Below, one piece after another: positions 1-64,000 of a DNA stretch of 64,000 nucleotides. The notes beneath the pieces are model-generated. The model was not told the DNA's origin and searched no databases. It worked only from the letters and a program-made list of their open reading frames with translations. The DNA comes from a virus. The stretch spans positions 45,594 to 109,593 of IMG/VR virus record IMGVR_UViG_3300020411_000371; one strand, 5' to 3'. A program made the position numbers and the translations under genes. The first letter of the stretch is position 1, and every line of letters starts with the position of its first letter.

Positions 1-3000
1 TAGGGAAGTAATCAAATAACTGTAGAGGAGATTCTTCAAAAATTTGATCTGGATCATCTAATTCATCCTGAGAGATCACAGCGTCCCTATTCTCGTCTTC
101 TACCTCAAATAGGAGTAATTCACCGTCTTCAGTAGTTAGAGCGTTTGTAGAGGCATTTGGTGCCCTCTCAACGTCAATATCAACGTTCTCATATGGATCA
201 CGATATCTAACAACACCTGTAGGAATATTCTGTTGTGTTGCACCATCACTTAAGTTCCAAGTATCAACAACTGAGTTGAAACTAGGACCTAAAACATAAG
301 GGAATACTGGATTACCTTGTTCAGTAGTGTCAATAGTAACGAAGTAACAATATCTACCACCAGGAAACTCAGGTGTCTTACAGAAACGACCATTGTACTG
401 ATCAAGATCACCTAAACCAAACACATACTCATAATCTTCTACAAAGTTACCTGCTGCCTCATCATTAAGTAGAGGACCTGCAATTCTAGCAGGATAAGGA
501 TTAGTAACTGGATCATATACGAGTTCTGTTTTAAGACGATATGAAGTGTTTAATCTATTGATAGCAGATGCCTGATCTGTAGGATCAGCATAACCGTAAG
601 GACCGTATATTGGGTTACCATCAAATGCCCATCCAACAATAGGAGAGTGATTTAACTGTTCTGCCTGTTCAACTACGTTTCCTACAGTTGGTTCTTGTAA
701 ATTATCACCAAGAACATATCTTAGTCTCTGTGGGTTTGATAAGTGAGCATATTCACCACCATACTGATTATTATATCCTTCAAATACTCCACCCTTTGCA
801 GTATCTAATGAACTAGTTGCTTGTAAGTTATATGTCCACTGGAATACATTTGCTGTAAATAATGCACCTTGACCAACAGAAGTCAAGTTAATAAGTGTAG
901 TTCCTTGAATATATCCAATACCTCTGTTGAGAATCTCAACACTTGTTACTCTACCTGCGTTTTCTCCATCAATATCAATACCTGCTCTTGCAACAGCACC
1001 AAAACCATCACCTTGAATACTTACTATAGGAGCAGTTGTATAACCAGATCCTGCAGAAATGATAGCGATTGATATAATACGACCATTCTGTACAATTGCT
1101 TGAGCAACAGCACCTGATCCAGAACTCAATGTCACATCAGGATTTGATGTATATGAAGCACCACCACTTGTTACAGCAATAGATTGAATAGGACCTCTGA
1201 CGTTTGCAGTTGCAGTTGCACCAGTTCCACCACCTCCAACAATAGTAATTGAAGGTTGTGAAGTATATCCTGTTCCTCCAGAATTGATTAGAATACGTGA
1301 AACAACACCTTTAGTGATAATAGCAGTTGCAGCAGCACCAGAACCACCTCCACCAACTATAGAGACCAATGGTGAGGATGTATAACCAGATCCACCTGTA
1401 AGAACTTCTACTTCACTAAGAGAACCGTTAACAACAACAGAACCTGTTGCACCTGATCCTCCACCACCTGCAATAGTAATATTAGGAGGAGATGCAGCGT
1501 CATAGTCTTGACCAACGTTAGTAATAGAAATATCAGTTACAGCACCAAATGTTTTGAAGAAAGCTGACTTGTATGACCATATAGAAACACCATTAACCCA
1601 AGTTCCAACAGGACCAGGATTAATTAAGTTCTTTGTAGATATAGTTTGAGCAGTTCTTGGGAATCTGTTTAATTTTCTTTGGTTGCCAGGTAATAACGCA
1701 GAACCAGGAAAAGGACCTATCTCATAGTTAGGAATACCTGTAGAAGCAACGTAAACGTAATTATCATTGAAGAATGTATTCTGAACGTTAGTGGTGTACG
1801 AACCAATAGCAGTTAGAATCTGTTCACTTGCTGATTTACCTTTATTAAGGTCAATAGAAACAAGAATATTACCTTGAGGTATAACTCCACCTGGTTGAGG
1901 AAGTTGATATTGGAATACAGTAGGTGAATCTCTTGATGTAACTAAGAATGTTCCATTATAGATGATTGGGTTAGCACCATAGATGGTAACCTGATCTCCA
2001 ACTAGTAGACCGTGTGGGTTTGCACAGGTTACAGTAGCAGCTTGATCATTAATACCACCAAATGTAATTCCAGTAACTGAAATTAACTTTTTAACGTTAT
2101 ACAACCAAGTTGTAAGTTCTGAACTGACATCAGTTCCACCTAACTTAGAAATTGCTAGTTTATCACCAGGTAAGTAGTAAGAACCAGTGTCAGTAAGAGT
2201 AGTTTGTTGAGCATCAACGATACCAACAACGTTCATGACTACTTCTTGAGCAGTTCCTTTGTTAACATAGACTTTAAAGTTAGATTTTACTTCAGTAGCA
2301 GAATCCCAGTCCTCAACTACACCATTTACTGATCTAGTACACTCAATGAACTGGTTTAGTGATTTTTCCTTGTATTGAATTAGTTCTGCAACATCAGATG
2401 AACTACCAATTAAAAACTCACCGTTTCTTTCTGGCCAACCGATTGTAGAGTCAACAGTTATAATACCTTCTGTTTGATCAAGAGGTTCTGCTAGTTTTGT
2501 CTTATAAGGAACAACAAAAGTTCCATCAATAGTTTCTTCTGACAGAATTAATTCATATATCTCAACTTCTGATGTTTTAATTGAAATAAAGTTTTCTACG
2601 AGTGCACTTGCTTGTCTGATGTTTTCATCAGCAATATCAGCATCTTGAGTTAAAAGACCATCTCTAATATTAGCAGGATCACCACTTACTATAGTTGCAC
2701 GGAGAATTGTATCAATAGACCATGTTGCAGCAGATGGTTTAATGATTTGATCTTTAGGATATGATATATTGACTTGCTCACCGTAAAGAAGTTTGAAAAG
2801 GTATGCAATACTATAAGAAGTTCCTTTACAACTGTAAAAGTCTTTAATAGTCTTGATTGCAGTCCTTACGTCGATTGTATTGTAGTCTAATGCGGGAACA
2901 TCTGGTAAGAACTGTTCCGTGTACTTGTCAAGTAATCTTTTAACAAATAGAGCGTCAAGACACTTAACAGGAGCATCTATACTATGTGCACTAGCAGTAG

Positions 3001-4930
3001 TGTCATTAGTGAATACAGCATTACCACTCTGAGTGTATGCAGTAATAGCACTTGCAGCTCTAGCACATCCAACAAACTGTGCTTTTGTGTATCCTGTTCC
3101 ACTTTGGTTAATATTAAAACCAGTAACCTCGTTAACACCTATAGTTGCAGATGCTTCCGCTTCGGGAGGTGCTTGAATTACAACAACAGGAGGAGTAGTC
3201 TGACTATATCCTCTTCCAAACTCAGTAACGTTAATATCAGTGATTCTACCATTGAAAATAGATGCTACCGCTTTAGCACCAGTTCCACCAATGAATGTTC
3301 CTCTATCATCTATTCTATTGTCAACAATATAAACGGAAGGTATATCTTCATAACCGCCACCACCGTCTAAAAGTTCAATAGAAGTAACTCTTCCGTCAGT
3401 ATCAACAACAGTTTCTAAAACTTGTGCACCAACAGGATCAACAATCGCTATTCTAGGTGTAGTAGTGTATCCTTGTCCCGCATTTAAGATTTCTAGTTGT
3501 GATACAGCACCGTCAACTAAATGTGCTTTAATATTTGCTCTAATAGGTGATTCACCTGTAGGTTCATCAACATAAACATGAGGAGCAGTTGTATATCCAA
3601 AACCACCATAGGTAATTGGAGGAACCATACTGATAGATCCATTTAAGATCTGTCCTGTGCCTAGTGTACAACCTCCTGGCTGTCTGAAAGTGATTCTAGG
3701 GGTAAATGTATACCCTGACCCAGAATTGACCACCTCAAGACCAGATACAGCACCATTAGTAACAGTTGCCTTTAAAGTTGCTTGCTGAGAACCATCTAAT
3801 GTTGGAGATTCAACTTGAACTACTGGAGGGTTAGTTTCACTATATCCAAAACCACCATTCAATAGAGAAAGAGTTTTAACACCATTTACAAGAGCAGTTG
3901 CAGATGCACCTGTTCCAGTTTCAGAATTAATAGAAACTTGAGGAGGATATTGGAATCTATATTGAGTACCTGAATTATTAACACTAATTCCAGTAAGAGT
4001 ACCCGCATCACTAATTTGAGCATATCCAACAGCATCCTTACCAAATGAAGGTATAGGTGCTTCAATAGCGTAGAAATTAAGTATTCTTCCGTTTAATGGA
4101 GCTTCTTTGAATATAAACTGATCACCATCAATGAAAAAGTCAATTTTAGGAATCATCAACTTGTTATCATAGATTGCAATAACATATTCATCTACAGTAG
4201 GTTCATATCTTACTCCGTTCCGTGTAATAGTAAACTGTCTCTTATTCTCACCAAATGCACCAGAGATATTGTCCATAGCAACAATATCGTTCTCAGTAAA
4301 ACCATTTAAGTAAGTAATGTAAGTATATGCTGCGTCATCTGCTACAACTCTCGCTCTTGGAGGATTAGTGAATACAATATGATCACCATCAACAGTATAA
4401 TCAACATTAGGAAGTAACCAATCACCATACACCCTTACAATCATGTGTTGTGCAGATGGAGGTCCTACAGGATTAGATTGTGATAGTAATGGGAATCTTG
4501 ATGTAGTACCATCAAAACTAGTTAAAGGACTTGCTAGTTCAGACCACTTTAATTTTACCTGATCATAGTTAATACCAGGTGTTAGTGCAATGTTAGGAGC
4601 AGGTGTGGTGGTCTCATAGAATATTACTTCATTATCTACTAATATTGTTCCATTCTTCTCTAGGAAACTATCTACACTCTCTACAACAATCTTATCACTA
4701 GTAGCAGTAATTCCTTCTCTAACTTTCGTAGAACCATCTAAAATACTGATGTCTAGTTTATCAATGTCAAGATATCCTAGAAAATTGTTTAAAATATTCT
4801 GACCAAGACCTGTTTTTTCCTGAGAAGCATAATAGTACTCAAGAAATCGGTTGAAGAGGGGATAATCTGACTCTACGAAATCTGGTGTCTGTGAGACAAC
4901 CGCTTGTGATACCTTGTTAATATTCGTCAT
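1..4930 (-). CDS. Large baseplate-associated virion structural protein with YHYH domain (partial, C-terminus beyond window)
   Basis: An open frame reads leftward from ATG at 4928-4930 to the window edge without a stop, giving 1643 visible codons. Two clusters of repeats built on glycine, aromatic residue, Ser/Thr, two residues, proline, then Val/Ile, each followed by GGGGSGA-type turns, lie at about residues 320-590 and 1130-1310. They look like short beta-sandwich units. At about residues 1426-1447 is the motif HSPIVGWAFDGNPIYGPYG, the hallmark of YHYH domains. Close to the window edge (62-97) a DENRDAVISQDE loop resembles an EF-hand calcium site. The gene follows gp6 by 5 nt, so it is probably a baseplate wedge or peripheral baseplate protein of the kind found after gp6 in cyanomyoviruses. 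The structural role is well supported by context; the exact gp number is not known. Confidence 0.85.
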   Translation of the reverse strand, partial: MTNINKVSQAVVSQTPDFVESDYPLFNRFLEYYYASQEKTGLGQNILNNFLGYLDIDKLDISILDGSTKVREGITATSDKIVVESVDSFLEKNGTILVDNEVIFYETTTPAPNIALTPGINYDQVKLKWSELASPLTSFDGTTSRFPLLSQSNPVGPPSAQHMIVRVYGDWLLPNVDYTVDGDHIVFTNPPRARVVADDAAYTYITYLNGFTENDIVAMDNISGAFGENKRQFTITRNGVRYEPTVDEYVIAIYDNKLMIPKIDFFIDGDQFIFKEAPLNGRILNFYAIEAPIPSFGKDAVGYAQISDAGTLTGISVNNSGTQYRFQYPPQVSINSETGTGASATALVNGVKTLSLLNGGFGYSETNPPVVQVESPTLDGSQQATLKATVTNGAVSGLEVVNSGSGYTFTPRITFRQPGGCTLGTGQILNGSISMVPPITYGGFGYTTAPHVYVDEPTGESPIRANIKAHLVDGAVSQLEILNAGQGYTTTPRIAIVDPVGAQVLETVVDTDGRVTSIELLDGGGGYEDIPSVYIVDNRIDDRGTFIGGTGAKAVASIFNGRITDINVTEFGRGYSQTTPPVVVIQAPPEAEASATIGVNEVTGFNINQSGTGYTKAQFVGCARAASAITAYTQSGNAVFTNDTTASAHSIDAPVKCLDALFVKRLLDKYTEQFLPDVPALDYNTIDVRTAIKTIKDFYSCKGTSYSIAYLFKLLYGEQVNISYPKDQIIKPSAATWSIDTILRATIVSGDPANIRDGLLTQDADIADENIRQASALVENFISIKTSEVEIYELILSEETIDGTFVVPYKTKLAEPLDQTEGIITVDSTIGWPERNGEFLIGSSSDVAELIQYKEKSLNQFIECTRSVNGVVEDWDSATEVKSNFKVYVNKGTAQEVVMNVVGIVDAQQTTLTDTGSYYLPGDKLAISKLGGTDVSSELTTWLYNVKKLISVTGITFGGINDQAATVTCANPHGLLVGDQVTIYGANPIIYNGTFLVTSRDSPTVFQYQLPQPGGVIPQGNILVSIDLNKGKSASEQILTAIGSYTTNVQNTFFNDNYVYVASTGIPNYEIGPFPGSALLPGNQRKLNRFPRTAQTISTKNLINPGPVGTWVNGVSIWSYKSAFFKTFGAVTDISITNVGQDYDAASPPNITIAGGGGSGATGSVVVNGSLSEVEVLTGGSGYTSSPLVSIVGGGGSGAAATAIITKGVVSRILINSGGTGYTSQPSITIVGGGGTGATATANVRGPIQSIAVTSGGASYTSNPDVTLSSGSGAVAQAIVQNGRIISIAIISAGSGYTTAPIVSIQGDGFGAVARAGIDIDGENAGRVTSVEILNRGIGYIQGTTLINLTSVGQGALFTANVFQWTYNLQATSSLDTAKGGVFEGYNNQYGGEYAHLSNPQRLRYVLGDNLQEPTVGNVVEQAEQLNHSPIVGWAFDGNPIYGPYGYADPTDQASAINRLNTSYRLKTELVYDPVTNPYPARIAGPLLNDEAAGNFVEDYEYVFGLGDLDQYNGRFCKTPEFPGGRYCYFVTIDTTEQGNPVFPYVLGPSFNSVVDTWNLSDGATQQNIPTGVVRYRDPYENVDIDVERAPNASTNALTTEDGELLLFEVEDENRDAVISQDELDDPDQIFEESPLQLFDYFP

Positions 4931-4935
4931 CTACT

Positions 4936-6957
4936 CTAGTAAGAGGCGGTGGTTAGGTTGGTTGTACTTGTTGTTGATACCTGTATAGTTGATGGTGTTT
5001 GGTCAAAAACTCTTGGTGTCAAACTATTTAGTGGGATAGTTGGAGGTGGTGCTGTTCCTACAGGTGCTACAGTTATTTCTGGCAACACAATGTTAATAAT
5101 TGTGCCTGGAGTAGAAGCAGGAATACTATTTGAGTTAGCAGGAATGAATTGAACTGGAATTTGTAAATCTACTGGAAGTAGAGTAGAATCAGTTACAGAA
5201 CCCGCACCTGTTGTATTATTAGTAACATTTATACCTGCTGTTGCAATATTTGCACCCGCACCAATAATTGATACAGGACCAAAAGCGATTTCACCTGTAT
5301 CATAGTTACATGTACCTGCAGCATTGTTAGTATAAATTTTTCTTGTTCCTGTATTGTAGTAGGTTCTTAGATTTCCGTATCCGTCATCTTCAAATTGTTG
5401 ATCAACACCAGGTCTATCTGCTGTTCTAAAAGATCCAGAGAGTAGAATAGGTTCTTTAGGATTACTTCCGTCACCGCCATCTTTAGATGGAGCACTATTA
5501 TAGAGTGCAGAACCAGTTGAGATTGTGTAAGTATTAGTTTGATTGGTAGTAGGTCGTATGTATCGTAGTATTGTAGTTTGTAGTGATACGTCACTAACAC
5601 ACTTGTCTGCTAGAGTAATTGCCTTCTCAAATTGAGATGATCTAAATGTAGAGTTGAAGTTATTAATCTCAGTCTGTGTTGCCCAGTCTTCTATTGCTTG
5701 AGATACATTTGTTTTGATAGTTGATGTATCACTTCCGCAACCTGTGTCATACTGAACGAATACTTTCGGATAAATGTATACATTTTCGGGATCAATGACC
5801 ACAGGATCAATAGATGCCATCGCATAACCGCGTAAATCCGCAGCAATACTCTTTTTAGTCTGATCATTGAGCAAAGATCCTGTCTTTGTCTTAATAGCAA
5901 TGTAAACTTTACCGTAAATTGGGGGATTTAGTGAATCTCCACCATATGCAACTACGGAATGTGCGTTATCATACACTTTTTTAGTGATGATTGCATAATC
6001 TTGTGCAGTAACTGCTCTATATTGAGAGGAATAGTACCTCGGAGCGTTATATTTGATAGATTCTATAGATTCAGCACTCTCACCATAACCAGACTTCTCA
6101 TCTAAAGTCATAGTTACATGTGATCCAGTATAAGTTCTACCTAGACTATCTTCTAATCTACCAATAAAATTGAATATATTAACATCATTAGCAACTTCAC
6201 CGTCAGTAACAAGGTATTCTAGAGTAACAACCTCACCATCACTTAATGCTCTACCAATACTATCATCTCCAAACTTTATCTCATAACGCATATCCTCACC
6301 TTCATGGATGAAGAATACACGAGATGTAGCAGAAAGATTACTTATAGTGTCTACTCTATTATATAAGTCAGAAGTTGTGGATGTCTCTGATGCTCTTACT
6401 TGCACTGATAAAGTAGAAATATCACAGTTCTCTGAAGGAATCTTGTAAATTTGAGAAGCAAAGGTATTAACAGTATATGAAAAGTTAAGAATAGTTCCTT
6501 GTTTGACAACTATGTTACTAAATGTTGCAACTCCAGTAGTAGGATCGACAGATTGTGTAGTATCTGCCATGATATTCCACATATATGATCCACCCTGTAA
6601 TATAGAACCTTTCTTCAAGGTAACTGTACTAGGAAATGCATCACTTGTTTGTTGACACTGAATAGTGAACGATACAGTCGCTCTAGAAGCAACTATAGAG
6701 GTAGGAACATAGTTTAGTAGTTTTGCTATATTAACAACGTTATCTCTTACTGTAGCAGACGGTAGGAATGCCTCATTCATTGCCATATTAGCGTTGAATG
6801 ATGTATAATAGGTATTATATGCTAAAGTGTCTATAAGATATGACAGAGCAGCACCTTCAAAGTCATAATCGGTAAACTCAGGTCTAGTTCTTAGATATGA
6901 TTTGATTGAGGCTTTGATATCACCAAAATCTAATGCTGTTAAATTATTTGGTTGCAT
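4936..6957 (-). CDS. gp6: Baseplate wedge protein gp6
   Basis: A 673-residue protein, close to the roughly 660 residues of T4 gp6, which dimerises and ties baseplate wedges into a ring. The N-terminal 95 residues have the typical gp6/gpJ pattern: an acidic YDFEGAALSYLIDTLAYNT stretch followed by AFLPSATVRDNVVNIAKLL. The C-terminal part is rich in Thr, Asn and Pro. It overlaps the end of gp25 by one base (6957), as expected of coupled wedge genes, and is followed 5 nt later by the large YHYH structural gene. Order and family agree with T4-like baseplate clusters, so the assignment is firm. Confidence 0.93.
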   Translation of the reverse strand: MQPNNLTALDFGDIKASIKSYLRTRPEFTDYDFEGAALSYLIDTLAYNTYYTSFNANMAMNEAFLPSATVRDNVVNIAKLLNYVPTSIVASRATVSFTIQCQQTSDAFPSTVTLKKGSILQGGSYMWNIMADTTQSVDPTTGVATFSNIVVKQGTILNFSYTVNTFASQIYKIPSENCDISTLSVQVRASETSTTSDLYNRVDTISNLSATSRVFFIHEGEDMRYEIKFGDDSIGRALSDGEVVTLEYLVTDGEVANDVNIFNFIGRLEDSLGRTYTGSHVTMTLDEKSGYGESAESIESIKYNAPRYYSSQYRAVTAQDYAIITKKVYDNAHSVVAYGGDSLNPPIYGKVYIAIKTKTGSLLNDQTKKSIAADLRGYAMASIDPVVIDPENVYIYPKVFVQYDTGCGSDTSTIKTNVSQAIEDWATQTEINNFNSTFRSSQFEKAITLADKCVSDVSLQTTILRYIRPTTNQTNTYTISTGSALYNSAPSKDGGDGSNPKEPILLSGSFRTADRPGVDQQFEDDGYGNLRTYYNTGTRKIYTNNAAGTCNYDTGEIAFGPVSIIGAGANIATAGINVTNNTTGAGSVTDSTLLPVDLQIPVQFIPANSNSIPASTPGTIINIVLPEITVAPVGTAPPPTIPLNSLTPRVFDQTPSTIQVSTTSTTNLTTASY

Positions 6958-7376
6958 TACTCAGGTCTCTGCAAGATGAAATTGACTGTTTCCACAATAG
7001 GTTGACCTACAATTCTATACTCAACCGTTACATCAAATTGATTAGTTTCTTCGTTAGGCATAACCCTAACACCTTGAATGGTAATTCTAGGTTCATACTG
7101 TCCTAGAGTATTTATTATCTCATCCCTAATAGAATCTGCTGTAAACGGATCCATTGGTTCAAAGAGCAATTCATACACACCAGAACCTATCTCAGGTTGG
7201 AACAACTTTTCCCCCTTCTGTGTAAGTACTAAATTTTTGATTGATTGTTTAATGGCATTCTCATTTTTTACCACAGCAGCATCCTTAGTGAAGGCATTTA
7301 ATAGAAAACCTACACCTATGTCTTTGAAACCACGAGAGAGGTTGTCTTTTGTACCTCTTACCTCTTTAATTGCCAT
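6957..7376 (-). CDS. gp25: Baseplate wedge protein gp25 (lysozyme-like fold, sheath initiator)
   Basis: A 139-residue protein with the gp25 signature, a GEKLFQPEIGSGVYELLFEP stretch (about residues 54-73) followed by the DEIINTLGQYEPRI region. In T4 gp25 sits in the inner baseplate and starts sheath polymerisation. The ATG at 7374-7376 overlaps the stop of the SET-domain gene, and the stop overlaps the gp6 start, so all three are translationally coupled. Length and conserved core match the family. Confidence 0.93.
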   Translation of the reverse strand: MAIKEVRGTKDNLSRGFKDIGVGFLLNAFTKDAAVVKNENAIKQSIKNLVLTQKGEKLFQPEIGSGVYELLFEPMDPFTADSIRDEIINTLGQYEPRITIQGVRVMPNEETNQFDVTVEYRIVGQPIVETVNFILQRPE

Positions 7377-7705
7377 TATACCTTATAGAAAGTGTAACTC
7401 AAGAATAATTCTTCACCTTCAGCAATAGGTTTTATTACCTTTACATAATATTTCTTTATTGATTTATAGTGCGTTTTAGTCAAATTATACATTTTTTCGA
7501 CTCTTGGACATAATTTCTCGCAATTTGGAGTATCACTATGGTTAATAAACCCTCCTAAAGGGGTTCTAATGATCTCATCTGCGATAATTATGTGACTCAT
7601 ACCTAATTCTGTGCCAACTGGAAGAGATTTACTAGTAAATACTCCTTGACCTGCCACAGGTGAGGTCGAAATGTACAATCCGTCAGGAAGTGCTCTATAA
7701 GTCAC
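7376..7705 (-). CDS. Miniature SET-domain protein (possible protein lysine methyltransferase)
   Basis: Only 109 residues, yet all the recognisable SET landmarks are present. AGQGVFTSKSLPVGTEL (residues 18-34) matches SET motif I. INHSDTPNCE (54-63) matches the NHS...PNC motif that binds S-adenosylmethionine. EGEELFLSYTFY (96-107) matches the GEEL...Y end motif with its catalytic Tyr. SET enzymes methylate lysine side chains. Usual domains are about 120-130 residues, so this is a minimal version without flanking pre- or post-SET parts. The start is GTG at 7703-7705. It is cotranscribed with gp25 and gp6 and has a late-type promoter just upstream, which suggests expression with virion proteins. 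The substrate is unknown. Confidence 0.8.
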   Translation of the reverse strand: MTYRALPDGLYISTSPVAGQGVFTSKSLPVGTELGMSHIIIADEIIRTPLGGFINHSDTPNCEKLCPRVEKMYNLTKTHYKSIKKYYVKVIKPIAEGEELFLSYTFYKV

Positions 7706-7727
7706 GATTCATAATCTAACTAATTAT

Positions 7728-7735
7728 TATTTATC
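7728..7735 (-). promoter_or_regulatory. T4-type late promoter (GATAAATA)
   Basis: On the minus strand GATAAATA, close to the T4 late consensus TATAAATA, lies about 23 nt upstream of the SET/gp25/gp6 operon. It overlaps the end of the preceding small gene. Confidence 0.55.
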
Positions 7736-7922
7736 GAGGTTGTATACCTTTTATTGCACTCATTCTATTATATAATGCATTACATAATGTATCAGACTTC
7801 CTACGAATCCATAATGACTCCACCATTTTGTCAAATTCTTCATCAGTCAACCATAAAGGCATTGGATATTTCTTCGGTTTGTTGAGTCTAGATTCACTCC
7901 AAGACTCTTCAACTTCATCCAT
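7731..7922 (-). CDS. Hypothetical protein, 63 residues
   Basis: Not recognised. A charged small protein with an acidic N-terminus and the phrase PMPLWLTDEEFDKMVESLW in its middle. The ATG at 7920-7922 overlaps the TGA of the upstream 34-residue gene (TGATG junction), which supports this start over the GTG one codon earlier. Confidence 0.6.
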   Translation of the reverse strand: MDEVEESWSESRLNKPKKYPMPLWLTDEEFDKMVESLWIRRKSDTLCNALYNRMSAIKGIQPR

Positions 7923-8026
7923 CACTTACCTTGACCACGATATTTCTTCCTTTTACCATTCCGTGAAGATGCAGCGTATTTTGTGCAAATACTGCTTCCT
8001 TGACGTGTTTTTTTAGGTTTTTTCAT
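7922..8026 (-). CDS. Very small basic protein, 34 residues
   Basis: A short ORF starting at ATG 8024-8026 and ending in TGA at 7922-7924, where it is coupled to the next gene by a TGATG overlap. The product is strongly basic (KKPKK near the N-terminus, NGKRKKYRGQGK at the C-terminus), so it could bind nucleic acid. No family recognised; support is the coupling and composition only. Confidence 0.45.
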   Translation of the reverse strand: MKKPKKTRQGSSICTKYAASSRNGKRKKYRGQGK

Positions 8027-8036
8027 AAAAATAGTG

Positions 8037-8303
8037 TTAAATTTTACCAAAAGTGCGTTTTTTGCCCTCTAAATCGTCTAAACGCTTAAAAATAGCGTCT
8101 AAAGTGTCATATAATGACAAATAATCGTCATAACCATACGGTTTATAGAAAGTTTTGTCACTTGTAGGCTGTTCTGAGACCTTTTTCTCTAATTCTGTGA
8201 GTCTATTTACTATCTGCTCCAAAGCTTTGTTAACAGTCTGGTTGAACTTCCATTGTTCCATCCAGTGTTCATCATATGCTCCTTCGAGTTCGTACTTAGG
8301 CAT
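8037..8303 (-). CDS. Hypothetical protein, 88 residues, coiled-coil prone
   Basis: Not recognised. Two heptad-rich helical stretches are visible, around residues 25-45 (ALEQIVNRLTELEKKV) and 65-80 (LYDTLDAIFKRLDDLEGKK). A small oligomeric helical protein is likely. The start overlaps the stop of the 8296-8511 gene by 8 nt. Confidence 0.65.
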   Translation of the reverse strand: MPKYELEGAYDEHWMEQWKFNQTVNKALEQIVNRLTELEKKVSEQPTSDKTFYKPYGYDDYLSLYDTLDAIFKRLDDLEGKKRTFGKI

Positions 8304-8511
8304 TTAAGAAGTAGTGATTGATAATGTCAATCTTCTCATGGTTTTGAGCAATCGAATTGATCTCTTGATCAATCGCTCCCATGACATCAGGATGCTCACC
8401 TATACCTACAGGTTGATTGAGGTAGATTTCTACATTCTGCTGATGTTTACAGATCAAACCCTGATAGTAATTGATTTGTGCTCTCAGAATTTTCTCTCGT
8501 AAGTTGACCAT
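8296..8511 (-). CDS. Hypothetical protein, 71 residues
   Basis: Not recognised. A mostly helical small protein beginning MVNLREKILRAQINYYQGLI. It lies in the same minus-strand string as its neighbours and overlaps the next gene by 8 nt. Confidence 0.6.
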   Translation of the reverse strand: MVNLREKILRAQINYYQGLICKHQQNVEIYLNQPVGIGEHPDVMGAIDQEINSIAQNHEKIDIINHYFLNA

Positions 8512-8521
8512 AGTTTTTATT

Positions 8522-8737
8522 TTATATATCCCAATAGTCTAGCATAATATTTCTATGTTGCCAAGTCATGCCACTTGTGGATCCTTTGCATGGATTAATA
8601 CAAATACCCTCCTCTTTAAGGTCAGGAAGGTTACAAACGAGTCCTGCAAGGTCATGCGGACATCCCATCTTGCCATCAGCCCAGTATAATTGCCCATCTA
8701 ACCAACGAGCACTACACTTAGAGCATTCTTTAATCAT
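8522..8737 (-). CDS. Small cysteine-rich protein, possible zinc-binding
   Basis: 71 residues with six cysteines: CSKC near the N-terminus (residues 5-8), then single Cys in MGCPHD, LVCNLP, GICINP and NPCKG. The spacing allows a zinc-ribbon-like site, but no named family was recognised. Its ATG overlaps the stop of the upstream oxygenase-like gene by an ATGA junction (8734-8737), so the two are probably translated together. Confidence 0.65.
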   Translation of the reverse strand: MIKECSKCSARWLDGQLYWADGKMGCPHDLAGLVCNLPDLKEEGICINPCKGSTSGMTWQHRNIMLDYWDI

Positions 8738-9342
8738 AGTTCTATACCATTACCACCATTATAACCTGTTTTACCAGAAATGAAAACATCGAACGCTATA
8801 CAATATCGTAAACTGTCACTTTCGCTACGTAATACACGGTGTTGAAGCTGAGAAGGGAAGATTAATAGAGTGCCATCTACAGGAGTAAACGAAAATGCAT
8901 CCTGATTTAGATGATTTTGGAAGTGATCTGGTTGTAATGTACTAGTAAAGCAATTATTATAGTTCCAACCTTTCTCAAATACTACAGAACCACTCCTATC
9001 ATCACACTTAAGGTAATATATTCCACTCCATATCGAGTTTATATGAGCATGTAGACCCGCCCAGTCACCTTTCTTATGCTTTACACACCATGAACGACTA
9101 ATATAGACATCATTATGCTCCATGACACCCAAGTACTCGTGAGCATATACCTTACAAGCGTTTGTAATCTCTTCTTTTAAGTCAGGCAGTAGATCTAATA
9201 CGTTTTTATCACACGAAATCGAGTTCGGATCTTCGGGACTTCGCCCATAGGGTTCATCGACAGCGAAACGCACCCACTCTTCCCTCGGAGTAATCCCGCT
9301 TTCAAATAGGGGAGTAGGAAATAATTCAAATATTCTCGGCAT
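8734..9342 (-). CDS. 2OG-Fe(II) oxygenase-like protein (TIGR02466 type)
   Basis: 202 residues starting with the phrase FPTPLFESG that is typical of the TIGR02466/PF13759 phage oxygenase group. Candidate iron ligands are His98 and His100 in GLHAHINSIWSGIYYL and the distal His168 in FPSQLQHRV, followed by Arg179 as a possible 2-oxoglutarate anchor. These enzymes hydroxylate peptides, small molecules or bases using 2-oxoglutarate and oxygen. This copy stands apart from the main oxygenase cluster. Fold assignment is good; substrate unknown. Confidence 0.8.
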   Translation of the reverse strand: MPRIFELFPTPLFESGITPREEWVRFAVDEPYGRSPEDPNSISCDKNVLDLLPDLKEEITNACKVYAHEYLGVMEHNDVYISRSWCVKHKKGDWAGLHAHINSIWSGIYYLKCDDRSGSVVFEKGWNYNNCFTSTLQPDHFQNHLNQDAFSFTPVDGTLLIFPSQLQHRVLRSESDSLRYCIAFDVFISGKTGYNGGNGIEL

Positions 9343-9367
9343 AATGTGGATCGCGAGGGGTGGAGGG

Positions 9368-9622
9368 TTACGATTCCTCTTTCAGTTTCTTATAAGGATC
9401 ATTATTACCTTTCTCTGCTGCATATAATGCAAAGGACTTTGTAGCAACTAAAGACAAGATATGTTTGATGTTATTGCTATCATTCTCATCAAGAGGACCA
9501 GCAAGACCAATAAGAGCACCACCAACAAAGGTTAATTCTGCAAGCACTACAATGAAGATCAACTTCAATGCCCACTTACCTGTAGTGAAGAATCTTTTTA
9601 CTTGTTCTTTAAAAAATATCAT
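9368..9622 (-). CDS. Small membrane protein, 84 residues
   Basis: One clear membrane span at about residues 18-42 (WALKLIFIVVLAELTFVGGALIGLAG) between a basic N-terminus and a hydrophilic acidic tail. Polarity rules suggest the N-terminus faces the cytoplasm. Function unknown. A CTAAATAG late-promoter-like box lies 25 nt upstream. Confidence 0.65.
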   Translation of the reverse strand: MIFFKEQVKRFFTTGKWALKLIFIVVLAELTFVGGALIGLAGPLDENDSNNIKHILSLVATKSFALYAAEKGNNDPYKKLKEES

Positions 9623-9646
9623 AGTAAGTTCAGAAATGCCTCACGG

Positions 9647-9654
9647 CTATTTAG
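9647..9654 (-). promoter_or_regulatory. Late-promoter-like box (CTAAATAG)
   Basis: CTAAATAG on the minus strand, 25 nt upstream of the membrane protein gene, overlapping the stop of the AbrB-like gene. Confidence 0.4.
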
Positions 9655-9812
9655 TCATCTAATTTTTTCAGTGTAAATTTACCATCTACTGCATCATACA
9701 CTAGTTCAGAGTCAGTATTCCATCCAAGTTCTTCACATACTTCATACGGTATTGTAAGTATAAGGTCACCGTAATCGTCTTCGTCTAACCTGGTTGTGAA
9801 TCTTGTGCTCAT
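9651..9812 (-). CDS. AbrB/MazE-like swapped-hairpin protein, 53 residues
   Basis: The frame runs from ATG 9810-9812 to TAA 9651-9653. The pattern DLILTIPYEVCEELGWNTDSEL followed by a short VDGKFTLKK strand is that of AbrB/SpoVT/MazE swapped-hairpin DNA-binding domains (strand, Pro, helix ELGW...GD/S-x-L, strand). Such domains act as transition regulators or antitoxins. No toxin neighbour is obvious, so a phage transcription regulator is more likely. The start overlaps the upstream stop by ATGA. Confidence 0.6.
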   Translation of the reverse strand: MSTRFTTRLDEDDYGDLILTIPYEVCEELGWNTDSELVYDAVDGKFTLKKLDD

Positions 9813-10012
9813 AGTTTATTTCTCTGATTGTAGGGATTATTGTCTGGATGTGTACTCTTCCATAACTCCCATGATGTATATAGTTCTTCCTTAGTCTCAG
9901 GTCTACCAGATATAGCACATTGTTGTGCACATTCATACATTCGATTGTCTAGGAAACCTTCTTTCCTTATAAGTTGCTCTATGCACCATACACGATCATC
10001 TTGTGAAGTCAT
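9809..10012 (-). CDS. Hypothetical protein, 67 residues
   Basis: Not recognised. Two cysteines in MYECAQQCAISG and a Trp-rich C-terminal half (YTSWELWKSTHPD). Coupled to the AbrB-like gene by an ATGA overlap. Confidence 0.6.
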   Translation of the reverse strand: MTSQDDRVWCIEQLIRKEGFLDNRMYECAQQCAISGRPETKEELYTSWELWKSTHPDNNPYNQRNKL

Positions 10013-10060
10013 TTTTTACCTCTGGGAAATTTTTTGTACTGGGGATTTTTTTATTTTCGA

Positions 10061-10162
10061 TTAATATTTAACATGCGTTTGGGAACCTTTGTAGGTTAGG
10101 GTCTCTATCTTTTTTAATATATCGGCCACCCACCATCCAAAGATAACCCCCATAACTGCCAT
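10061..10162 (-). CDS. Possible 33-residue membrane peptide
   Basis: ATG at 10160-10162, TAA at 10061-10063. The start MAVMGVIFGWWVADIL gives one hydrophobic helix followed by a basic tail, a common type of tiny phage membrane protein. There is no clear ribosome-binding site, so support is moderate. It is the first gene after the Fur-box-like palindrome. Confidence 0.35.
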   Translation of the reverse strand: MAVMGVIFGWWVADILKKIETLTYKGSQTHVKY

Positions 10163-10173
10163 AAGGGCTAAAT

Positions 10174-10192
10174 GAAAATGATTATCATTTTA
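10174..10192 (-). promoter_or_regulatory. Fur-box-like palindrome
   Basis: On the minus strand TAAAATGATAATCATTTTC matches 16 of 19 positions of the classical ferric-uptake-regulator consensus GATAATGATAATCATTATC. It sits just after a terminator and just before a string of leftward genes, where a regulatory site would be expected. A match by chance in AT-rich DNA cannot be excluded. Confidence 0.4.
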
Positions 10193-10213
10193 TAATAACT
10201 GTCAAATATTAAA

Positions 10214-10250
10214 GCATAAAAAAATAGGGTTAGTGTGAGTTAACCCTATT
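10214..10250 (-). terminator. Rho-independent terminator after the DUF8033-like gene
   Basis: A perfect 10-bp stem (aatagggtta 10223-10232 with taaccctatt 10241-10250, 8-nt loop). Read on minus it is followed by a run of seven T. It lies 27 nt beyond the stop of the 10277 gene. Confidence 0.75.
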
Positions 10251-10276
10251 ATAATCGTTTTTTACCTGTGTGTCAA

Positions 10277-10495
10277 TTAGACTAGGTTGTCTAAGTAAGA
10301 TTGGGGAACCTCTTCGCCACCCTTAGCACCCCACTTGTTTATGTGTCTGCTAGTAGTTACTGACCAAAATTGATCTGTTTTGATCCATCCTCTACCAAAT
10401 TCATAAGCAGCAACTGGTGTTCTATAACTGAAAAGAATACGGTGTGTTTTTGTCTCTACCTCAGTCATGTTAGATGCGATTGGTGTAAGATTCAT
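10277..10495 (-). CDS. DUF8033-like small phage protein
   Basis: 72 residues. The pattern MNLTPIASNMTEVE..., followed by LFSYRTPVAAYE, WSVTTSRHINKW and a C-terminal LDNLV, is that of a small protein widespread in tailed phages (DUF8033 as I recall it). Function unknown. The ATG has a strong ribosome-binding site (AAAGGAGC) and its own early-type promoter, and the gene ends at a clear terminator, so it is a one-gene unit that may be expressed strongly. Confidence 0.75.
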   Translation of the reverse strand: MNLTPIASNMTEVETKTHRILFSYRTPVAAYEFGRGWIKTDQFWSVTTSRHINKWGAKGGEEVPQSYLDNLV

Positions 10496-10526
10496 TTTTA
10501 AATGCTCCTTTGTTTGGTATACATCT

Positions 10527-10584
10527 ATTATAGTATATGGTTACCTGTGTGCATCCTCTAATGTGCCACTTATGTGATTGGCAC
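10527..10584 (-). promoter_or_regulatory. Early promoter module a
   Basis: Minus strand: GTGGCACA (10562-10569), exactly 29 nt, then TATAAT (10527-10532). Here the upstream half-element is replaced by an inverted TGGCAC/GTGCCA pair. It drives the DUF8033-like gene. Confidence 0.65.
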
Positions 10585-10899
10585 GTGGTACAAAAATCCC
10601 TCCTCTAATAGTCTGGTTACTGTCTGTTTATATCTCTCCGTGACCTGTTCCGTATCCAGTAAAAACTGACATAATTCTATAGTCTGCTCATTACTGATAA
10701 GGGGAAATTTCTCGGCAAGTGTTTTATACTTTCCTGGAACTATCATAGGCAACTGGGCATACTGTTGGCAATGCCTTATTATCCCATAAATCTCTGTGCC
10801 TGTCAAGTTTGTGACGATTCTGTGATATTCCTTGCAAGTCGGTAGTCTGTATGCTAAGACCGTATTAAGATCGCATATTAATAACGATAAGATAAACAC
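10570..10899 (-). CDS. Hypothetical protein with N-terminal hydrophobic (signal-like) segment
   Basis: 109 residues from a GTG start at 10897-10899. The first 15 residues (MFILSLLICDLNTVLA) look like a short signal peptide ending in a VLA-type cleavage site. The remainder is soluble, with two cysteines, CKEYHRIV and IRHCQQYA. The frame stays open upstream to an AGGAGG near 10970 without an ATG, so a non-standard longer start is possible. No family recognised; the export prediction is an inference. Confidence 0.5.
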   Translation of the reverse strand: MFILSLLICDLNTVLAYRLPTCKEYHRIVTNLTGTEIYGIIRHCQQYAQLPMIVPGKYKTLAEKFPLISNEQTIELCQFLLDTEQVTERYKQTVTRLLEEGFLYHVPIT

Positions 10900-10952
10900 T
10901 AATAGATTTATTTTGATATTTATTATTATCAGTAAATTATACGGATAATTGT

Positions 10953-11108
10953 TTATTTCTCTATATCCCTCCTATAATATTTCTTATTTCTGACTATCTC
11001 CCATAACCCTATAATGATCTCTTTACATACTATAAAACAGTATGTTATCATACCTGCGGATGTCCTTTTTAGGATTAGTTTATTTTCTTTATTACTGTCC
11101 TTAGTCAT
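10953..11108 (-). CDS. Hypothetical protein, 51 residues
   Basis: ATG 11106-11108, TAA 10953-10955, overlapping the end of the upstream gene by 8 nt. A basic protein with a hydrophobic centre (MITYCFIVCKEIIIGLW) that could be a short membrane helix. Not recognised. Confidence 0.5.
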   Translation of the reverse strand: MTKDSNKENKLILKRTSAGMITYCFIVCKEIIIGLWEIVRNKKYYRRDIEK

Positions 11109-11340
11109 GGGTAACCCTTATTAATTCCTCCCTAGTAATAAATTTTATTTCTTTCCAATATGCCTTACTTACTACTACGTTAGTTTGTTTGTATCCACTT
11201 TTGAAATTTTGATTATCTTCGTGCTTTGTTGTTATGGTAATGTACTCATCACTTATAAAGTTAATCCTCCCTATATCTCCCTTAACCTCCACTAACTCAC
11301 CTTTAAGGAAATTGTATTTTTTTAAAAGATCATCACTCAT
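11101..11340 (-). CDS. Hypothetical conserved phage protein, 79 residues
   Basis: The ATG at 11338-11340, which begins MSDDLLKKYNFLKGELVEV, is chosen because it falls 2 nt after the previous stop; the frame is open 24 codons further upstream. The beta-rich pattern GRINFISDEYITITTKHED and the C-terminal WKEI recall a small family of marine T4-like phage proteins. Function unknown. Confidence 0.6.
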   Translation of the reverse strand: MSDDLLKKYNFLKGELVEVKGDIGRINFISDEYITITTKHEDNQNFKSGYKQTNVVVSKAYWKEIKFITREELIRVTHD

Positions 11341-11342
11341 AA

Positions 11343-11582
11343 TTAAATACCTATGTAAACCTGTCCAGTTTTGATGATTAAATGCGAATCTGCTTTTATT
11401 GAATCTTCGCAATCCTTATCATATATGACTACCTCCATATTAAGTTGCTCTTCATTAAGTTTGTTTAACTCTTCGATTAGTTGCTTATATGTCATGGTAG
11501 GTTTTGTTAACTCTTCATGCCTTATTACTTCAATAGCGTGGACTACTTCGCACCAAGGAATTAATTGAAAATGGGTTGACAT
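11343..11582 (-). CDS. Hypothetical protein, 79 residues (start uncertain)
   Basis: The C-terminal part, MTYKQLIEELNKLNEEQLNM followed by VVIYDKDCED, resembles small phage proteins that start at this inner ATG (11493-11495). The longer frame from 11582 begins with a plausible sequence (LIPWCEVVHAIEVIRHEEL) but lies only about 10 nt from a TATAAT at 11592-11597, which would make it leaderless. Both starts are possible. Not recognised functionally. Confidence 0.5.
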   Translation of the reverse strand: MSTHFQLIPWCEVVHAIEVIRHEELTKPTMTYKQLIEELNKLNEEQLNMEVVIYDKDCEDSIKADSHLIIKTGQVYIGI

Positions 11583-11610
11583 TTTTCGGAAATTATACTA
11601 GAATGGGGGA

Positions 11611-11838
11611 TTAGACCATTATATTATCTATACCAAAAAATCGGGCGGGCATATCCACAAGACTATCATTTTCTTGTATAATATCCCATACTATGATATA
11701 ATTTCTTAACCACTCTCGTTGAGATACTGAAAGAGTCGCTTTATATGTGTGAAGTATATCGGATGCTGACATAAACGGTAATTGCTCATTATAGCAATAA
11801 TCGCTTAATACTTCGGTTAGAAATTCAAGTTGAGTCAT
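11611..11838 (-). CDS. Hypothetical protein, 75 residues
   Basis: The ATG at 11836-11838 overlaps the upstream stop. The sequence TQLEFLTEVLSDY ... LPFMSASDILHTY is helical, and LPFMSADE-like phrases occur in other cyanophage small proteins. Function unknown. Confidence 0.6.
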   Translation of the reverse strand: MTQLEFLTEVLSDYCYNEQLPFMSASDILHTYKATLSVSQREWLRNYIIVWDIIQENDSLVDMPARFFGIDNIMV

Positions 11839-11839
11839 T

Positions 11840-12058
11840 TTAAAATTTAGCAATGATTTTAGTTTTTTTCCAGTTAATTGGAAGCATATAGTGTTTATCG
11901 TTAGTTAGATAAACTTGTTCGGTATCATCAAAACGTAGTATGATTTGACCATACTCCTTATAATACCTTACATAGTCCCCGATTTCGATTTCCTGGAACT
12001 TTTTGTAAAAACGCTCTTTTTGTTTGGTAGAGTCATACCATACTGGTTTATAGGTCAT
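11840..12058 (-). CDS. Hypothetical protein, 72 residues
   Basis: A basic, beta-rich small protein (IEIGDYVRYYKEYGQIILRF ... YMLPINWKKTKIIAKF) that could adopt an SH3-like barrel, as GDYVR ... LRFDDTEQVYL patterns often do. That is inference only. The start overlaps the upstream 56-residue gene by 11 nt. Confidence 0.55.
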   Translation of the reverse strand: MTYKPVWYDSTKQKERFYKKFQEIEIGDYVRYYKEYGQIILRFDDTEQVYLTNDKHYMLPINWKKTKIIAKF

Positions 12059-12218
12059 TTTGAGTCAAATTATCAAAACTAGGATAGAAAAGTTTATCAA
12101 GTATCTGCTCGCTCATGACCTCTTGCTCATCAGTCATTAAGCATCTAAAATGTCTAAATGCTGAATAGATTAAATCGTATTCTGTACGATTTGGTGTGAA
12201 TCCTTCTATTTTGTTCAT
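12048..12218 (-). CDS. Hypothetical protein, 56 residues
   Basis: ATG 12216-12218 overlaps the preceding TGA (ATGA), TAA at 12048-12050. Acidic and helical. Supported by coupling on both sides; function unknown. Confidence 0.5.
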   Translation of the reverse strand: MNKIEGFTPNRTEYDLIYSAFRHFRCLMTDEQEVMSEQILDKLFYPSFDNLTQNDL

Positions 12219-12343
12219 TGAATTAAGTCCTCGAATAGTTCGTAAGTTTTTTTAATTTGCTCATCCTCGGATAAGTCTGGAAATTCGGTTTGAACCTCCT
12301 CGAATAGATTTTCGAGGATGATTTCATTCTGTAGGCAACTCAT
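12215..12343 (-). CDS. Hypothetical acidic protein, 42 residues
   Basis: ATG 12341-12343 overlaps the stop of the 12340 gene (ATGA), and its own stop overlaps the next start in the same way. Very acidic (EEVQTEFPDLSEDEQ), so possibly a DNA mimic or inhibitor, but that is only composition. Confidence 0.45.
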   Translation of the reverse strand: MSCLQNEIILENLFEEVQTEFPDLSEDEQIKKTYELFEDLIQ

Positions 12344-12600
12344 TTTCTTTTAATACCTCTAATTGCTTTGTCTGGATATGTTTTAAGAGCGTGTAATAGT
12401 AATGTGTCATAAATGTCATCACACACTTCTGTTAACTCTTGACATGATGCACCCATACTAGGGTCATATCCTTCAAAGTCAGATAATGCATCACCGCCTT
12501 CTGTAGTCTCTCTCATGATGACTTCAAAGGGAATAAAAGAGTTAATCATTGCTTGAGTATGGATAGTCCCGAACTCTTTTGTTTCATGTGTGAATAACAT
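12340..12600 (-). CDS. Hypothetical acidic protein, 86 residues
   Basis: Strong ribosome-binding site (AAAAGGAGC) before ATG 12598-12600, and an early promoter module just upstream. The central part (TTEGGDALSDFEGYDPSMG) is acidic and glycine-containing. First gene of a coupled unit running down to about 11.1 kb. Not recognised. Confidence 0.6.
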   Translation of the reverse strand: MLFTHETKEFGTIHTQAMINSFIPFEVIMRETTEGGDALSDFEGYDPSMGASCQELTEVCDDIYDTLLLHALKTYPDKAIRGIKRK

Positions 12601-12631
12601 TTTGAAATGCTCCTTTTGTTTTGTTATCTTA

Positions 12632-12689
12632 ATTATAGTGTATTTTACAGTCGATTAGTGGGTTAATGTGCCACTAATCGTACTGTCAT
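12632..12689 (-). promoter_or_regulatory. Early promoter module b
   Basis: Minus strand: TGACAGT, 8 nt, GTGGCACA (12667-12674), 29 nt, TATAAT (12632-12637), followed within 40 nt by AAAAGGAGC and the ATG of the 12340 gene. Confidence 0.7.
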
Positions 12690-12696
12690 ACTGTTA

Positions 12697-13095
12697 CTAG
12701 TATCTGATAGCGTTATTTGCTACTTGTATAACTGTGTAAAATTTACTGAGCATATTTCTGTATCTAACGATTTGATGAGAGTCTCTAAACTGGTCAACAT
12801 CATTTACAAATGCGATATAACTAACCTGAGCGAATTTTGTTTTATCAATATGAATTGCTGTATAGTCATCCATAGAAAGATCATCATGGGCAACATCATA
12901 TACAACTTTAGCAACAACTTGAGAACCGATTAAAATATTGCTGAACATACTCTGATCGTGCTTATGGTGAATTGACATATTATTTTTCCAGTCTCCACTC
13001 CCATAGGTATCAATAGCATTAAGTAGCAATTTCTGATATGTGTCAATTTTAACTGTCTTGTAGTTCTTTTTTGAAACAACTGCTGTTAATGGCAT
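12697..13095 (-). CDS. Hypothetical protein, 132 residues
   Basis: The start MPLTAVVSKKNYKT at 13093-13095 is chosen because AAAAGGAG lies at the right distance. The frame is open 18 codons upstream but would run into the promoter. The middle contains a His-rich stretch (NNMSIHHKHDQSMF) followed by a probably beta-sheet domain. It has its own early promoter. Not recognised. Confidence 0.6.
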   Translation of the reverse strand: MPLTAVVSKKNYKTVKIDTYQKLLLNAIDTYGSGDWKNNMSIHHKHDQSMFSNILIGSQVVAKVVYDVAHDDLSMDDYTAIHIDKTKFAQVSYIAFVNDVDQFRDSHQIVRYRNMLSKFYTVIQVANNAIRY

Positions 13096-13126
13096 TTTGA
13101 AATACTCCTTTTGTTTGATTACTCTT

Positions 13127-13184
13127 ATTATAGTCGATACTGGTAACAAATACCAGTACTATGTGACACTAATTAGACTGTCCT
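13127..13184 (-). promoter_or_regulatory. Early promoter module c with operator-like palindrome
   Basis: Minus strand: GGACAGT, 8 nt, GTGTCACA (13162-13169), 29 nt, TATAAT (13127-13132). Between them ACTGGTA and TACCAGT form an inverted repeat over the -35 position. The stop codon of the preceding gene lies inside the element. Confidence 0.7.
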
Positions 13185-13336
13185 AGCACCCCTTCCAAAT
13201 CAAATTCTAATAGGTAATAATCTAAGGTTAGTCCCTCTAGTTTTAAATGTTTGATAACTTTGTTGTAGTCTGTCTTACTTGCAAAGTTAACTGTGAAGTA
13301 TTCAGTTGTTTTTTTAAATGGTTTTTTAGTTGTCAT
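13169..13336 (-). CDS. Hypothetical protein, 55 residues
   Basis: ATG 13334-13336, TAG 13169-13171. Lys/Thr-rich N-terminus (MTTKKPFKKTTEYFTVNF) then an acidic C-terminus. Its last codons are part of the GGACAGT promoter element, so coding and regulatory sequence are packed together. Function unknown. Confidence 0.5.
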   Translation of the reverse strand: MTTKKPFKKTTEYFTVNFASKTDYNKVIKHLKLEGLTLDYYLLEFDLEGVLGQSN

Positions 13337-13337
13337 T

Positions 13338-13535
13338 TTATTTGAATGATGTTAAAATGTGCGGTTTGTTCTTTTCATATACTACTCTTTTGAGAGTATA
13401 AGGTAAAACGTATTTTCTTACATCTTCCCCAATTTGATGCTCTTTAGATGACCATAGACCGAGACCATTATCAATTTTAAACTGAATGTCCTCGTCAAGT
13501 TTTTCGTAAACTTCGATTTTAGTAACTATAAACAT
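13338..13535 (-). CDS. Hypothetical protein, 65 residues
   Basis: Located 1 nt upstream of the 55-residue gene. Begins MFIVTKIEVYEKLDEDIQF and is likely a mixed alpha/beta small domain. Not recognised. Confidence 0.55.
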   Translation of the reverse strand: MFIVTKIEVYEKLDEDIQFKIDNGLGLWSSKEHQIGEDVRKYVLPYTLKRVVYEKNKPHILTSFK

Positions 13536-13556
13536 AATAAATTCCTGGAATTTTGG

Positions 13557-14033
13557 TTACCTTAAGTATAGGTAACCACCTGCCCAGTCAGTAAAATCTG
13601 GGTTATGTAAAAGTTCTCTGTGTCTTATAATTCTCATGTCAAATCTTGCTCCCTTAACTGGGGACTTCCAACTTGCTGCTTTATGCACTTCACCAGTAAA
13701 CTTATTAACAAAGCAATTTACTGAACTGTCTGACCACTCTCCGTATCTAAATTCCTGATTTACAACTTTAAAGTACTTTTTACCTTCGATTATTCTAAAC
13801 TTCATTAAACTACCTTCTACATTATCATTAATCTCTTTTAATTGCTGAATAGCATAGTCAGATAAGTCTTGTCTCTTGCCTAGGATAGCATCACCCTTGG
13901 AATATCTGATTGAATTGCTAGTTAGCATCCTGACTTTATAATTTCTGTAATTATCCTCTAGACTTCTGCAAAGTTGCTCTGTCCATTCTCTAACCCTTAG
14001 TGAAGTGTTAATGTTTGGAAGTGTAGTAGTCAT
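13557..14033 (-). CDS. Hypothetical protein, 158 residues
   Basis: One of the longer proteins of the early block, with good ribosome-binding site (AAAGGAGC). The C-terminal half, FRYGEWSDSSVNCFVNKFTG followed by EVHKAASWKSPVKGARFDMR, resembles a conserved marine-phage protein that carries an FTGEVYKPASWKAPAKG phrase. No enzymatic motif seen. It heads the unit fed by promoter module d. Confidence 0.6.
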   Translation of the reverse strand: MTTTLPNINTSLRVREWTEQLCRSLEDNYRNYKVRMLTSNSIRYSKGDAILGKRQDLSDYAIQQLKEINDNVEGSLMKFRIIEGKKYFKVVNQEFRYGEWSDSSVNCFVNKFTGEVHKAASWKSPVKGARFDMRIIRHRELLHNPDFTDWAGGYLYLR

Positions 14034-14064
14034 TTAAAAATGCTCCTTTGATTTGTATATACTA

Positions 14065-14123
14065 AGTATAGTGTAATTTTGGACTATTGTGTAGAATAGT
14101 ATGACAGTAATTAAACTGTCACA
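14065..14123 (-). promoter_or_regulatory. Early promoter module d
   Basis: Minus strand: TGACAGT, then CTGTCATA (14100-14107), 29 nt, TATACT (14065-14070). The two upstream halves form a GACAGT/ACTGTC inverted repeat. Drives the 158-residue gene. Confidence 0.65.
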
Positions 14124-14407
14124 CTTCTATAGTATTTGCTCTCGCCATATCCAAATCTATCTGTTAGAATATCTCTCACTCTCTCTCTGTCTAGTGAATC
14201 ACCATCACCCCAAGTGCAATTTTCAAAATCATCATTATTACATCTATCCAAATATACGATAGTAGCGTGACGTATGTGTTCTTTAGTTAATGCTACTCCA
14301 TTTAAGTATAATGGGTATAATGGGTCATTAGTTCCATAAAATGAATCTACATAATCAACAAATTCATTGATCTGTCTTAAAGTGTTTACAATTTGAAGTG
14401 AGGTCAT
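14111..14407 (-). CDS. Hypothetical protein, 98 residues
   Basis: An acidic helical protein with two cysteines close to NNDDFENCTWGDGDS. The C-terminal GYGESKYYRSVTV runs into promoter element d. Own promoter module e upstream. Not recognised. Confidence 0.6.
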   Translation of the reverse strand: MTSLQIVNTLRQINEFVDYVDSFYGTNDPLYPLYLNGVALTKEHIRHATIVYLDRCNNDDFENCTWGDGDSLDRERVRDILTDRFGYGESKYYRSVTV

Positions 14408-14428
14408 TTTGTTTGTTTAATTACTATT

Positions 14429-14487
14429 ATTATAAAGGTAATAATACCAGTATGGTAAAATTGTGTGACAGTACTATTACCGTCACA
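14429..14487 (-). promoter_or_regulatory. Early promoter module e with operator-like palindrome
   Basis: Minus strand: TGTGACGGT, then CTGTCACA (14464-14471), 29 nt, TATAAT (14429-14434). TACCATACTGGTA lies between, over the -35 region. Confidence 0.65.
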
Positions 14488-14502
14488 CTACTGGTTGACT
14501 TT

Positions 14503-14673
14503 TTAATCTTTGTCTGTATATACTCCCTGTATCATCCTAGTGCCATTATTGGCATACCATACTAATTCTGCATGACCATACTGCTGTGCCATATCATATA
14601 ATATATCATAACAAAAACCGCTTACTGGTTCTCTAATTGGTGTGTTTGGGATTTCTATAAAGTATTGCATCAT
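14503..14673 (-). CDS. Hypothetical protein, 56 residues
   Basis: Two in-frame ATGs at 14671-14673 and 14668-14670, TAA at 14503-14505. Sequence QYFIEIPNTPIREPVSG then CYDILYDMAQQYG. A small alpha/beta protein of unknown role. Confidence 0.5.
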   Translation of the reverse strand: MMQYFIEIPNTPIREPVSGFCYDILYDMAQQYGHAELVWYANNGTRMIQGVYTDKD

Positions 14674-14685
14674 AATAAAAGACTC

Positions 14686-14838
14686 CTATTTAATAAGTTT
14701 AAAGTTGGAATCGAACCACTCTGAACGATTCTGTAAATTGTAGATTTCATCAACTGACTTTCCTGCTTTTCTTGCCTGTTGTCTAGCGATCATTGCTTCC
14801 CATCTAAGGAATGATTCGTAACGTTTTTGGTTAGTCAT
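14686..14838 (-). CDS. Hypothetical basic protein, 50 residues
   Basis: ATG 14836-14838, TAG 14686-14688. Rich in Arg, Lys and Gln (MIARQQARKAGKSVDEIYN), probably a single long helix. First gene downstream of promoter module f. Unknown function. Confidence 0.5.
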   Translation of the reverse strand: MTNQKRYESFLRWEAMIARQQARKAGKSVDEIYNLQNRSEWFDSNFKLIK

Positions 14839-14864
14839 AAACTTGATTAATTAACTATGAACTA

Positions 14865-14924
14865 ATAATAATCGAAATTATAGAAAAACACAATAGGTAT
14901 TGTGCCACTTTGTTGAACTGGTAC
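14865..14924 (-). promoter_or_regulatory. Early promoter module f (less regular)
   Basis: Minus strand: CCAGTTCAACAAAGTGGCACA (21 nt, last eight at 14901-14908), 30 nt, TATTAT (14865-14870). An additional TATAAT occurs at 14877-14882, so the -10 choice is uncertain. Confidence 0.5.
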
Positions 14925-14925
14925 A

Positions 14926-15093
14926 TCACTTGTTGTAATTCTCTTGTATAGTGTTTAAAATGCTATCTAATTGTTTATCATTACAAATTTCTACTATATG
15001 GTCAAGTATGTCATAAAACATCATATTTTCGCTATCTTCATATAGTCGAGATAGGTTAACAAAAACACTTGTTTTCTTATCGTATGTTTTCAT
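14926..15093 (-). CDS. Hypothetical protein, 55 residues
   Basis: ATG 15091-15093 overlaps the stop of the upstream 60-residue gene (ATGA), TGA 14926-14928. Helical, slightly acidic, with IVEICNDKQLDSILNTI in its second half. Not recognised. Confidence 0.5.
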   Translation of the reverse strand: MKTYDKKTSVFVNLSRLYEDSENMMFYDILDHIVEICNDKQLDSILNTIQENYNK

Positions 15094-15272
15094 TTTGATA
15101 CTCCATCTAAAATTGATCTAAGTGTAAATACTATTTCATTATCATCAATTATTTCATTACTCAAATCTGAATCTGCCCACTCTAGCGATCTATCCATAAT
15201 ATTTTCGCAAGTGTCAACAATATAGGTGTGAAGTTCCTGGAATTGTTTATCAGTTAATTTAATAGTTTTCAT
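15090..15272 (-). CDS. Hypothetical protein, 60 residues
   Basis: The start MKTIKLTDKQFQEL (15270-15272) matches the way several neighbours begin, with a short strand then LTDKQF, so these are probably paralogous small proteins. The frame is open 13 codons further upstream. It overlaps the next upstream gene by 14 nt. Confidence 0.55.
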   Translation of the reverse strand: MKTIKLTDKQFQELHTYIVDTCENIMDRSLEWADSDLSNEIIDDNEIVFTLRSILDGVSK

Positions 15273-15405
15273 TAATAATAATGTCCTGTAATTGAGCAAG
15301 TTGGTTAACATCTAATAAGTTGAACATTATATCAACTATATCATGTGATGTTCCATTATCGCCTTCTTCGATAATGTCATGTATCTCTTCTAATAATGTT
15401 TTCAT
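15259..15405 (-). CDS. Hypothetical acidic protein, 48 residues
   Basis: ATG 15403-15405 in an ATGA overlap, TAA 15259-15261. Very acidic with a hydrophobic periodicity (LLEEIHDIIEEGD, IVDIMFNLLDVNQLAQL), probably a helical pair. Confidence 0.5.
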   Translation of the reverse strand: MKTLLEEIHDIIEEGDNGTSHDIVDIMFNLLDVNQLAQLQDIIINENY

Positions 15406-15572
15406 TTTAAATAATCTGTTAGTTTAGGGAAAAATAAATCTAGCATTAAGTTATATGTTCCATAATCGAATACTGTCCCATTAACCTCTACATCATGAGG
15501 TAAAAAACCAAAATGTCTATAATGGTCTAAAACGTATTCTTTAACTAAATCTGCGGATGTTTTGTTGCTCAT
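15402..15572 (-). CDS. Hypothetical protein, 56 residues
   Basis: ATG 15570-15572, TGA 15402-15404. Contains YVLDHYRHFGFLPHDVEVNG, a pattern of a helix followed by a beta turn. Coupled to both neighbours. Not recognised. Confidence 0.5.
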   Translation of the reverse strand: MSNKTSADLVKEYVLDHYRHFGFLPHDVEVNGTVFDYGTYNLMLDLFFPKLTDYLK

Positions 15573-15575
15573 GAC

Positions 15576-15770
15576 CTACACTCCTCTAACTGAGTTAGAT
15601 AGGTAGGTCACTTTAGCATTGCATACGTTATCAATAAGATTATCGAATGTTTGAACATCCCATCCTTTTTGCTCTGCTACATCATTTGAGTATGCTTCCA
15701 TTAAGACTTCATATAAGAAATCATACTGACTGTTGGAAACTTCGATTGATAATCCTTTTCTTGAGTCCAT
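15576..15770 (-). CDS. Hypothetical protein, 64 residues
   Basis: The ATG at 15768-15770 (MDSRKGLSIEVSNSQYDF) is preferred, because the upstream extension would cover promoter module g. A short strand then a long helix, the same architecture as other small proteins in this block. Confidence 0.55.
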   Translation of the reverse strand: MDSRKGLSIEVSNSQYDFLYEVLMEAYSNDVAEQKGWDVQTFDNLIDNVCNAKVTYLSNSVRGV

Positions 15771-15797
15771 TTTGTTTAATGATGTTTGAATACTCTT

Positions 15798-15855
15798 ATT
15801 ATAAGGTATTTTGTAACCTATGCGTGGTACATTGTGACACATAATTAACTGTCCT
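15798..15855 (-). promoter_or_regulatory. Early promoter module g
   Basis: Minus strand: GGACAGT, 8 nt, GTGTCACA (15833-15840), 29 nt, TATAAT (15798-15803). It overlaps the end of the 51-residue gene. Confidence 0.7.
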
Positions 15856-16000
15856 CTAACTCATCCAATAGTCCCATTAATATGTTAGTTCTATTGATGA
15901 GAGCATTTCTACAGTCAACTAACTCATAATCAGTTAATTCTCTTAGACTTGTATTTAATTCTTCGATTTGATCGAATAGTTCCTCTTTAATAGTCATCAT
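15845..16000 (-). CDS. Hypothetical protein, 51 residues
   Basis: Two adjacent ATGs at 15995-16000, TAA at 15845-15847 inside the GGACAGT promoter element. Helical and acidic (IKEELFDQIEELNTSLREL). Unknown. Confidence 0.5.
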   Translation of the reverse strand: MMTIKEELFDQIEELNTSLRELTDYELVDCRNALINRTNILMGLLDELEDS

Positions 16001-16231
16001 TTAATCCCACTCTGGTTTTGGTTTTGATGCTGTAAGTTTAGCAATTTTATCATAAAACTTATCAACTGTTCCCTCTAACTCTTCAATAATAGCATCAATT
16101 TCACCTGGTAAATCTGGGTCACCTGATGTATCTCCTTTTAACATATAGTCCTCTAATATGTAAAGAATTATAGAGGATTGACCTTCAGTTAGTGTAAACT
16201 TATGTTTTCTGTTTAAATCTTCCTTAATCAT
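16001..16231 (-). CDS. Hypothetical protein, 76 residues
   Basis: Starts with a basic segment (NRKHKFTLTEGQSSIILYIL) and ends in an acidic helix (EIDAIIEELEGTVDKFYDKI). It abuts the next gene and overlaps the upstream one by 8 nt. Not recognised. Confidence 0.6.
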   Translation of the reverse strand: MIKEDLNRKHKFTLTEGQSSIILYILEDYMLKGDTSGDPDLPGEIDAIIEELEGTVDKFYDKIAKLTASKPKPEWD

Positions 16232-16451
16232 TAATACACTCCCTTACTTCTTCAATAGTGTCAGTAAAATACTCATCCCAGTATTCTTGAAATTCAACTA
16301 TTGCTTCATTATATGTTAATGAATCCACCCATTTTGTTAGGTCATCACTTACATATTGTACTAAATCTTTTGTTGACATATTATCAACTAATCGCTCAAC
16401 ATAAAACTCTTTTAGTATGTTAAACTCTTTATCTGTTAGTTTTAAATCCAT
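16224..16451 (-). CDS. Hypothetical protein of the LTDKEF small-protein type, 75 residues
   Basis: Begins MDLKLTDKEFNILKEFYVER and continues VDNMSTKDLVQYVSDDL. I recognise this arrangement as a repeated small cyanophage protein (KEF/KQF...VERVVDSMDTKDLVQYV), function unknown. Similar N-termini at 15090, 16452 and 16849 suggest local duplication. Confidence 0.65.
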   Translation of the reverse strand: MDLKLTDKEFNILKEFYVERLVDNMSTKDLVQYVSDDLTKWVDSLTYNEAIVEFQEYWDEYFTDTIEEVRECIND

Positions 16452-16619
16452 TTAAAAATCCTCTACTGTTAAATTGTTTACTGCATCATATACTTTATCT
16501 TCCATTGAATCAAAAGTATCTGTATCTAATAAGTCACTCCTATATTTCATTGCTTTAGGATGACTTAGAAATCGAGTGAGTGATTGATGCTCTTCGATTG
16601 TTAACTTAATAATTGGCAT
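16452..16619 (-). CDS. Hypothetical protein, 55 residues
   Basis: ATG 16617-16619 touching the stop of the upstream gene, TAA 16452-16454 directly after the next start. Begins MPIIKLTIEEHQSLTRFLSH, a divergent member of the LTDKQF-type group. Confidence 0.5.
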   Translation of the reverse strand: MPIIKLTIEEHQSLTRFLSHPKAMKYRSDLLDTDTFDSMEDKVYDAVNNLTVEDF

Positions 16620-16846
16620 TAGAATACTCCTTCAAGTGATAATTGTGTGTCAGCAAATAGTTCTTCTTCAACATCTTCGATTTGTTCATTGAACTCTCCG
16701 AAATCTTCAGAATAATCTGACCAACCATAATCGCCATCTTTGTAGATTTCGATAGCGTGTTCCTTACTTCTTGCTTCAATAGTGTAAGTTCCATATTTTT
16801 CAAATTTTACATTGATGTAAAATCTTTTTAATGTTGATGTTTTCAT
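16619..16846 (-). CDS. Hypothetical protein, 75 residues (DpnD/PcfM-like pattern)
   Basis: Pattern of a basic strand, then FEKYGTYTIEARSKEHAIEI, then a very acidic C-terminus. This strand-strand-helix shape (Y-x-I/V-E-A-x-S-x-E-x-A) is like small DpnD/PcfM-type domains, but the similarity is weak. Function unknown. Confidence 0.55.
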   Translation of the reverse strand: MKTSTLKRFYINVKFEKYGTYTIEARSKEHAIEIYKDGDYGWSDYSEDFGEFNEQIEDVEEELFADTQLSLEGVF

Positions 16847-16848
16847 TA

Positions 16849-16989
16849 TTATTCTCCCTGATCTTGAAAGTTATCCCACAATGCGATAAATCCTTTTTCA
16901 TATTTTGGATTGATCTTGATTTCATAGAAATACTTAAGCATTGCTCCAAGTGTTTCATTCTGCTTTTCATCAAGTTTTAAAGTTCTCAT
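16849..16989 (-). CDS. Hypothetical protein, 46 residues
   Basis: ATG 16987-16989, TAA 16849-16851. MRTLKLDEKQNETLGAMLKY again has the strand plus LDEKQ start. First gene after promoter module h. Confidence 0.5.
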   Translation of the reverse strand: MRTLKLDEKQNETLGAMLKYFYEIKINPKYEKGFIALWDNFQDQGE

Positions 16990-17013
16990 GATCTTTAATT
17001 GAATTTGTATATT

Positions 17014-17074
17014 ATTATAATACTGTGAATAATACCATAATGGTAAAACAATGTGCCACTAGTAGTACTGTCCT
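17014..17074 (-). promoter_or_regulatory. Early promoter module h with operator-like palindrome
   Basis: Minus strand: GGACAGT, then GTGGCACA (17052-17059), 29 nt, TATTAT (17017-17022) or 32 nt, TATAAT (17014-17019). TACCATTATGGTA, a perfect palindrome around its central base, lies at 17033-17045. Confidence 0.7.
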
Positions 17075-17339
17075 ATGCTTGATCTTTTAACTCACCTTCT
17101 GAGTTATAATCAGCATCCGTAACTGACTCTAGTCCAACTGGGTCGGGTTGATTATACCACTCTTCTTGCTCTAGTATAATCTCGTCAATATCCCAGTCGG
17201 TTGTTGACTCTGCAATAACTTCATGTGAGTTAATGTCCTCTAGTGCTAGGTCTCTTGCTTCCTCTTCGGACTCTGCTTCGATTGATACAGTAAACTCTAC
17301 TGTCTCTGAGCATTTAACGTGATAAACTTTTTTAGTCAT
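17073..17339 (-). CDS. Hypothetical acidic protein, 88 residues (DpnD/PcfM-like pattern)
   Basis: VYHVKCSETVEFTVSIEAES followed by EEEARDLALEDI gives the strand-strand-helix pattern seen in small DpnD/PcfM-like domains. The rest is strongly acidic. Family assignment is tentative and the role unknown. Confidence 0.55.
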   Translation of the reverse strand: MTKKVYHVKCSETVEFTVSIEAESEEEARDLALEDINSHEVIAESTTDWDIDEIILEQEEWYNQPDPVGLESVTDADYNSEGELKDQA

Positions 17340-17550
17340 TGAAATAAATGTGAACTGGGCGAATTGGTTTATTTAAGTATTGGATATTGCGTATGTTCTC
17401 ATTTCTGATACATCCTAGCAAGTGATTAATTGCTCTCTCTTCTGAACAACTGTTACCATTAAGGTCAACTTCTTCAGTAAAGAAATTAAGATTATCCTTA
17501 AATAATTCAATTTCTTCTTCTGATATTTCAAATGTTACTGTTGCTCTCAT
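17332..17550 (-). CDS. Hypothetical protein, 72 residues
   Basis: MRATVTFEISEEEIELFKDN resembles the strand plus EEEIELF starts of its neighbours. Two cysteines (NGNSCSEER, LLGCIRN). It overlaps both neighbours by 4-8 nt. Confidence 0.55.
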   Translation of the reverse strand: MRATVTFEISEEEIELFKDNLNFFTEEVDLNGNSCSEERAINHLLGCIRNENIRNIQYLNKPIRPVHIYFND

Positions 17551-17684
17551 TTTTTATCAGCATTGAATGGACTATCAAAGTATGATCTATTAGCAACAAA
17601 TAGTACTGTAAGTGCTGTTAATATACCAAAGAATCCAATAATTAATATTGGTGAATGGGGAAAATCGTAAGTTGGAATGTTCAT
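17547..17684 (-). CDS. Small membrane protein, 45 residues
   Basis: The ATG at 17682-17684 is chosen because it fits 1 nt after the previous stop; an upstream extension exists. One membrane helix (PILIIGFFGILTALTVLFVA) and a hydrophilic C-terminus. Unknown role. Confidence 0.55.
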   Translation of the reverse strand: MNIPTYDFPHSPILIIGFFGILTALTVLFVANRSYFDSPFNADKK

Positions 17685-17685
17685 T

Positions 17686-17895
17686 TTAAATCTCGTAATC
17701 GAATTGAGTAGGAATAAAGTTATCGTAATCAAATTTGTATCCAACTACTCTAACATCCTCGAATGTATCAGTAGTTTCATTTACTGAACATACATGAGCA
17801 TTGAGATATGCCTGTATCTCTTCTGCTAAGTGAAACGGATTGATTTCTGCTTCGGGTGTTGCTTCAAGTCTTACTTGAAATACTGCTGTTTTCAT
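17686..17895 (-). CDS. Hypothetical protein, 69 residues
   Basis: Strand (MKTAVFQVRLEATPEAEINP), helix (FHLAEEIQAYLNAHV), then strands: a compact alpha/beta domain. Tightly spaced with both neighbours. Not recognised. Confidence 0.55.
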   Translation of the reverse strand: MKTAVFQVRLEATPEAEINPFHLAEEIQAYLNAHVCSVNETTDTFEDVRVVGYKFDYDNFIPTQFDYEI

Positions 17896-18038
17896 TAGTT
17901 GTTTCCTAATAAGATTTTTTCAAATACACTATGCTGTTTACTAGTGAGTGGAAAATCCATATCTCTTAGTATATCATAGAGTTTGTCAAATTGATACTTT
18001 TCATCAAATGTGACATTAATTTGAATGTCTTGATTCAT
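17895..18038 (-). CDS. Hypothetical protein, 47 residues
   Basis: ATG 18036-18038 in an ATGA overlap, TAA 17895-17897 touching the next start. Sequence MNQDIQINVTFDEKYQFDKL. Unknown. Confidence 0.5.
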   Translation of the reverse strand: MNQDIQINVTFDEKYQFDKLYDILRDMDFPLTSKQHSVFEKILLGNN

Positions 18039-18259
18039 TTTTGATCTCCTAGTGATGCGATAATCAAGTCTTTATGAATGTCTAGTAATCTCTCAAGATT
18101 TAAACCTTCGAGATCAGTCCACTCACTAACATAATCAGATTGATCTTCAGTTCCAAATGTGCCATCTAAAACTGTGCCATCCTTCAACCAAGGTGCTGAC
18201 ATGAGTTCATTATCAAGGTTTAACCAGAATACTCTGCCAAAGTGAAGTGAATGAATCAT
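18035..18259 (-). CDS. Hypothetical protein, 74 residues
   Basis: The start MIHSLHFGRVFWLN (18257-18259) is preferred, since 12 further in-frame codons upstream overlap the -10 region of promoter i. Trp-rich and acidic (APWLKDGTVLDGTFGTEDQS). Unknown. Confidence 0.55.
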   Translation of the reverse strand: MIHSLHFGRVFWLNLDNELMSAPWLKDGTVLDGTFGTEDQSDYVSEWTDLEGLNLERLLDIHKDLIIASLGDQK

Positions 18260-18280
18260 GTTGCTTTTGCTGTTGATATT

Positions 18281-18342
18281 ATTATAATACTGCATTTGAT
18301 ACCATAATGGTAGTACTGTGTGCCACTTTGTTGAACTGTCCT
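18281..18342 (-). promoter_or_regulatory. Early promoter module i with operator-like palindrome
   Basis: Minus strand: AGGACAGT, then GTGGCACA (18319-18326), 29 nt, TATTAT (18284-18289) or 32 nt, TATAAT (18281-18286). TACCATTATGGTA at 18300-18312 is identical to that of module h. Confidence 0.7.
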
Positions 18343-19609
18343 ATGATGCCCACGCTATTGGTGGATTTCCCTCTACAAATATTTGATTGACTACATTATT
18401 GAGTCTATCAGCAATTTTCTGTCCATGCTTACCGCATAGGGGAACTGTCACGTTACCATAGGACTTGCGATATAAAGAATATTGTGCTACTGGTATAATA
18501 CCATCAGCAACTGATTTACGATCATCATGATGTATCCTTATTACTCTACCAATAGTCTGTGCCATTTCAATAACAGGCAAGTTGCGTAGTAATACTGTAT
18601 GAGTTAAACCTGATACATTGATACCTTCAGATAATATACTGTAATGGAATACAACAAACTTTCTATCGGTATGTCCCCACTCATTGAGAGTATCAAAGAA
18701 TTTATCTCTACCTACTTTCTTACCATTGATGACTGCACCATACTTAGATGTAATGTGTAATACATCAAATCCATTTTCCTTAAACCACTCTAGTATATCT
18801 GTCTTTGATAGCATATTCATTAAGACTCTAGTACTTGGTGCTGATACTAATACTTTAGAGTCATCCTCTATTGTATCAGTAAGAATAGATTTAAGGTTAC
18901 TAGCATCAACTTCATGAGCATTAACTTTATTTCTATTCAAGTTAGAATCAAAGGGAACTATCTTAGGTGGTAATATAATACCATTATCAATTAACTCTTT
19001 AGCACTTACTTTTGCTATCTCATGTCCATACACTTTAGTGTTTTGCATACCTCTTTCTTCTGACTTACCTCTACCATATCTCGGTGTTGCTGTAAAGAAG
19101 TATGCACTACCACAATTATTATCAATACGTTTTGATATTGTTTTAACTGCATTAAAGAAGTTCTTACCAGTTGAGTTATGTGCTTCATCAAAGTATATTG
19201 TATCAACTGGTATATTACTTTCAACTATTCTGTGTAGTGAGTGATAAGTTGTAAATATAATTCTCGCTTCATTAACATTAGACATTAGATGCCACATCAT
19301 AATATCTTTTGCTTTTGTTGTAGAATAATGTCCAGTCTCACCACTATGTACATGCATACATTGAATTGAAAGATTATGATTATTGTCTAGGTTATGTTCA
19401 AAGAAATCAGAACATAATTGATTTGCAAGTAATATGCGAGGTGCTACTACAACTGTAGTATGTGCTTTTCTTACTTGTAATTCCTTCATGAAATCAGCGA
19501 TCATAATATAAGTTTTACCACCGCCAGTAGGCACTATGATCTGTCCTTTGTCATTCTTCCACATTGCATTTAAACAAGTTTTTTGATGTGGTCTCAAAGA
19601 AATGGTCAT
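18341..19609 (-). CDS. Superfamily 2 DEAD/DEAH-type helicase (ResIII-like)
   Basis: 422 residues from ATG 19607-19609. Walker A is VPTGGGKTYIM (about residues 27-37), Walker B/motif II is YFDEAHN, motif III is FFTATP, and motif VI is AQTIGRVIR. Such enzymes use ATP to move on or unwind nucleic acid. It is shorter than T4 UvsW and closest in plan to the helicase part of type I/III restriction enzymes, though phage recombination helicases share it. It sits between the small-gene block and the methyltransferase island, preceded by a terminator and a TATACT box. A role in anti-defence, recombination or the restriction island is possible. Confidence 0.85.
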   Translation of the reverse strand: MTISLRPHQKTCLNAMWKNDKGQIIVPTGGGKTYIMIADFMKELQVRKAHTTVVVAPRILLANQLCSDFFEHNLDNNHNLSIQCMHVHSGETGHYSTTKAKDIMMWHLMSNVNEARIIFTTYHSLHRIVESNIPVDTIYFDEAHNSTGKNFFNAVKTISKRIDNNCGSAYFFTATPRYGRGKSEERGMQNTKVYGHEIAKVSAKELIDNGIILPPKIVPFDSNLNRNKVNAHEVDASNLKSILTDTIEDDSKVLVSAPSTRVLMNMLSKTDILEWFKENGFDVLHITSKYGAVINGKKVGRDKFFDTLNEWGHTDRKFVVFHYSILSEGINVSGLTHTVLLRNLPVIEMAQTIGRVIRIHHDDRKSVADGIIPVAQYSLYRKSYGNVTVPLCGKHGQKIADRLNNVVNQIFVEGNPPIAWAS

Positions 19610-19640
19610 TAAATATAATATCAATAGATGTAGTATAGCA

Positions 19641-19667
19641 TAAAAAAACCCCTCTGTTAAGAGGGGT
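19641..19667 (-). terminator. Rho-independent terminator
   Basis: Stem acccctct (19648-19655) with agaggggt (19660-19667), 4-nt loop, followed on minus by a T run. It ends the 19685-19888 gene. A TATACT box for the helicase gene follows at 19632-19637. Confidence 0.8.
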
Positions 19668-19684
19668 AGTCAGTTATGTGAGTG

Positions 19685-19888
19685 TCACTTGACTTGCAAG
19701 ATAAGTTTTACAAATGCTTCAAGATAGAGAAATGGTAATATAATAATACTAAACGTATCAAGTTTGTTCTCTCTTGTATCCTCTGTAATGACTACTTCCA
19801 TTTTCTGTGTGGTAGGTTTTGTTTTATTTATTTTTGAAGTAGTGCGTGTCCTTCTCTTGCGAGTTGGTTTAGGTTGTAGTTGTGTCAA
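19685..19888 (-). CDS. Small protein with basic N-terminus and C-terminal hydrophobic helix
   Basis: 67 residues. The first 30 are Lys/Arg/Thr-rich (KPTRKRRTRTTSKINKTKP) and the last 22 form a hydrophobic helix (FSIIILPFLYLEAFVKLIL). This would suit a tail-anchored membrane protein with a nucleic-acid- or lipid-binding cytosolic part. Its own terminator follows. Function unknown. Confidence 0.5.
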   Translation of the reverse strand: MTQLQPKPTRKRRTRTTSKINKTKPTTQKMEVVITEDTRENKLDTFSIIILPFLYLEAFVKLILQVK

Positions 19889-19915
19889 TTAGAAAAAGTC
19901 AAACGACATAGGAAA

Positions 19916-19968
19916 ATCAAGGTTAAAGGTATCCCTTAGCACTTGTGAATGTAAGCATTAACCTTGAT
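19916..19968. repeat. Long inverted repeat downstream of the first methyltransferase
   Basis: atcaaggttaa (19916-19926) pairs perfectly with ttaaccttgat (19958-19968), with a 31-nt loop. On minus it is followed by only four T, so it may be a terminator or a structured RNA element. Confidence 0.45.
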
Positions 19969-19975
19969 GTCTTTA

Positions 19976-20932
19976 TTATAGTGTATCAATAAGTTCTGTC
20001 AGTCCATTTTGTACCACTTTCTGATCTGGCACTCTCTGTTGTATTAGTTCCTGATACTCTTCATGCAACTCACATCCAATATAATGTCTATTATGTTTCT
20101 TAGATACCATTGCTGTAGTTCCACTACCTATGAATGGGTCAAGTATCAAATCTCCTTCTCTACTCCCTGCTAATATGCAAGGTTCAATTAAGTCAGGTGG
20201 AAATACTGCAAAGTGACTTCCTTTGTATGGTTTATTTGTTACTGTCCAAACATCACGTTTATTTTTCCTGTCATAAGACTTGGTAAGACCACTATGAGGA
20301 GATAACCCACTCCCACTATTATGGTACTTACCATTTGTGCGGTCTCTTGTTCCCCAGTCTTGCTTGACTGGTTCTTTAATTGCTTCATTGTCATAATAAT
20401 ACTTTTTGTTTTTAGAGAATAAGAATATATGCTCATGAGATTTAGTGCATCTATCCTTAACTGATTCTGGCATTGGATTAGGTTTATGCCATATAATATC
20501 CTGTCTTAAATACCATCCATCATCACGCATTGCGAACGCAAACATCCAAGGGATGCCGATTAAATCTTTCTCTTTTAATCCATCTAATTTGTTACCACGT
20601 TTATTACATTTATCTGGTAAATCTTGTTTAGTTTTAGATACTGACTGTTTAGGATATGATTGACCTTTGCCTGGTCTATAATTATAATAACTATCCCCTA
20701 AGTTAACCCATAGAGTTCCATCATCAGATAATTTATCTTTTATTATTCTGAATACATTGACTAAGTTGTCAATATACTCTTTTGGACTATTTTCCTGTCC
20801 TAATTGCTTTTCTTCTCCACCATAGTCCCTAAGACCGTAATATGGGGGGGATGTAACACACGTTTGAACACTTAGATTTGTTAGATTCTTAAGTGTTTCA
20901 CGACAGTCTCCATATAAGATTGTGTCTATCAT
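19976..20932 (-). CDS. Site-specific DNA methyltransferase (N4-cytosine or N6-adenine, beta class)
   Basis: 318 residues. The catalytic TSPPYYGLRDYG (about residues 28-39) comes first and the S-adenosylmethionine motif DPFIGSGTTA lies near residues 270-280, the beta-class order of N4/N6 methylases (PF01555). It modifies specific DNA sites, probably protecting phage DNA from host restriction. A run of seven G in the DNA encodes the Pro-Pro-Tyr region and does not break the frame. The start overlaps the upstream 100-residue gene by ATGA. No recognition domain can be read from sequence. Confidence 0.88.
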   Translation of the reverse strand: MIDTILYGDCRETLKNLTNLSVQTCVTSPPYYGLRDYGGEEKQLGQENSPKEYIDNLVNVFRIIKDKLSDDGTLWVNLGDSYYNYRPGKGQSYPKQSVSKTKQDLPDKCNKRGNKLDGLKEKDLIGIPWMFAFAMRDDGWYLRQDIIWHKPNPMPESVKDRCTKSHEHIFLFSKNKKYYYDNEAIKEPVKQDWGTRDRTNGKYHNSGSGLSPHSGLTKSYDRKNKRDVWTVTNKPYKGSHFAVFPPDLIEPCILAGSREGDLILDPFIGSGTTAMVSKKHNRHYIGCELHEEYQELIQQRVPDQKVVQNGLTELIDTL

Positions 20933-21231
20933 TGTGATTTCTTTATATCATCATGTAATCTTTTAGTTGCTAACTCTTTTTGTTCCTTCATATACTCTTC
21001 TCTACCATCTTTTGTAAATACTTTCTTCTCATAATCAAAATATGGATGAGGTTCAGCACTAATAACTGGGTCTTTAGTTTTATTCTTAATTACAATAAAT
21101 CTATCGTTAGCAAATGTCCCTGCTAATTGTACTACAACTTCATCATCATCTTTCCAATTAATACTACCATCCTTTTTGGTGTGTAGCATTGCTTCCTGTA
21201 TCTGGTCGATAATCTCTTGAGTTAGTTTCAT
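20929..21231 (-). CDS. Hypothetical protein, 100 residues
   Basis: Not recognised. Basic and acidic residues are mixed, with WKDDDEVVVQLAGTFANDRF then DPVISAEPHPYFDYEKK. It is coupled to the methyltransferase (ATGA), so it could be a partner of the enzyme or simply a co-expressed gene. Confidence 0.6.
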   Translation of the reverse strand: MKLTQEIIDQIQEAMLHTKKDGSINWKDDDEVVVQLAGTFANDRFIVIKNKTKDPVISAEPHPYFDYEKKVFTKDGREEYMKEQKELATKRLHDDIKKSQ

Positions 21232-21311
21232 TTTTTAAAGACTCCCAACTTTGTTAAAAGATAAATTGTTAATACTGTCCAGAATACAACTTCTAAACCT
21301 ATGTTATTCAT
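21228..21311 (-). CDS. Tiny membrane protein, 27 residues
   Basis: ATG 21309-21311, TGA 21228-21230 overlapping the next start. Nearly all of it is one hydrophobic helix (LEVVFWTVLTIYLLTKLGVF). The coupling supports translation. Confidence 0.4.
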   Translation of the reverse strand: MNNIGLEVVFWTVLTIYLLTKLGVFKK

Positions 21312-21341
21312 ATTAAATATAATATCATTTAATATTATACA

Positions 21342-21368
21342 ATAAAAAAGAGGGTTATGCAACCCTCT
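21342..21368 (-). terminator. Rho-independent terminator
   Basis: Perfect stem agagggtt/aaccctct (21349-21356 with 21361-21368), 4-nt loop, then a T run on minus. It follows the CX3C-type gene by about 20 nt. Confidence 0.8.
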
Positions 21369-21390
21369 GTAGATATTCGGTTGTTTCCCT

Positions 21391-21549
21391 CTAATTCAGT
21401 AGTTCTGTGCAATATGTTTTACACATTCTATCATTATCTCTGCAATCAATTAGACATTCAAAGTACTCGTCTATTTTATTCTCTTGAGAATTATAATTAA
21501 CATCATGTTTCCAATGTGCCATTTGATTGAAAGACAAATTGTTGGTCAT
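21391..21549 (-). CDS. Small twin-CX3C protein, 52 residues
   Basis: ATG 21547-21549 after a strong AGGAGG site. The C-terminal half holds two CX3C motifs (FECLIDCRDNDRMCKTYC), a helical-hairpin pattern that could be held by two disulfides or bind metal. I recall similar tiny proteins in marine T4-like phages, function unknown. It forms a one-gene unit ending in a terminator. Confidence 0.6.
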   Translation of the reverse strand: MTNNLSFNQMAHWKHDVNYNSQENKIDEYFECLIDCRDNDRMCKTYCTELLN

Positions 21550-21603
21550 ACAAACCTCCTAGTAATGTTTACATAGTCTCATAATATATGAGATTTAGTG
21601 CAT

Positions 21604-21672
21604 CTTGTTACTCCTTAGTTCTACATTATTATTTAGAAATAAGATCATTAAATTAATGTAAAAAGTAACAAG
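21604..21672. repeat. Spaced inverted repeat with late-promoter-like box
   Basis: cttgttact (21604-21612) and agtaacaag (21664-21672) are perfect inverted copies. Between them, on minus, CTAAATAA (21629-21636) resembles a late promoter for the twin-CX3C gene. Confidence 0.35.
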
Positions 21673-21686
21673 AATTTATGCCTATT

Positions 21687-22040
21687 TTAATTTTCGTCTT
21701 TAACGATACAATATACAGTTCCAATTATCATAGCACCAACAAATAAGTACCAGTATTGTATAAAAACAAACAATAATAGTAATCCTCCAAGTGTGCCAAT
21801 AACCTGTAAATCAAATATACCATTTCTGAATATATTTTTATTATAGTCTGGATATGGGGGTTCTAAGTCATGTTGATATTGACCTGTATTTGATTTGCCT
21901 TGATACAATACTTTTGATACTGGTAATCCATACTGTGATTCTGCTAATAGTCTTGCTTCATCTTCATAATAGCAATCATCAACAATAACAGTTTTTGGAA
22001 TACCATTATCACGTTGTAACCATACTTGATACCTGTTCAT
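21687..22040 (-). CDS. Membrane protein, 117 residues
   Basis: A soluble N-terminal domain (about 75 residues, with a short strand-helix pattern) is followed by two closely spaced membrane helices (FDLQVIGTLGGLLLLFVFI and WYLFVGAMIIGTVYCIV). Both termini are probably cytoplasmic. No family recognised. Confidence 0.6.
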   Translation of the reverse strand: MNRYQVWLQRDNGIPKTVIVDDCYYEDEARLLAESQYGLPVSKVLYQGKSNTGQYQHDLEPPYPDYNKNIFRNGIFDLQVIGTLGGLLLLFVFIQYWYLFVGAMIIGTVYCIVKDEN

Positions 22041-22169
22041 TTAAAACTCCTGTATTAGTCGTTTTAGTTCATCATCCTCTGAACCAATAATTTCAGATAC
22101 CCACTCTTCTTCTTCCTCTTGGACTTTAGTTTTCTTGTCCTCGATAATTTCATAGACATTAAATGTCAT
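22041..22169 (-). CDS. Hypothetical acidic protein, 42 residues
   Basis: ATG 22167-22169, TAA 22041-22043, touching the next start. Contains a run of five Glu before a Trp. Function unknown. Confidence 0.45.
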   Translation of the reverse strand: MTFNVYEIIEDKKTKVQEEEEEWVSEIIGSEDDELKRLIQEF

Positions 22170-22335
22170 AACCAAATCCTCCATTTTGGAAATGTCTCTC
22201 ATCCTCTACTTCCTTCTCTAGTTTTCTGAGTGATGTTTTTAATTTAATCAACTCTTCACTAGTGTAGTAAGTATCAGATTTGAGTGCTTTTTTGATGAGT
22301 CTGATTTGTCCTTTAGGACTAAAGAATTTTCTCAT
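22159..22335 (-). CDS. Hypothetical basic helical protein, 58 residues
   Basis: ATG 22333-22335, TAA 22159-22161. MRKFFSPKGQIRLIKKALKS then SEELIKLKTSLRKLEKEVED, a likely helical hairpin. Resembles small phage proteins of unknown role. Confidence 0.5.
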   Translation of the reverse strand: MRKFFSPKGQIRLIKKALKSDTYYTSEELIKLKTSLRKLEKEVEDERHFQNGGFGYDI

Positions 22336-22366
22336 AACTTAGTATAGTATAAAATAGGTTAATTGT

Positions 22367-23479
22367 CTAGTAGTTCAAAATACCAGTAGTTAGTACTTGT
22401 TCTTTCATTTGTTTGAATCTTGGTCTAGCAAGAAATTCTTGAAACCATTTCTGGTATCCTATTTTTGCTCCTTGATTCTGTTTGTGATGTAATCCTTCCT
22501 CTACTGCTACGTCTAACCAGTATGTGAAAAATGGCACTCCCTGAGCAAATCCATCCATCTTACCTCTATCAGGTATGTAAACAGTTCCACCAAATCCAGG
22601 TTGTTTGTTCTCTCTTTGTATCCATCCAGTAGCATTTAATCTTCCTTTTGTTGACATTGAGATCGTAACAATATCACCAAACTCATCCTCTACTTTCTCA
22701 TTAATTAGTTTCATAATATGTTCTATGTTAGCATGAAATGTTCCTCTCCTAGTGTGAAGTAGAAATAATGATGTGATGAACGTTTGATCGAAATGCTTAT
22801 TGATACCAGTTTCATTTAATAGGTTATCAACTGCAATAATTTCATCTTTATATTGCATGATCGCATTTTGCATCTTAGTCCTACGATATTCACTCTGAGT
22901 TATAGTATCGTCATTTGTCTCTGTCCATAATCCCTTGATACCATAATTATCTGGGTCATCATATTGACATAAGTATGATAATGCTGTGACATATTGTCCT
23001 TCTTGAAACTTCTTAGTTTTCAAGTTCATACCTAGTGACTTCTGACATCCTGTAACAACTTCTGCTGCGACCTCTGCTGCTGTAGGATTATCAAATGTCC
23101 AGTATGTTCTCCTTAGTTTTATTAAACTATCTTCAAGATACATCACACATAATACATTTTCGGGTATTCTATCTGTTTTCCCTGATTCCCACAAATATGA
23201 TCTAGTGTTAGCATCAAGTCTCCAAATAGTACCTGCACTATATTTTGTGCCATCTTCCCACTCATCATCCTTAGTTAATTTACCTAATCCAACTATATGA
23301 TGTGTAGGAAATAATTTCCTTAAGTGATCTATTACACTTTTCTTAGTTGCTCTTTGTTTTGTATTGCGTTGAGTTATCCACTCTGGGTACGCTAAAAAAT
23401 CACTAGTTTTCTGTAAACTAATGACTACGTTTGGAATACCTGGTAAACTATACCATACTCCCACCTCTAATGGTGTCAT
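22367..23479 (-). CDS. Possible ParB/sulfiredoxin-fold protein in the methyltransferase island
   Basis: 370 residues. Around residues 85-115 is IWRLDANTRSYLWESGKTDR followed by a VLCVMYLED strand, a pattern like the DGNHR box of ParB/Srx domains, in which a short phosphate-binding turn precedes a helix. A TYWTFDNPTAAEVAAEV segment follows, then a helical C-terminus. ParB-like proteins can bind or cut DNA or use CTP. The gene sits between two methyltransferases and is joined to the second by a 29-residue bridging ORF, so a DNA-modification or restriction role is plausible but unproven. Confidence 0.5.
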   Translation of the reverse strand: MTPLEVGVWYSLPGIPNVVISLQKTSDFLAYPEWITQRNTKQRATKKSVIDHLRKLFPTHHIVGLGKLTKDDEWEDGTKYSAGTIWRLDANTRSYLWESGKTDRIPENVLCVMYLEDSLIKLRRTYWTFDNPTAAEVAAEVVTGCQKSLGMNLKTKKFQEGQYVTALSYLCQYDDPDNYGIKGLWTETNDDTITQSEYRRTKMQNAIMQYKDEIIAVDNLLNETGINKHFDQTFITSLFLLHTRRGTFHANIEHIMKLINEKVEDEFGDIVTISMSTKGRLNATGWIQRENKQPGFGGTVYIPDRGKMDGFAQGVPFFTYWLDVAVEEGLHHKQNQGAKIGYQKWFQEFLARPRFKQMKEQVLTTGILNY

Positions 23480-23565
23480 GTCTTTTCTCCGTTGTTATAC
23501 GTTTTGCAATCTTGCTCGACTGGTGTGTCTCCACTAAAATTGCTTTGTTCATTATTATATATCAT
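23476..23565 (-). CDS. Bridging micro-ORF, 29 residues
   Basis: ATG 23563-23565 overlaps the stop of the methyltransferase and its TGA (23476-23478) overlaps the start of the ParB-like gene, both as ATGA. Such exact double coupling suggests it is translated. Composition polar; function unknown. Confidence 0.45.
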   Translation of the reverse strand: MIYNNEQSNFSGDTPVEQDCKTYNNGEKT

Positions 23566-24347
23566 CTTAATAAACTTTTCAACCCACCTTCTACTCTTTG
23601 TTTAGAATACTTAACATACTCTGGGTCAATATCATAACCAATATAATCCCATCCTAAGTTAACTGATGCTACTGCTGTAGTTCCAGTTCCCATAAATGGG
23701 TCAAGTACAATACCATTATTGATACCAGTTAATAGTAAACAATCTTCTACTAACTTAACTGGAAAAATAGCGGGGTGGTTACCTTTCTCTAGTTTACTTT
23801 GTCTAGTCTCATAAGGTATGAACCATGTATTACCTTTATCTCTAAGGTTAGGTTTATTCTCCTTAGTATTATTACCTCTGATATTTGCTTCATAGTATTC
23901 ATACTTAACACCAACTGCAAGTCTATCAATTTCTACCTTACCATCTTTTGTAAAATGAAATAGATGCTCCCATGTAGGGCATAAGAATCTCTTACTATTG
24001 ATAGGTTTAAAATGTCCATGTGTCTTATCAGTATGAATACTTTTAACCCATGTAATATGATTCTGTAAGATATAATTATCTCTTAGTTTACAGCATACAT
24101 CTATACCTACAGTAGGATTGACATTTGAGTATCCCATGTTAACAAATAGATGACCTTCATCTTTAAGTACACGTTTACACTCTGCAAATACATCACCTAA
24201 CCACGATAGATACTGGTCTAGTGGTTTAGTATCATTATACTTACTGTATTTGATATTCAAATTGTATGGTGGAGAAGTAACTATAGCATCAACTGATTTA
24301 TCATCTAGTTTCTGCATACCTTCTATGCAATCACCCAAATAAAACAT
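23562..24347 (-). CDS. DNA methyltransferase of a PvuII-like restriction-modification pair
   Basis: 261 residues with TSPPYNLNIKYSKYND (about 29-44) as catalytic motif IV and DPFMGTGTTAVASVN near residue 220 as S-adenosylmethionine motif I: beta-class N4-cytosine/N6-adenine methylase. The TSPPY core and the size fit N4C enzymes like M.PvuII. The start overlaps the end of the endonuclease-like gene by 17 nt, so both are made from one message. It presumably methylates the site cut by its neighbour. Exact base and site unknown. Confidence 0.88.
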   Translation of the reverse strand: MFYLGDCIEGMQKLDDKSVDAIVTSPPYNLNIKYSKYNDTKPLDQYLSWLGDVFAECKRVLKDEGHLFVNMGYSNVNPTVGIDVCCKLRDNYILQNHITWVKSIHTDKTHGHFKPINSKRFLCPTWEHLFHFTKDGKVEIDRLAVGVKYEYYEANIRGNNTKENKPNLRDKGNTWFIPYETRQSKLEKGNHPAIFPVKLVEDCLLLTGINNGIVLDPFMGTGTTAVASVNLGWDYIGYDIDPEYVKYSKQRVEGGLKSLLR

Positions 24348-24780
24348 TTCTATCTTTGAATGGAATTGAACCTTTTGTATATTGTGTCAAGTCAGAACCT
24401 TTTACAAATCTAACTTGAACTTTTGGAAACTCTACTACATCTGTAAATATGTAAATCATATTCTCTGCGTGTTCCCATAACTCTTTCTCATCAACCTTTC
24501 TACCCATACCTAACATACCACTTGGGCAAAATTTTGCTCCACCTCTGGTAAAACATTTTGCATCATACTTGACTCCATCTGTGTCAACGTGGTCATATCC
24601 CTTACCATCTTCAAATGTAAGATTAGGAAACCACTCTTCTAATTGAATCTCAAGAAATCCTGATGCTCTTCTACCATCTGTAAATAACTTATTTACTTTC
24701 TCCTGTGATAGTGTGCCAAATGTAGCATTACAAGTATAAGTATATGTTTTGTTGAGTTCGATTTGAGGTCTGAGTTTCAT
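24331..24780 (-). CDS. PD-(D/E)XK restriction endonuclease, PvuII-like
   Basis: 149 residues, near the 157 of PvuII. Residues 61-76 (GYDHVDTDGVKYDAKC) line up with the PvuII active site as I remember it: Gly-x-Asp-x-Val-Asp-x-x-Gly-x-x-Tyr-acid-x-Lys. That gives Asp63, Asp73 and Lys75 as candidate catalytic residues with the same ten-residue spacing as Asp58/Glu68/Lys70 of PvuII. The gene is first in the unit, ahead of its methyltransferase. It could cut host or competing phage DNA. Identification rests on motif spacing and context; an alignment is needed. Confidence 0.7.
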   Translation of the reverse strand: MKLRPQIELNKTYTYTCNATFGTLSQEKVNKLFTDGRRASGFLEIQLEEWFPNLTFEDGKGYDHVDTDGVKYDAKCFTRGGAKFCPSGMLGMGRKVDEKELWEHAENMIYIFTDVVEFPKVQVRFVKGSDLTQYTKGSIPFKDRNVLFG

Positions 24781-24831
24781 TGATCTCTTTAACTATGATA
24801 CTAGTATAACATACTATTGCTAGTATGTCAC

Positions 24832-25452
24832 TTATATGGTCACTTCTCCAAGTGTCATAGCTTTTCTCTGCATCTTAAAATTACCTGCAAATGTTATCCT
24901 TAGTTCCTCTCTCATGTTAGGTGATACAAAATGAGGATAGTTAGTTGGAAACATAATAATATCTCCTTGCTCTATCTCTAACTGTGTCACTTCATCACCT
25001 GGTACATTCATAATATAATCTAATCCGCTTGATCTATATTCTGTCCATGATGAATCAAAGAAATGAAACTGTGACCCATCACACCTATGAAAATAAACCA
25101 TAGCAATATTATAATCAGGATGACAATGGTTATGAACCTCTTGAAAATCTCCCTCTGTATATTTGTTGACCCATACGTTATCGCATACTAACTCTGTCTC
25201 CCAATATGTTTCTATCTCACTAAGAAACTTATTTTGATATGGTATTAGTATATTGAGGAAATCTTCCCAAATAGGATTTCCGTCACTCTTTCTATCTGTA
25301 GATGTTACTCTACATAATTTCTGCCAATCTTTAGGTATGCCAAAACCATCCCCATCATTATAGATGTCAGCAAACATATCTTCTATCTTTTGCTGATCTA
25401 TTTCTGTGAGTCTATCTTGAAAATACCATTTAGGATTGAAGTGTTTAATCAT
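24832..25452 (-). CDS. 2OG-Fe(II) oxygenase-like protein
   Basis: 206 residues. EVHNHCHPDYNIAMVYFH (about 105-122) offers His107/His109/His111 as metal ligands, IIMFPTNYPHFVSP supplies the distal His174, and Arg185 in RITFAGNF could hold 2-oxoglutarate. The jelly-roll pattern matches phage oxygenases of the TIGR02466 type. It heads a string of small genes leading down from 25.4 kb. A promoter-like TATACT lies just downstream of its stop for the endonuclease unit. Substrate unknown. Confidence 0.75.
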   Translation of the reverse strand: MIKHFNPKWYFQDRLTEIDQQKIEDMFADIYNDGDGFGIPKDWQKLCRVTSTDRKSDGNPIWEDFLNILIPYQNKFLSEIETYWETELVCDNVWVNKYTEGDFQEVHNHCHPDYNIAMVYFHRCDGSQFHFFDSSWTEYRSSGLDYIMNVPGDEVTQLEIEQGDIIMFPTNYPHFVSPNMREELRITFAGNFKMQRKAMTLGEVTI

Positions 25453-25622
25453 TCCTCTATTTCAAAATACCATTTTATGTGTTTGATATAATCAAATGTA
25501 CTACCTATGTCTTTATCACAATTCATAGCATACTTACGATCACATAAAAAATTTCTCAACTCTTCAATAGAGTTGAAACATCCTTGATGTCTTTCGTCAG
25601 TATCATACAAATGATATTTCAT
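25449..25622 (-). CDS. Hypothetical protein, 57 residues
   Basis: ATG 25620-25622, TGA 25449-25451 in an ATGA overlap with the oxygenase-like gene. Similar in feel to the 25994 product (GCFN...IEELRNF compared with GCFNELIEIRDN), so they may share a motif. Unknown role. Confidence 0.55.
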   Translation of the reverse strand: MKYHLYDTDERHQGCFNSIEELRNFLCDRKYAMNCDKDIGSTFDYIKHIKWYFEIEE

Positions 25623-25804
25623 AATGAATCCATGTCTTTTCCATGTTTTGAACGTTTACCTTCTTGAGTTTTATTTCTGACTATAATACAGTTGTTTTTA
25701 TAGTCAGGAACGAAATCTAGAATATCGTCATTATCCCACATGAGTTCTTCATATAGCATATTGAGTTTTTCCATGTCTTGATACAAGTCAGTCGGTTCAT
25801 CCAT
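25619..25804 (-). CDS. Hypothetical protein, 61 residues
   Basis: Acidic N-terminus with MEKLNMLYEELMWDNDDILD, then a basic end. ATGA-type coupling on both sides. Not recognised. Confidence 0.55.
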   Translation of the reverse strand: MDEPTDLYQDMEKLNMLYEELMWDNDDILDFVPDYKNNCIIVRNKTQEGKRSKHGKDMDSL

Positions 25805-25997
25805 GTTTGTATAGTTCCTTTAAATGTAAGTTGTTTGCAATTTCATCAACTTGTTTCATTCTATCATGATATTCTTTAGACGAAATAGTTTTATCCCTAA
25901 AATATTGTTTTTGTAGGGAACAAACATACATTACTAATGAGTCTTTCACAATCAATTTTTGTTCAGTAGTTAGAATTGCTGAATTTAACCCGATCAT
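25797..25997 (-). CDS. Hypothetical protein, 66 residues
   Basis: A helical protein (LTTEQKLIVKDSLVMYVCSL) of unknown function, overlapping both neighbours by 4-8 nt. Confidence 0.55.
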   Translation of the reverse strand: MIGLNSAILTTEQKLIVKDSLVMYVCSLQKQYFRDKTISSKEYHDRMKQVDEIANNLHLKELYKHG

Positions 25998-26194
25998 TTC
26001 CTGAGTGTTTTACTGTACTCTATAATGTTATCACGAATTTCAATTAATTCATTGAAACACCCTTGATTATAAGCACATCCACGCAAATGGGGGTCTGGTT
26101 TAAGTAAAGACTCAATAAACAAATCGAGTCCCCGATTGAACTTGACGTTTTCATCTTCGCCATGCTCAATAGAATTTTGATCTTTTGATGCCAT
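25994..26194 (-). CDS. Hypothetical protein, 66 residues
   Basis: Two cysteines in LRGCAYNQGCFNELIEIRDN. The last part recalls the 25449 product. It adjoins the acidic 44-residue gene by one base. Unknown. Confidence 0.55.
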   Translation of the reverse strand: MASKDQNSIEHGEDENVKFNRGLDLFIESLLKPDPHLRGCAYNQGCFNELIEIRDNIIEYSKTLRK

Positions 26195-26328
26195 TAATCT
26201 TGAGTGGTATAATCTATGTCCATGAGTCCATAACTCATGTCATCATAGTCTAGTCCATCATCAAAATCATCTTCATCCAAGGTCTCGTCTTTCTTTGTAT
26301 TCGTATTTTCTTTCGACTTTTTTGCCAT
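26194..26328 (-). CDS. Small acidic protein, 44 residues, nested with upstream gene
   Basis: The ATG at 26326-26328 follows an AAGAGGAT site and begins MAKKSKENTNTKKDE. The rest is very acidic (DEDDFDDGLDYDDMSYG), the composition of DNA-mimic or inhibitor proteins. Its first 56 nt overlap the 3' end of the next gene in a different frame. Confidence 0.5.
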   Translation of the reverse strand: MAKKSKENTNTKKDETLDEDDFDDGLDYDDMSYGLMDIDYTTQD

Positions 26329-26440
26329 AAGAATCCTCTTTAGAATAACGTTTACTTCCTTTAGCACGTTTGTCTCTGAGTGATTTACCATAACTGTTGT
26401 TACCGTACTCACTACCGCCTCGTCTAAAAGTTTTGCCCAT
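26273..26440 (-). CDS. Small basic protein, 55 residues
   Basis: ATG 26438-26440, TGA 26273-26275. Begins MGKTFRRGGSEYGNNSYGKS and is rich in Arg, Lys, Gly and Ser, a type of small basic protein I have seen repeatedly in cyanomyoviruses. Possible nucleic-acid binder. It overlaps the acidic gene by 56 nt out of frame, an unusual basic/acidic pair. Confidence 0.55.
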   Translation of the reverse strand: MGKTFRRGGSEYGNNSYGKSLRDKRAKGSKRYSKEDSYGKKVERKYEYKERRDLG

Positions 26441-26473
26441 GTTTAAAAAAATGAATTTAACTTTGAACTACAT

Positions 26474-26502
26474 TTTATATAGTAGCATAATACGACTGTT
26501 AA
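26474..26502 (-). promoter_or_regulatory. Sigma70-like promoter
   Basis: Minus strand TTAACA (26497-26502), 17 nt, TATAAA (26474-26479), 34 nt upstream of the basic 55-residue gene. Confidence 0.5.
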
Positions 26503-26517
26503 GTCGAGTATGCTGTG

Positions 26518-26763
26518 TTATTCGATACCAATATCAACATTGTCACGAATGTTATCACGATAAATGGTTTCTGGTTCTCCTGTCTTGATGTTAGGGATGA
26601 TATGGTCATCACTAAACTTACAAGTGAGTTCTTCAAAACAAAATCCAACTCCATGTAGAAAATCCTCTACTTTCTCTACGGTATCCCCTAGAAATTCTGA
26701 GTCAAATGTTTTGGTTGTTACTGTGCCATCTTGGTCTGTGGCAGTTAGAATAAATGAGGGCAT
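26518..26763 (-). CDS. Hypothetical protein, 81 residues
   Basis: Begins MPSFILTATDQDGTVTTKTF, a beta-rich start, then a helix (GDTVEKVEDFLHGVGFCFEE). A small ubiquitin-like or ferredoxin-like fold is possible but not shown. It has its own promoter and stands between the small-gene string and the oxygenase cluster. Confidence 0.6.
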   Translation of the reverse strand: MPSFILTATDQDGTVTTKTFDSEFLGDTVEKVEDFLHGVGFCFEELTCKFSDDHIIPNIKTGEPETIYRDNIRDNVDIGIE

Positions 26764-26785
26764 AATAGTATATGTGGACTCATAT

Positions 26786-26813
26786 ATTCTATCACATATT
26801 TTTTTTATTGCAA
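26786..26813 (-). promoter_or_regulatory. Sigma70-like promoter
   Basis: Minus strand TTGCAA (26808-26813), 16 nt, TAGAAT (26786-26791), 23 nt before the 81-residue gene. Confidence 0.5.
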
Positions 26814-26823
26814 CATTGAGTGG

Positions 26824-27354
26824 TCAGTTTGGTGGTTGGCACAAACTCGATCTTTTATCCCACTTGTAATCCTGATACAAACCTGATCTATCAACATACA
26901 TGAGAAATACTTGTATGTGTCTTGTACCTTGATATGGTTCTCTCCAATGGGGATAGTCTATGCCTTTGTATATGCATATATCACCCACATCCAATTCTAT
27001 TTCTATAGTATGTCCTTCACGCTCAAAGAATATAGGGAAATTACATTGCTTTTCTAAACAGCACGTTACACCATACTCTCCACTTGGTCGATCTGTATGT
27101 CTCTCTAACTCTGATCCATGTCCATATATCCTACCGTATGAGTATGTTGGATGTAATTTCTTACCAGTTTTATTTTCTATTTCTGGTTGCATCCATAACA
27201 ATAAACTCTCTAAGAATACTGGTGAATAATATCCAAATGCATTATTGATAGTTGGGTCTGGTGGGTTGCCCATACTCACTCTCATGAGTTCCATACTATT
27301 ACATAACACCTCGCACGTTTGTTTATTAATGACTTGTTTGACTACGTTTATCAT
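26824..27354 (-). CDS. 2OG-Fe(II) oxygenase, cluster member 1 (HxD...H)
   Basis: 176 residues from ATG 27352-27354, which overlaps the preceding TGA by ATGA; the longer in-frame start is less likely. His86-Thr-Asp88 (ERHTDRPSGEY) and distal His136 (DYPHWREPYQG) are the iron triad. The start of the active-site strand, LHPTYSYGRIYGHGSELERH, is typical of prolyl-hydroxylase-like oxygenases. It is the last gene of the oxygenase string. Substrate unknown. Confidence 0.82.
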   Translation of the reverse strand: MINVVKQVINKQTCEVLCNSMELMRVSMGNPPDPTINNAFGYYSPVFLESLLLWMQPEIENKTGKKLHPTYSYGRIYGHGSELERHTDRPSGEYGVTCCLEKQCNFPIFFEREGHTIEIELDVGDICIYKGIDYPHWREPYQGTRHIQVFLMYVDRSGLYQDYKWDKRSSLCQPPN

Positions 27355-27935
27355 GAGAAATTCATATTGAGTACACATCTAAATGGATTAGTTGTAGTGA
27401 ATGAACTAGCATGAAACCTTACACCATCAAACATGACTAGTCTGCCTTTCTTAGGTGATACTCTTTGTTTAATTGTCCACTTGTTTTCATTTGTTATTCT
27501 ATATGATTCTTCTTCTGTAAACTCTGTTAGTTTTTGGTCAAAGAAAAATGTATCACCATCACAATCATGAACATAATATATTGCTGACCAATGTGGTGTG
27601 TAATTGTCAGTATGTGGTGCATGATGTAATAGTTTAGACTGCTTATTACCTAGCATGAAATTAAATCTTAGTCTTTCTAATACATTCCATTTAATACCAG
27701 TTGCTTCAGTAATACTTAATACCATAGGATATATTAATGGAAATCTAGGTGATACAGGTTTTTGAACTTCATATAACATATGAATGAACCCATCTACATT
27801 GCCTTCATGTTCATCTTCGTTAGTTACAATTCCCTTTCTAAAATGTAATGGGAAATCTTTTTCATTAACTATTTGTTCTATGTGATCTGCATAATCTTTT
27901 GTTATGAAATCATCTACAACTATAATATCATTCAT
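27351..27935 (-). CDS. 2OG-Fe(II) oxygenase, cluster member 2
   Basis: 194 residues. His108-Thr-Asp110 in APHTDNYTPHWSAIYYVHD, distal His175 in DGVRFHASS, and Arg186 in FRCVLNMNF as the 2-oxoglutarate anchor. The phrase VSPKKGRLVMFDG before the distal His is shared with members 4 and 12, which suggests recent duplication. It couples to both neighbours by ATGA. Complete triad, so probably an active hydroxylase. Confidence 0.85.
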   Translation of the reverse strand: MNDIIVVDDFITKDYADHIEQIVNEKDFPLHFRKGIVTNEDEHEGNVDGFIHMLYEVQKPVSPRFPLIYPMVLSITEATGIKWNVLERLRFNFMLGNKQSKLLHHAPHTDNYTPHWSAIYYVHDCDGDTFFFDQKLTEFTEEESYRITNENKWTIKQRVSPKKGRLVMFDGVRFHASSFTTTNPFRCVLNMNFS

Positions 27936-28534
27936 ATCACTCTCCCAAAAAATACTAGAGTCAATCGAGATGTCTCTTTATTATGTCCAAAGAATCTACC
28001 TGCACTATGCCATCTAGTTGAGTCAGATATAACACAACGATTCCATCTATTTTCTGCAAGCATACTAGGTACCCATCTTGAATTGACTTTATCTCTTACA
28101 TCTTCATTCTGTCCTATATTATCATTTACATCATCACAATATTCTTTACTATGGTCTCCATCATTTGATGTATCTCTATCATCATAAAATGTAGTTCCAC
28201 AATCTTGTTTAGGTTTATCGTTGTTTAAATATACAATCCCTGCTACATTCCATTTAGGGTCATCATTATGAACCCATCCTCTTTTATATGTCTCATCTAT
28301 TAACTGAAATGTTGCTTCTAAATGTTGAAATCCTTTATAATTTCTAGGTATATAATTTAATAGTTTATCATGAAATGTATTGAAAAAATTTATATCCAAT
28401 TCATCTAAAAACTTAGTGCGAATACCTGGCCAATTACCTCTATCACCTTTAAAAAACTCTTGCTGTAATGCAAAGTTTCTTACAAGTGTTGGTGTCTCAA
28501 AAAAGTTATCTACTACTGTTAATGGTAGTCTCAT
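27932..28534 (-). CDS. 2OG-Fe(II) oxygenase-like protein (DUF6445-like), cluster member 3
   Basis: 200 residues. His89-Asn-Asp91 (GWVHNDDPKWNVAGIVYL) and distal His176 (DSTRWHSAGRFFG) with Arg190 in SRLTLVFFG. The N-terminus (VVDNFFETPTLVRNFALQQEF) resembles DUF6445 proteins of bacterial modification clusters. An inserted acidic region between the strands (residues 110-150) is long. Coupled by 4-nt overlaps. Confidence 0.75.
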   Translation of the reverse strand: MRLPLTVVDNFFETPTLVRNFALQQEFFKGDRGNWPGIRTKFLDELDINFFNTFHDKLLNYIPRNYKGFQHLEATFQLIDETYKRGWVHNDDPKWNVAGIVYLNNDKPKQDCGTTFYDDRDTSNDGDHSKEYCDDVNDNIGQNEDVRDKVNSRWVPSMLAENRWNRCVISDSTRWHSAGRFFGHNKETSRLTLVFFGRVI

Positions 28535-29049
28535 CTTGTGGAAAAATTATATGTTAGAACAATCCTAGTTGTATGTTCTTTAGGGCATGAACTTGCATGA
28601 GGAAACTTTCCATCAAATACAAAAAACCTTCCCTTCTTAGGTGATACCTTTGTTACTATGTCATCATCCCATACCAACGTATCACCATCACTATTATTCA
28701 AATAGTACAGTCCTACTTTATGTTCAAAGTTAAAATCAATATGCTTATTGTTATGTTCTTGGTCACAATTAGCCAGCAAACATCCTAATCTCATTCTATG
28801 TAATGCACCTAACTTTTGATTTGTTCTATACAAATATTCATTGAGTGGAGCCATGAACATATCTTCCTGACCTGATCTCTTCTGTCCATTGACTAGAACG
28901 TGAGCAAATCCTGGTGTGTTATGTCCTTCTCCCTCTTCAACGTAAGTTACATCAGGCATAAAATGCCAATCAAAACTTAAATCAGTTACCTTACTTAAAA
29001 GGAAATCTTGATGAGATTCTGGAATAATATTTTCAATAGTTTGAATCAT
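28531..29049 (-). CDS. 2OG-Fe(II) oxygenase, cluster member 4
   Basis: 172 residues. His103-Ile-Asp105 (NKHIDFNFEHKVGLYYL), the VSPKKGRFFVFDG phrase shared with member 2, distal His151 (FPHASS) and Arg162 (TRIVLTYNF). All catalytic positions are present. The N-terminal half differs from member 2, so only the catalytic core is duplicated. Confidence 0.83.
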   Translation of the reverse strand: MIQTIENIIPESHQDFLLSKVTDLSFDWHFMPDVTYVEEGEGHNTPGFAHVLVNGQKRSGQEDMFMAPLNEYLYRTNQKLGALHRMRLGCLLANCDQEHNNKHIDFNFEHKVGLYYLNNSDGDTLVWDDDIVTKVSPKKGRFFVFDGKFPHASSCPKEHTTRIVLTYNFSTR

Positions 29050-29627
29050 TTTCTAATTTGTATGTTGAAAGCAATGGATACTCTGTCTGTATTATCTATA
29101 CAGGTATCAACTGAGTGAGGTAACCAACCAGGAAATACAAACATCCTACCAGTTTTAGGTTTATATCTAACTACATCACCTGTTAATGGTGTATGATTTA
29201 TTATTTCTGTATCAGTAGTTTTCATATATTGTTTATCAAAATCTTTATAAAAAATAAGATCGCCACTATTCTCATTTGCTTGAACATAATATACACCTGA
29301 TAAGAATGAACCATGATGTATATGTATTTGATTTGAGTGACCTTGATTATTAATATTGCACCATAAATTATCTACATCAAATGCAGTATATGGATTTAAT
29401 CCCATGTCTTGTTTAACTTGATCTGCTATTTGAATTGCTACTTCACATAATGGTGGTACATGAGTTGAGGGAAATACATTTGACTGCCATCCACCATAAT
29501 TACTAATCTCTCTCCCTTCTGGATTATCAGTTTTTTTATTATATACTATATCTTTTAGATATTCATTATTGAGATTAGTATCTGTCCACCATACTGGTGT
29601 AGGGAAATATAAATCTAGATTAATCAT
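29046..29627 (-). CDS. 2OG-Fe(II) oxygenase-like, TIGR02466 type, cluster member 5
   Basis: 193 residues opening with LYFPTPVWW, the usual TIGR02466 start. His102 and His104/105 (QIHIHHGSFLSGVYYV) and distal His171 (FPGWLPHSVD), then Arg182 in DRVSIAFNIQ. A classical member of this phage-rich family. ATGA coupling on both sides. Confidence 0.85.
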   Translation of the reverse strand: MINLDLYFPTPVWWTDTNLNNEYLKDIVYNKKTDNPEGREISNYGGWQSNVFPSTHVPPLCEVAIQIADQVKQDMGLNPYTAFDVDNLWCNINNQGHSNQIHIHHGSFLSGVYYVQANENSGDLIFYKDFDKQYMKTTDTEIINHTPLTGDVVRYKPKTGRMFVFPGWLPHSVDTCIDNTDRVSIAFNIQIRK

Positions 29628-30199
29628 AATACTATTGGTATAAAACTAAAGTTACCAGTAACTAATTCATTGGTTTGTATATCAAATCCAAATGTAATTC
29701 TTTTATCTGTATAATCTTCTAATACATCAACATAATGAGGTCTGCTACCAACACCAATATAAACTTGATATGGACTATTCTTTATTCTATATAATTCTTT
29801 TCCATTAATCTTATCTTGAAATACAGTATCAGTCTTTTGAGGTGTTAATGAGAAATAACCATGATAAGGGAAATCATGTGAATGAGATTTCAATACTTGA
29901 TCTTTATCATGTATGTTCATCCACATCTGCATCCATACATTATCTTTTGGTATATTATTTACTTCAAAATAATCTTTAATACATTTTACAATAGCAAGAT
30001 ATAAATTGTATGTGTCCTTATTACATGATGCTATACTAAAAAAATTATAGAGATAATAGAAACCAGTATCATGTGTTTTATCATCAAATAAATGTTCAAA
30101 CTTTGCCTTTGACATATCGACATATTGAACTAATTTATCATGATCTATATCACAATGAATAGGGTCAATTTCATATAATTTGTAATCGTTATTTACCAT
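29624..30199 (-). CDS. Oxygenase-like jelly-roll protein, cluster member 6 (divergent)
   Basis: 191 residues. KSHSHDFPYHGYFSL (about 104-118) supplies His106, His108 and Asp109. His155 in GSRPHYVDV and Arg167 in KRITFGFDI are in the places expected for the distal ligand and co-substrate anchor. The rest diverges, so this could be a cupin-type or inactive member. Context within the coupled string supports membership. Confidence 0.6.
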   Translation of the reverse strand: MVNNDYKLYEIDPIHCDIDHDKLVQYVDMSKAKFEHLFDDKTHDTGFYYLYNFFSIASCNKDTYNLYLAIVKCIKDYFEVNNIPKDNVWMQMWMNIHDKDQVLKSHSHDFPYHGYFSLTPQKTDTVFQDKINGKELYRIKNSPYQVYIGVGSRPHYVDVLEDYTDKRITFGFDIQTNELVTGNFSFIPIVL

Positions 30200-30774
30200 T
30201 GAGGATACACAAATGCAGTTACAATGTACTTGTCGTTTGAAATAGGGATGTTGCCTTTATGAGGGAACATAAAATTACAAGGAAAACATAATACTTTCCC
30301 TGTTTCTGGTTTCACTAATCTGTTAAGAGTAATAAATTCAGTCTCACCACCCTCTTCAACATCATTAAGATATAGTATAAAGGCAAGTATTCTATTATAC
30401 GTTACTTTACTCATAGTGTCAACATGAGTTCCAAAATGTCCTTCTCCTTTCGGATACCTTCTGATAGAATATTCTGTTGATGTCATATCATACGGTATGG
30501 TTAATCCGTATGGTAATGATTTAATTGTCTTATCTATACACTCATATATTGTCTGGTATGATGCATGATCTGGTTCAACAAAACTTTGTTCTGCTACCTT
30601 CATATTAGTATTGACAAAATTTTCTGTATCATCCCTACTGACTCTACCTTGATGATGCTCCATCATATGATATTGATCTATAAGATAATTACATACATTC
30701 TTGTCTGTTATTGTTGACTCAAAAATAAAATCATTGAGATTATCTTCTTGTTTATGAAGTGTAAATGCTTTCAT
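30193..30774 (-). CDS. Prolyl-4-hydroxylase-type 2OG-Fe(II) oxygenase, cluster member 7
   Basis: 193 residues from ATG 30772-30774 (ATGA overlap). His117-Val-Asp119 (GEGHFGTHVDTMS), LAFILYLNDVEEGGETEF as the central strand pair, distal His172 (FPHKGNIP) and Lys183 (DKYIVTAFVY). The lysine in place of arginine is the mark of the P4Hc subgroup. Closest to true prolyl hydroxylases, so a protein-side-chain substrate is attractive. The substrate is inferred. Confidence 0.88.
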   Translation of the reverse strand: MKAFTLHKQEDNLNDFIFESTITDKNVCNYLIDQYHMMEHHQGRVSRDDTENFVNTNMKVAEQSFVEPDHASYQTIYECIDKTIKSLPYGLTIPYDMTSTEYSIRRYPKGEGHFGTHVDTMSKVTYNRILAFILYLNDVEEGGETEFITLNRLVKPETGKVLCFPCNFMFPHKGNIPISNDKYIVTAFVYPQW

Positions 30775-31514
30775 TGAATACAATATGCGTGTGACCATCT
30801 AAAATCACATGAATCCTCTATGTAAGGTGTATGTGATATTTCTGTATCATATAATGTCATAGTTCCTTCTTTACAAGGTGCTATTCCAACACACTCAAAA
30901 CCATAGTGTCTCTCTTCATCATCAGATAAATTTTTCCATCCATCTAATCTTTTCATGTGAGTACACAACTCTTTGACTTCATTGAACAATGGATGCTCTT
31001 GATCTACCATGAAATCATAGTATAGTTTATCATCTTGACCTTTAAATAAATTACCATGATATTTGTATATCTTAGTTCCTGAGTCAGGGTTAGTTGTAAA
31101 CCATAAATTAGAAACTAATCCTTTAGCACCATCTACATGAGGTAGTCTAAAATAATCCCAAGGGAAACTTTCCTCTTTAAAATATAGATTACCCCACTCT
31201 GTTAAATGTAGTTGTTCTACTTCTGCGTCACCAAACCATGTCCTAAAATATCCTCTCATTAATCTAAAAATTTCAATACAACACCAGTGTGGTAGATGTA
31301 TAGTTGCAAATGGGTTTGCATCCCTACAATTAGTTTTATTAGTGTCAGTCATTATAGGAAATGTTGCTGCTAATGATTTGTACAAGTCAAATGACCCATC
31401 TTCAAAAGGGTCATCAGCGACATAATATCCTATATCGTCAGTTAATTTTATATACTCTACATTCCAATCAGTTGGTTTCTTGATCTTTATCAGATCAGGA
31501 AACTCATGCTGCAT
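30771..31514 (-). CDS. 2OG-Fe(II) oxygenase-like protein, cluster member 8
   Basis: About 247 residues from ATG 31512-31514, chosen because it overlaps the previous stop by only 11 nt; in-frame codons extend further up. YFRLPHVDGAKGLVSNLWF contains an HVD iron motif, and SHTPYIEDSCDFRWSHAY near the end could supply the distal His. The HVDG...VSNLW phrase resembles DUF6445-like proteins. Probable oxygenase fold. Confidence 0.68.
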   Translation of the reverse strand: MQHEFPDLIKIKKPTDWNVEYIKLTDDIGYYVADDPFEDGSFDLYKSLAATFPIMTDTNKTNCRDANPFATIHLPHWCCIEIFRLMRGYFRTWFGDAEVEQLHLTEWGNLYFKEESFPWDYFRLPHVDGAKGLVSNLWFTTNPDSGTKIYKYHGNLFKGQDDKLYYDFMVDQEHPLFNEVKELCTHMKRLDGWKNLSDDEERHYGFECVGIAPCKEGTMTLYDTEISHTPYIEDSCDFRWSHAYCIQ

Positions 31515-32190
31515 TAAGAGTGTTCGGTAAAACAAATCTGTTTTCATAAACATCACATTTGAATAGTCTAGCATTAATATTATATGTCATCACCATCCTC
31601 TCACCACCAACTTTATTTACTTGACTTCTATGATTAACCCAACCAGGAAATATTAAAACTGTATTAGTAGGGCATTTAATTTCTTTCCATACTTCTTTCT
31701 CTGCATCATAAGGATAACCTGTCTTATGATATTCTAATGGGTCTTTTATTTCTATATTACCTTGACCTTCTCCATCATTTTGTAAGTAAGATGCTACAAC
31801 TAATTCAATACAATTATGTGTATGTTCTTTAGTCTGTCCTCCCTTCTCATGTCTATTAAACCATGATTGACTGATCTCACTTTCTGCTCCTAGATAACCA
31901 AATTGATCCCATACCCAACTAATTCTTGATCCTAACCAATTATTAAATGGTTGCATACACTCTTGATTATGAGGTTCTAATGTGTACTCATATCTACCTA
32001 CTCTTGATGTAGTAGAGTTAGGTATAGATTCTACTTGAGTTTGATCTGTCTTTGCTGCCCAATGATTCAAAGCTGCTTCGTATGTTGGTCTGATCTTTGG
32101 TAGTATATCACTAAAATCAAACTCATATTTAAAAACATAAGGATGCCATAAATGTAATCCTTCGCCAGAATAATCTTCAGCGATTATCAT
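31504..32190 (-). CDS. 2OG-Fe(II) oxygenase-like, TIGR02466 type, cluster member 9
   Basis: 228 residues. KEHTHNCIELVVASYL (His-x-His), WVNHRSQ as distal His and GERMVMTYNINARL as the terminal strand with Arg. An inserted loop between the two halves is rich in Gly and Lys. It follows the small coiled-coil protein by an ATGA overlap. Confidence 0.78.
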   Translation of the reverse strand: MIIAEDYSGEGLHLWHPYVFKYEFDFSDILPKIRPTYEAALNHWAAKTDQTQVESIPNSTTSRVGRYEYTLEPHNQECMQPFNNWLGSRISWVWDQFGYLGAESEISQSWFNRHEKGGQTKEHTHNCIELVVASYLQNDGEGQGNIEIKDPLEYHKTGYPYDAEKEVWKEIKCPTNTVLIFPGWVNHRSQVNKVGGERMVMTYNINARLFKCDVYENRFVLPNTLNAA

Positions 32191-32591
32191 GTTAACTCTT
32201 CATACTTCTTTCCAGGATCTCTTACCTTGACATCATCTAAAAAGAATGTTTCCTTTGCTATTTTTAATCCATTGATAGCACCTTCTAGTCGAGACATATG
32301 CTCCTTGAGTTCTTGTCTCTTACTGAAGTCAATTTGTGTTACACCATAAGGATTTAATTTAGTGTCTTTAAAATCCTCTTCTAGTTTCTCCACCTTTTCA
32401 TGTGCTTTGTTATACTGACCATTGAAATTATTGATTAAGTCATCAATAGTTTCCATTTTAAATTCTGCCAAATGTTTTGGTGAATCATCTGGTTTATGAT
32501 CTGCAAAAGGTATGCCTGTTTTAGGGTCAATAGCAGGTGCAGGGTTTTGCACCTTATCACCTGGTAAACCAGAAAATTGAATTTCGCTCAT
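32187..32591 (-). CDS. Coiled-coil protein in oxygenase/halogenase operon
   Basis: 134 residues. The N-terminus is Pro-rich and disordered (PGDKVQNPAPAIDPKTGIPF) and residues 60-115 form a long acidic coiled coil (YNKAHEKVEKLEEDFKDT ... RLEGAINGLKIAKE). No catalytic motif. It might be a scaffold or substrate carrier for the surrounding enzymes. Not recognised. Confidence 0.65.
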   Translation of the reverse strand: MSEIQFSGLPGDKVQNPAPAIDPKTGIPFADHKPDDSPKHLAEFKMETIDDLINNFNGQYNKAHEKVEKLEEDFKDTKLNPYGVTQIDFSKRQELKEHMSRLEGAINGLKIAKETFFLDDVKVRDPGKKYEELT

Positions 32592-33382
32592 AGTTTAAAA
32601 CCTTTGTTACGATACTTGTTGAATACTGTCATCACTCTATTTAGACGGTTCTGTACAGTGTCCTCTGCAATAAATTGTGATTGATTAGCATACTCGAAAG
32701 ATTCTTCCATCTGCCACTCTACATCACCTGCAGAGTCTATTATAGTCTCAAAATTACTATTTTGCAAGTATTTTCTATGCATTGGAATATATTGTATCAA
32801 TGGAGTTCCTGCTTTGACATGAGTTTCACCTTCTAATACATGCCAAAATAATTGTGCGTGTATTACATGACCGTATCTTGGGTCTAATAAACCAGTTGCT
32901 GCTGTAAATCTTTTCTCATTATTATAGTTGACTGGTAACTGTAGTAATACAATATCATCACTAGCTTTAACTCTCCAAGGAGTTTCTATCTTTACTACTG
33001 TCTTTAATGATTTACTAGGGTCGTCTAATAATGGTTCAACTTGTGTTTCATCATGCTTACCAATATATGATCTTTTATTACCACCCATTTTAAATAACCA
33101 AGGTGCTTCCCAATTTACTGAGATGCCATCACCATTAGTTGTTATTTTAAAATCAGCAGGTGCAGGTACAATATAACCTGATGACATTAAATTTTTAATG
33201 CCAGGACAATTAGCAGTTGATATTAAACCTGATACTGGGCATTTTGATTTCTTTCTCTCACCTTGAACCCATGATCTTTTATGATTACTAGCAGGTTTAA
33301 TTGGATAGAGATCAGTAACAGCAGGTTCTAACGAATAAAACCTGATCCAAGATTTTTTTCTAAACGGATTTGTAAATTTCAT
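32588..33382 (-). CDS. DUF6065-like protein next to halogenases
   Basis: 264 residues opening with SWIRFYSLEPAVTDLYPIKP. Later come ETPWRVKASDDIVLLQLPVN and FWHVLEGETHVKAGTPLIQY, patterns of the DUF6065 family, which also accompanies halogenase-like genes in other genomes as I recall. Likely jelly-roll fold; function unknown. It ends two bases before the coiled-coil gene start and overlaps the halogenase end by 23 nt. Confidence 0.65.
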   Translation of the reverse strand: MKFTNPFRKKSWIRFYSLEPAVTDLYPIKPASNHKRSWVQGERKKSKCPVSGLISTANCPGIKNLMSSGYIVPAPADFKITTNGDGISVNWEAPWLFKMGGNKRSYIGKHDETQVEPLLDDPSKSLKTVVKIETPWRVKASDDIVLLQLPVNYNNEKRFTAATGLLDPRYGHVIHAQLFWHVLEGETHVKAGTPLIQYIPMHRKYLQNSNFETIIDSAGDVEWQMEESFEYANQSQFIAEDTVQNRLNRVMTVFNKYRNKGFKL

Positions 33383-35024
33383 CTCTCAAGAACTCATAAT
33401 GTGAGGGTAATTGTGCAACGTATTTACTGAAGTAATCTTTCCATTGTAAATACTTTCTTCTAACATCTGGTAGTTCATCTTCTGATACCATGTTTTCTTT
33501 TAATTGGTATAGAGATCTCTTTAAGTACGATGTAGATCTTATTCCATGACCTGCAGCTATAAATGGTATTCCATTCATATTTACATGCCATCCTTCACCA
33601 TAGGTTGATGACATGAACTGTTCTATACTTTGATGCATAGGAACATTCTGTGTTACTTGCTCTGGATTATAGAAGTTTTGTTGTGTACACCACCTCCAAT
33701 ATGGTGTATCAGTTCTCATAGAGAACGCATAATGCATTGCAACAAAATCAATAAAGTTATCAACTGTGTAATTACATATCCAGTTAAATCCTTCTTTCTC
33801 AGTTCTTGTTACATATCCATCCCTTTGATTTAAAACTGATACTAGTCTAAGTATATTCTCATGTGTTGTTAACAGACCAGTAGACTCTAATGGTTCTACA
33901 AATCCGTATGATAATCCTATACCTACTACATTATTAACCCATGCTCTTTCTCTCCTTCCATGCTTTATATCAATATGAAATAACTCTGCTTCATCTGCTC
34001 TCTTCTTACCAACTTTATATCTAAGATGTTCTATAAAATCTTTTCTTGCTTGCTCCTTACGACAGAATCTACTTGAGTAAACATAACCTTTACCAATTCT
34101 ATTCCATAGTGGTATGTCCCATGTCCAACCGTTAGGCATAGCCCAACAATCAGTTACGTTACGCATTTCTTTTTCTCTTGTTTCTTCAAGATAAGGAATA
34201 CGAGCTGCCCATGCACTATCATTTGCAAGTTTATTATCACAAAGATAAAAAGGTATTCCCTGATATTCTCCTAATAATTTTGACTTAAATCCTGTACAAT
34301 CAATATATAAATCTGCCTGTATTGCATTAACACCATCCATGATGATATAACTAATGGTTTGATCATTAGGTCTTTCATACATTGTCTGGTATCCAGTTAT
34401 CTCTCCCTTAATATGTTGAACACCATTAGGAATACAAATATGATCTCTAAGATAGATACCAAACTTTGTTGCATCTAAATGATATGCAGTATGTCTTCTA
34501 AAATCAAAATCTCTAGTTACACCATCACGATTTCTAGTTTGTTTATTCTCATTGCATAAAAAAGTATTAGCACAATAAAATTCTGCAAACGATTCTGGGG
34601 GAAATTCTTCTGGATAATGTGATGCTAGGTGACCCCATGTGTTAAGTCCTGCGTTAGCAAAAGTAAAATCATAATTTGAATAAAATGGATATTGAAATAC
34701 CTCTTCCTTTCCTTCTCTAAAGTTAGTAAATTGTATGCCATTTTTATATGTTGCATCACAATGAGGCATCCAATCTTCATCCTCTAAGTCTAACAGTTCT
34801 AAGTACTGATTGAAATGTCCTAAAGTTGATTCACCCACACCAATAGTTTTAATATCTGGTGATTCAACTAAAGCAATCTCTAAATGAGGGCATAACTTTG
34901 ATAATGCTGCTGCTGTCATCCATCCTGATGACCCACCACCAACAATAACTACACTTTCAATCTTACCTTTGTAAGGATCAAAGTTTTCAAATTCTATAAC
35001 GTGATCTGGTTCAGTTACTTTCAT
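33360..35024 (-). CDS. Flavin-dependent tryptophan halogenase homologue 1
   Basis: 554 residues. An FAD-binding GGGSSGW (29-35), VGESTLGHF (63-71), candidate catalytic Lys94 in CDATYKNGIQF (PrnA Lys79 position), the family-specific WxWxIP as WTWDIP (300-305), and EPLESTGL later, with the catalytic Glu region. These FADH2-dependent enzymes oxidise halide to a lysine-bound hypohalite and halogenate indoles or phenols. All key residues are present, so it should be active if an FAD reductase is supplied by the host. The substrate is unknown. It is transcribed together with homologue 2. Confidence 0.9.
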   Translation of the reverse strand: MKVTEPDHVIEFENFDPYKGKIESVVIVGGGSSGWMTAAALSKLCPHLEIALVESPDIKTIGVGESTLGHFNQYLELLDLEDEDWMPHCDATYKNGIQFTNFREGKEEVFQYPFYSNYDFTFANAGLNTWGHLASHYPEEFPPESFAEFYCANTFLCNENKQTRNRDGVTRDFDFRRHTAYHLDATKFGIYLRDHICIPNGVQHIKGEITGYQTMYERPNDQTISYIIMDGVNAIQADLYIDCTGFKSKLLGEYQGIPFYLCDNKLANDSAWAARIPYLEETREKEMRNVTDCWAMPNGWTWDIPLWNRIGKGYVYSSRFCRKEQARKDFIEHLRYKVGKKRADEAELFHIDIKHGRRERAWVNNVVGIGLSYGFVEPLESTGLLTTHENILRLVSVLNQRDGYVTRTEKEGFNWICNYTVDNFIDFVAMHYAFSMRTDTPYWRWCTQQNFYNPEQVTQNVPMHQSIEQFMSSTYGEGWHVNMNGIPFIAAGHGIRSTSYLKRSLYQLKENMVSEDELPDVRRKYLQWKDYFSKYVAQLPSHYEFLRDEIYKSV

Positions 35025-36429
35025 AATAATCTACTGCAAAGGGAAAAGATTCTTGTAATTCATCATAGTGGTCAAAGTTAGCAACAGAGAAATATCCCTG
35101 TCTATTTAATTTACCATCCTTCTCTAATAATTCTAGCATAACTTTATCAAAAGGATGATAGTTATGCCCTGCACAAATAAAAGCACCTCCATATAAGTTG
35201 CCCATTGTCCAGTTTTCTACAGGAAGTTTGGTGTATGGTATTGATTCATGTTCTTGAGTAAGATATTTCCAGTATGGTGTATCTTCTCTTGTAGAAAGAT
35301 GATAATGTAACGCTACAAAATCTTTAAAACCAATAAAACTTTCTCTAACATATGTATTAAAGAAATTGATGTCTGCTTTTCTAATTACTGGTAGGGTTAA
35401 CACCTTGGATGCTTCAATTAACCAGTTATGTACACTCAATAAACTATTACTCTCTAATGGTTCAATAAATCCACCACTTAATCCTATTGATAATACTTTG
35501 CCTCTCCAAGGTTTATCTGATAGTCCAGTTCTAAATTTAATTAATCTGTAATCTGATAGAGTTTCTTTTGGATAACCTAAATGTTTTTTAAATTCTTCTA
35601 GTGCATCTTCATCACTCACAAATTTAGATGAGAAATTATATCCTGTTCCAATACGACTTCTTAATGGAACATTCCATACCCATCCGTTGTCCATACCAGT
35701 GCAATTAGTATAAACTCTTTGTTGTTCACATTTATTTGTATAAGGTAGTCTTACTGTCCATGCTCTATCGTTAGGTAATTCTTTATCAAACTTATCCCAG
35801 TTCTCATAGTCATACACATCTGATAATAAACTCTTAAATCCTGTACAATCTACAAACAAATCATAATCTTCATTGAGAATACTTTTATCTACATGTTTAA
35901 TGATATGATTAACTTTTCTACATCTATTAATTCTCAACCAATTAGCAAACTTTGCTGCGTCTATATGAAATCCTCTATGAACTTTATGATGATAGAAATC
36001 AACATCCTGTTGAATAATTCTATTTTCTACAATAGATTTATAGTGAGGGCAATAGAACTTTGCAAATGTATCTACAGGACAATCTGTTAATGTTTTATGT
36101 ATGAACCAATTAGATATATCTAATGATGGAGTTTCTATTATGTTTATAAAAGGAAAGTGAAATGCTCCCTCTGTTGCAGAAAAATTTTCAAACCTGACAC
36201 TATACTTGTAAGTAGCATCACATTCTCTCATCCAATCTTCATCTTTTATTTCAAGTAGTTTTAACCACTCTGAAATAAATTGAGTAGTAGATTCACCTAC
36301 ACCTATAGTAGGAACGTTAGGTGATTCTATTAATGTTATTTCTTTATCAGGATTTAGATGCGAAAAGGTGGCTGCAGTCATCCAACCTGCGGTGCCACCT
36401 CCTACGATGCAAATTTTATTAACCTTCAT
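35011..36429 (-). CDS. Flavin-dependent tryptophan halogenase homologue 2
   Basis: 472 residues. FAD motif GGGTAGW (10-16), VGESTTQFISEW, catalytic-Lys candidate Lys75 (CDATYKYSVRF), WVWNVP at the WxWxIP position and EPLESNSLL. It is about 80 residues shorter than homologue 1 and only moderately similar, so the pair is an old duplication or two acquisitions. It overlaps the start of homologue 1 by 14 nt. FAD supply and substrate unknown. Confidence 0.88.
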   Translation of the reverse strand: MKVNKICIVGGGTAGWMTAATFSHLNPDKEITLIESPNVPTIGVGESTTQFISEWLKLLEIKDEDWMRECDATYKYSVRFENFSATEGAFHFPFINIIETPSLDISNWFIHKTLTDCPVDTFAKFYCPHYKSIVENRIIQQDVDFYHHKVHRGFHIDAAKFANWLRINRCRKVNHIIKHVDKSILNEDYDLFVDCTGFKSLLSDVYDYENWDKFDKELPNDRAWTVRLPYTNKCEQQRVYTNCTGMDNGWVWNVPLRSRIGTGYNFSSKFVSDEDALEEFKKHLGYPKETLSDYRLIKFRTGLSDKPWRGKVLSIGLSGGFIEPLESNSLLSVHNWLIEASKVLTLPVIRKADINFFNTYVRESFIGFKDFVALHYHLSTREDTPYWKYLTQEHESIPYTKLPVENWTMGNLYGGAFICAGHNYHPFDKVMLELLEKDGKLNRQGYFSVANFDHYDELQESFPFAVDYYESN

Positions 36430-36458
36430 AATATAACTTTACTAGTATATATTATACA

Positions 36459-36959
36459 CTATGCATTTGGATCTGTCCACCCTTCATATCTCTTCCATGC
36501 AGGTAACTCTGGATAAGACATTTTAGGGAACTTGTCTGCACCTGGTTCTTCTGTTTCCGAATAAGATTTTAATTCTGTTGGTGTTGCTGGTACTGATTTA
36601 GCAACTGGTTTAACATAAGTGGATTTGATATTCTTAATATGCTGATACCACTCTGCATCACTTGCATCTAAACTTTTACCTGCTGCAATGTCTCGATAGA
36701 GCATGTCTAATTGTTCGCCCACCTCTCCATACGCAACCTGCCTTGCCATACCTGGATCAGTATAACTTCCACTTCTCTCAATCCATATCATTTTACCTTG
36801 GGCAGGTGACCACTCTAGAGTCCAATCTAGAGTTATGTTATCGTTATCTACATCAACCCAGACAAACTTAGCATCTGGACCATTGTAAATTTCAAACTCT
36901 TGACCAGGATCAACAATCTGCATTGCTCTTCCTTCAATAGATACTAAAACTTTTTTCAT
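36459..36959 (-). CDS. Tail-fibre-region protein with YGEVGEQLDMLYRD motif
   Basis: 166 residues. MARQVAYGEVGEQLDMLYRD is a motif I recognise from phage fibre-cluster proteins and tail-fibre assembly factors. The N-terminal part is a small beta domain (IEGRAMQIVDPGQEFEIYNG) and the C-terminal third is Pro-rich. It lies directly downstream of a T4-type late promoter and next to fibre tip genes, so a fibre chaperone or accessory is likely. Exact role unproven. Confidence 0.6.
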   Translation of the reverse strand: MKKVLVSIEGRAMQIVDPGQEFEIYNGPDAKFVWVDVDNDNITLDWTLEWSPAQGKMIWIERSGSYTDPGMARQVAYGEVGEQLDMLYRDIAAGKSLDASDAEWYQHIKNIKSTYVKPVAKSVPATPTELKSYSETEEPGADKFPKMSYPELPAWKRYEGWTDPNA

Positions 36960-36982
36960 TTGTCTGAATAATACCTCGTTGT

Positions 36983-36990
36983 TATTTATA
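36983..36990 (-). promoter_or_regulatory. T4-type late promoter (TATAAATA)
   Basis: A perfect TATAAATA on minus, 24 nt upstream of the 36459 gene. Confidence 0.65.
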
Positions 36991-37819
36991 AGTAATGAGT
37001 TACAACAACTAAGCCAGGTCTTCCATTAGAACCCCTGTGACCGTTGAAGTATCCACCATTTCCACCCGAACCTGGTGGTGAATGACTTTGATGGTTATGA
37101 CTGAAGTTTCCTCCTTGAGGGTGACCACCTGCTACACAAGCACCCCAGAATCCTCTTCCAGAGTTAGCATTTGATGATCCACCATCATGATGTTGGTCTC
37201 CACCACCACCATAGATATTCAGATTACCCCCCGATCCAACGCCTCCAAGACCACCATTGTGTTGGTGATTTCTGTTGGCACCATAACCACCAGAAGCTGA
37301 GAGATAACTTCCGAACGAACTGGATCCCCCATTTCCAGCACCTCCTCGATAATATGTTCCACCTGCTTCTCCTGATACGCTTACTGATACTGTTGACACA
37401 CCTTCTACATTAATAATTTCTTCGGAGTACCCACCTGCTCCTCCACCTTCACCGTGACCACCGCCACCTCCTCCACCTCCAATAACTTGGACGTGAGCAT
37501 AACGAACTCCTGATGGACGTGACCATGTGCCACCTGATGTGAACACACTCATACTGGTTAAGTTACCTTGAGGTCCTAAGAATGTTTCCCAATAAGGAGA
37601 ACTTCCATTAGATTTTAAAACCTTACCTGCATTACCAGACTGTGACGGTAGGAATCTTGCTGTTTGATTACCAGTAACACTACCATCTATTTGTAAAGTA
37701 CTGACAGTTAATTTCCTGTCACCACCATCAGCTCTAGTAATAGTCCATTGAGAACCACTTCTAGTTAGACCACAGTTTCCTGAGACATCATATATGTTTA
37801 GTACTTTTAAACTACTCAT
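36986..37819 (-). CDS. Glycine-rich tail-fibre tip adhesin, copy 1
   Basis: 277 residues. The first 110 residues are a conventional fibre-like domain. Residues about 115-260 are glycine-rich blocks (GGGGGGGGHGEGGGAGGYSEE, cut at 20 in the real run) interspersed with aromatic and His-rich loops, which fits the polyglycine-helix layered tips of T4-like adhesins such as gp38. The tip contacts the host receptor. The gene abuts copy 2 at 37819/37820. Confidence 0.7.
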   Translation of the reverse strand: MSSLKVLNIYDVSGNCGLTRSGSQWTITRADGGDRKLTVSTLQIDGSVTGNQTARFLPSQSGNAGKVLKSNGSSPYWETFLGPQGNLTSMSVFTSGGTWSRPSGVRYAHVQVIGGGGGGGGHGEGGGAGGYSEEIINVEGVSTVSVSVSGEAGGTYYRGGAGNGGSSSFGSYLSASGGYGANRNHQHNGGLGGVGSGGNLNIYGGGGDQHHDGGSSNANSGRGFWGACVAGGHPQGGNFSHNHQSHSPPGSGGNGGYFNGHRGSNGRPGLVVVTHYL

Positions 37820-38623
37820 TTATTTAAAGTGTGTAATAACGATCATACCAGGTCTACCATTAGACCCTCTGTGTGAGTTAAAGTAACCACCACTACCACC
37901 TGAGCCAGGTGCTGAGTGTGACTGGTGATTATGACTGAAGTTTCCACCTTGAGGGTGTCCACCTGCTACAGCACCACCCCAGAATCCTCCACCACCAACT
38001 GATGAACGACCATGATGAGAGTCTCCTCCACCACCATAGATGTTTAAGTTTCCTCCAGAACCTACTCCTCCTAAACCACCACAATGTTGGTGATTTCTAT
38101 TAGCACCATATCCACCTGATGCTGATAGGTAAGAACCGAATGAAGATGAACCTCCATTACCTGCTCCACCTCTATAATATGTTCCGTTTGATTCTCCTGA
38201 TACTGTGCAATATACTGAACTTATACTTTCTACGTTAATAACTTCCTCTGAATATCCACCTGCTCCTCCACCTTCTCCATGTCCACCACCAGCTCCACCG
38301 CCACCGATAACTTGAACTTTGATATACTTAACATCTGAAGGTCTATTCCATGTACCTGATGATGTAAATACACTCATACTTGAGATATTATCTGCAGATG
38401 GTGGGTTATCCCAATAAGGACTTGTCCCATTGGTATATAACATCTTACCACTTTGACCTGAGTGTGAGGGCAAAATACTATTTGTTGATCCTGTGATAGA
38501 ACCATCAATCTGTAGGGTTCCTGGTATCACCAATGTATTATTGGTCTGCACTGTAGTGGCTGACAGAACGAAACCAGTATTCCCTGTCAAATCTTTAATA
38601 GCAGCAACTCGTAGTGTACTCAT
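37820..38623 (-). CDS. Glycine-rich tail-fibre tip adhesin, copy 2
   Basis: 267 residues and closely similar to copy 1 throughout, including the RGGAGNGGSSSFGSYLSASG and GANRNHQHCGGLGGVGSGGN stretches. Differences concentrate in loops after the glycine blocks and in a Val-Gly-rich piece in place of a Ser-Asn stretch in copy 1, the pattern expected if loops change host range. Likely tandem duplication. Confidence 0.7.
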   Translation of the reverse strand: MSTLRVAAIKDLTGNTGFVLSATTVQTNNTLVIPGTLQIDGSITGSTNSILPSHSGQSGKMLYTNGTSPYWDNPPSADNISSMSVFTSSGTWNRPSDVKYIKVQVIGGGGAGGGHGEGGGAGGYSEEVINVESISSVYCTVSGESNGTYYRGGAGNGGSSSFGSYLSASGGYGANRNHQHCGGLGGVGSGGNLNIYGGGGDSHHGRSSVGGGGFWGGAVAGGHPQGGNFSHNHQSHSAPGSGGSGGYFNSHRGSNGRPGMIVITHFK

Positions 38624-38643
38624 TTTCTATCCGATTTATAAAA

Positions 38644-38651
38644 CTATTTAG
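38644..38651 (-). promoter_or_regulatory. Late-promoter-like box (CTAAATAG)
   Basis: CTAAATAG on minus, about 21 nt upstream of the copy 2 adhesin gene. Confidence 0.4.
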
Positions 38652-39082
38652 GTGTAAGGATCAGAACCTATCATATATAGGGTAGCCCCAGAACCAATGG
38701 TTAGGGTATAACCATTACCCACTGTGACATCACCTGCCATATAACCAATCTTAAATTCATTACCTATCGTAGGATCAAGATCTAAATTCTCTTCAATCGT
38801 ATCATTATTACATCTGATCTGTCCTTTATCACCTACAACAGCACCACCCGCACCAACTTCGATCCATCCTGCATTTCCAGATCCATCGTCATTTGCATAT
38901 ACTTCTGCACTATCAGCAGTAGTATTAAAACGCATAGTTCCGATAGAGACACCTGACGGTCTCTGTGCTTCAGTTCCAGTTGGTAAACGAAATACACTAT
39001 TAGTATTCAGAAAACTAAGAGTAGTAATAACTGCCTCTGTAGTATCTGCTATTTGGTTTCCGCTAATCCTTGTGATTGCCAT
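38648..39082 (-). CDS. Small tail-fibre-like structural protein
   Basis: 144 residues. FRLPTGTEAQRPSGVSIGTM then RFNTTADSAEVYANDDGSGN is a motif found repeatedly in tail-fibre ends, and the C-terminus resembles a trimerisation cap. It sits between the adhesins and the large structural protein and has a late promoter upstream. Likely a fibre part or connector. Confidence 0.7.
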   Translation of the reverse strand: MAITRISGNQIADTTEAVITTLSFLNTNSVFRLPTGTEAQRPSGVSIGTMRFNTTADSAEVYANDDGSGNAGWIEVGAGGAVVGDKGQIRCNNDTIEENLDLDPTIGNEFKIGYMAGDVTVGNGYTLTIGSGATLYMIGSDPYT

Positions 39083-39104
39083 AGGTTACAACTCCAACCC
39101 CTGT

Positions 39105-39112
39105 TATTTATT
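39105..39112 (-). promoter_or_regulatory. Late-promoter-like box (AATAAATA)
   Basis: AATAAATA on minus immediately before the 38648 gene (23 nt to the ATG) and preceded by CTAAATA. Confidence 0.45.
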
Positions 39113-42100
39113 TAGATAGGTAATTCAACAATATGAACTGTATCAGTCGCTAAAGGTGCATCCCCTGATCCAAATACAACGTTAGCACCATTACTATCAA
39201 CTGTATAATTAGTGCCACCAATTTGTGCTACACCATTTAAGTATACAAGTACTGAGCTAGCACTGTGCTGAATAGGACCATTAGGACCTGGTGTGTAAAC
39301 TGTCAGTGCGAATGTTAATGTAACACCATCACCAGTATATGTTCTGGTAATATACTTATCAGAACCAACACCACCGTTACCAGTAACAACTAAGTCACCA
39401 TCAATTAATATATTACCAAGTGCTTTGACTCTATAGTATTGGTTAGGTGCAGTTCCTAAACCAAGAACAGTGTTACCACTATATTCCTCTATATTAATAT
39501 CTTTTGTATTTGTAAGACCAAACTCTTTCCATCCTTGATTAAAGTAGATCCAACCAAGTGATTTACCAGGATTCCAGTTGATATTATAAACTAAGTCACC
39601 ATCTGCAGGTGTATTATAGTTTGTAATAGCAGATAAATCAGGTGCATTTCCTGCTTGATTTTCTGGTGCAAGTAGTGTCTGTTTAATAACAGTACCATCT
39701 TGGTTATAGTATGATAGTTTTCTTGATGAAATATTATCCTGTGATGTTACTTGTTTCTGGAAGGTAACAGGACCTGCAAAGATAGATTCTAACTGGTTTG
39801 ATGCACCACCAATAACTGTTAGTTTATCAGTTAACACCAATTCAGAGAACGTTTCAATAGTTGTGTTCTCTTCACCAATAACGTTTAACTGTGCAATATC
39901 TTCATTAGTTATCTGACCTGTAACTGGGTTGATAACTTGGTTACCGATGAATAGGTCACCGTTGGAGTTAAGACCAGAGTAGAAACTGACTCCTCCTTCT
40001 TCCTTAATTGACTGTGAGAATCTAACTTGGTTCTGTGTAAGAGTCTCGACCTGTGTCTGAGGGAATGCTGTGGAGTAGTTACCTGGACCGAAACCGAGGT
40101 ATTCAAACGTATGGTTACCTGATCTAAGGATTGAGTGTCGTCTAAACTCAACGTTGATTGGTGCGACTGTTCCATCATTATTCTCCCTTATATTAATCTT
40201 TCGAGTTTCTTCATCACCTGCACGTGCAGTTAACTCAATATTAGATAGTCTCTTGTTAACTGAGTCATAGTTAGGTGTAGTACCTGGTTGTGTCCAACCT
40301 GTATCTGTAAGTAAGAACTCTGTGCATTCTTTAGTAATAGATCTTTGAGGATCCATATTTGGTGGAGTTGCTCCATCTGTAGCATTAACTAATCCAATAG
40401 TAACGTTATCAGCAATGGATACAGCAGCATCTGGGTCTGCAAGTGGATTATCTCTGTCAAATGTAGGATAAACTTCATTAACGTTTTGAGAGAAGAATCT
40501 ATCATTAAAGTTAGATGTACTTGGTGCGATAGATGCACACAAGAGAGTCAGGTAATAGATACCATCTGCAACACCTCTTTCAAATTCTTGAACAACATTA
40601 ATATCATAAAGATAGAAACATTTGTCTAACTTATATGATGTTGTGTCACTATTCAATGGTTGCATAACATAACCAGAGATAGGGTCTCTAGGTAATGGAT
40701 TAGTCTTATCCTTATCAATTACATATCTTACACGATATGTTCTGTCAGCAAGGTTTCTTGGATCGGGGATCCTCTTTAAGAATGTAGTTGGTGTAAAGTT
40801 AACAGTATTATAGATCGTGTTAACTGATAATGTAGTGTAAATGGTATTATTTACTGAGTTAACAGATAGATACCAACCACCTGGTTGACCTGCTACACCA
40901 TTAATAGTATATAAGTTTGCATCATACTGGATCGGTGATCCAGGTTCTCCTGCTGATACACCAGAAACAGTAGGTCCATAAGGTGATATAGATGCATAAT
41001 GAACACTCGCTTCTGTTGCTCCTGATGCTACAAGTAAACAGTTAATTTTATCTGCTACTGCTGTATTACCAGTTCCATCTTGTCTAGCACCGATTGTATA
41101 TCCTTGAACTCTTGTTGTTGGTGGTGATTGTTCAACAGTATAACCATACAAGTATAGTCTAGTACCTGGCGTTCCACCTTGTCCCGCTAGTGAAGAGTTA
41201 ATTGCTTTTGTTCTTGGAATATCAATGTTAACCCAGTTAACTGATGTCTCTTCTCCAAATATAACGTTTTGGTTTGCTAAGTCTGCTGTATTAACAGTAT
41301 CAAGTGTGATAACTCTAGTATTAGTATTAACAGCACCAACTAATGCACCTTCTCCAATTCCCGTTCCAGAAACGAGCATACCTTCAATAATACCATTAAC
41401 ACTACCATCATTAGCTAGTGTAATAGTATTAGAACCATTACTACCAGTTGCAGTTGTAGAAATAACATTAAGTGCTTTAGGTGGTATAACATGTGTTAAT
41501 GCACCTGACTTATCTTTAGAGAATGATTTCTTCTTAAATCCTGCTGCTCTTAATGCTGTATTACCAAAGTTACTGTTACTGTTAGTAATTGACATGTCAG
41601 CACCACGCTCACATGTAAAGTGTGCAAAGTATCCCACAGCGAACACAGAAACCGCCTGTATAAATGCGTCATCTGATGCAACAATATGTCTATGTCCCCA
41701 TCCTTTTCTGTACTCAGCATATCCATCTAAGTGTGCACCATCACCTGCTGTTGCTACATCATAATTACCAGTCGAACTATTATATCTTACAAATGCTCTA
41801 TCGTCTTTCTGTAGTGACAGTCCAGTAAACTGTGCCACAACCATTGATTTGAAACCAGTTGCTTTAGCACCGTTTGCATGCATACCGTTCATACCCCACA
41901 CTGATCTTAGTGATAGGTTAAATGCGTATGGAGATGCAGAGTCAACTGTATCAATCTCAGTCTTAACTCCAATGTTTGTACCTACTGCGTTACCAGTTGG
42001 TTCACTTGACATCTGATACGTAAATACGTTTCCAGATGCAGATGTAACAGTAAATGATCCATTATATAAACTTGCGTCAACTTCTGACTGAGGACCTGTT

Positions 42101-43089
42101 GAACCAGTTACACCACTAACGTTAATGTTTACACCAACAGAGAATCCGTGATTTCTTGGGTTATCAAACTCGTCAACAGTAACAGCAGTTGCAGTGTTAC
42201 CATTTCTTGTAATCTGTAATACCCTATATTCATCAGAAATAGGACCAACGATTCTGTTTTCCTCAACCCTTGCCTGTATTTGGTCTGCACTTGGGTCACC
42301 TGATGTATCGGGAATTGTTGCGAATGCTTTTGATACTTTTTGATAGTATATGTCTAAGTCTGTTCTTTCTAAGATGTTAGGAACAGCTGAATAGTCAGCA
42401 TTAGGAACAGTTCCATTAGATATAAGACTTGATAAAGTATTAAGACCATCAGCAAACTCAAAACATGTAAGTCTGTGATGTGAAAACTTAGGTGCTAGTG
42501 TTTCAGTGGAATCAGGTTTGAAGTATACACCCTCTTCAGCACCGTCGAAGAAAGAGAATTGCCAGAAATAAGTACCACCAGTAACTTTGAAGATTGCAGT
42601 TCTTGGGGGGATTTGATCTTCGGTGTTAATACCTTTTGCAGCGTAGATAGTAGGGTATGGAACATATTTTGGAATAATTTTTGTACGACGAAGGTCAGTT
42701 CCAACAACAGAACAACCTCTGGGAACTATAATACCACCTTCAGTGGAATTAAATTTATAAAGAACGTTATTAGGTGAAGTTAAATCTAGGTTTGAGTTCT
42801 CATCAATAGGTGCAACGTTAGTATATAATACTTCGCCTGGTCTATTATCAATCACATACTCAGCAGGATATAGCATGATACTAAAAGCATCAAACTCGTC
42901 ATTACTGAGACCAACTCTATATGAAAATCTTGCTACCTCTAAAAATGCCCTTTGTAGTGATTTGAAAGGACGCAACGCTGAATTACCCCTATTATCAATA
43001 GCATCAGATGCGTCAAAATCGTCAGGGTTTACGTAGATTATACGTCCAGTTCTGGACGTAATAATATTCTTTAATCTCGTTAGGGACAT
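39112..43089 (-). CDS. Large virion structural (fibre or baseplate-peripheral) protein
   Basis: 1325 residues. The start MSLTRLKNIITSRTGRIIYV then NPDDFDASDAIDNRGNSALR is one I know from cyanomyovirus structural proteins annotated as fibre-like. The composition (Thr, Asn, Gly and Val rich, few Cys) fits long beta-helical spikes. No enzymatic domain was noticed. It lies in the fibre region between two late-promoter boxes and next to the tail-fibre proteins. The number in the T4 scheme is not clear. Confidence 0.8.
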   Translation of the reverse strand: MSLTRLKNIITSRTGRIIYVNPDDFDASDAIDNRGNSALRPFKSLQRAFLEVARFSYRVGLSNDEFDAFSIMLYPAEYVIDNRPGEVLYTNVAPIDENSNLDLTSPNNVLYKFNSTEGGIIVPRGCSVVGTDLRRTKIIPKYVPYPTIYAAKGINTEDQIPPRTAIFKVTGGTYFWQFSFFDGAEEGVYFKPDSTETLAPKFSHHRLTCFEFADGLNTLSSLISNGTVPNADYSAVPNILERTDLDIYYQKVSKAFATIPDTSGDPSADQIQARVEENRIVGPISDEYRVLQITRNGNTATAVTVDEFDNPRNHGFSVGVNINVSGVTGSTGPQSEVDASLYNGSFTVTSASGNVFTYQMSSEPTGNAVGTNIGVKTEIDTVDSASPYAFNLSLRSVWGMNGMHANGAKATGFKSMVVAQFTGLSLQKDDRAFVRYNSSTGNYDVATAGDGAHLDGYAEYRKGWGHRHIVASDDAFIQAVSVFAVGYFAHFTCERGADMSITNSNSNFGNTALRAAGFKKKSFSKDKSGALTHVIPPKALNVISTTATGSNGSNTITLANDGSVNGIIEGMLVSGTGIGEGALVGAVNTNTRVITLDTVNTADLANQNVIFGEETSVNWVNIDIPRTKAINSSLAGQGGTPGTRLYLYGYTVEQSPPTTRVQGYTIGARQDGTGNTAVADKINCLLVASGATEASVHYASISPYGPTVSGVSAGEPGSPIQYDANLYTINGVAGQPGGWYLSVNSVNNTIYTTLSVNTIYNTVNFTPTTFLKRIPDPRNLADRTYRVRYVIDKDKTNPLPRDPISGYVMQPLNSDTTSYKLDKCFYLYDINVVQEFERGVADGIYYLTLLCASIAPSTSNFNDRFFSQNVNEVYPTFDRDNPLADPDAAVSIADNVTIGLVNATDGATPPNMDPQRSITKECTEFLLTDTGWTQPGTTPNYDSVNKRLSNIELTARAGDEETRKINIRENNDGTVAPINVEFRRHSILRSGNHTFEYLGFGPGNYSTAFPQTQVETLTQNQVRFSQSIKEEGGVSFYSGLNSNGDLFIGNQVINPVTGQITNEDIAQLNVIGEENTTIETFSELVLTDKLTVIGGASNQLESIFAGPVTFQKQVTSQDNISSRKLSYYNQDGTVIKQTLLAPENQAGNAPDLSAITNYNTPADGDLVYNINWNPGKSLGWIYFNQGWKEFGLTNTKDINIEEYSGNTVLGLGTAPNQYYRVKALGNILIDGDLVVTGNGGVGSDKYITRTYTGDGVTLTFALTVYTPGPNGPIQHSASSVLVYLNGVAQIGGTNYTVDSNGANVVFGSGDAPLATDTVHIVELPI

Positions 43090-43109
43090 TTAACTATTCG
43101 CCTTTTAGT

Positions 43110-43117
43110 TATTTATT
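43110..43117 (-). promoter_or_regulatory. T4-type late promoter (AATAAATA)
   Basis: AATAAATA on minus, 21 nt upstream of the 1325-residue structural gene. Confidence 0.55.
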
Positions 43118-44615
43118 ATGGTGCACCGCCACCGCCACCTTCAGAGTCAGCAGTGTAAGTTTGAGTTGGGAAACTGGTTGTTGAATCCTCGAATCCTATC
43201 AAATTAAATACATTATTAGCAGTCACTGATTTAACAACAACTGTCTCACCAGGTCCTATGACTAATGAAGTGATCCTATCTACTTCATTATTACCATTAG
43301 TAGCACCTTGAGTAATATAATGTGATGCCTCAACTGCATTTGATGCAACATCAATAGAGTTGACACCCATGATTGAACGAGCACCACCTGGAAGAGCTGG
43401 TACATCATAGAATGTATCAGAAGTTGTAATATCAGGTGATCCTACACCCTTTATAAACTTAAGAACTGATCCAGTGTAATCACGAACATAACCATAAGCA
43501 CCAGGTGTTGTGCCAGCTATAGTATAAGTAGATCCACCAACAGTGAATGTATCAGAACTTGTCCATGTTCCATGAACATCATATGCCCAAAAACCGTTAT
43601 AGGTGAAGTTTGTGCTAGTTTGTAAAACTCTGTCTGAACCACCGTAGTTGGAGTTAGCTGCGTTTCCTGTGCCACCATCATAATAATAGTATGCTGCAGT
43701 TGCGTTTTGGTTGGCACTAAAGTCATATTGAACATATCCATTAGCACCATCACCTGCACTACCACTAGTAGTTTTACCAGTGGTATATTCAGTTCCATCA
43801 TCTAAGTTTCCTGCAGTTCCATCAGGTCCCCATTCTCCGTTTGCCTCAACTGATAATTTAAAATCTCTACCACTCATAGTAGAGTCACCAACATCAAATC
43901 TATAAGTTCTATCAGTAAATACCTCTATTGCTTCATTGACATACATCTTATAATTTCCACCTGCAGTTGTAGTAGAAAACACAAATTCATTATTAGCAGT
44001 TCCTACACCACCAGTTGAGACTGTACCTGCACCGTTAGTTCCTACTGATACTGAATCACCGTCTGCAAATTCAGTTCCTGTTCCATTTATAGTTGATGGA
44101 CCTATTTGAAGAATCATCAAGTTGTTTCCAACATCATCAAATACGTCATAAACAGTAGCAGTTGTAGCATTAGGTGCTGTTCCTTTAGTAATAGTATCAC
44201 CAACAGCAAATCCACCTGCTGTAGATTCAAGTGTTACCTGTCTAATTGCAAATACCTTTACAAATATTGTAGTTAAAGCAGGAACTAGATATGATTCAAA
44301 CTTTAAATGCTTTTCTTTATCTGCTGAAATAAACTGAGTCCCTGCTGCAATATTAGCAGTTACCGATAATGGTGATGCTACGTTTAAATCGACTTGATAA
44401 TGAGTAAGTATGTCACCTTTATGTAACTTATATGTCGATGCATCTAAAGTTACTTTTTGACAATAGTCTTTAATGGCAACATCATATGCTGAACCAGTAC
44501 CATCATTTGCTATTGTTAATTGAGTGCTTGCAGAACTGTCAACAGGACCTTCATAAAGAATTGTATCCGTGTTAGCTGTCGGTTTAAGTTGTGCAAGTAG
44601 TCCTTGAGTTGCCAT
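43116..44615 (-). CDS. Virion structural protein, probable fibre component
   Basis: 499 residues beginning MATQGLLAQLKPTANTDTIL with beta-rich Thr/Gly/Asn repeats (TVSTGGVGTANNEFVFSTTT). Its start and repeated strands match cyanophage structural proteins found with the 1325-residue protein. Function as part of the fibre/collar complex is an inference from position. Confidence 0.7.
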   Translation of the reverse strand: MATQGLLAQLKPTANTDTILYEGPVDSSASTQLTIANDGTGSAYDVAIKDYCQKVTLDASTYKLHKGDILTHYQVDLNVASPLSVTANIAAGTQFISADKEKHLKFESYLVPALTTIFVKVFAIRQVTLESTAGGFAVGDTITKGTAPNATTATVYDVFDDVGNNLMILQIGPSTINGTGTEFADGDSVSVGTNGAGTVSTGGVGTANNEFVFSTTTAGGNYKMYVNEAIEVFTDRTYRFDVGDSTMSGRDFKLSVEANGEWGPDGTAGNLDDGTEYTTGKTTSGSAGDGANGYVQYDFSANQNATAAYYYYDGGTGNAANSNYGGSDRVLQTSTNFTYNGFWAYDVHGTWTSSDTFTVGGSTYTIAGTTPGAYGYVRDYTGSVLKFIKGVGSPDITTSDTFYDVPALPGGARSIMGVNSIDVASNAVEASHYITQGATNGNNEVDRITSLVIGPGETVVVKSVTANNVFNLIGFEDSTTSFPTQTYTADSEGGGGGAP

Positions 44616-44621
44616 TGTTAA

Positions 44622-45953
44622 TTAGAATCCTGCGTAGAAGTATTGTTGTAATCTTGTTCGACCAGTTAAATGTGATGCTGCTAAACCTGCACCAAATGCA
44701 ACGTCGTCTAAGGTAACGTTCTCAGTTGAAAGAAGTGTAGCATCAGCATCAGGGAATTTAATTGTTCTTGCAGCAGTGATGTTATCAGTTCTGAAAGTAA
44801 CAGTTCCTGTAGCGGTTGCTTCGTCTTTTAAGACTGGACGATAATAGGTCTTATTTTGTATGACCTGTGTAGCAAATTCAGTAACAATAGTACTGAATAA
44901 TGGGTTACCCGCACCAGTATTTAGTAGTGATGTAGATGGGAACTTCATCTGAGCATTAGTCAGAGTGTTTAAGTTATCAAGAAAGAATGTAACCCTTCTA
45001 GTATTATCAGTTGAATCTGCAATAATTATATCTTCATGAATCTTGTTCTTAAGAGTCTGAGATGCTTCAGTTCCAACTAATTCTAAACTTTGGTCTGGTA
45101 ATGTAATTGTCCTATCTGCTGTTAACGCACCTGCGTTAAACTGAGCTGTTGATGCACTAGTCTCAGCTGAGTTTGAGATTTTAGGACTTACTAGTGTTTT
45201 TGACAGAATAATTTGCTCTGTTTTTGTATCTAATAGTGTAGATGATGTAGCAGTAGGTTCTGCGGTAGTTGTTACAGATCCTGCATCTGGTAGAAAATAA
45301 GATCTACGAGTTCCTGATGTAGTCGGCCAGTTAATCTGGAATATTGCTTCCTCTGCACCATCAATGATAACAAAGTTATCTTCATCAATAAGAAGAGTTT
45401 TGTTAGTCAGTGTTTGTGTAGTGTCTGCACCTACAAGAGTAGTTCCATTACCTGCTGTTATCTCTGGTAATGTCATAATTCTAGTATTACTACCAGTTCC
45501 TACATTACCTGCTTCAAATCTAATTTTGGGACCTTGAGCATCTTCTAACAAAAACTGTTCATCAGACATCAAAAACTGACCCGTTACTTTTACAGATCCC
45601 GTTCCTTTCGGTGCGAAAACTATATCAGTATTGTTTGCAGTATCATCAATAGCAGTAACATATAATGATGTACTACTATTACCGTTATCAAGACGTGTCA
45701 TATACAAACCACCATCACCAAAGGCAATACCTATTTGGTTATATGCTGATTGATATAGTCCACTATCTCTGTCTAAGTCAAAAGCTAGACCAGGTGCATC
45801 TTTGCTACCTTGTGCTAGACCTCTGAATAATTGATTAACTTTTGCTTTTCTATTAGGAATCAACGGATCAGAAACAACAATAGGAAGAATTGCTTCTCCA
45901 GATATATTGCTATCTGAAATCGTTTCCAACTGAGAAATCTTCTTGGTTCCCAC
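44622..45953 (-). CDS. Tail-fibre-like structural protein
   Basis: 443 residues starting MGTKKISQLETISDSNISGE, typical of short-fibre-like proteins, with repeated QTLTNKTL / QTLKNKIH-type strand boxes found in fibre shafts. It is the first gene of the fibre operon, with a late promoter upstream. Equivalent to a gp12-like or whisker-like protein; the exact role is undecided. Confidence 0.7.
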   Translation of the reverse strand: MGTKKISQLETISDSNISGEAILPIVVSDPLIPNRKAKVNQLFRGLAQGSKDAPGLAFDLDRDSGLYQSAYNQIGIAFGDGGLYMTRLDNGNSSTSLYVTAIDDTANNTDIVFAPKGTGSVKVTGQFLMSDEQFLLEDAQGPKIRFEAGNVGTGSNTRIMTLPEITAGNGTTLVGADTTQTLTNKTLLIDEDNFVIIDGAEEAIFQINWPTTSGTRRSYFLPDAGSVTTTAEPTATSSTLLDTKTEQIILSKTLVSPKISNSAETSASTAQFNAGALTADRTITLPDQSLELVGTEASQTLKNKIHEDIIIADSTDNTRRVTFFLDNLNTLTNAQMKFPSTSLLNTGAGNPLFSTIVTEFATQVIQNKTYYRPVLKDEATATGTVTFRTDNITAARTIKFPDADATLLSTENVTLDDVAFGAGLAASHLTGRTRLQQYFYAGF

Positions 45954-45979
45954 GAATAATTACACTATTGGCTACGGTT

Positions 45980-46636
45980 TTATTTATAAGGGGTACGATC
46001 CCTTTCTTTGTTAACTATACTAAACATTTCACCTAACTGATTGTTAGGGTGATATATGTGTTCAATATACTCTTTAGATATGTGATTTAACGTTATATTA
46101 AACGCTAAACTATACCTATTACTGGTAGAAGGACACTCTGGATCTACCCAATGTTCTATCCAACTAGGAAAATATACTAAAAGTCCTTTTTTAGGTGATA
46201 TTTTTATCCTTCCAGAATTATATAAAGTTGCGTGTTCATGATATTGATATGGAACTGCATATTCCATCACATTTGTAATTGGATTTTTTAATACTAAGTC
46301 TGGTGACTCTTCATCTGCCTCTGGATAAAATACAGCACTAATCCAATGTGTGCCATGAAGATGAGGTTTTAAAGGTTCAGAAGCATTATTTCTGTTTGCC
46401 CAACATGTAGTAACTCTTGGTCTTGACTGCAATCCTAAACCATATATCTTCATAAACTCAGGAATAGAGTTATGAACTTCATCTATAACATCATGTATAG
46501 CAGGTTCATTTAAGTTAAGTGGTAAACCTGGTTCTACAGTCTTGATATACTCTACAATTTTATCACAATCAACATCTAATATATCAGACGCAATAAAATT
46601 AGAGAACAAAGGTTCTATAAAGAATTTTTCAGTCAT
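45980..46636 (-). CDS. 2OG-Fe(II) oxygenase-like, TIGR02466 type, outside main cluster
   Basis: 218 residues. PHLHGTHWISAVFYPEAD offers His-x-His ligands, FPSWIEHWVDP the distal His and NRYSLAFN the Arg-bearing last strand. The SPKKGLLVYFPSW phrase resembles cluster members 2 and 4. It is next to the fibre genes and behind a late promoter at its stop end, so it may be co-expressed with virion proteins. Substrate unknown, possibly a fibre residue. Confidence 0.78.
   Translation of the reverse strand: MTEKFFIEPLFSNFIASDILDVDCDKIVEYIKTVEPGLPLNLNEPAIHDVIDEVHNSIPEFMKIYGLGLQSRPRVTTCWANRNNASEPLKPHLHGTHWISAVFYPEADEESPDLVLKNPITNVMEYAVPYQYHEHATLYNSGRIKISPKKGLLVYFPSWIEHWVDPECPSTSNRYSLAFNITLNHISKEYIEHIYHPNNQLGEMFSIVNKERDRTPYK
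45981..45988 (-). promoter_or_regulatory. T4-type late promoter (TATAAATA)
   Basis: A perfect TATAAATA on minus, 28 nt upstream of the 443-residue fibre-like gene, overlapping the stop of the oxygenase-like gene. Confidence 0.65.
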
Positions 46637-47115
46637 GAGTACTTGATAGCAATAGTAAAGCGATGTTTATCTCTAAATGTAGTTGCTCTATGAAGTAAAT
46701 CAGCATCAAATCCAAGCATTCTATTAGGTTTAGGAAGAATACCCTTAATTTCACCATCAATAAGAAACTGTGTTTCTCCTAAATCATTTTCATTCCACTC
46801 TAAGTTAGGATAATATAAAAATGTGTATCCAGTTTGACCATCTGAGTGCCAAAATGGTTGCTCATTAGGTGCAAACAAATTAATGTACATCCTATAAGGT
46901 AAATCGCAAATATTAAATTCTCTTTCTATAGACTCTTCAAATAAATCATATGGACTTTTATGTCCGTTAGGTAGAATATCCGAAACCATACCTACTGGTG
47001 GTAAACCATAGGAATCACATTCACCATAACGATAACTTGCTCTCAAGCAAAAGTTATACAATCGTTGATGTATACTCTCTTCAAAAAAATCATCAATAAC
47101 GTCAATCATTGTCAT
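46633..47115 (-). CDS. 2OG-Fe(II) oxygenase (HxD), outside main cluster
   Basis: 160 residues from the ATG at 47113-47115. PFWHSDGQTGYTFLYYPN (His-Ser-Asp), a central ETQF strand and LLHRATTFRDKHRFTIAIKY (distal His, then Arg) give a complete prolyl-hydroxylase-like active site. The PKPNRMLGFDADLLHRA phrase is like that of P4Hc enzymes of phages. Coupled to the TIGR02466-type gene by ATGA. Confidence 0.83.
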   Translation of the reverse strand: MTMIDVIDDFFEESIHQRLYNFCLRASYRYGECDSYGLPPVGMVSDILPNGHKSPYDLFEESIEREFNICDLPYRMYINLFAPNEQPFWHSDGQTGYTFLYYPNLEWNENDLGETQFLIDGEIKGILPKPNRMLGFDADLLHRATTFRDKHRFTIAIKYS

Positions 47116-47302
47116 GTATCCCAAATTGGGTTAAATCGTATTTAACTTTAGCAATACCCTCATGCTTGACACGTTTGGGTTTACCTATCTTATCTAGGAT
47201 CTCAGCAGGAACTTTCTTCTTTGTAATGTCATAGGGTATAGGTGCATTTGCAACACACACTCTAATACATTCCCACTGTTCCTCAGTAAAATCAACAATC
47301 AT
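47102..47302 (-). CDS. Hypothetical protein, 66 residues
   Basis: VDFTEEQWECIRVCVANAPI then a basic stretch (PAEILDKIGKPKRVKHEGI). Small helical domain. Coupled to neighbours by short overlaps. Not recognised. Confidence 0.6.
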   Translation of the reverse strand: MIVDFTEEQWECIRVCVANAPIPYDITKKKVPAEILDKIGKPKRVKHEGIAKVKYDLTQFGIHDND

Positions 47303-47517
47303 TGTTGTTCTAAAACCATACTTTTACGAAATTCTTCAACAACTGATAGAACCTCTGGGTCTACTGGAGGACCTGATTGTTTTACAGGAGAAAGAATTGC
47401 TACAGAACCATCTTTCCGTTTGATCTTCCAAACAGTTCTATTCCTCTCACACATTGTCAAAAGGAAGGGTAGTTGTTCTACCGCTTCCTCTTCAGTTATC
47501 TCTTGAAAATCAGTCAT
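47299..47517 (-). CDS. Hypothetical protein, 72 residues
   Basis: TVWKIKRKDGSVAILSPVKQ suggests a small beta barrel, with a helix at each end. Unknown role; ATGA overlap with the previous gene. Confidence 0.6.
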   Translation of the reverse strand: MTDFQEITEEEAVEQLPFLLTMCERNRTVWKIKRKDGSVAILSPVKQSGPPVDPEVLSVVEEFRKSMVLEQQ

Positions 47518-47714
47518 TAGAAAACAGTCAACATTTCTTTATCAAGTGATTCAATCATCGCAGTTGTAGTGTCTGCGAAACCTTCGGCACCTTCGGCATC
47601 GAATTTCCAAGTAACTGTGTCCTCATAACCATCTTCAGAGATGATCTTGATTTGTCTCTTTGCAATGTTTACGAAAACATGTGCTAGATAAATTTCGTTG
47701 AGATCTTCAAACAT
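47517..47714 (-). CDS. Hypothetical protein, 65 residues
   Basis: Beta strands (HVFVNIAKRQIKIISEDGYE) followed by an acidic helix. Good ribosome-binding site (AAAGGAGT) upstream of the ATG. Located after gp5 in the operon; may be a small baseplate-related protein. Confidence 0.6.
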   Translation of the reverse strand: MFEDLNEIYLAHVFVNIAKRQIKIISEDGYEDTVTWKFDAEGAEGFADTTTAMIESLDKEMLTVF

Positions 47715-47750
47715 TGTTACTCCTTTGATATATCTATACTAGCACAAGAA

Positions 47751-50096
47751 CTACTCTAGGGTCAAGTTGCCTGTGACAGTATTTTGATTGGTTGAGTTTG
47801 GCGTAACGATGCTGAATCTACCGTTGGTAATGGTATTGTTATACAAGCTAGCGGTAGAAGAAAGGTTCACTTTCCAGTTTTCTAGTACTACTGGGTTGAT
47901 TATGGTCTCATATCCACCATTGATAACTGTCCTAATACCTGTGACTTTTTTAGGTGTCTCACTTTGTTCTATATTAATTAACTGAAGTATATGTGGTGTC
48001 ACCATTTCTATAGAGTTTTCTGCTGACATGGTAATCTCCATACCACTCATAGTCTGCTGATAAGAAGAGTTCTCAAATATACTACCAGTAATCTTAGTAG
48101 ACATTGATCCTAACTTACATTCTGTTCCTTGTAGTTCAAATTTAGATCCCACAACATTCATATCAACGTCAGATCCAAATCTAAGAGCATGTTTATGTGT
48201 TCCTCCCTCTGCACCTAAGTAAAATCCTCCTCCTACTTCAATATGACAATTACCAGTTATTTTTAGTAGATAATCACCTTCAATATTACGAACATAATCT
48301 TTATTTACGATTTTACAGTCATCGCCATGAACTTCTTGAGTTAGTACTCCTGCATATGATATATGATCTGCCACTAAAGAACCAGTATCACCTTCTTGAT
48401 TAGTAGATTCATTAACATATTCAGAAACTTTTGCCTCTATAACTTCATCTGATAGAGATTCATAATCAACTGCCTTTCTTAATTCATCTCTTATTTTCTT
48501 TTCATAAAGATGAGCATTATTAAAGGTTATAGAAGTATGAGTTGTGCCATTTGCTTTCTTGCTAATGTCCGCTTTACGACCTGGCGTTCCTAGATGCAAA
48601 TCATAACCACCACTAATATAATTTTTAGCAGATGTCATGTTTGGATCAGCTTCCTTAAACATAGATCCAAATAAGTCATCTCCTCTTATCGTATTAATAC
48701 TATCTAAGTCTTTTCCTGTTAAACGAGTGCAACCAAATAGAGGGAACCAACCAATTAGGTCTTTTCCACTAGTAACTCTATTACAATCACTAGAACGGAA
48801 CTTTAGTAAGATTTTCATTAAACCAGTTAGGTTTGTACTAGTTTGACTGAATAAATCTGATCTTAACTCAAATATACCACTTCCTTTCTCCCACTCAGTT
48901 ATAATATTGTATCCATTAGTAGTTTTTACCTTATCTTTTACAGTAGTTACTACATCACTCAAATTTTTAACAATTTTAGTAGATTCATCAACTATACTCT
49001 TAATAACAGCGTCAACTGTATGTTTTACTAATTCTTCTTTTGTCTGCATGTTACCTAAACATACAGAAATGTAATTTGTGACTACATCTAATGGTTCTTT
49101 CTTGTAAGTGTCAATATTAGCGTCTATTAGACATAATGATTTTAATATAGTCTCTGCTGCTTCGTGTATTGAGTTATATGATGCAAATGGTATTCCAGTA
49201 GCATCTGACTGTAACGCTTCTACCTGCAAACTAGTTGCTAACGTAGATGTTGCTTGTCTCATAGCAGAAATGACTTGAGAGTATATAACTGTCAAGAAAT
49301 TATCTATTTTTACTGTTAAATCTTCTGTTTTTACATATTTACCGACAACTATGTCCAAATACTTGCCATCTGTGATTTTTACCAAACTAGAGGTAGTATG
49401 TGCTAAATCCTCTACTAGATAAGACATTTTATACTCTAAACTCTTCCAAGCACCTCCTACACCGTTAGCAGTAGGAAATGGCATTGTAGGGTCTAATGGT
49501 TTTATTGGATTATATGAACTACCGTGAATATCAATACCTATGTTTTTTGGTGATCCATCACCACCTGATTCTGTAGTAGTTTGACCAGGATATGCAACAC
49601 TATTATGTGTACTCTGTCTTAATGGTTGTATTGGTTTATTAGTGTTTTTCTCTGCAGGATGAACAGCAGATGAATTAGGTGCTGTTCCAAACTCAGGAAT
49701 TTGGTCTGTAAAGGCAAGTGACTGTGTTTTACGTGTATCTTCAGATTTCTTGACTCTCATAACACCAATAACTATTGGCATTTGAGCAGTTTCACCATCC
49801 ATGAAGAAACCCATGACAATAGCACCAGTTTGCAACTGTCCTGTAGATTCTCCTTGTCCATCATTACCTGCCTGAGAGGTATGTTGTAATACCGTTGCCC
49901 AAGGTAAAGCACTAGTTGGAAGGTCTGCAATAGTTGCTCCTTGTAGATTGGTGTAATAACCAAGAACACGAACTTTTACACGACCCAATTCCATCGGATC
50001 TTCGTTATCCTCAACTTCACCAACCCACCAAAAGAAACCGTCTTTTCCGACAAACCCTGATGTATTCTCGTTCTGTATACCGTCAACTAGCTTCAT
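47751..50096 (-). CDS. gp5: Baseplate central spike/hub protein gp5-like
   Basis: 781 residues. The N-terminal OB-fold region matches gp5 (GFFWWVGEVEDNEDPMELGR then VKVRVLGYYTNL), followed by the LPWATVLQHTSQAG and GAIVMGFFMDGETAQMPIVI strands. The C-terminal third is rich in Gly, Asn and His strands fitting the beta-helical needle. In T4 a lysozyme domain is inserted after the OB fold; no Glu-Asp-Thr lysozyme pattern was seen here, so the spike probably does not digest peptidoglycan itself. It lies near the gp27-like hub gene. Confidence 0.85.
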   Translation of the reverse strand: MKLVDGIQNENTSGFVGKDGFFWWVGEVEDNEDPMELGRVKVRVLGYYTNLQGATIADLPTSALPWATVLQHTSQAGNDGQGESTGQLQTGAIVMGFFMDGETAQMPIVIGVMRVKKSEDTRKTQSLAFTDQIPEFGTAPNSSAVHPAEKNTNKPIQPLRQSTHNSVAYPGQTTTESGGDGSPKNIGIDIHGSSYNPIKPLDPTMPFPTANGVGGAWKSLEYKMSYLVEDLAHTTSSLVKITDGKYLDIVVGKYVKTEDLTVKIDNFLTVIYSQVISAMRQATSTLATSLQVEALQSDATGIPFASYNSIHEAAETILKSLCLIDANIDTYKKEPLDVVTNYISVCLGNMQTKEELVKHTVDAVIKSIVDESTKIVKNLSDVVTTVKDKVKTTNGYNIITEWEKGSGIFELRSDLFSQTSTNLTGLMKILLKFRSSDCNRVTSGKDLIGWFPLFGCTRLTGKDLDSINTIRGDDLFGSMFKEADPNMTSAKNYISGGYDLHLGTPGRKADISKKANGTTHTSITFNNAHLYEKKIRDELRKAVDYESLSDEVIEAKVSEYVNESTNQEGDTGSLVADHISYAGVLTQEVHGDDCKIVNKDYVRNIEGDYLLKITGNCHIEVGGGFYLGAEGGTHKHALRFGSDVDMNVVGSKFELQGTECKLGSMSTKITGSIFENSSYQQTMSGMEITMSAENSIEMVTPHILQLINIEQSETPKKVTGIRTVINGGYETIINPVVLENWKVNLSSTASLYNNTITNGRFSIVTPNSTNQNTVTGNLTLE

Positions 50097-50115
50097 TTTT
50101 AAGCAGTTTTTTAGT

Positions 50116-50123
50116 TATTTATT
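50116..50123 (-). promoter_or_regulatory. T4-type late promoter (AATAAATA)
   Basis: AATAAATA on minus, 20 nt upstream of the gp5-like ATG. Confidence 0.55.
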
Positions 50124-50412
50124 CCTGTAACGCTCCTCCCTTCCTCCAAGGTTTAGTCTGATACATCACATCAGACTTTACCACCAATTCTGTATAATAC
50201 TCCATTTTATCAGGATGTACAGATGCGGGGTTTTCGCTAATTGCTTGTTTTAGGGCAATCATCTCAATCCACTCCTCATCGGATAATTCCGAATTAGCCA
50301 CAGTCTGATTCTGATAAGAATAGGTTTTTTCGATAATGATTCTTTTAGCGTCAGACATGTGATCGGAGTAAAACTTTAAGGGTTGCTCATGCATTCCTGT
50401 GTCTCCACTCAT
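50119..50412 (-). CDS. Hypothetical protein, 97 residues
   Basis: MSGDTGMHEQPLKFYSDHMS then SDEEWIEMIALKQAISEN: helical small protein. Between gp5 and the terminator repeat. Not recognised, but its position is typical of a cyanophage accessory protein. Confidence 0.6.
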   Translation of the reverse strand: MSGDTGMHEQPLKFYSDHMSDAKRIIIEKTYSYQNQTVANSELSDEEWIEMIALKQAISENPASVHPDKMEYYTELVVKSDVMYQTKPWRKGGALQE

Positions 50413-50472
50413 GTCATTAATTTGATTTACTTTTCTATTTTATCTTGAAATACACACAAACGCGAGTCTCTT

Positions 50473-50509
50473 AAGGTTTTCTTCAGTTTTTTGTAATATA
50501 AAAAACCTT
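50473..50509. repeat. Inverted repeat next to terminator element
   Basis: aaggtttt (50473-50480) with aaaacctt (50502-50509), a spaced perfect inverted repeat beside the shared terminator element. Confidence 0.4.
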
Positions 50510-50558
50510 ACACGCGAAAAAATTTGGCGAATTTTTTTTCGACTTATATGGGAATCAA
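50504..50558 (-). terminator. Conserved terminator-like repeat, copy 1
   Basis: An approximately 55-bp element lying just after the CpeT-like stop. The core cacgcgaaaaa...ggcgaatttttttt is almost identical to the element at 63398-63450. It forms a GAAAA..TTTTC hairpin flanked by CG and a T run on minus. Probably ends transcription of the CpeT-like gene. Confidence 0.6.
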
Positions 50559-50566
50559 AGGTCGAA

Positions 50567-51013
50567 TTATATACGGACGAACTTATACATTTCTTCGCTA
50601 CCCCATACCATCTTGCCCTGTTGATTCAATCCCTTGTCTCTTGACAATAACTTTTCTCCGTAGAGATATATTTCTGACACAACCCTGTACCCCTTCTCTC
50701 CTCGACATTTATCGCTGTCTAATTTTCCACTCCAATGTTCAGATTCAAATCTAAAATGCATATCACATTCTTCATGTCGAGAACCATCTAGTCTATAGTT
50801 CTGCATGATGACATAATTATCTGATATTATTTCTATCTTGTGTTTCTTATTACGATATGGTTTGTGAGGACCATCTACTCTGTAAAAATTCAAAGAGGTA
50901 TACCAATCTCCTTCCTTTGCCCAGATCACCTCTGTCTGGGCAACTTTATGGGGATTAGATTGTGCTTGTGACCTATTAGTCCAATGTCCTAACAGATATT
51001 CATCAAAAATCAT
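50567..51013 (-). CDS. cpeT: CpeT-like bilin lyase homologue (auxiliary metabolic gene)
   Basis: 148 residues. LGHWTNRSQAQSNP (start), NYRLDGSRHEECDMHFRFES, then WSGKLDSDKCRGEKG and SRDKGLNQQGKMVWGSEEMY follow the CpeT/CpcT pattern (N-rQA..NP, YRLD, CDM, DRG.D..G..VWGS). In cyanobacteria CpeT-type lyases attach bilins to phycobiliproteins. Cyanomyoviruses carry cpeT as an auxiliary gene, perhaps to keep light harvesting working in infected cells. Length is shorter than cellular forms (about 190-200). It overlaps no neighbour. Confidence 0.8.
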   Translation of the reverse strand: MIFDEYLLGHWTNRSQAQSNPHKVAQTEVIWAKEGDWYTSLNFYRVDGPHKPYRNKKHKIEIISDNYVIMQNYRLDGSRHEECDMHFRFESEHWSGKLDSDKCRGEKGYRVVSEIYLYGEKLLSRDKGLNQQGKMVWGSEEMYKFVRI

Positions 51014-51027
51014 TACAAACTAAAGAA

Positions 51028-51333
51028 CTAGTCGTCGTAAACACGACACTCAAATGCGTCTGGATGATTGTCACAGTAAATTTCTAGATGCTTGTCTTCA
51101 TGTCTAGTGTGCCAATCATTAATCCTTCCTTCATTAGGATCTATCACATCATCTTTATGATAGTTTGCATAGTCTGCATGAACACTTTCTAGTTCAGACT
51201 TCGTATACTCTAACATACCATGATTAATATGCTCCTTACCATCTTTAGGATCAAGGTAGACTTCATGGTCAAGGTCGTGAGTTCTCTTCGCTTGAGGATT
51301 TTCTCCGATACCTTTAAATTCGGTTTCAATCAT
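51028..51333 (-). CDS. cp12: CP12-like protein (auxiliary metabolic gene)
   Basis: 101 residues. The C-terminus IYCDNHPDAFECRVYDD matches the CP12 GAPDH-binding end (Cys-x8-Cys, ECR-x-Y-acid-acid) with Cys87 and Cys96 able to form the regulatory disulfide. The N-terminal AWD_VEEL motif for PRK binding is not seen, nor is its Cys pair; the N-terminal 60 residues are hydrophilic and charged. CP12 inhibits the Calvin cycle enzymes GAPDH and PRK, so phage versions divert carbon to the pentose phosphate route. It is adjacent to the CpeT-like gene. Confidence 0.72.
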   Translation of the reverse strand: MIETEFKGIGENPQAKRTHDLDHEVYLDPKDGKEHINHGMLEYTKSELESVHADYANYHKDDVIDPNEGRINDWHTRHEDKHLEIYCDNHPDAFECRVYDD

Positions 51334-51356
51334 AGCTAACTCCGTTACTATACTAT

Positions 51357-51364
51357 TATTTATC
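51357..51364 (-). promoter_or_regulatory. Late-promoter-like box (GATAAATA)
   Basis: GATAAATA on minus, about 24 nt upstream of the CP12-like ATG, overlapping the end of the hub gene. Confidence 0.5.
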
Positions 51365-52733
51365 TTAACACAGAGTCCTTAAGTAAGTCTAGCTCGGTAT
51401 AGAGAACTGTACCTGTTGTGTTATGAGTCACTGACGATATCAAATATCTACCACTATATTTCCTGTCTAATGGTGTTTGTCTACCAGATTTAAAGTTAGC
51501 AGGTATGATGACATCTATTCCACCACCTGCATACAAGTCTAGGTTACCAGGTATTGTAATCTTTAACTGTATATTTTTTAATGACTCCAGTCTCATGAAC
51601 TGATATGCCTGTAAGTCTATCAACTCTTGATAGTTTGCTTGAGGATTGTTTATAAACTTAGGATCGAATGTTTGATTTGGTAAAAATGAATACCTAATTC
51701 TTCTCGGTTTAGACACCATCTTATGCACTGATGGATCTAGTTGAGTCAATGGGTTTACAGTTTTCTTACCATCTAAGTGTGACATCTTATCCCATGTCTC
51801 ATCTAATTCATAGTGAGGATCATCAGTAGTCAACTCTGTACTAGAACCCATCTTAGATGATCCTAGAGTTACAGGATCAAATCCAACTGAGAAACCAGAG
51901 AAACTACCATCCCTCATCAGTTCTAAGAGATGTTTCTCTCTTGGGAATGTAATACCAGAGATAGTAAAGGCATCAGCACCAGTGTTATCAACTTTCTTAG
52001 GACTGTAGTGATACTTGTAGCATCTTGGTTTACCTGTAATTCTATTAGTCTGCTTATCAAATGTCTGATCATTAATATCATCAATCAAACCATCAACAGA
52101 TCTAAAATGATAACCTAAAGCATTCTCATAGAATAAAAATCCATTTTGTAATACTCCACCCTTTCTAGACTTTCGTACACTCCTCTGTGCCAACCAATAG
52201 ATTGTATCCATAGGTCTCCAGTTAGGTGCAGTAAACTTTTGATTATTAATAGTATCCTCAGTAAATACCTTCTTTGAACTGTTGAGATATCTTCTTTCCT
52301 TTAATAGTTTCTCTACTATAGAACTTGCTTCTGGATTTTGGAATATTACTTCTGATTGACCAAAGACACTAACAGACTCGTTAGTTATAAACTCTGTAGA
52401 ACATGCCTCCACTAGGAATGCATCATTAGAATTGTTAGTCCTAGAACGTGAGTGAACACAGTATATTCTAAAGTTATATGTCCTGTCAATAATAGAGGAT
52501 GTGATTTGTAGTTTCAATTCCTCATGTCCTGTCATCATGTTGATGATACCTGCAGCATCCTCAAAGACAAACTGTGCTTCTATAGTAGACCTATCAATTC
52601 TCTCACGAATTTCAAATCCTCTACAGAAATTGTACAAGTTAAAAGCACCCTCTGTATTTGATAGACGTTCTCCATCTCTATACAGACTTAAACGATATTC
52701 AATTTCTCCTACATTACTTCTACTAATTGGCAT
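51360..52733 (-). CDS. gp27: Baseplate hub protein, gp27-like
   Basis: 457 residues. MPISRSNVGEIEYRLSLYRD and EIRERIDRSTIEAQFVFEDA fit the hub/gpD-type tube-like fold, with the C-terminal GRYLISSVTHNTTGTVLYTE piece typical of this class. gp27 trimers connect the gp5 spike to the tail tube. It is 2 nt after the first large tape-measure-like gene, as expected for a hub cluster. Identity is from context plus general sequence feel; I saw no unmistakable short motif. Confidence 0.65.
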   Translation of the reverse strand: MPISRSNVGEIEYRLSLYRDGERLSNTEGAFNLYNFCRGFEIRERIDRSTIEAQFVFEDAAGIINMMTGHEELKLQITSSIIDRTYNFRIYCVHSRSRTNNSNDAFLVEACSTEFITNESVSVFGQSEVIFQNPEASSIVEKLLKERRYLNSSKKVFTEDTINNQKFTAPNWRPMDTIYWLAQRSVRKSRKGGVLQNGFLFYENALGYHFRSVDGLIDDINDQTFDKQTNRITGKPRCYKYHYSPKKVDNTGADAFTISGITFPREKHLLELMRDGSFSGFSVGFDPVTLGSSKMGSSTELTTDDPHYELDETWDKMSHLDGKKTVNPLTQLDPSVHKMVSKPRRIRYSFLPNQTFDPKFINNPQANYQELIDLQAYQFMRLESLKNIQLKITIPGNLDLYAGGGIDVIIPANFKSGRQTPLDRKYSGRYLISSVTHNTTGTVLYTELDLLKDSVLR

Positions 52734-52735
52734 GA

Positions 52736-55700
52736 TTAGGCAAACTTAGCGACACTGAAATTACTTTGTAAGTTGGCAGCATTTAATGATGCCTTAGCAC
52801 CCATTAGACCTCGCATTCCTCCACCACCTGACTTCAACCTTTCAACTGCGGATGCTGCAGCTGCAACGTTTGCTCTTACTGATGCGTTATGTGCTTCAAC
52901 AGCAGCCATAGTTTCAGCAACAAGTCTCCTTGTTCTCTCTGTGATCTGCTCTCTTGCATATGATCTATCACTATATACCTTCTTAAGAGCATACGCTTCT
53001 TGTCTTTCTTGAGATTGATTATTACCCTGTTTCTGTTGTCCACCAGAGGGTGTGCCTAATATACTACCTGATGATGCATTACCTGATGATGCACCAGTCT
53101 GACCACCACCATAGTTAGTGCTAGATTGGAACGCACTACCTCTTTTATTCTTTTGGTATGCTTTAGTAGAAGTTTCCTTTGTGCTAGGGAACATTGGGTT
53201 CTCCCCATTTGCTACACCTAAATCAGTGTTCTTCATGTAATCATTGAAGAACTTATTACCCTCAGTACTAAAGACTGTATCTCCAAATTTTATTTGTGAT
53301 GAGTCGTCACCCTTATTGTATATTCCAGTGTTCTTAAACGTTGTAGAGTTCAACAGTGCCATTGTCTGAGGTTCAGAGAATCCCTGTCCTCCTAACATAG
53401 AAGTCATCCAATTAGTATCACTTGCTTTAAAGATCGCTGCTGATGCTTTATTAGATAGAGAAGGTGATAGTTGAGCGTCTGGGTTGAATGAACCTTGAAT
53501 CTTACTAAGGATATCACCCATAGTTTGTGCACCACCGAAGTTAGCACCTGCTCCTTGATCAATTACACCTGCTTGATTCATTATGGATCTAGCCATAATT
53601 GCCATCTGTTTTGGATCACCACCAGATGCCTGAGCTATGACAGTCTTCATTTGCTCTAGGTCACTTCCACTCAAACCAATGTTGCCTGACCCTGCAACCT
53701 GATTGTCACCGAAACCAAACTGGATCTTATTTCTTACACCATGAGAACCTGGTGCCTTCTTATCACGACCAAAGATCCATTTACCCCACTTGTTACCAAT
53801 GATAGAAGTTAATTTTAATCCTCTTCTATTACCGTACGCTTGATCAGCAACCATCTGTAACTTAGCTGTCTTATCACCTTTACCGTGCCAACTGACATCA
53901 AACGCTAGGTTCTTAGAATATAAACCACCTCTACCTCTTCTTTGTTTACCAGATGGATCGTATCCTGATCTATTAGGAGGTCCTTTTCTCCATCTATTAT
54001 TCTTAAAGTTTTTATGATTATAAACTGTGTATCCTTGGTTCAAGAATCCACGACCTGCCTCTATTACTGCCTGTTGTCCACCACCTACAAGTTTTTGATC
54101 TGCACCTTGACCACCAGCTCCTCCTCCACCTACAGATGCACCGAGAACATTACCTAATGCTTGGTTCATTCCTCCACCATCTGCACCCATCATGGTTCCC
54201 ATGATATTACCAAGAGGACCACCCATATTGTTTGCCATCTTGCCAAGGAAATCTCTACCAAGATGTCCAAGTCTTTGACCGAAGGTCATTCCCTCAGTGC
54301 CTGGTCCGAACATTGTCATGCCAAGACCACCGAGAGTACTCATCCAGTTAGCTGCTTTGCTACCTGGTTTCATGAACTGACTTGCTATATTAATACCACC
54401 TTTGAGGATGTCCCCGAAGGTTGCCTTGCCACCTTCACCACTACCTCCACCACCAAAGACAGTCTGTAATGTACCTGCAATATTACCTGCTTTACCACCA
54501 AATACATTACCTATTACGTTTGTAAGGAGTGGGGACTTTAAGACAGATCCCATTGTTGCACGACCATTCTTGTAGTCTATGCCCATTGATGCTCCCTTTA
54601 GCATCGCACCATAGGATGATCCGTTTGCTACAGGTCCTATGCCACTAGTCCCTCCAAGACTAGTGTTCTTAAACATATTACCGATACCAGATTTGATACC
54701 GCTAAACATCTTACCTAAGAAGAATTGTTTGTCACTAAGTCGTGGCATGTCAAACCCAAGCTGCTTTGCTTGGATTAAGTTTGCTTCAGTAAGACCAGGT
54801 AATTGTCGTGTAGCAAAGTTATTAAATGGTATAACAAAACTCTCACCAGTATTTTTCTTCGCTACATACTCAGTTCCATGACCGATAAACTCAGGACTAC
54901 CACCACCAGGACTTGTAGACACAGGATAACCTGAGTCAGGACCAGAGATCCAACCACCAGTAGCAAAACCAGGTAATACTTTTTTTAGTGGTGCCTGACG
55001 GTAACCACCTGTTGACATCTCTTCATCGGCTTCATCATCAGCACCCATCTGTTTGATCTTATTAGCACCCCAGAGAGTTGTGCCAACTGCAATGGTTGCA
55101 CCTAATGCTTTACCTTTCCAACCACCAGGAAATCTTCCTCTTGTTTTTAATCCTTTAGAAAATCTAGTTAATGATCTATAGAATGTTGTTAGTACAAACC
55201 TAACATCTTTAATCAACTTAACAGGATTAGTTAACCATCTTATTCCTACAAAGATAGCCCCTAAGTTTACAAATGACCTAGCAAATCCAGTTAGTCGTTC
55301 CCACCATGTAGCATCATCCCGTAAAAGATCATACAACCCGTCAACTATTCCTCCGATCCGTTTCTGTATAAAATTACTGATCCATTTAAACGCTTTGTAA
55401 ATTGCTTCAATAGCATTGACTATCTTTTGTTGGTTCCTTTTATCCGACAACCATTCTAACGCAGGTTTTATGATTGCTAGTTTAATAAACCCACTAAGAA
55501 TTTGTAGTAAACCCTTCAAGAAATTAGGTGCGTTCCTACCTACAAACTCATTAACAAATGATACGAACTTAGGTTTCTCTATCTTAGTATACTTGGGATC
55601 AAATGTATCTCTTAGTCTTTTCTTTTCGTCTTGTAATCTTTTTAGTTCTATCTTTTTTATATCAGCAACAACACCACCAATAGAATTAATACATGCTCCA

Positions 55701-55837
55701 AGATTATTATATGCTTCAATGCTCTTCATCTGATAAGATGCTGATGCTTTATCGGCAGCACCAGCCGCAGCACCCTTCGCAATATTTGGAGAGATTAACT
55801 TATAAACATTTATTTTGGTGTCTTTAGATATCGCCAT
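52736..55837 (-). CDS. Large tape-measure/hub-like protein 1
   Basis: 1033 residues. An N-terminal helical part (to about residue 250) is followed by a Gly- and Ser-rich, low-complexity region. It contains EFIGHGTEYVAKKNTGESFV then IPFNNFATRQL and the module MPRLSDKQFFLGKMFSGI, which also occurs in protein 2. It resembles cyanomyovirus tape-measure/hub proteins (T4 gp29 role), which set tail length inside the tube. The last 60 residues are Ala-rich helical. Confidence 0.7.
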   Translation of the reverse strand: MAISKDTKINVYKLISPNIAKGAAAGAADKASASYQMKSIEAYNNLGACINSIGGVVADIKKIELKRLQDEKKRLRDTFDPKYTKIEKPKFVSFVNEFVGRNAPNFLKGLLQILSGFIKLAIIKPALEWLSDKRNQQKIVNAIEAIYKAFKWISNFIQKRIGGIVDGLYDLLRDDATWWERLTGFARSFVNLGAIFVGIRWLTNPVKLIKDVRFVLTTFYRSLTRFSKGLKTRGRFPGGWKGKALGATIAVGTTLWGANKIKQMGADDEADEEMSTGGYRQAPLKKVLPGFATGGWISGPDSGYPVSTSPGGGSPEFIGHGTEYVAKKNTGESFVIPFNNFATRQLPGLTEANLIQAKQLGFDMPRLSDKQFFLGKMFSGIKSGIGNMFKNTSLGGTSGIGPVANGSSYGAMLKGASMGIDYKNGRATMGSVLKSPLLTNVIGNVFGGKAGNIAGTLQTVFGGGGSGEGGKATFGDILKGGINIASQFMKPGSKAANWMSTLGGLGMTMFGPGTEGMTFGQRLGHLGRDFLGKMANNMGGPLGNIMGTMMGADGGGMNQALGNVLGASVGGGGAGGQGADQKLVGGGQQAVIEAGRGFLNQGYTVYNHKNFKNNRWRKGPPNRSGYDPSGKQRRGRGGLYSKNLAFDVSWHGKGDKTAKLQMVADQAYGNRRGLKLTSIIGNKWGKWIFGRDKKAPGSHGVRNKIQFGFGDNQVAGSGNIGLSGSDLEQMKTVIAQASGGDPKQMAIMARSIMNQAGVIDQGAGANFGGAQTMGDILSKIQGSFNPDAQLSPSLSNKASAAIFKASDTNWMTSMLGGQGFSEPQTMALLNSTTFKNTGIYNKGDDSSQIKFGDTVFSTEGNKFFNDYMKNTDLGVANGENPMFPSTKETSTKAYQKNKRGSAFQSSTNYGGGQTGASSGNASSGSILGTPSGGQQKQGNNQSQERQEAYALKKVYSDRSYAREQITERTRRLVAETMAAVEAHNASVRANVAAAASAVERLKSGGGGMRGLMGAKASLNAANLQSNFSVAKFA

Positions 55838-55842
55838 ATGTA

Positions 55843-55850
55843 TATTTATT
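55843..55850 (-). promoter_or_regulatory. Late-promoter-like box (AATAAATA)
   Basis: AATAAATA on minus, just upstream of the 1033-residue gene, overlapping the end of protein 2. Confidence 0.45.
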
Positions 55851-58800
55851 ATGCTTGAGCAGGTTGTGGCATTGGAACAGGTACCATCCTAGGTATAGGA
55901 ACAGGTGTTTGAATCTCTACCAACTTCTCTAGTAACATAGGAACTGGTATGAACTCAAGTGATGACTGCATAGCATACTCTCTTGACATACCACCTTTCT
56001 TATTACTCATAGACTTTGCAGTTTGTGACATGATACCAAGCACCTCTGGTTTGACACCTAATTCAGCTGCCATATTTCTTAGACCGTTGATGAGTCCACC
56101 AGCTCCACCACCTCCCATCATACCTGTGATAGTTCTAAACAGTCCACCAAATCCCATACTGTCTGCAATGTTACCTATCAATCCCATTGGTGAGAAACCA
56201 TGAGGACCAAAGGAATCTAAACCAAATAACTGAGACAAACCTGGTACGTTAGCAACACCAGGTATCATACCAATGAGTCCACCTACGGCTGGGAACTTTT
56301 TCATGAACCCACCGAACTTATTAAGCATTCCTGATACACCTTCTGGTAGTATTGATCCAAGACCGCCCATCAGTCCACCTAATGCTCCACTAATACCTCC
56401 CTGCATGAACCCACCTAATGCTTTACCAAATGGATTATTAGACATGAAGTTACTAAACTTGTCTGCCACACCACCAAAAGTACCAGGGAACATACCACCT
56501 AGAGCACCGATACCACCAGTAATTGCACCAAATATATCACCAGATGCAGCAGCACCTATAGCACGAACAGCACCTATAAATGGTGCAGCAGCAGGGAATA
56601 CTATTGGGACAACAGTTCCTAAAAGTTGACCTATAGGTGAACTAACTACACCTTTTACAACGTTAGTAACACCTTTAACTACACCACTAACAGCCTTTGT
56701 GATGCCTCTGAATATCTTACCAAAGAAGAACTGCTTGGTGTTTAGTCGAGGTAACCTTCTTAATAATTTACCACCAGTTTCAAAACCAAATGGATTCCAC
56801 CAACTCCTTTTCTTCTTTGCTTTATCTGTCTTCTTAGATCCAATACCAAAGGCACCCTCTGGCATTGTGTCTCCATATCTTTCGTTGTCTGACTCTACAC
56901 CTTTATATTCTTCCTCAGGTACAAAAGGTTTTGTCTTATAGGAAGATCCAAAATCTATACCCTCTAATGGGTTATGTTTCTTACCATGCTTTCTTTCATA
57001 TGGACTTACATATTCTTTCTTCTTCTTTTTAGGAGTGATACTAAATGATCCTTCTGGGAATGTATCACCATACCTTTCGTTGTCTGTTTCTACACCTTTG
57101 TATTCACTTTCTGGAACGAAAGGAGTAAATTTATAGTCAAGGAAAGGATTTATATTTTTCTTTTGTATTGCATTGACCTGTCCAATAGGAGTTGTTACAC
57201 CATCCTTTTTATAACCAATTATTCTACCGCGTCTATTCTTTATAGGAACTCCTCTACTATCACCCTCAACTTCCGAACCAGTAGTAGTTCCTGATGTACC
57301 AACAAGATTACCTTCACCATCAGTGCCATCACCTGCGACACCATCCATTTTCTTACCAGTTTCAACCTTACCTTGTCCTGCATCTCCTGCTTCTGGGAAG
57401 AATGATTTGTGTAGTAATGGGAATGTGTTACCAGTAAGGTTTGCCATCCAGAAGACGTTGGGTATTTCTTTACCCATCATCATGCCAAACGGACCAAGCA
57501 TAGCCTTCATGGCTACCTTAGCACCTGCCCAGATCTTATTTCTAAATGGTGTTAACTTAGGGATCCATTTAGGAGGATCTTTAGGGAAGTCTGGTATCTT
57601 AAACTTAGGAATACCTTTATAGAATCTTGTCCATCCATTCTTTATCCAGCTCAACATCTTAGTGAACTGTCTGAACAGACCCATCATGTCATCTTTTAAC
57701 TTCTGACCTGCTGCTTTCCAGCCACCACCTCTGAATCCAATGTATAATAACTCACCAACATATTCACCACCCATCATACCTATGAGTGATCCTATACCTG
57801 GTACTGGTATGAATGTACCTAATGCTCCACCGACAGCTGAACCCAGTGTTTTAAATATTACTTTGTCCCAAGAATCACCATTTAGTATAGAAAATACGGC
57901 TGTTAAAAGTGAACCAAAGATAGGTATTCTACCAAAGGTATTTTTAAATGCATTACTAAGAAGTTTTACATTATTTTTTCCAAGAAACTTTAAAGCACCA
58001 CGACCAAACCCTCTGTTCAATCCTTTGCTTAAGATTTTACCTTTAGGTGCAGTAGTAGGTGAGAGACCTGATGTCTTAGGTGGCGGCTTAAATGCAGATG
58101 GATTTTTATTTGCTAATCTTTGTACTCTTTTAAGTGCTTGCTCTCTACTTAATCCGTTCTTAAGTGCGTCACGATATACTCTCTCACCATTCTTACCAAA
58201 CTTTTTAAAGATAGGATTGTTACCTGTCTTTACTTTCTTACTAAAATCCTTGACTCTACTGTTAACTCTACTATTACTATTAGATGTGTTTTTATTGTTA
58301 GTCTTAGATTGTCTGTTTGGATTATAAAAATCCAGATTCAACATACGAAGGATAGAATCCATCAATCCAAATGGATTTAACAACGCTTGTAGTCCTACTA
58401 TCCCTAGTAGTAATGTTCCTAAACCTTTTAACCTACCCCAAAAACTATTGTTACCATCAACTAATGCAGAGAATCCATCTAGTATTTTGGTTACACTACC
58501 CTTTGCAAATCCATATAACTTCTTGACTACAAAACTTAATTTCTTTAAGAAGACTGCTATCTTTTTTATCTCTCCTGCATCTGACATCCATGTTAGGAGA
58601 CCTTTTATAGCAAGTAGATTTACAAGACCTGCAACAAATTGCATTGCAGATAGTAATAGTCCCTGTACACCACCAAAGAGTGCCTTACCAAAACTTACAA
58701 GAGCACTCTCCTTTGGTTTCTTTATCTGTGATTTCTTTATCTTACCAATACCTTTCCCCTTTAAGGCATTCTGTCTTTCAAACTCGTCCTCATTTCTTTG

Positions 58801-59034
58801 ATCCCTTTCACGTTGTAATCTACGACGCTCAGTTACCTCCCTCATCTTATCAACTTTGATAGATGCAAGAGATATCTCATGAAGATCTTTTACTACAACA
58901 CCAATACTATTGACAGTCTTCCCAAGACGATTGACCGCTAAAAGATTAGTCCTAGGACCGTTAGAAGCAAGAGTCTTCTTACCACTTCCGCTAGGATTAA
59001 CTAATTTGTAAGGGTCTATTTTTGGGTTAGCCAC
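55849..59034 (-). CDS. Large tape-measure/hub-like protein 2
   Basis: 1061 residues from a GTG at 59032-59034 that overlaps the frameshift extension of gp26. The N-terminal 290 residues are helical and basic. Two near-identical 30-residue units (YKGVETDNERYGDTFPEGSF and YKGVESDNERYGDTMPEGAF) occupy about residues 655-745. LPRLNTKQFFFGKIFRGI matches protein 1. Then come hydrophobic Gly-rich helices like those of tape measures (VVPIVFPAAAPFIGAVRAIG). Paralogue of protein 1. Which one acts as tape measure and which as hub assembly factor is not known. Confidence 0.7.
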   Translation of the reverse strand: MANPKIDPYKLVNPSGSGKKTLASNGPRTNLLAVNRLGKTVNSIGVVVKDLHEISLASIKVDKMREVTERRRLQRERDQRNEDEFERQNALKGKGIGKIKKSQIKKPKESALVSFGKALFGGVQGLLLSAMQFVAGLVNLLAIKGLLTWMSDAGEIKKIAVFLKKLSFVVKKLYGFAKGSVTKILDGFSALVDGNNSFWGRLKGLGTLLLGIVGLQALLNPFGLMDSILRMLNLDFYNPNRQSKTNNKNTSNSNSRVNSRVKDFSKKVKTGNNPIFKKFGKNGERVYRDALKNGLSREQALKRVQRLANKNPSAFKPPPKTSGLSPTTAPKGKILSKGLNRGFGRGALKFLGKNNVKLLSNAFKNTFGRIPIFGSLLTAVFSILNGDSWDKVIFKTLGSAVGGALGTFIPVPGIGSLIGMMGGEYVGELLYIGFRGGGWKAAGQKLKDDMMGLFRQFTKMLSWIKNGWTRFYKGIPKFKIPDFPKDPPKWIPKLTPFRNKIWAGAKVAMKAMLGPFGMMMGKEIPNVFWMANLTGNTFPLLHKSFFPEAGDAGQGKVETGKKMDGVAGDGTDGEGNLVGTSGTTTGSEVEGDSRGVPIKNRRGRIIGYKKDGVTTPIGQVNAIQKKNINPFLDYKFTPFVPESEYKGVETDNERYGDTFPEGSFSITPKKKKKEYVSPYERKHGKKHNPLEGIDFGSSYKTKPFVPEEEYKGVESDNERYGDTMPEGAFGIGSKKTDKAKKKRSWWNPFGFETGGKLLRRLPRLNTKQFFFGKIFRGITKAVSGVVKGVTNVVKGVVSSPIGQLLGTVVPIVFPAAAPFIGAVRAIGAAASGDIFGAITGGIGALGGMFPGTFGGVADKFSNFMSNNPFGKALGGFMQGGISGALGGLMGGLGSILPEGVSGMLNKFGGFMKKFPAVGGLIGMIPGVANVPGLSQLFGLDSFGPHGFSPMGLIGNIADSMGFGGLFRTITGMMGGGGAGGLINGLRNMAAELGVKPEVLGIMSQTAKSMSNKKGGMSREYAMQSSLEFIPVPMLLEKLVEIQTPVPIPRMVPVPMPQPAQA

Positions 59035-59236
59035 TTGCTTGTTGAGCTGCTTGTTGATCCTTCATTCGTTTCTCTTCTTCTCTTAAGAAGTCGATTAACA
59101 TTGTGACATAGATTTCCTTCTCCCAAGGCATAAGGTTTTCAATGTGTTCTATATGCCATTTATGATGATGTATTAATGCAAAGTTAGTATCATAATACTG
59201 TCTCAGTGTATTATGGAGAAGGGCTATCCGAAAAAA
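59027..59236 (-). CDS. Extension ORF made by -1 frameshift on gp26-like protein
   Basis: This frame has no ATG or GTG at its start, yet it is open for about 67 codons downstream of the slippery site and ends in TAA at 59027-59029. Predicted peptide: RIALLHNTLRQYYDTNFALI through LMPWEKEIYVTMLIDFLREE to a Gln/Ala-rich end. The -1 slip at 59230-59236 would join it to the gp26-like protein, giving about 302 residues. This is the typical pair seen for tail assembly chaperones placed just before the tape-measure gene. Confidence 0.65.
   Translation of the reverse strand, partial: FFRIALLHNTLRQYYDTNFALIHHHKWHIEHIENLMPWEKEIYVTMLIDFLREEEKRMKDQQAAQQASG
59191..59236 (-). other. -1 programmed frameshift site with downstream hairpin
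   Basis: Slippery heptamer TTTTTTC (59230-59236 on minus), in phase so that the zero frame reads Phe-Phe-Gly-stop while the shifted frame continues. 14 nt downstream lies a perfect 8-bp hairpin, CATAATAC (59208-59215 region) with GTATTATG and a 9-nt loop. Confidence 0.6.
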
Positions 59237-59934
59237 GATGCTAGACCTTCTAGTGTAACTTCACTTTCAACTTTAGTGTTTGGGTTAGTAACCTTAAGTG
59301 TGTGAGTTAACTTAGGCATTGTCTCAAAGAATTGTTGAACATCTTTAAACTGAGCTGAACTCATTGAGTCTAAAAATTCTAACACTTCTTTATGAGGCAT
59401 GTTCTTACAGTCATGTACTTCTTCTGGTGTGGTGACACTCTTCACACAACTTGCTGCCATCTCAAAGATTTGATCTACATCTTGTCCGTCATTAACGAAG
59501 TTTGCTTTAACAAATGTATCAAGACTTGGGTAGTCCATAGTAATTAAGATCTCATCTGATATCTTAATCTCTCTGCTATGACCTTTAGTCTTCTTAACTT
59601 TGATAGAATCAAGAGGGATCTTAACTTCTACCTGTGTTTCATTATCATCAGGGCAGGTCACACCTACATCTACACTCTCACCAACAGACTTGGTTCTGAT
59701 CTGTAAGAATACAAATTCAATATCAAATGTTGGTAGTGCTTCTACATCTTTAATATCAGTGCAAGCTGCAATGATATCTTTGATAGCATTCACAATACTA
59801 TCTTGGTTGCCAGTTTCAGTAGCAATTAATAGAACTTTCTCTTCTTTGACAAGGAATGGTCTATAGTTTACAACTCTACCGTCAGACGGTAGTTTCATTT
59901 TAAATTTTGGGGTTACTAAGGTCGGTAATGCCAT
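59224..59934 (-). CDS. gp26: gp26-like baseplate/tail assembly protein (T4_baseplate family)
   Basis: 236 residues. ALPTLVTPKFKMKLPSDGRV then VNYRPFLVKEEKVLLIATET is the start of the T4_baseplate (PF12322) family, with ILITMDYPSLDTFVKAN in the middle. In T4 gp26 helps hub assembly. It ends ...LASFFG with a stop, right at a slippery heptamer that would extend it by about 67 residues. The family, the position just upstream of the tape-measure-like gene and the frameshift together suggest a tail assembly chaperone function. Confidence 0.82.
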   Translation of the reverse strand: MALPTLVTPKFKMKLPSDGRVVNYRPFLVKEEKVLLIATETGNQDSIVNAIKDIIAACTDIKDVEALPTFDIEFVFLQIRTKSVGESVDVGVTCPDDNETQVEVKIPLDSIKVKKTKGHSREIKISDEILITMDYPSLDTFVKANFVNDGQDVDQIFEMAASCVKSVTTPEEVHDCKNMPHKEVLEFLDSMSSAQFKDVQQFFETMPKLTHTLKVTNPNTKVESEVTLEGLASFFG

Positions 59935-59955
59935 AATAATTTCAATTCAGTACAA

Positions 59956-59963
59956 TTATTTAG
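59956..59963 (-). promoter_or_regulatory. Late-promoter-like box (CTAAATAA)
   Basis: CTAAATAA on minus, 21 nt upstream of the gp26-like ATG. Confidence 0.5.
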
Positions 59964-59970
59964 GGAGGTT

Positions 59971-60888
59971 CTAGAAGTTATATGTGATCCACTTAGATCT
60001 ATCCTTTACTGTTCTAACAGATGCCTTTCTAGGATCGTGTTGATGATCACCAGGAATATGTGCTTCATGAGTTCCCCAGTCGGTATACGATGGAACATAG
60101 TATCTATATCGTTCAAAATAAAATCCTACAGTCAGTGTATTAACTCTTGACTCCATGTTATTCAACTGAGTTGAACCTAGATTAAATGGGAACACCTGTC
60201 TCAGTTCCCACATAGCAACGATACGATTTCGTTGTGGCATTCCAAGCCATCCCTGTCCAGTTCCACATTTCTTTACGTATGATGCCCACCTATCTTTATC
60301 AAAAATACTAAGTATATTTCCTCCTCCTCTCTCCCATTTGAATATCCTTACTACAGGTGCACAATAATTATCATAGAAATCTACATATTGATCTGCATCA
60401 TTCCTTGTGAATGCCATCCATCTTTCAAAAAGTGTTCTTGTCTTATGGTTAGCTGGAACCTTGAATGTCATACTTACTTGACTGAAGTTAGTACCAGTAA
60501 TATATCTGTGCGGTGAACCCATTGTAACTAATTGTCCAGTCGCCATCTGTTTACTAGGTAAACTTACGCTATCACAATAGTAATCTAATAAGAATGCCTC
60601 ATCATTATTACTTAAAGACCAACCTGGTTGACTACCAAACATGGAGGGTGTAAGAAAATGCACCGAGTACATGTTAGTGTAACTAGGATTGTTCTGTAGT
60701 TTTCTAGAGAACGCAAGGAACTCTTGGAAAGAACTATCTCTAGCATCTTGTTGATTAGGAACTGATCCTCCAAACAAATTATACTTGGAGTTAAATGCTG
60801 CAGCATAATCTTGCAGTGTCTGATCAAATGCAGGACCTATTGAGTTGAATAAGTTTGAAGTAACTGATGATATTAATTTACCAAACAT
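59971..60888 (-). CDS. Baseplate-tail tube junction protein (gp54/gp48-like fold)
   Basis: 305 residues. QVSMTFKVPANHKTRTLFER and RWMAFTRNDADQYVDFYDNY, followed by ELRQVFPFNLGSTQLNNMES and the VGFYFERYRYY end, are the strands of tail-tube-type proteins. In T4 gp54 starts tail-tube assembly and gp48 caps the plug. Since gp48 is recognised separately at 61345, this is more likely the gp54 counterpart. Exact gp number needs alignment. Confidence 0.72.
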   Translation of the reverse strand: MFGKLISSVTSNLFNSIGPAFDQTLQDYAAAFNSKYNLFGGSVPNQQDARDSSFQEFLAFSRKLQNNPSYTNMYSVHFLTPSMFGSQPGWSLSNNDEAFLLDYYCDSVSLPSKQMATGQLVTMGSPHRYITGTNFSQVSMTFKVPANHKTRTLFERWMAFTRNDADQYVDFYDNYCAPVVRIFKWERGGGNILSIFDKDRWASYVKKCGTGQGWLGMPQRNRIVAMWELRQVFPFNLGSTQLNNMESRVNTLTVGFYFERYRYYVPSYTDWGTHEAHIPGDHQHDPRKASVRTVKDRSKWITYNF

Positions 60889-61307
60889 TATACTTTAAGC
60901 TCCTTTTCTGTGATTAACATGAACTCCCATCCACGATCTTTACAATATTCTTTAGCTGCTTCCCACTTTGCTTGATTGATAGCATAGGTAACAACCTCTG
61001 TGATATATGCTTTAGTTTGTTTCTTTTGTTTCTTAGGTTGTTTAGTCTGTCTTAGAGGTTTAACCTCAACCATATACTTCTTGCGTCCTATTTTTACATA
61101 GAAATCAGGAAAGTATCTGTGCCGACGACCATCAGCAGGAGAGATGTATGGAATAACTATCTCTTCACTACCCCATTCAGTAACAGAAGATGACCTATCA
61201 CACCAAACCATGAACTTATACTCCCACGAAGACCTATAAATAATGTTATGATAATCACCTTTGTACTTTCGTGGAAAGGTAGGACGGTATTTTCCTTGAT
61301 ACCTCAT
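60888..61307 (-). CDS. gp4: Head completion protein gp4
   Basis: 139 residues from ATG 61305-61307. MRYQGKYRPTFPRKYKGDYH, then RSSWEYKFMVWCDRSSSVTEW and PDFYVKIGRKKYMVEVKPLR, is the typical gp4 pattern; it has a nuclease-like (PD-(D/E)XK) core. In T4 gp4 completes the head after packaging and before tail joining. Divergent late promoters lie between it and gp48. Confidence 0.9.
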   Translation of the reverse strand: MRYQGKYRPTFPRKYKGDYHNIIYRSSWEYKFMVWCDRSSSVTEWGSEEIVIPYISPADGRRHRYFPDFYVKIGRKKYMVEVKPLRQTKQPKKQKKQTKAYITEVVTYAINQAKWEAAKEYCKDRGWEFMLITEKELKV

Positions 61308-61312
61308 AAATA
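61305..61312 (+). promoter_or_regulatory. T4-type late promoter (CATAAATA), plus strand
   Basis: CATAAATA on plus, 33 nt before the gp48 TTG start. Confidence 0.55.
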
Positions 61313-61328
61313 ATACATGTATCAAAGA

Positions 61329-61336
61329 CTATTTAG
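61329..61336 (-). promoter_or_regulatory. Late-promoter-like box (CTAAATAG), minus strand
   Basis: CTAAATAG on minus, 22 nt before the gp4 ATG. With the plus-strand box it makes a divergent late promoter. Confidence 0.5.
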
Positions 61337-61344
61337 GTAGAAAG

Positions 61345-62400
61345 TTGGCTGTTTACAGATATCCATATAGATTACCCGCTACAAGATCACAATCTGGTGG
61401 TAAGGCAGCTGATATGCCTACTGATGCTACTGATTATCTGATGATAAGACGTGAGAGATATAAGTACGATGACCAATCAGTCCCTGCTTTCTATGACAGG
61501 CGTACACCAGGTAATCAACAAACTATAATTGCACACCCTGACAGGTGTTACATTGCTATACCTCCACAAATTACTACACAATATGCACCTGCATATAGGA
61601 GAGCAGACGTTGGTGTGTCTGGTGTTGCAGCAATGGGACTACTAGGTGATGGTAAAGACTTTACTGCAATGGCAGGAACATTACAAGATGCTGCAGCTGC
61701 TGCACTACCTGAGTTCTCTACTGGTGCTATCCTTTCTATGATCAATGGATTCAACCAGTTCATAGGTTTACAAGGTCAGTTAGATATTAATACTATACAA
61801 TCACTACAGAGTGGTAAGATATTCAACCCATATAGTGAACAGATATTCCAAGGTATGAGTTTTAGAACTCATAACTTTGCTTTTAAATTCTTAGCACGAA
61901 ATGCTAGAGAGTCACAAGAAATTAAAAGTATCATAGATTATATTAAGATAGGTTCTGTCCCTAAGATAGCAGCAGGTGATTACAATAAGAAATTTATCAA
62001 CAAGAACAAGAAGTTCTCAGCGTATGGTAAGGATAAAGAAAGAGATAAAATGACCTTCGATCAGGACTGGTTTAAGACAGATGCTTTCAGTGGTGATTCT
62101 GGATACGCATATCAAAATAGATTCTTCGAGGTTCCAGATAGATATCAGTTAAGGTTTGTTCGTTTCGGAACTAACGTTAGTGATCTTGGTAAACTTGAAC
62201 CTTCACAACGAAGAGATCTAATGTTTAAAATTTATCCTTCTGTTTGTACAGGTATCAATGTAAACTATACACCAGACAATCAATACGTAGCACTTAAAAA
62301 TCCAACAGAAGAAACTACTGATGTCCCTGCGATAGTTATGACTATAACATTCACAGAGACTAGGTTACTCACACAGCAAGACGTTGCAGCAGGTTACTAA
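61345..62400 (+). CDS. gp48: Baseplate tail-tube cap gp48
   Basis: 351 residues, close to T4 gp48 (364). The start is a TTG at 61345-61347, which gives MAVYRYPYRL, the hallmark N-terminus of gp48, and a site AGGTAG lies 5-10 nt upstream. The C-terminal FTETRLLTQQDV is also typical. gp48 plugs the tube end above the hub. One of only two plus-strand genes of the late block. Confidence 0.87.
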   Translation: MAVYRYPYRLPATRSQSGGKAADMPTDATDYLMIRRERYKYDDQSVPAFYDRRTPGNQQTIIAHPDRCYIAIPPQITTQYAPAYRRADVGVSGVAAMGLLGDGKDFTAMAGTLQDAAAAALPEFSTGAILSMINGFNQFIGLQGQLDINTIQSLQSGKIFNPYSEQIFQGMSFRTHNFAFKFLARNARESQEIKSIIDYIKIGSVPKIAAGDYNKKFINKNKKFSAYGKDKERDKMTFDQDWFKTDAFSGDSGYAYQNRFFEVPDRYQLRFVRFGTNVSDLGKLEPSQRRDLMFKIYPSVCTGINVNYTPDNQYVALKNPTEETTDVPAIVMTITFTETRLLTQQDVAAGY

Positions 62401-63395
62401 TGGCATTCTTTTCTTATCTCCCAAATGTATATGTAGGTGAAGGCATCAAAGATGATGAGGACTTCAAGTATCGCCTTGTCAAAAATATATTCCGAAGAGC
62501 AAAGACTAGAGCAGACTTAGATCAGTATGTAACTTTACTCGAAGCATATGAGGTAGGAGAAGATGAGTCTCCTGCTAATGTAGCACTAGCATTTTTTAAT
62601 GATCCATTCTTAGACTGGATGATCTTAATGGTTAATAATATTACTGATGTATATGAACAGTGGCCAAAGAACATCAATGATCTACAAGAATATACAAGAA
62701 GAAAGTATAATAATCCAGATGCTGTTCACCATTACGAGACAGTCAGAGCAGAATTTAATGGAGAGACATTCTTAGAGCAAGGTATACAAGTTAATGACAC
62801 ATGGAGAACTGTATTACCAGACGGTACTACACTAGGAGAAACTCAATCAATCTATCCAGTGACAAACTATGAGTATGAAGACTATCTAAATGAACAGAAA
62901 CGTATCATAAAATTACCTACACCACCTGTAATAGAACTAATACTAGCAGAGTTTGAAGATGTAATTGCTTATGAACCTCACTCAGAACTAGATCAGAAAG
63001 GTAATAAGAAGAGTGTATTAAATATGTCATCTCGTTTCCTTAATACTGCAGGTATTTCTGCTGCTAGTAAGTCTAGAGATGAGGGTATAGGTTATGTTAC
63101 ATCATATGATAACGGACCTGGTAGTGCCACAGTCCAGGTAGGAGCCGCACAGACTACAACAGAAACTACTGCTCCAGTAGTGTCAGTAACACCAGACGCT
63201 GGTACAAGTAATACTACAGTAGCAGGAACCGCTACTGCTACAGAGTCATCAACAACTTCAACTACAACTTCTTCTAGTTCAACTTCTAGTTCTTCTAGTT
63301 CAAGTAGTTCTAGTTCAAGTAGTAGTAGCAGTAGCAGTAGTAGTTCTGGATCCTCATCTTCTGGATCATCAGGAGGATACGGAGGAGGATACTAA
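62400..63395 (+). CDS. gp53: Baseplate wedge gp53 with long Ser-rich C-terminal tail
   Basis: 331 residues; T4 gp53 is about 196. The first 180 residues have the gp53 pattern: MAFFSYLPNVYVGEG, then TLLEAYEVGEDESPANVALA and FFNDPFLDWMILMVNN. After residue 270 it becomes Thr/Ser-rich and ends in about 40 Ser with few Gly, then GGYGGGY, a low-complexity tail absent from T4. It follows gp48 by a TAATG overlap. The fold assignment is good; the tail is exceptional. Confidence 0.87.
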   Translation: MAFFSYLPNVYVGEGIKDDEDFKYRLVKNIFRRAKTRADLDQYVTLLEAYEVGEDESPANVALAFFNDPFLDWMILMVNNITDVYEQWPKNINDLQEYTRRKYNNPDAVHHYETVRAEFNGETFLEQGIQVNDTWRTVLPDGTTLGETQSIYPVTNYEYEDYLNEQKRIIKLPTPPVIELILAEFEDVIAYEPHSELDQKGNKKSVLNMSSRFLNTAGISAASKSRDEGIGYVTSYDNGPGSATVQVGAAQTTTETTAPVVSVTPDAGTSNTTVAGTATATESSTTSTTTSSSSTSSSSSSSSSSSSSSSSSSSSSGSSSSGSSGGYGGGY

Positions 63396-63397
63396 AA

Positions 63398-63450
63398 AAC
63401 CCTACACGCGAAAAATTCTGGCGAATTTTTTTTCGGGTATAGGGGAATTA
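63398..63450 (-). terminator. Conserved terminator-like repeat, copy 2
   Basis: Same core as copy 1 (cacgcgaaaaa...ggcgaatttttttt). It sits between the converging gp53 and 63448 genes and could end both transcripts. Confidence 0.6.
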
Positions 63451-63720
63451 AAAGATGGATTTCATAATGAACTCCTTACTAAGAACTGGATCTCCAAATA
63501 ATTCTAACTGAATGTTATCAGCATCTACGAAGAGATCATCTTCCGCTTCCTTTCGACAATGCTGCCAGTAATATGTGTTATCTTCTCTTCGATATAGGTA
63601 CGAAGTGTTGTGTGAATCAAGGGTGAACATTGCGACACATTTTTGTTTGTGTTGCCAACATGGATCGAGTGCTCTCTTTTCATACTCAGTCACGTTGTCT
63701 CCAGTCATCTGATCTGTCAT
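63448..63720 (-). CDS. Hypothetical protein, 90 residues
   Basis: Four residues of Cys and several His (DPCWQHKQKCVAMF, YYWQHCRKEAED) suggest a metal site or disulfides. Its 35-nt overlap with the upstream gene supports coupling. Unknown role. Confidence 0.6.
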   Translation of the reverse strand: MTDQMTGDNVTEYEKRALDPCWQHKQKCVAMFTLDSHNTSYLYRREDNTYYWQHCRKEAEDDLFVDADNIQLELFGDPVLSKEFIMKSIF

Positions 63721-63985
63721 TCTTAAACCAGTCTGCTATATCATCTGCACCATTAAAACCTTTCTTATGTTTTTTTGGATCTGAATCTCCGATGTCTAAA
63801 AATTTAAGACAAGATCCATCTTCATCTGTTGACATTCTTCTTGCCATACTCAGCATACCTCTTGCTGATGTATTTACTTTCGCTAATTTCTGTGCCCATA
63901 TCATATCTTCTATACTTACTTCGGTTCCTGATGCAATGTCTTTGCAAATGCCTTCCAAACGAAGACGATATTGGGTAGATAACAT
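63686..63985 (-). CDS. Conserved cyanophage protein, 99 residues
   Basis: STQYRLRLEGICKDIASGTE then SIEDMIWAQKLAKVNTSARG resembles a small conserved cyanomyovirus protein next to gp53 and gp48. Helical. Function unknown. It probably begins at ATG 63983-63985, close to the window edge. Confidence 0.65.
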   Translation of the reverse strand: MLSTQYRLRLEGICKDIASGTEVSIEDMIWAQKLAKVNTSARGMLSMARRMSTDEDGSCLKFLDIGDSDPKKHKKGFNGADDIADWFKNDRSDDWRQRD

Positions 63986-64000
63986 AAACTAATACATGTG

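Follow-up and report, generated by a model that had tools for sequence, protein, structure and literature searches.

A predicted GTAC-directed restriction endonuclease of marine T4-like phages, with and without its methylase

The absence of the tetramer GTAC from marine phage genomes tracks a small restriction endonuclease (R) in phages that carry it without the methylase (M) found behind it in complete pairs. The likely explanation is that R cuts GTAC and M methylates the phage's own GTAC, that the DNA of the host (and of unmodified rivals) is attacked, and that phages with R alone avoid the site. As far as searches of the open-licence literature show, deriving a GTAC specificity from eradication of the site is new, as is the idea of self-protection by two routes.

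A recurrent two-gene locus

The window, a 64,000-nt stretch of a 109.6-kb viral record (IMGVR_UViG_3300020411_000371), encodes R and then M on the minus strand (Table 1). The initial annotation of this DNA had proposed a restriction pair with a 17-nt overlap, carried by a cyanophage. The pair and its overlap were found as described, both genes are under purifying selection (dN/dS 0.04–0.31 for R and 0.07–0.14 for M), and the pair recurs in other phages with its genes overlapping. The source is a T4-like phage of the Prochlorococcus/Synechococcus type. Its fibre protein is 84–85% identical to the fibres of the Prochlorococcus phages P-SSM3, P-SSM4, and P-RSM3, and the cyanophage label is therefore correct. 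As in Type II systems, endonuclease and methyltransferase are separate adjacent genes, and both match curated Type II models.

Table 1. Features of the restriction-modification locus, in window coordinates
Feature	Position	Strand	Basis or remark
R, 149-aa PvuII-like (PD-(D/E)XK) Type II restriction endonuclease, predicted target GTAC	24331..24780	-	PADLOC, AlphaFold2 model, phages with R alone
Codon of catalytic Asp63 of R	24592..24594	-	Invariant in 29-homologue alignment; translation
Codons of Asp73-x-Lys75 of R	24556..24564	-	K75 invariant; most homologues have D/E at 73
R/M overlap, 17 nt	24331..24347	-	R end over M start; translational coupling likely
M, 261-aa beta-class N6/N4 DNA methyltransferase, presumed cognate of R	23562..24347	-	PF01555 E 6.7e-52
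Sigma70-like promoter, GTGACA-N17-TATACT	24803..24831	-	22 nt before R start codon; 10/12 matches

R and M would form a two-gene operon, probably under its own sigma70-like promoter. Several divergent lineages have sigma70-like boxes whose downstream end lies 21–23 nt before the R start and other lineages lack them; in this region of the window promoter-like matches are no more numerous than in shuffled sequence. Upstream of R lies a series of short minus-strand ORFs (24832-30199). Pfam identifies the first (24832-25452) as a 2OG-Fe(II) oxygenase, which several of the rest resemble on visual inspection. A 370-aa gene downstream (22367-23479) was considered as a third component and set aside, as partial homologues occur in phages with no R match, e.g., ACG-2014d. 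The window also encodes a second beta-class methyltransferase on the minus strand (19976-20932, 318 aa, PF01555 E 4.9e-58). A 100-aa ORF (20929-21231) overlaps it by 4 nt, and no endonuclease was recognized beside it.

R is encoded at 60 IMG/VR loci. In nearly all loci with a complete pair, M comes after R and the genes overlap by 4, 14, 17, or 35 nt, with 17 nt in most lineages. Complete pairs are seldom found in phages, as the initial annotation had remarked, with 9 examples in 831 phage genomes (PMC4176335). The pair as such was already known: It is present in Syn19, Syn2, and ACG-2014j, and the records of Syn19 and ACG-2014j label its genes "R.RsaI endonuclease" and "DNA adenine methylase." These three pairs belong to the same family as the one in the window and share its gene order and overlapping genes (R 36–46% and M about 71% identical), differing in an overlap of 4 or 14 nt rather than 17, and they are known from annotation. 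A search of open-licence papers found nothing on a cyanophage RsaI and no function reported for the Syn19, Syn2, or ACG-2014j pair. What the present searches add is the recurrence of the R-then-M overlap and the existence of marine phages with R but without M.

The recurrence also bears on gene order. Placing the nuclease first had been taken as a sign of a weapon, an argument that is weak by itself because R-first with an overlap is the normal build of the family across lineages and nothing special to this phage. Use against hosts or rivals is still favored, from the conservation of R in phages without M and their freedom from GTAC.

The endonuclease and the methylase

R matches the PADLOC model REase_II PDLC03550 (E 3.9e-13), as do 27 of its 29 homologues. 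Its sequence has no match in Pfam (E up to 1), including the Pfam PvuII endonuclease family, nor in PHROGs, NCBIfam, PDB sequences, or plasmids, and scans of genome contigs found no bacterial relative. The active-site line reads KGYD(63)HVDTDGVKYD(73)AK(75), i.e., D63-x9-D73-x-K75. Asp63 is presumably the equivalent of PvuII Asp58, and Asp73-x-Lys75 is taken to correspond to PvuII Glu68-x-Lys70. Neither D63 nor K75 varies across the 29 homologues, most of which have D or E at residue 73. The PvuII-like active site first noticed in the sequence is conserved in these residues; the ten-residue spacing that had been part of the same claim is not universal, being 11, 12, or more in some homologues.

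The resemblance to PvuII extends to the fold. An AlphaFold2 model of R built from 29 sequences (pLDDT 91.5, pTM 0.87) was compared with the PDB using Foldseek, and the top 12 chains are all PvuII (probability 0.84–1.00, best E 1.4e-3, TM 0.39–0.51). A structure-based alignment with VIA-align also ranks PvuII first, with rmsd 4.6 over 111 residues and a Z of 7.4, which is under the aligner's safe level, a Z below 8 not being decisive by itself; NhoI follows at 7.1 and EcoRV at about 6. NlaIV, EcoRV, NhoI, and other folds considered for R all rank below PvuII. As modeled, R has a PvuII-like fold of the PD-(D/E)XK superfamily with D...(D/E)xK catalytic residues. It shares with PvuII its size, its fold, and a D-x9-(D/E)-x-K active site, and it differs in having no match to the PvuII sequence family and in its predicted target, as PvuII cuts CAGCTG. 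Two uncharacterized phage proteins also have folds similar to R, BFVD E3SI79 from phage S-SM1 (Foldseek E 1.4e-3) and A0A0F6TID3 from Escherichia coli O157 typing phage 5 (E 6e-4), and, judged from predicted structure, these may be further PvuII-like nucleases.

M matches the PADLOC model MTase_II (E 1.8e-80) and has the motifs TSPPYN (residues 24–29) and DPFMGTGTT (residues 216–224). Its best sequence matches in the PDB are N4-cytosine methyltransferases, with adenine enzymes next, and the "adenine" annotation of its relatives is therefore not established. A homologue of M with 57% identity is found in phage ACG-2014f (L204:3980-5483) with no R beside it; it overlaps the next ORF, which bears an NPPY motif, by 17 nt.

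Loss of GTAC in phages with the endonuclease alone

Eight contigs (G001–G007 and G012) encode R with an intact active site and no M behind it. These records are all fragments, and the lack of M holds for the sequence read. They come from two backgrounds. G001–G007 are relatives of Pelagibacter phage HTVC008M (NrdB 68%), of a pelagic myovirus clade, and G012 has a DNA polymerase like that of jumbo phages. The R proteins of the two are 71% identical, and in comparisons of G002 or G005 with G012, R itself is the only DNA similarity found. A 482-aa methylase in G006 is unlikely to be a hidden cognate M, as it fails to match the profile of M and adjoins the DNA polymerase gene, much as an annotated adenine methyltransferase does in phage Mosig, which has no R match.

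GTAC is missing from both backgrounds, with 0 found against 300 expected in G001, G003, G004, G006, and G007 together and 0 against 235 in G012. Among 134 testable tetramers it is the only one absent from both, the next having a ratio of 0.74. When the proteins are kept fixed and synonymous codons are reshuffled, the coding sequence of G012 should hold 196 ± 12 GTACs and that of G006 85 ± 7; neither has any. This loss suggests that GTAC is probably the target of R. In G012, AGCT is also nearly absent (4/195; L107–L110), and L109:14358-15950 resembles, on visual inspection, a DpdA-type transglycosylase, a hint of 7-deazaguanine DNA.

A comparison at a shared locus gives the same result. The control set was drawn from 80 loci sharing a neighbor gene of the lone R, using those of at least 8 kb together with a 50-kb piece of HTVC008M. 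All six carriers of R are GTAC-free (0/186), against 2408/3206 in 55 relatives without R, of which one (L180) has no GTAC. In one of these relatives (L125) the region is syntenic, the position of R is a clean empty site, and GTAC stands at 21/42.

Such a loss could also have been driven by a host restriction system, with R coincidental. Full loss of a tetramer is common in these phages: Zero cells make up about 8% of palindrome-by-genome cells by the author's count in the non-solo genomes of the codon-shuffle set, a base rate at which chance could leave some palindrome missing from both backgrounds, and L180 is GTAC-free with no R in its record. By the author's estimate, a chance absence falling on GTAC itself is much less likely. 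Complete loss of CCGG, GCGC, TCGA, or ACGT is frequent in phages and has other causes. The record containing the window lacks CCGG (0/31 expected) and GCGC (0/26 expected), CCGG is missing too from the stretches read of Syn19, Syn9, P-SSM2, and S-PM2, and in the stretches read ACGT is 0/58 in Mosig (L208) and TCGA is 0/39 in HTVC008M (L201). Host-driven loss is nonetheless unlikely given the contrast of six of six carriers with one of 55 relatives at the same locus. Since all six carriers belong to a single clade, the case draws its strength from the recurrence of the loss in the unrelated jumbo-like background and from the site having been foretold by the R.RsaI annotation; RsaI recognizes GTAC, and homologues of R bear its name in GenBank, a likeness known from annotation.

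GATC was considered as a target of R and rejected. It is wholly or nearly absent from contigs with R alone and from many HTVC008M-like phages without R, as noted in L123–L127, L104, and L105 as well as in R-less relatives, and is near normal in G012; GATC loss does not follow R.

There are exceptions to the GTAC pattern in both directions. One 4.1-kb fragment with R alone (L059) has GTAC at 9/10, and the mosaic contigs G002 and G005 have 8 and 18 GTACs, the nearest lying beyond about 9.7 kb and 3.3 kb from R, respectively. At about 10.95 kb in G005, sequence with GTAC gives way to a block that lacks the site, holds R, and shares 92.7% identity with G002 and G004, which points to a recombinant or an assembly chimera. 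Conversely, L180 (0/49) and L154 (1/37) are poor in GTAC without R, and the remainder of either record likewise yielded no R.

Phages with both genes differ from those with R alone. Their GTAC ratios are 0.41–0.66 (one 0.10) versus 0.29–0.60 in three cyanophages without R, so that most are no poorer in GTAC than the baseline of their lineage, which would fit protection by M.

The lone R also helps in judging two other explanations for the pair. One is a selfish stability module, in which the pair persists because its loss kills the carrier. In its favor, the two genes sit in tight linkage and overlap, an arrangement also seen in bacterial addiction modules. The relatives are T4-like, lytic phages with no plasmid or lysogen to segregate, and addiction could not explain why R without M is under strong purifying selection (dN/dS 0.03–0.055); the conservation of the lone R makes this the least probable of the readings considered. 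The other holds that the locus serves counter-restriction first: M would shield the GTAC sites of the phage against enzymes of the host, and R would be a silent or inactive passenger. The orphan M of ACG-2014f fits such a role, and in phages solitary methylases far outnumber solitary nucleases, 143 to 12 (PMC4176335). This reading is improbable nevertheless, as purifying selection on R is about as strong as on M, R has its catalytic residues, and it is kept without M in phages that have no GTAC.

A probable role during infection

The favored reading is an active GTAC endonuclease. During infection R would cut GTAC sites that lack the modification, in the chromosome of the cyanobacterial host and, equally, in an unmodified rival phage. 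In phages with the pair, DNA would be methylated at entry and M would protect virion and progeny DNA. In phages with R alone, the same enzyme would act without M and find nothing to cut, with no GTAC in the phage's own DNA.

The main target of R is probably unmodified host DNA and possibly that of rival phages. There are viral systems for comparison. CviQI of chlorovirus NY-2A cuts GTAC, and in T4 nuclease attack on the host chromosome (denA/denB) is combined with marking of the phage DNA. The T4 mark is a base replacement, unlike the methylation proposed here. Cyanomyoviruses lack denA, denB, and ndd (PMC2984593). The authors of that review saw two options for these phages, inefficient degradation of host DNA or a route not yet described (PMC2984593). 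The chlorovirus pairs resemble the one in the window in being adjacent viral R and M genes with a short site, presumably directed at host DNA (PMC7019647). They differ in having a eukaryotic host and endonucleases packaged in the virion, and they are likened here by features. The host chromosome is considered the likelier target because of the missing T4 functions in cyanomyoviruses and the chlorovirus precedent, in which the restriction enzymes are credited with host DNA degradation (PMC7019647).

The same enzymes could serve mainly in excluding competing phages from coinfected cells rather than in degrading the host chromosome. Relatives with M but not R, such as the one in ACG-2014f, fit counter-defense against such an attack, GTAC is reduced in many marine phages, and viral restriction of other viruses has been proposed for HHPV4I (PMC10101028). 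In chloroviruses, mutual exclusion turned out to have a cause other than their restriction enzymes (PMC7019647), and exclusion as the main role is a tentative, less probable alternative to an attack on the host.

How cyanomyoviruses degrade host DNA has been unclear, with the enzymes of T4 missing (PMC2984593). The balance of evidence leans, if modestly, to a broader picture in which a GTAC enzyme is a weapon of marine T4-like phages, self-protection comes interchangeably from a linked M or from removal of GTAC, and the enzyme supplies one missing route of host-DNA degradation in phages without denA/denB. As a candidate for this route, the GTAC cutter is directly testable in the isolated phages Syn19 and Syn2. 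Sequences of phages with R alone point to the target of the enzyme without biochemistry, an approach that is transferable to other orphan phage nucleases, and the GTAC-free phages would show a restriction enzyme at work in nature with no accompanying methylase.

Follow-up and report, generated by a model that had tools for sequence, protein, structure and literature searches.

What does a phage do with nine oxygenase-like genes in a row and two halogenases beside them? The locus, in a 64,000-nucleotide window (the whole stretch of viral DNA analysed), had been read from the letters as a modification pathway whose possible targets were the neighbouring fibre proteins, a host metabolite and the cell surface. 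Our analysis favours the fibre among these targets, and within it the tip proteins (36986-38623), whose genes fell outside the gene set of that sequence-only reading. From linkage, predicted folds and promoter inference we propose, at a probability of roughly 0.6, that this is a late operon for hydroxylating and halogenating the adhesins at the tail-fibre tip before they are assembled.

The enzyme block

The nine adjacent oxygenase-like genes lie on the minus strand within 26824-36429 as claimed, and all 12 junctions from hal1 to oxA overlap, which bears out a contiguous operon. The overlaps had been called mostly ATGA; this holds for six junctions of exactly 4 bases, while the other six span 7-71 bases. 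The halogenases had been placed at the head of the string, but the unit begins further upstream, at the fibre and Gly-rich tip genes (Table 1). Purifying selection acts on all operon genes (dN/dS 0.06-0.41).

Table 1. Features of the locus in transcriptional order, with predicted products and supporting matches
Feature	Position	Strand	Remarks
Further 2OG oxygenase pair	45980..47124	-	between fibre and gp5 hub genes; PF13759 7e-16, PF13640 1.1e-4
Long tail-fibre protein	39112..43089	-	upstream of tips; tail fiber is the annotation of homologues from Syn9 and other phages
gly2, Gly-rich tail-fibre tip protein, 267 aa, candidate substrate	37820..38623	-	PF21722, phrog_863
gly1, Gly-rich tip, 277 aa, gly2 paralogue, candidate substrate	36986..37819	-	PF21722, phrog_863
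T4-type late promoter motif NATAAATA	36983..36990	-	31 bp before phrog_1787 start
phrog_1787 protein (YOR)	36459..36959	-	constant companion of Gly-rich tips
hal1, flavin-dependent halogenase (FDH)	35011..36429	-	PF04820 4.8e-89; VirX1 6QGM 3e-84
hal2, FDH, VirX1 orthologue	33360..35024	-	PF04820 1.6e-97; VirX1 6QGM E 2.7e-218
dUTPase-fold protein (phrog_7084; earlier DUF6065-like)	32588..33382	-	AlphaFold pLDDT 93.5
Short coiled-coil-like protein	32187..32591	-	position conserved
oxI, HxH...H...R oxygenase (2OG-FeII_Oxy_5)	31504..32190	-	PF13759 1.4e-9
oxH, HxD...H...R oxygenase-like	30771..31574	-	phrog_1644, common to oxC
oxG, 2OG-FeII_Oxy_3	30193..30798	-	PF13640 4.2e-13
oxF, HxH...H...R oxygenase-like	29624..30199	-	hhalign 95% with oxE; phrog_81
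oxE, 2OG-FeII_Oxy_5 (HxH)	29046..29627	-	PF13759 1.4e-23
oxD, 2OG-FeII_Oxy_3-like	28531..29049	-	PF13640 1.2e-5
oxC, DUF6445 oxygenase-like	27932..28534	-	PF20043 5.6e-11
oxB, 2OG oxygenase, oxD paralogue	27351..27935	-	hhalign 100% with oxD; PF13759 1.4e-5
oxA, HxD...H oxygenase-like	26824..27378	-

By iron triad and Arg/Lys anchor, eight of the nine operon members fit the 2OG-Fe(II) oxygenase superfamily: oxB (H108/D110/H175/R186), oxC (H89/D91/H176/R190), oxD (H103/D105/H151/R162), oxE (H102/H104/H171/R182), oxG (H125/D127, D or E/H180/K190), oxH (H146/D148/H248/R259) and oxI (H123/H125/H187/R198), with these residues invariant or nearly so in relatives, and oxF (H106/H108/H155/R167), with all four invariant. 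The ninth, oxA, bears out the described iron site but not the anchor, as H94/D96/H144 and R146 (His+2) are invariant among 28 sequences and the usual anchor position varies. The Pfam scan placed oxE, oxG and oxI, plus oxC through DUF6445, above the cutoff and oxB and oxD below it, and gave no match for oxA, oxF or oxH, so that the assignment of oxA rests on its motif; its PHROG label, ferrochelatase, is unsupported. PDB profile searches with oxA, oxC and oxF found nothing useful. The outlying genes at 8734, 24832, 45980 and 46633, like oxB, oxD, oxE, oxG and oxI, match 2OG-FeII_Oxy_3/_5 profiles, some of these matches falling a little under the Pfam cutoff, and bring the window to the thirteen oxygenases counted before, of which six have HxH instead of HxD, a point against tip tailoring. 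Neither a loss of the iron sites, as judged from conserved residues, nor a scattering of the genes in all relatives, the two outcomes named as telling against the pathway idea, was found.

Both halogenases are full length, as had been stated, and their motifs (GxGxxG, WxWxIP-type, catalytic Lys and PLES-type Glu) mark them as predicted flavin-dependent halogenases of the tryptophan type, with GGGTAG, GWVWNVP (I to V), the conserved catalytic Lys K75 and E323/E326 in hal1, and GGGSSG, GWTWDIP (WxWxIP kept), K94 and E377/E380 in hal2. The latter is orthologous to VirX1 of cyanophage Syn10 (PDB 6QGM), and corresponding genes are present in Syn9 and Syn10. VirX1 is a broad in-vitro iodinase whose large, accessible active site accepts bulky substrates, which argues for a protein tip as substrate, and the review describing it gives no biosynthetic context (PMC8407142). 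The window orthologue differs in that its operon also encodes tip adhesins and another FDH.

The DUF6065-like label did not survive, since the PF19541 profile matched neither the window protein nor seven phage records (a paralogue alone was picked, at E 0.11) and the AlphaFold model has a dUTPase fold. The top 50 Foldseek matches were all dUTPase/dCTP deaminase (probability 0.97-1.00), the sequence profile weakly picks dUTPases too and the paralogue matches PF00692. The protein is thus predicted by fold to belong to the dUTPase/dCTP deaminase superfamily, with a nearly invariant motif-3-like G164..D167 and the others of the five dUTPase motifs not recognised. The coiled-coil protein is present as described and keeps its position in relatives; its gene is missing from several otherwise complete loci.

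Linkage of the block to the fibre tips

The arrangement and the gene content are found again in Syn9 and in about 200 IMG/VR loci, as a synteny search in cyanophages had been expected to tell, so the oxygenase/halogenase block is not a chance assembly. Across about 90 non-redundant loci the order is fibre, Gly-rich tip (1-4), phrog_1787, FDH (1-3), dUTPase-fold protein, coiled coil and oxygenases (up to 11). The tip genes, phrog_1787, the halogenases, the dUTPase-fold protein and the oxygenases are one conserved unit. Of the 93 non-redundant loci with phrog_1787, 92 were testable for the gene directly upstream, which is a Gly-rich tip in all 92; an FDH lies within 2.5 kb in 83/83, and the following 10 kb usually hold 4-11 oxygenases. 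The Syn9 locus (gp38-gp54, NC_008296) has identical gene families in almost identical order, with an additional JmjC gene (gp49); it is annotated piecemeal, as halogenase, oxygenase, "minor coat protein", "endonuclease V" and "ferrochelatase", and not as one unit.

Gene order is the only informative evidence here, because 2OG oxygenases occur in all 25 cyanomyoviruses examined, other genome positions included, and their mere presence or absence was dropped as support for the tip linkage. Up to 24 are reported per cyanophage genome (PMC9602691). Their presence in every cyanomyovirus examined counts against tip tailoring and for auxiliary metabolism, in which the oxygenases would consume or sense 2-oxoglutarate and thereby influence host nitrogen/NtcA regulation and the supply of energy (proposed in PMC3037559, repeated in PMC9602691), and the halogenase would make an antibiotic-like metabolite (PMC2984593, PMC9964418). 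We consider this unlikely, as it leaves the strict fibre-tip link (92/92) and the placement of late promoters unexplained, draining 2-oxoglutarate takes one enzyme and not nine divergent paralogues, and the operon holds no pyrrolnitrin or other pathway genes.

The block stays with the tips when its surroundings change. In S-RIM44 and Sf-FP1, where no fibre protein of the window was detected and other genes follow downstream, tip, YOR, FDH, dUTPase-fold and oxygenase genes are retained; in two loci (L246, L253) the enzyme block runs on the other strand and still adjoins YOR and the tips; in two others (L234, L243) it adjoins three tandem C1q/TNF-type tips. In S-SM1, S-RSM4, S-SSM5, P-RSM4, S-B64, S-RIM4 and Syn33, which lack the FDH at this place, oxygenases still adjoin a Gly-rich tip. 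Seventeen FDH loci have four or more oxygenases and lack a recognised Gly-rich tip; six of these contain another Gly-rich ORF (G at least 0.22) and four have C1q-type tips. It is this persistence across fibres, flanks, strands and tip types that singles out the fibre tip as the likely target. Against the link, similar FDHs are also found away from tips in S-B64 and S-MbCM6, and more distant FDH loci have a recognised Gly-rich tip in only 43/80.

Fibre-flanking regions are variable in T4-like phages, and the block could have hitch-hiked into a gene-gain hot spot behind the fibre genes, its targets unrelated to the fibre; that FDHs and oxygenases occur elsewhere in the genomes too would fit. A hot spot should have mixed content, whereas the same families were observed in the same order in very different phages, and the block accompanies the tips into new genomic contexts and onto the other strand, which makes this explanation quite improbable.

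Tip proteins, late promoters and comparable systems

The tips gly1 and gly2 are predicted, by tip fold and place behind the fibre gene, to be Gly-rich fibre-tip adhesins of the gp38/Pam3 gp24 type. The gly2 model reaches a pLDDT of 86.6, with most of the Gly-rich part at 92-98, and its best Foldseek match is the cyanophage Pam3 fibre (7yfw, E 3.6e-7), followed by the Bxb1 tail tip and the ALK glycine-rich domain. Receptor binding is shown or proposed for relatives of these tips (PMC6851490, PMC9608196), the TNF-like and Gly-rich domains of Pam3 are described as host-recognising and a Pam3 fibre chaperone gene occupies the same position as phrog_1787 (PMC9608196). By analogy we infer that the phrog_1787 protein is a tip chaperone or assembly factor; a PDB profile search with it returned no homologue. 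FDH-linked tips have invariant Y150 and H203 and are rich in His (5.6% vs 1.6%), a comparison confounded by kinship and not phylogenetically independent; of the aromatic residues tested only His was significantly enriched, and Tyr+Trp was not (p 0.12).

On purely statistical evidence, a late motif lies within 70 bp upstream of 52% of phrog_1787 genes (2.6% in shuffles) and near 26% of tips (about 2% in shuffles), with frequencies of 13% for the FDH and 1% for the dUTPase-fold gene and the oxygenases. The long tail-fibre gene has its own motif, NATAAATA, 28 bp upstream. A sigma-70 scan gave no more matches than expected at random (83 vs 90), with one 11/12 match just before hal1.

FDHs and 2OG oxygenases are well known for tailoring natural products, and the products of the operon might instead be a halogenated, hydroxylated metabolite, a RiPP-like peptide or a changed host-surface glycan that blocks superinfection. 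The conserved position of the coiled-coil protein would suit a peptide precursor, for which it or the phrog_1787 protein is possible. This is rather unlikely, as no gene for scaffold building, maturation, export or glycosyl transfer was found in the operon, phrog_1787 tracks the tips and is absent where these are C1q-type, and the coiled-coil gene is not in every locus. Family scans of 26824-38623 likewise found no scaffold synthesis, precursor peptide or maturation enzyme, and a natural-product or RiPP cluster was rejected.

The S16 gp38 and Pam3 gp24 adhesins share the Gly-rich domain at the fibre tip; the window differs in its tandem paralogues and enzyme operon, and the accessible parts of PMC6851490 and PMC9608196 describe no tailoring enzymes. 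A bacterial cluster of TonB receptor, FDH, SapC, Cupin_8, FDH and DUF6445 genes (for example in Thalassotalea loyana, L322) also sets FDHs and oxygenase-type partners beside a surface-protein gene, which counts for tip modification; there SapC replaces the dUTPase-fold protein and one or two oxygenase-type genes stand in place of nine. That the block as a whole came from bacteria or has a counterpart there was rejected, as in a scan of genome contigs no FDH exceeded 36% identity and the only matching neighbours were oxC-like, at 6/80 loci. In mimivirus and eukaryotic collagen hydroxylation, 2OG oxygenases likewise act on a repetitive structural protein, one of different fold and with neither halogenases nor a phage adhesin.

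Proposed modification of the tips

In the tip modification that we favour, new tip proteins, perhaps held by the phrog_1787 protein, would be modified before the fibre is assembled. Different 2OG oxygenases would hydroxylate several tip residues, with roughly one enzyme for each site or kind of residue, and the VirX1-type FDHs would halogenate aromatic or His residues, with FADH2, 2-oxoglutarate and Fe(II) supplied by the cyanobacterial host. A scaffolding or recruiting role may fall to the dUTPase-fold and coiled-coil proteins, which is the weakest step of the scheme. Modification would harden the tip, or widen the chemistry of its binding loops toward host receptors. The broader idea, to which we give even odds, is an unrecognised viral system, a dedicated "adhesin chemistry" operon that moves horizontally. 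Its sets of 2OG oxygenases and VirX1-type halogenases would place hydroxyl and halogen groups in large number on the receptor-binding tips and so give phages surfaces for binding that go beyond what the twenty amino acids offer, and cyanophage 2OG oxygenases would be largely virion-maturation enzymes.

Cyanophage 2OG oxygenases and VirX1 are widely reported, and their role in the phage has so far been guessed to be host metabolism. If the tips are indeed the target, a large class of "auxiliary metabolic genes" would become virion-maturation genes and VirX1 would gain a native substrate, in competition with the published 2OG/nitrogen and antibiotic readings. A post-translational chemistry that is invisible to sequence-based host prediction would then play a part in how abundant marine phages recognise their hosts.

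Tips, phrog_1787 and the enzyme operon as a gene unit

The gene content of the source virus, whose IMG/VR record is 109.6 kb long with the window covering positions 45594-109593, marks it as a T4-like cyanomyovirus. The row of nine oxygenase-like genes and two halogenases picked out by the sequence-only reading was confirmed; consecutive genes overlap at their ends and the iron-site residues are invariant or nearly so in alignments with relatives. The dN/dS was 0.06-0.41 in every operon gene compared with two relatives, and the genes are therefore maintained. Two contigs related to the window (L050 and L051, on the contigs also listed as L013 and L014; FDH identity about 87%) keep hal2 and all nine oxygenases and lack hal1. 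The conserved unit extends beyond this block, to phrog_1787 and the Gly-rich tail-fibre tips.

Positions of the features discussed (window coordinates unless a locus is named)
Feature	Position	Strand	Description
Enzyme operon	26824-36429	minus	two halogenases, 264-aa protein, 134-aa coiled-coil-like protein, nine oxygenase-like genes
phrog_1787 protein	36459-36959		upstream of halogenases
Two Gly-rich proteins	36986-38623		upstream of halogenases, beyond phrog_1787
Sigma-70-type promoter match	36451-36479		11/12 (TGGACA-17-TATAAT), 22 bp before hal1
SET-domain protein, small	7376-7705		PF00856, 4.9e-9; adjoins gp25 baseplate gene
Syn9 gp39	L003, 16185-17457		tip gene, apparently internally duplicated and frame-disrupted
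S-CREM1 tip copy	L005, 15787-16600		broken by stops
dUTPase-fold relatives, haloarchaeal tailed viruses (Hafunaviridae)	L039, 9797-10687; L040, 9734-10570		near tail-fibre/adhesin genes
Bacterial cluster	L322, L347		TonB receptor-FDH-SapC-(Cupin_8-FDH)-DUF6445

IMG/VR loci were retrieved with phrog_1787, tip or flavin-dependent halogenase (FDH) alignments, and the order tip (1-4), phrog_1787, FDH (1-3), dUTPase-fold gene, coiled coil, oxygenases recurred. Among 93 non-redundant phrog_1787 loci, all those long enough to tell had a tip directly upstream of phrog_1787 (92/92) and an FDH no more than 2.5 kb away (83/83), counts that describe the module family and not Gly-rich tips at large, since loci were retrieved by similarity to module members. 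Phage Syn9 carries these gene families in almost this order, beginning at the tips. In S-RIM44 and Sf-FP1, where the window's fibre proteins were not detected, the tip-enzyme block is unchanged although its downstream neighbours are neck genes; at L246 and L253 the enzymes lie on the other strand and converge with phrog_1787 and three tips; and at L234 and L243 an enzyme block with three copies of the dUTPase-fold gene converges with three C1q/TNF-type tips in tandem (one matches PF00386 at E 1.2e-6, and others have weaker C1q/TNF matches). The tip-enzyme link thus outlasts changes of fibre, neighbours, strand and tip type. The convergent C1q/TNF arrangement, with its three gene copies, is also seen at L237 and L240. 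Oxygenases also adjoin a Gly-rich tip in S-SM1, S-RSM4, S-SSM5, P-RSM4, S-B64, S-RIM4 and Syn33, phages with no FDH at this location. A recognised Gly-rich tip was present at 43 of the 80 loci found through FDH; of 17 FDH loci with at least four oxygenases and no such tip, 6 had another Gly-rich ORF and 4 had C1q-type tips, and lone FDHs mostly had neither. Tips and enzymes very probably form one conserved genetic unit.

Tips and enzymes

In the AlphaFold model of gly2, one of the two Gly-rich proteins, the Gly-rich part is confident (pLDDT mostly 92-98), with Foldseek matching the cyanophage Pam3 fibre best, then the Bxb1 tail tip and the ALK glycine-rich domain. PMC9608196 describes the TNF-like and Gly-rich domains of Pam3 as recognising the host receptor and its fibre as having a dedicated chaperone, gp25. 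The S16 equivalent, gp38, is described in PMC6851490 as the adhesin, with distal loops that follow host range. Tips linked to an FDH are rich in His and have Y150 and H203 as invariant residues, a comparison confounded by common descent; these residues are possible modification targets, and H180 and N175, which belong to the same invariant or nearly invariant set, are further candidates. Judging from the Syn9 and S-CREM1 copies, gain and loss of tip paralogues seems to occur.

By sequence, hal2 is the VirX1 orthologue (cyanophage Syn10, 6QGM; E 2.7e-218) and hal1 the second FDH. The large, accessible active site of VirX1 (PMC8407142) fits a protein substrate. The 264-aa protein had been called DUF6065-like, an identity we dropped: the profile search gave no DUF6065 match, and the AlphaFold model (pLDDT 93.5) had only dUTPases or dCTP deaminases among its top 50 Foldseek matches. 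A paralogue in another virus matches the dUTPase family above cutoff, and a motif-3-like Asp is retained in the window protein, a putative enzyme. The Arg/Lys anchor is invariant or nearly so in eight of nine operon oxygenases. HxH replaces HxD in oxE, oxF and oxI, and also in the oxygenases at 8734, 24832 and 45980, outside the operon; oxA is a putative oxygenase by its invariant HxD...HxR motif.

In bacteria, FDHs adjoin a surface receptor gene together with SapC, Cupin_8 and DUF6445 genes, an independent instance of FDH and oxygenase-type genes beside a surface protein. This suggests that DUF6445, the family of oxC, is oxygenase-type.

Expression and proposed tailoring

In the window, gp5, two fibre genes, 38648 and phrog_1787 each have the T4-type late promoter motif NATAAATA 27-35 bp upstream. 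Across loci the motif stands ahead of fibre genes in 48% of cases, phrog_1787 in 52%, tips in 26% and FDHs in 13%, where shuffles give 2-4%; for dUTPase-fold and oxygenase genes the share is only 1%; the simplest reading would place enzymes and tips on one late transcript. Sigma-70-type matches are regionally at random level.

We propose that, ahead of fibre assembly, the oxygenases would hydroxylate and the FDHs halogenate newly made tips, probably while phrog_1787 holds them; many paralogous oxygenases fit several target sites. The modification pathway first suggested, for fibre proteins, a host metabolite or the cell surface, is narrowed to fibre proteins, specifically the tips, given their unit with the enzymes and a link that survives rearrangement. 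We put tail-tip tailoring, its chemistry wholly our inference, at roughly 0.6. The SET-domain protein is possibly another protein-modifying enzyme amid structural genes.

Cyanophage 2OG oxygenases were earlier read as 2OG/NtcA modulation (PMC3037559) and the halogenase as antibiotic protection (PMC2984593, PMC9964418); a search of open-access literature yielded no paper tying these enzymes to tail tips. The PHROG labels 'ferrochelatase' (phrog_2954), 'DNA endonuclease V' (phrog_274) and 'minor coat protein' (phrog_1644) sit on HxD...H oxygenase-like proteins (window 26824-27378 and others). Studies that tally viral 'ferrochelatases' among metabolic genes, PMC11561400 for example, may be including oxygenase-like proteins of this kind.
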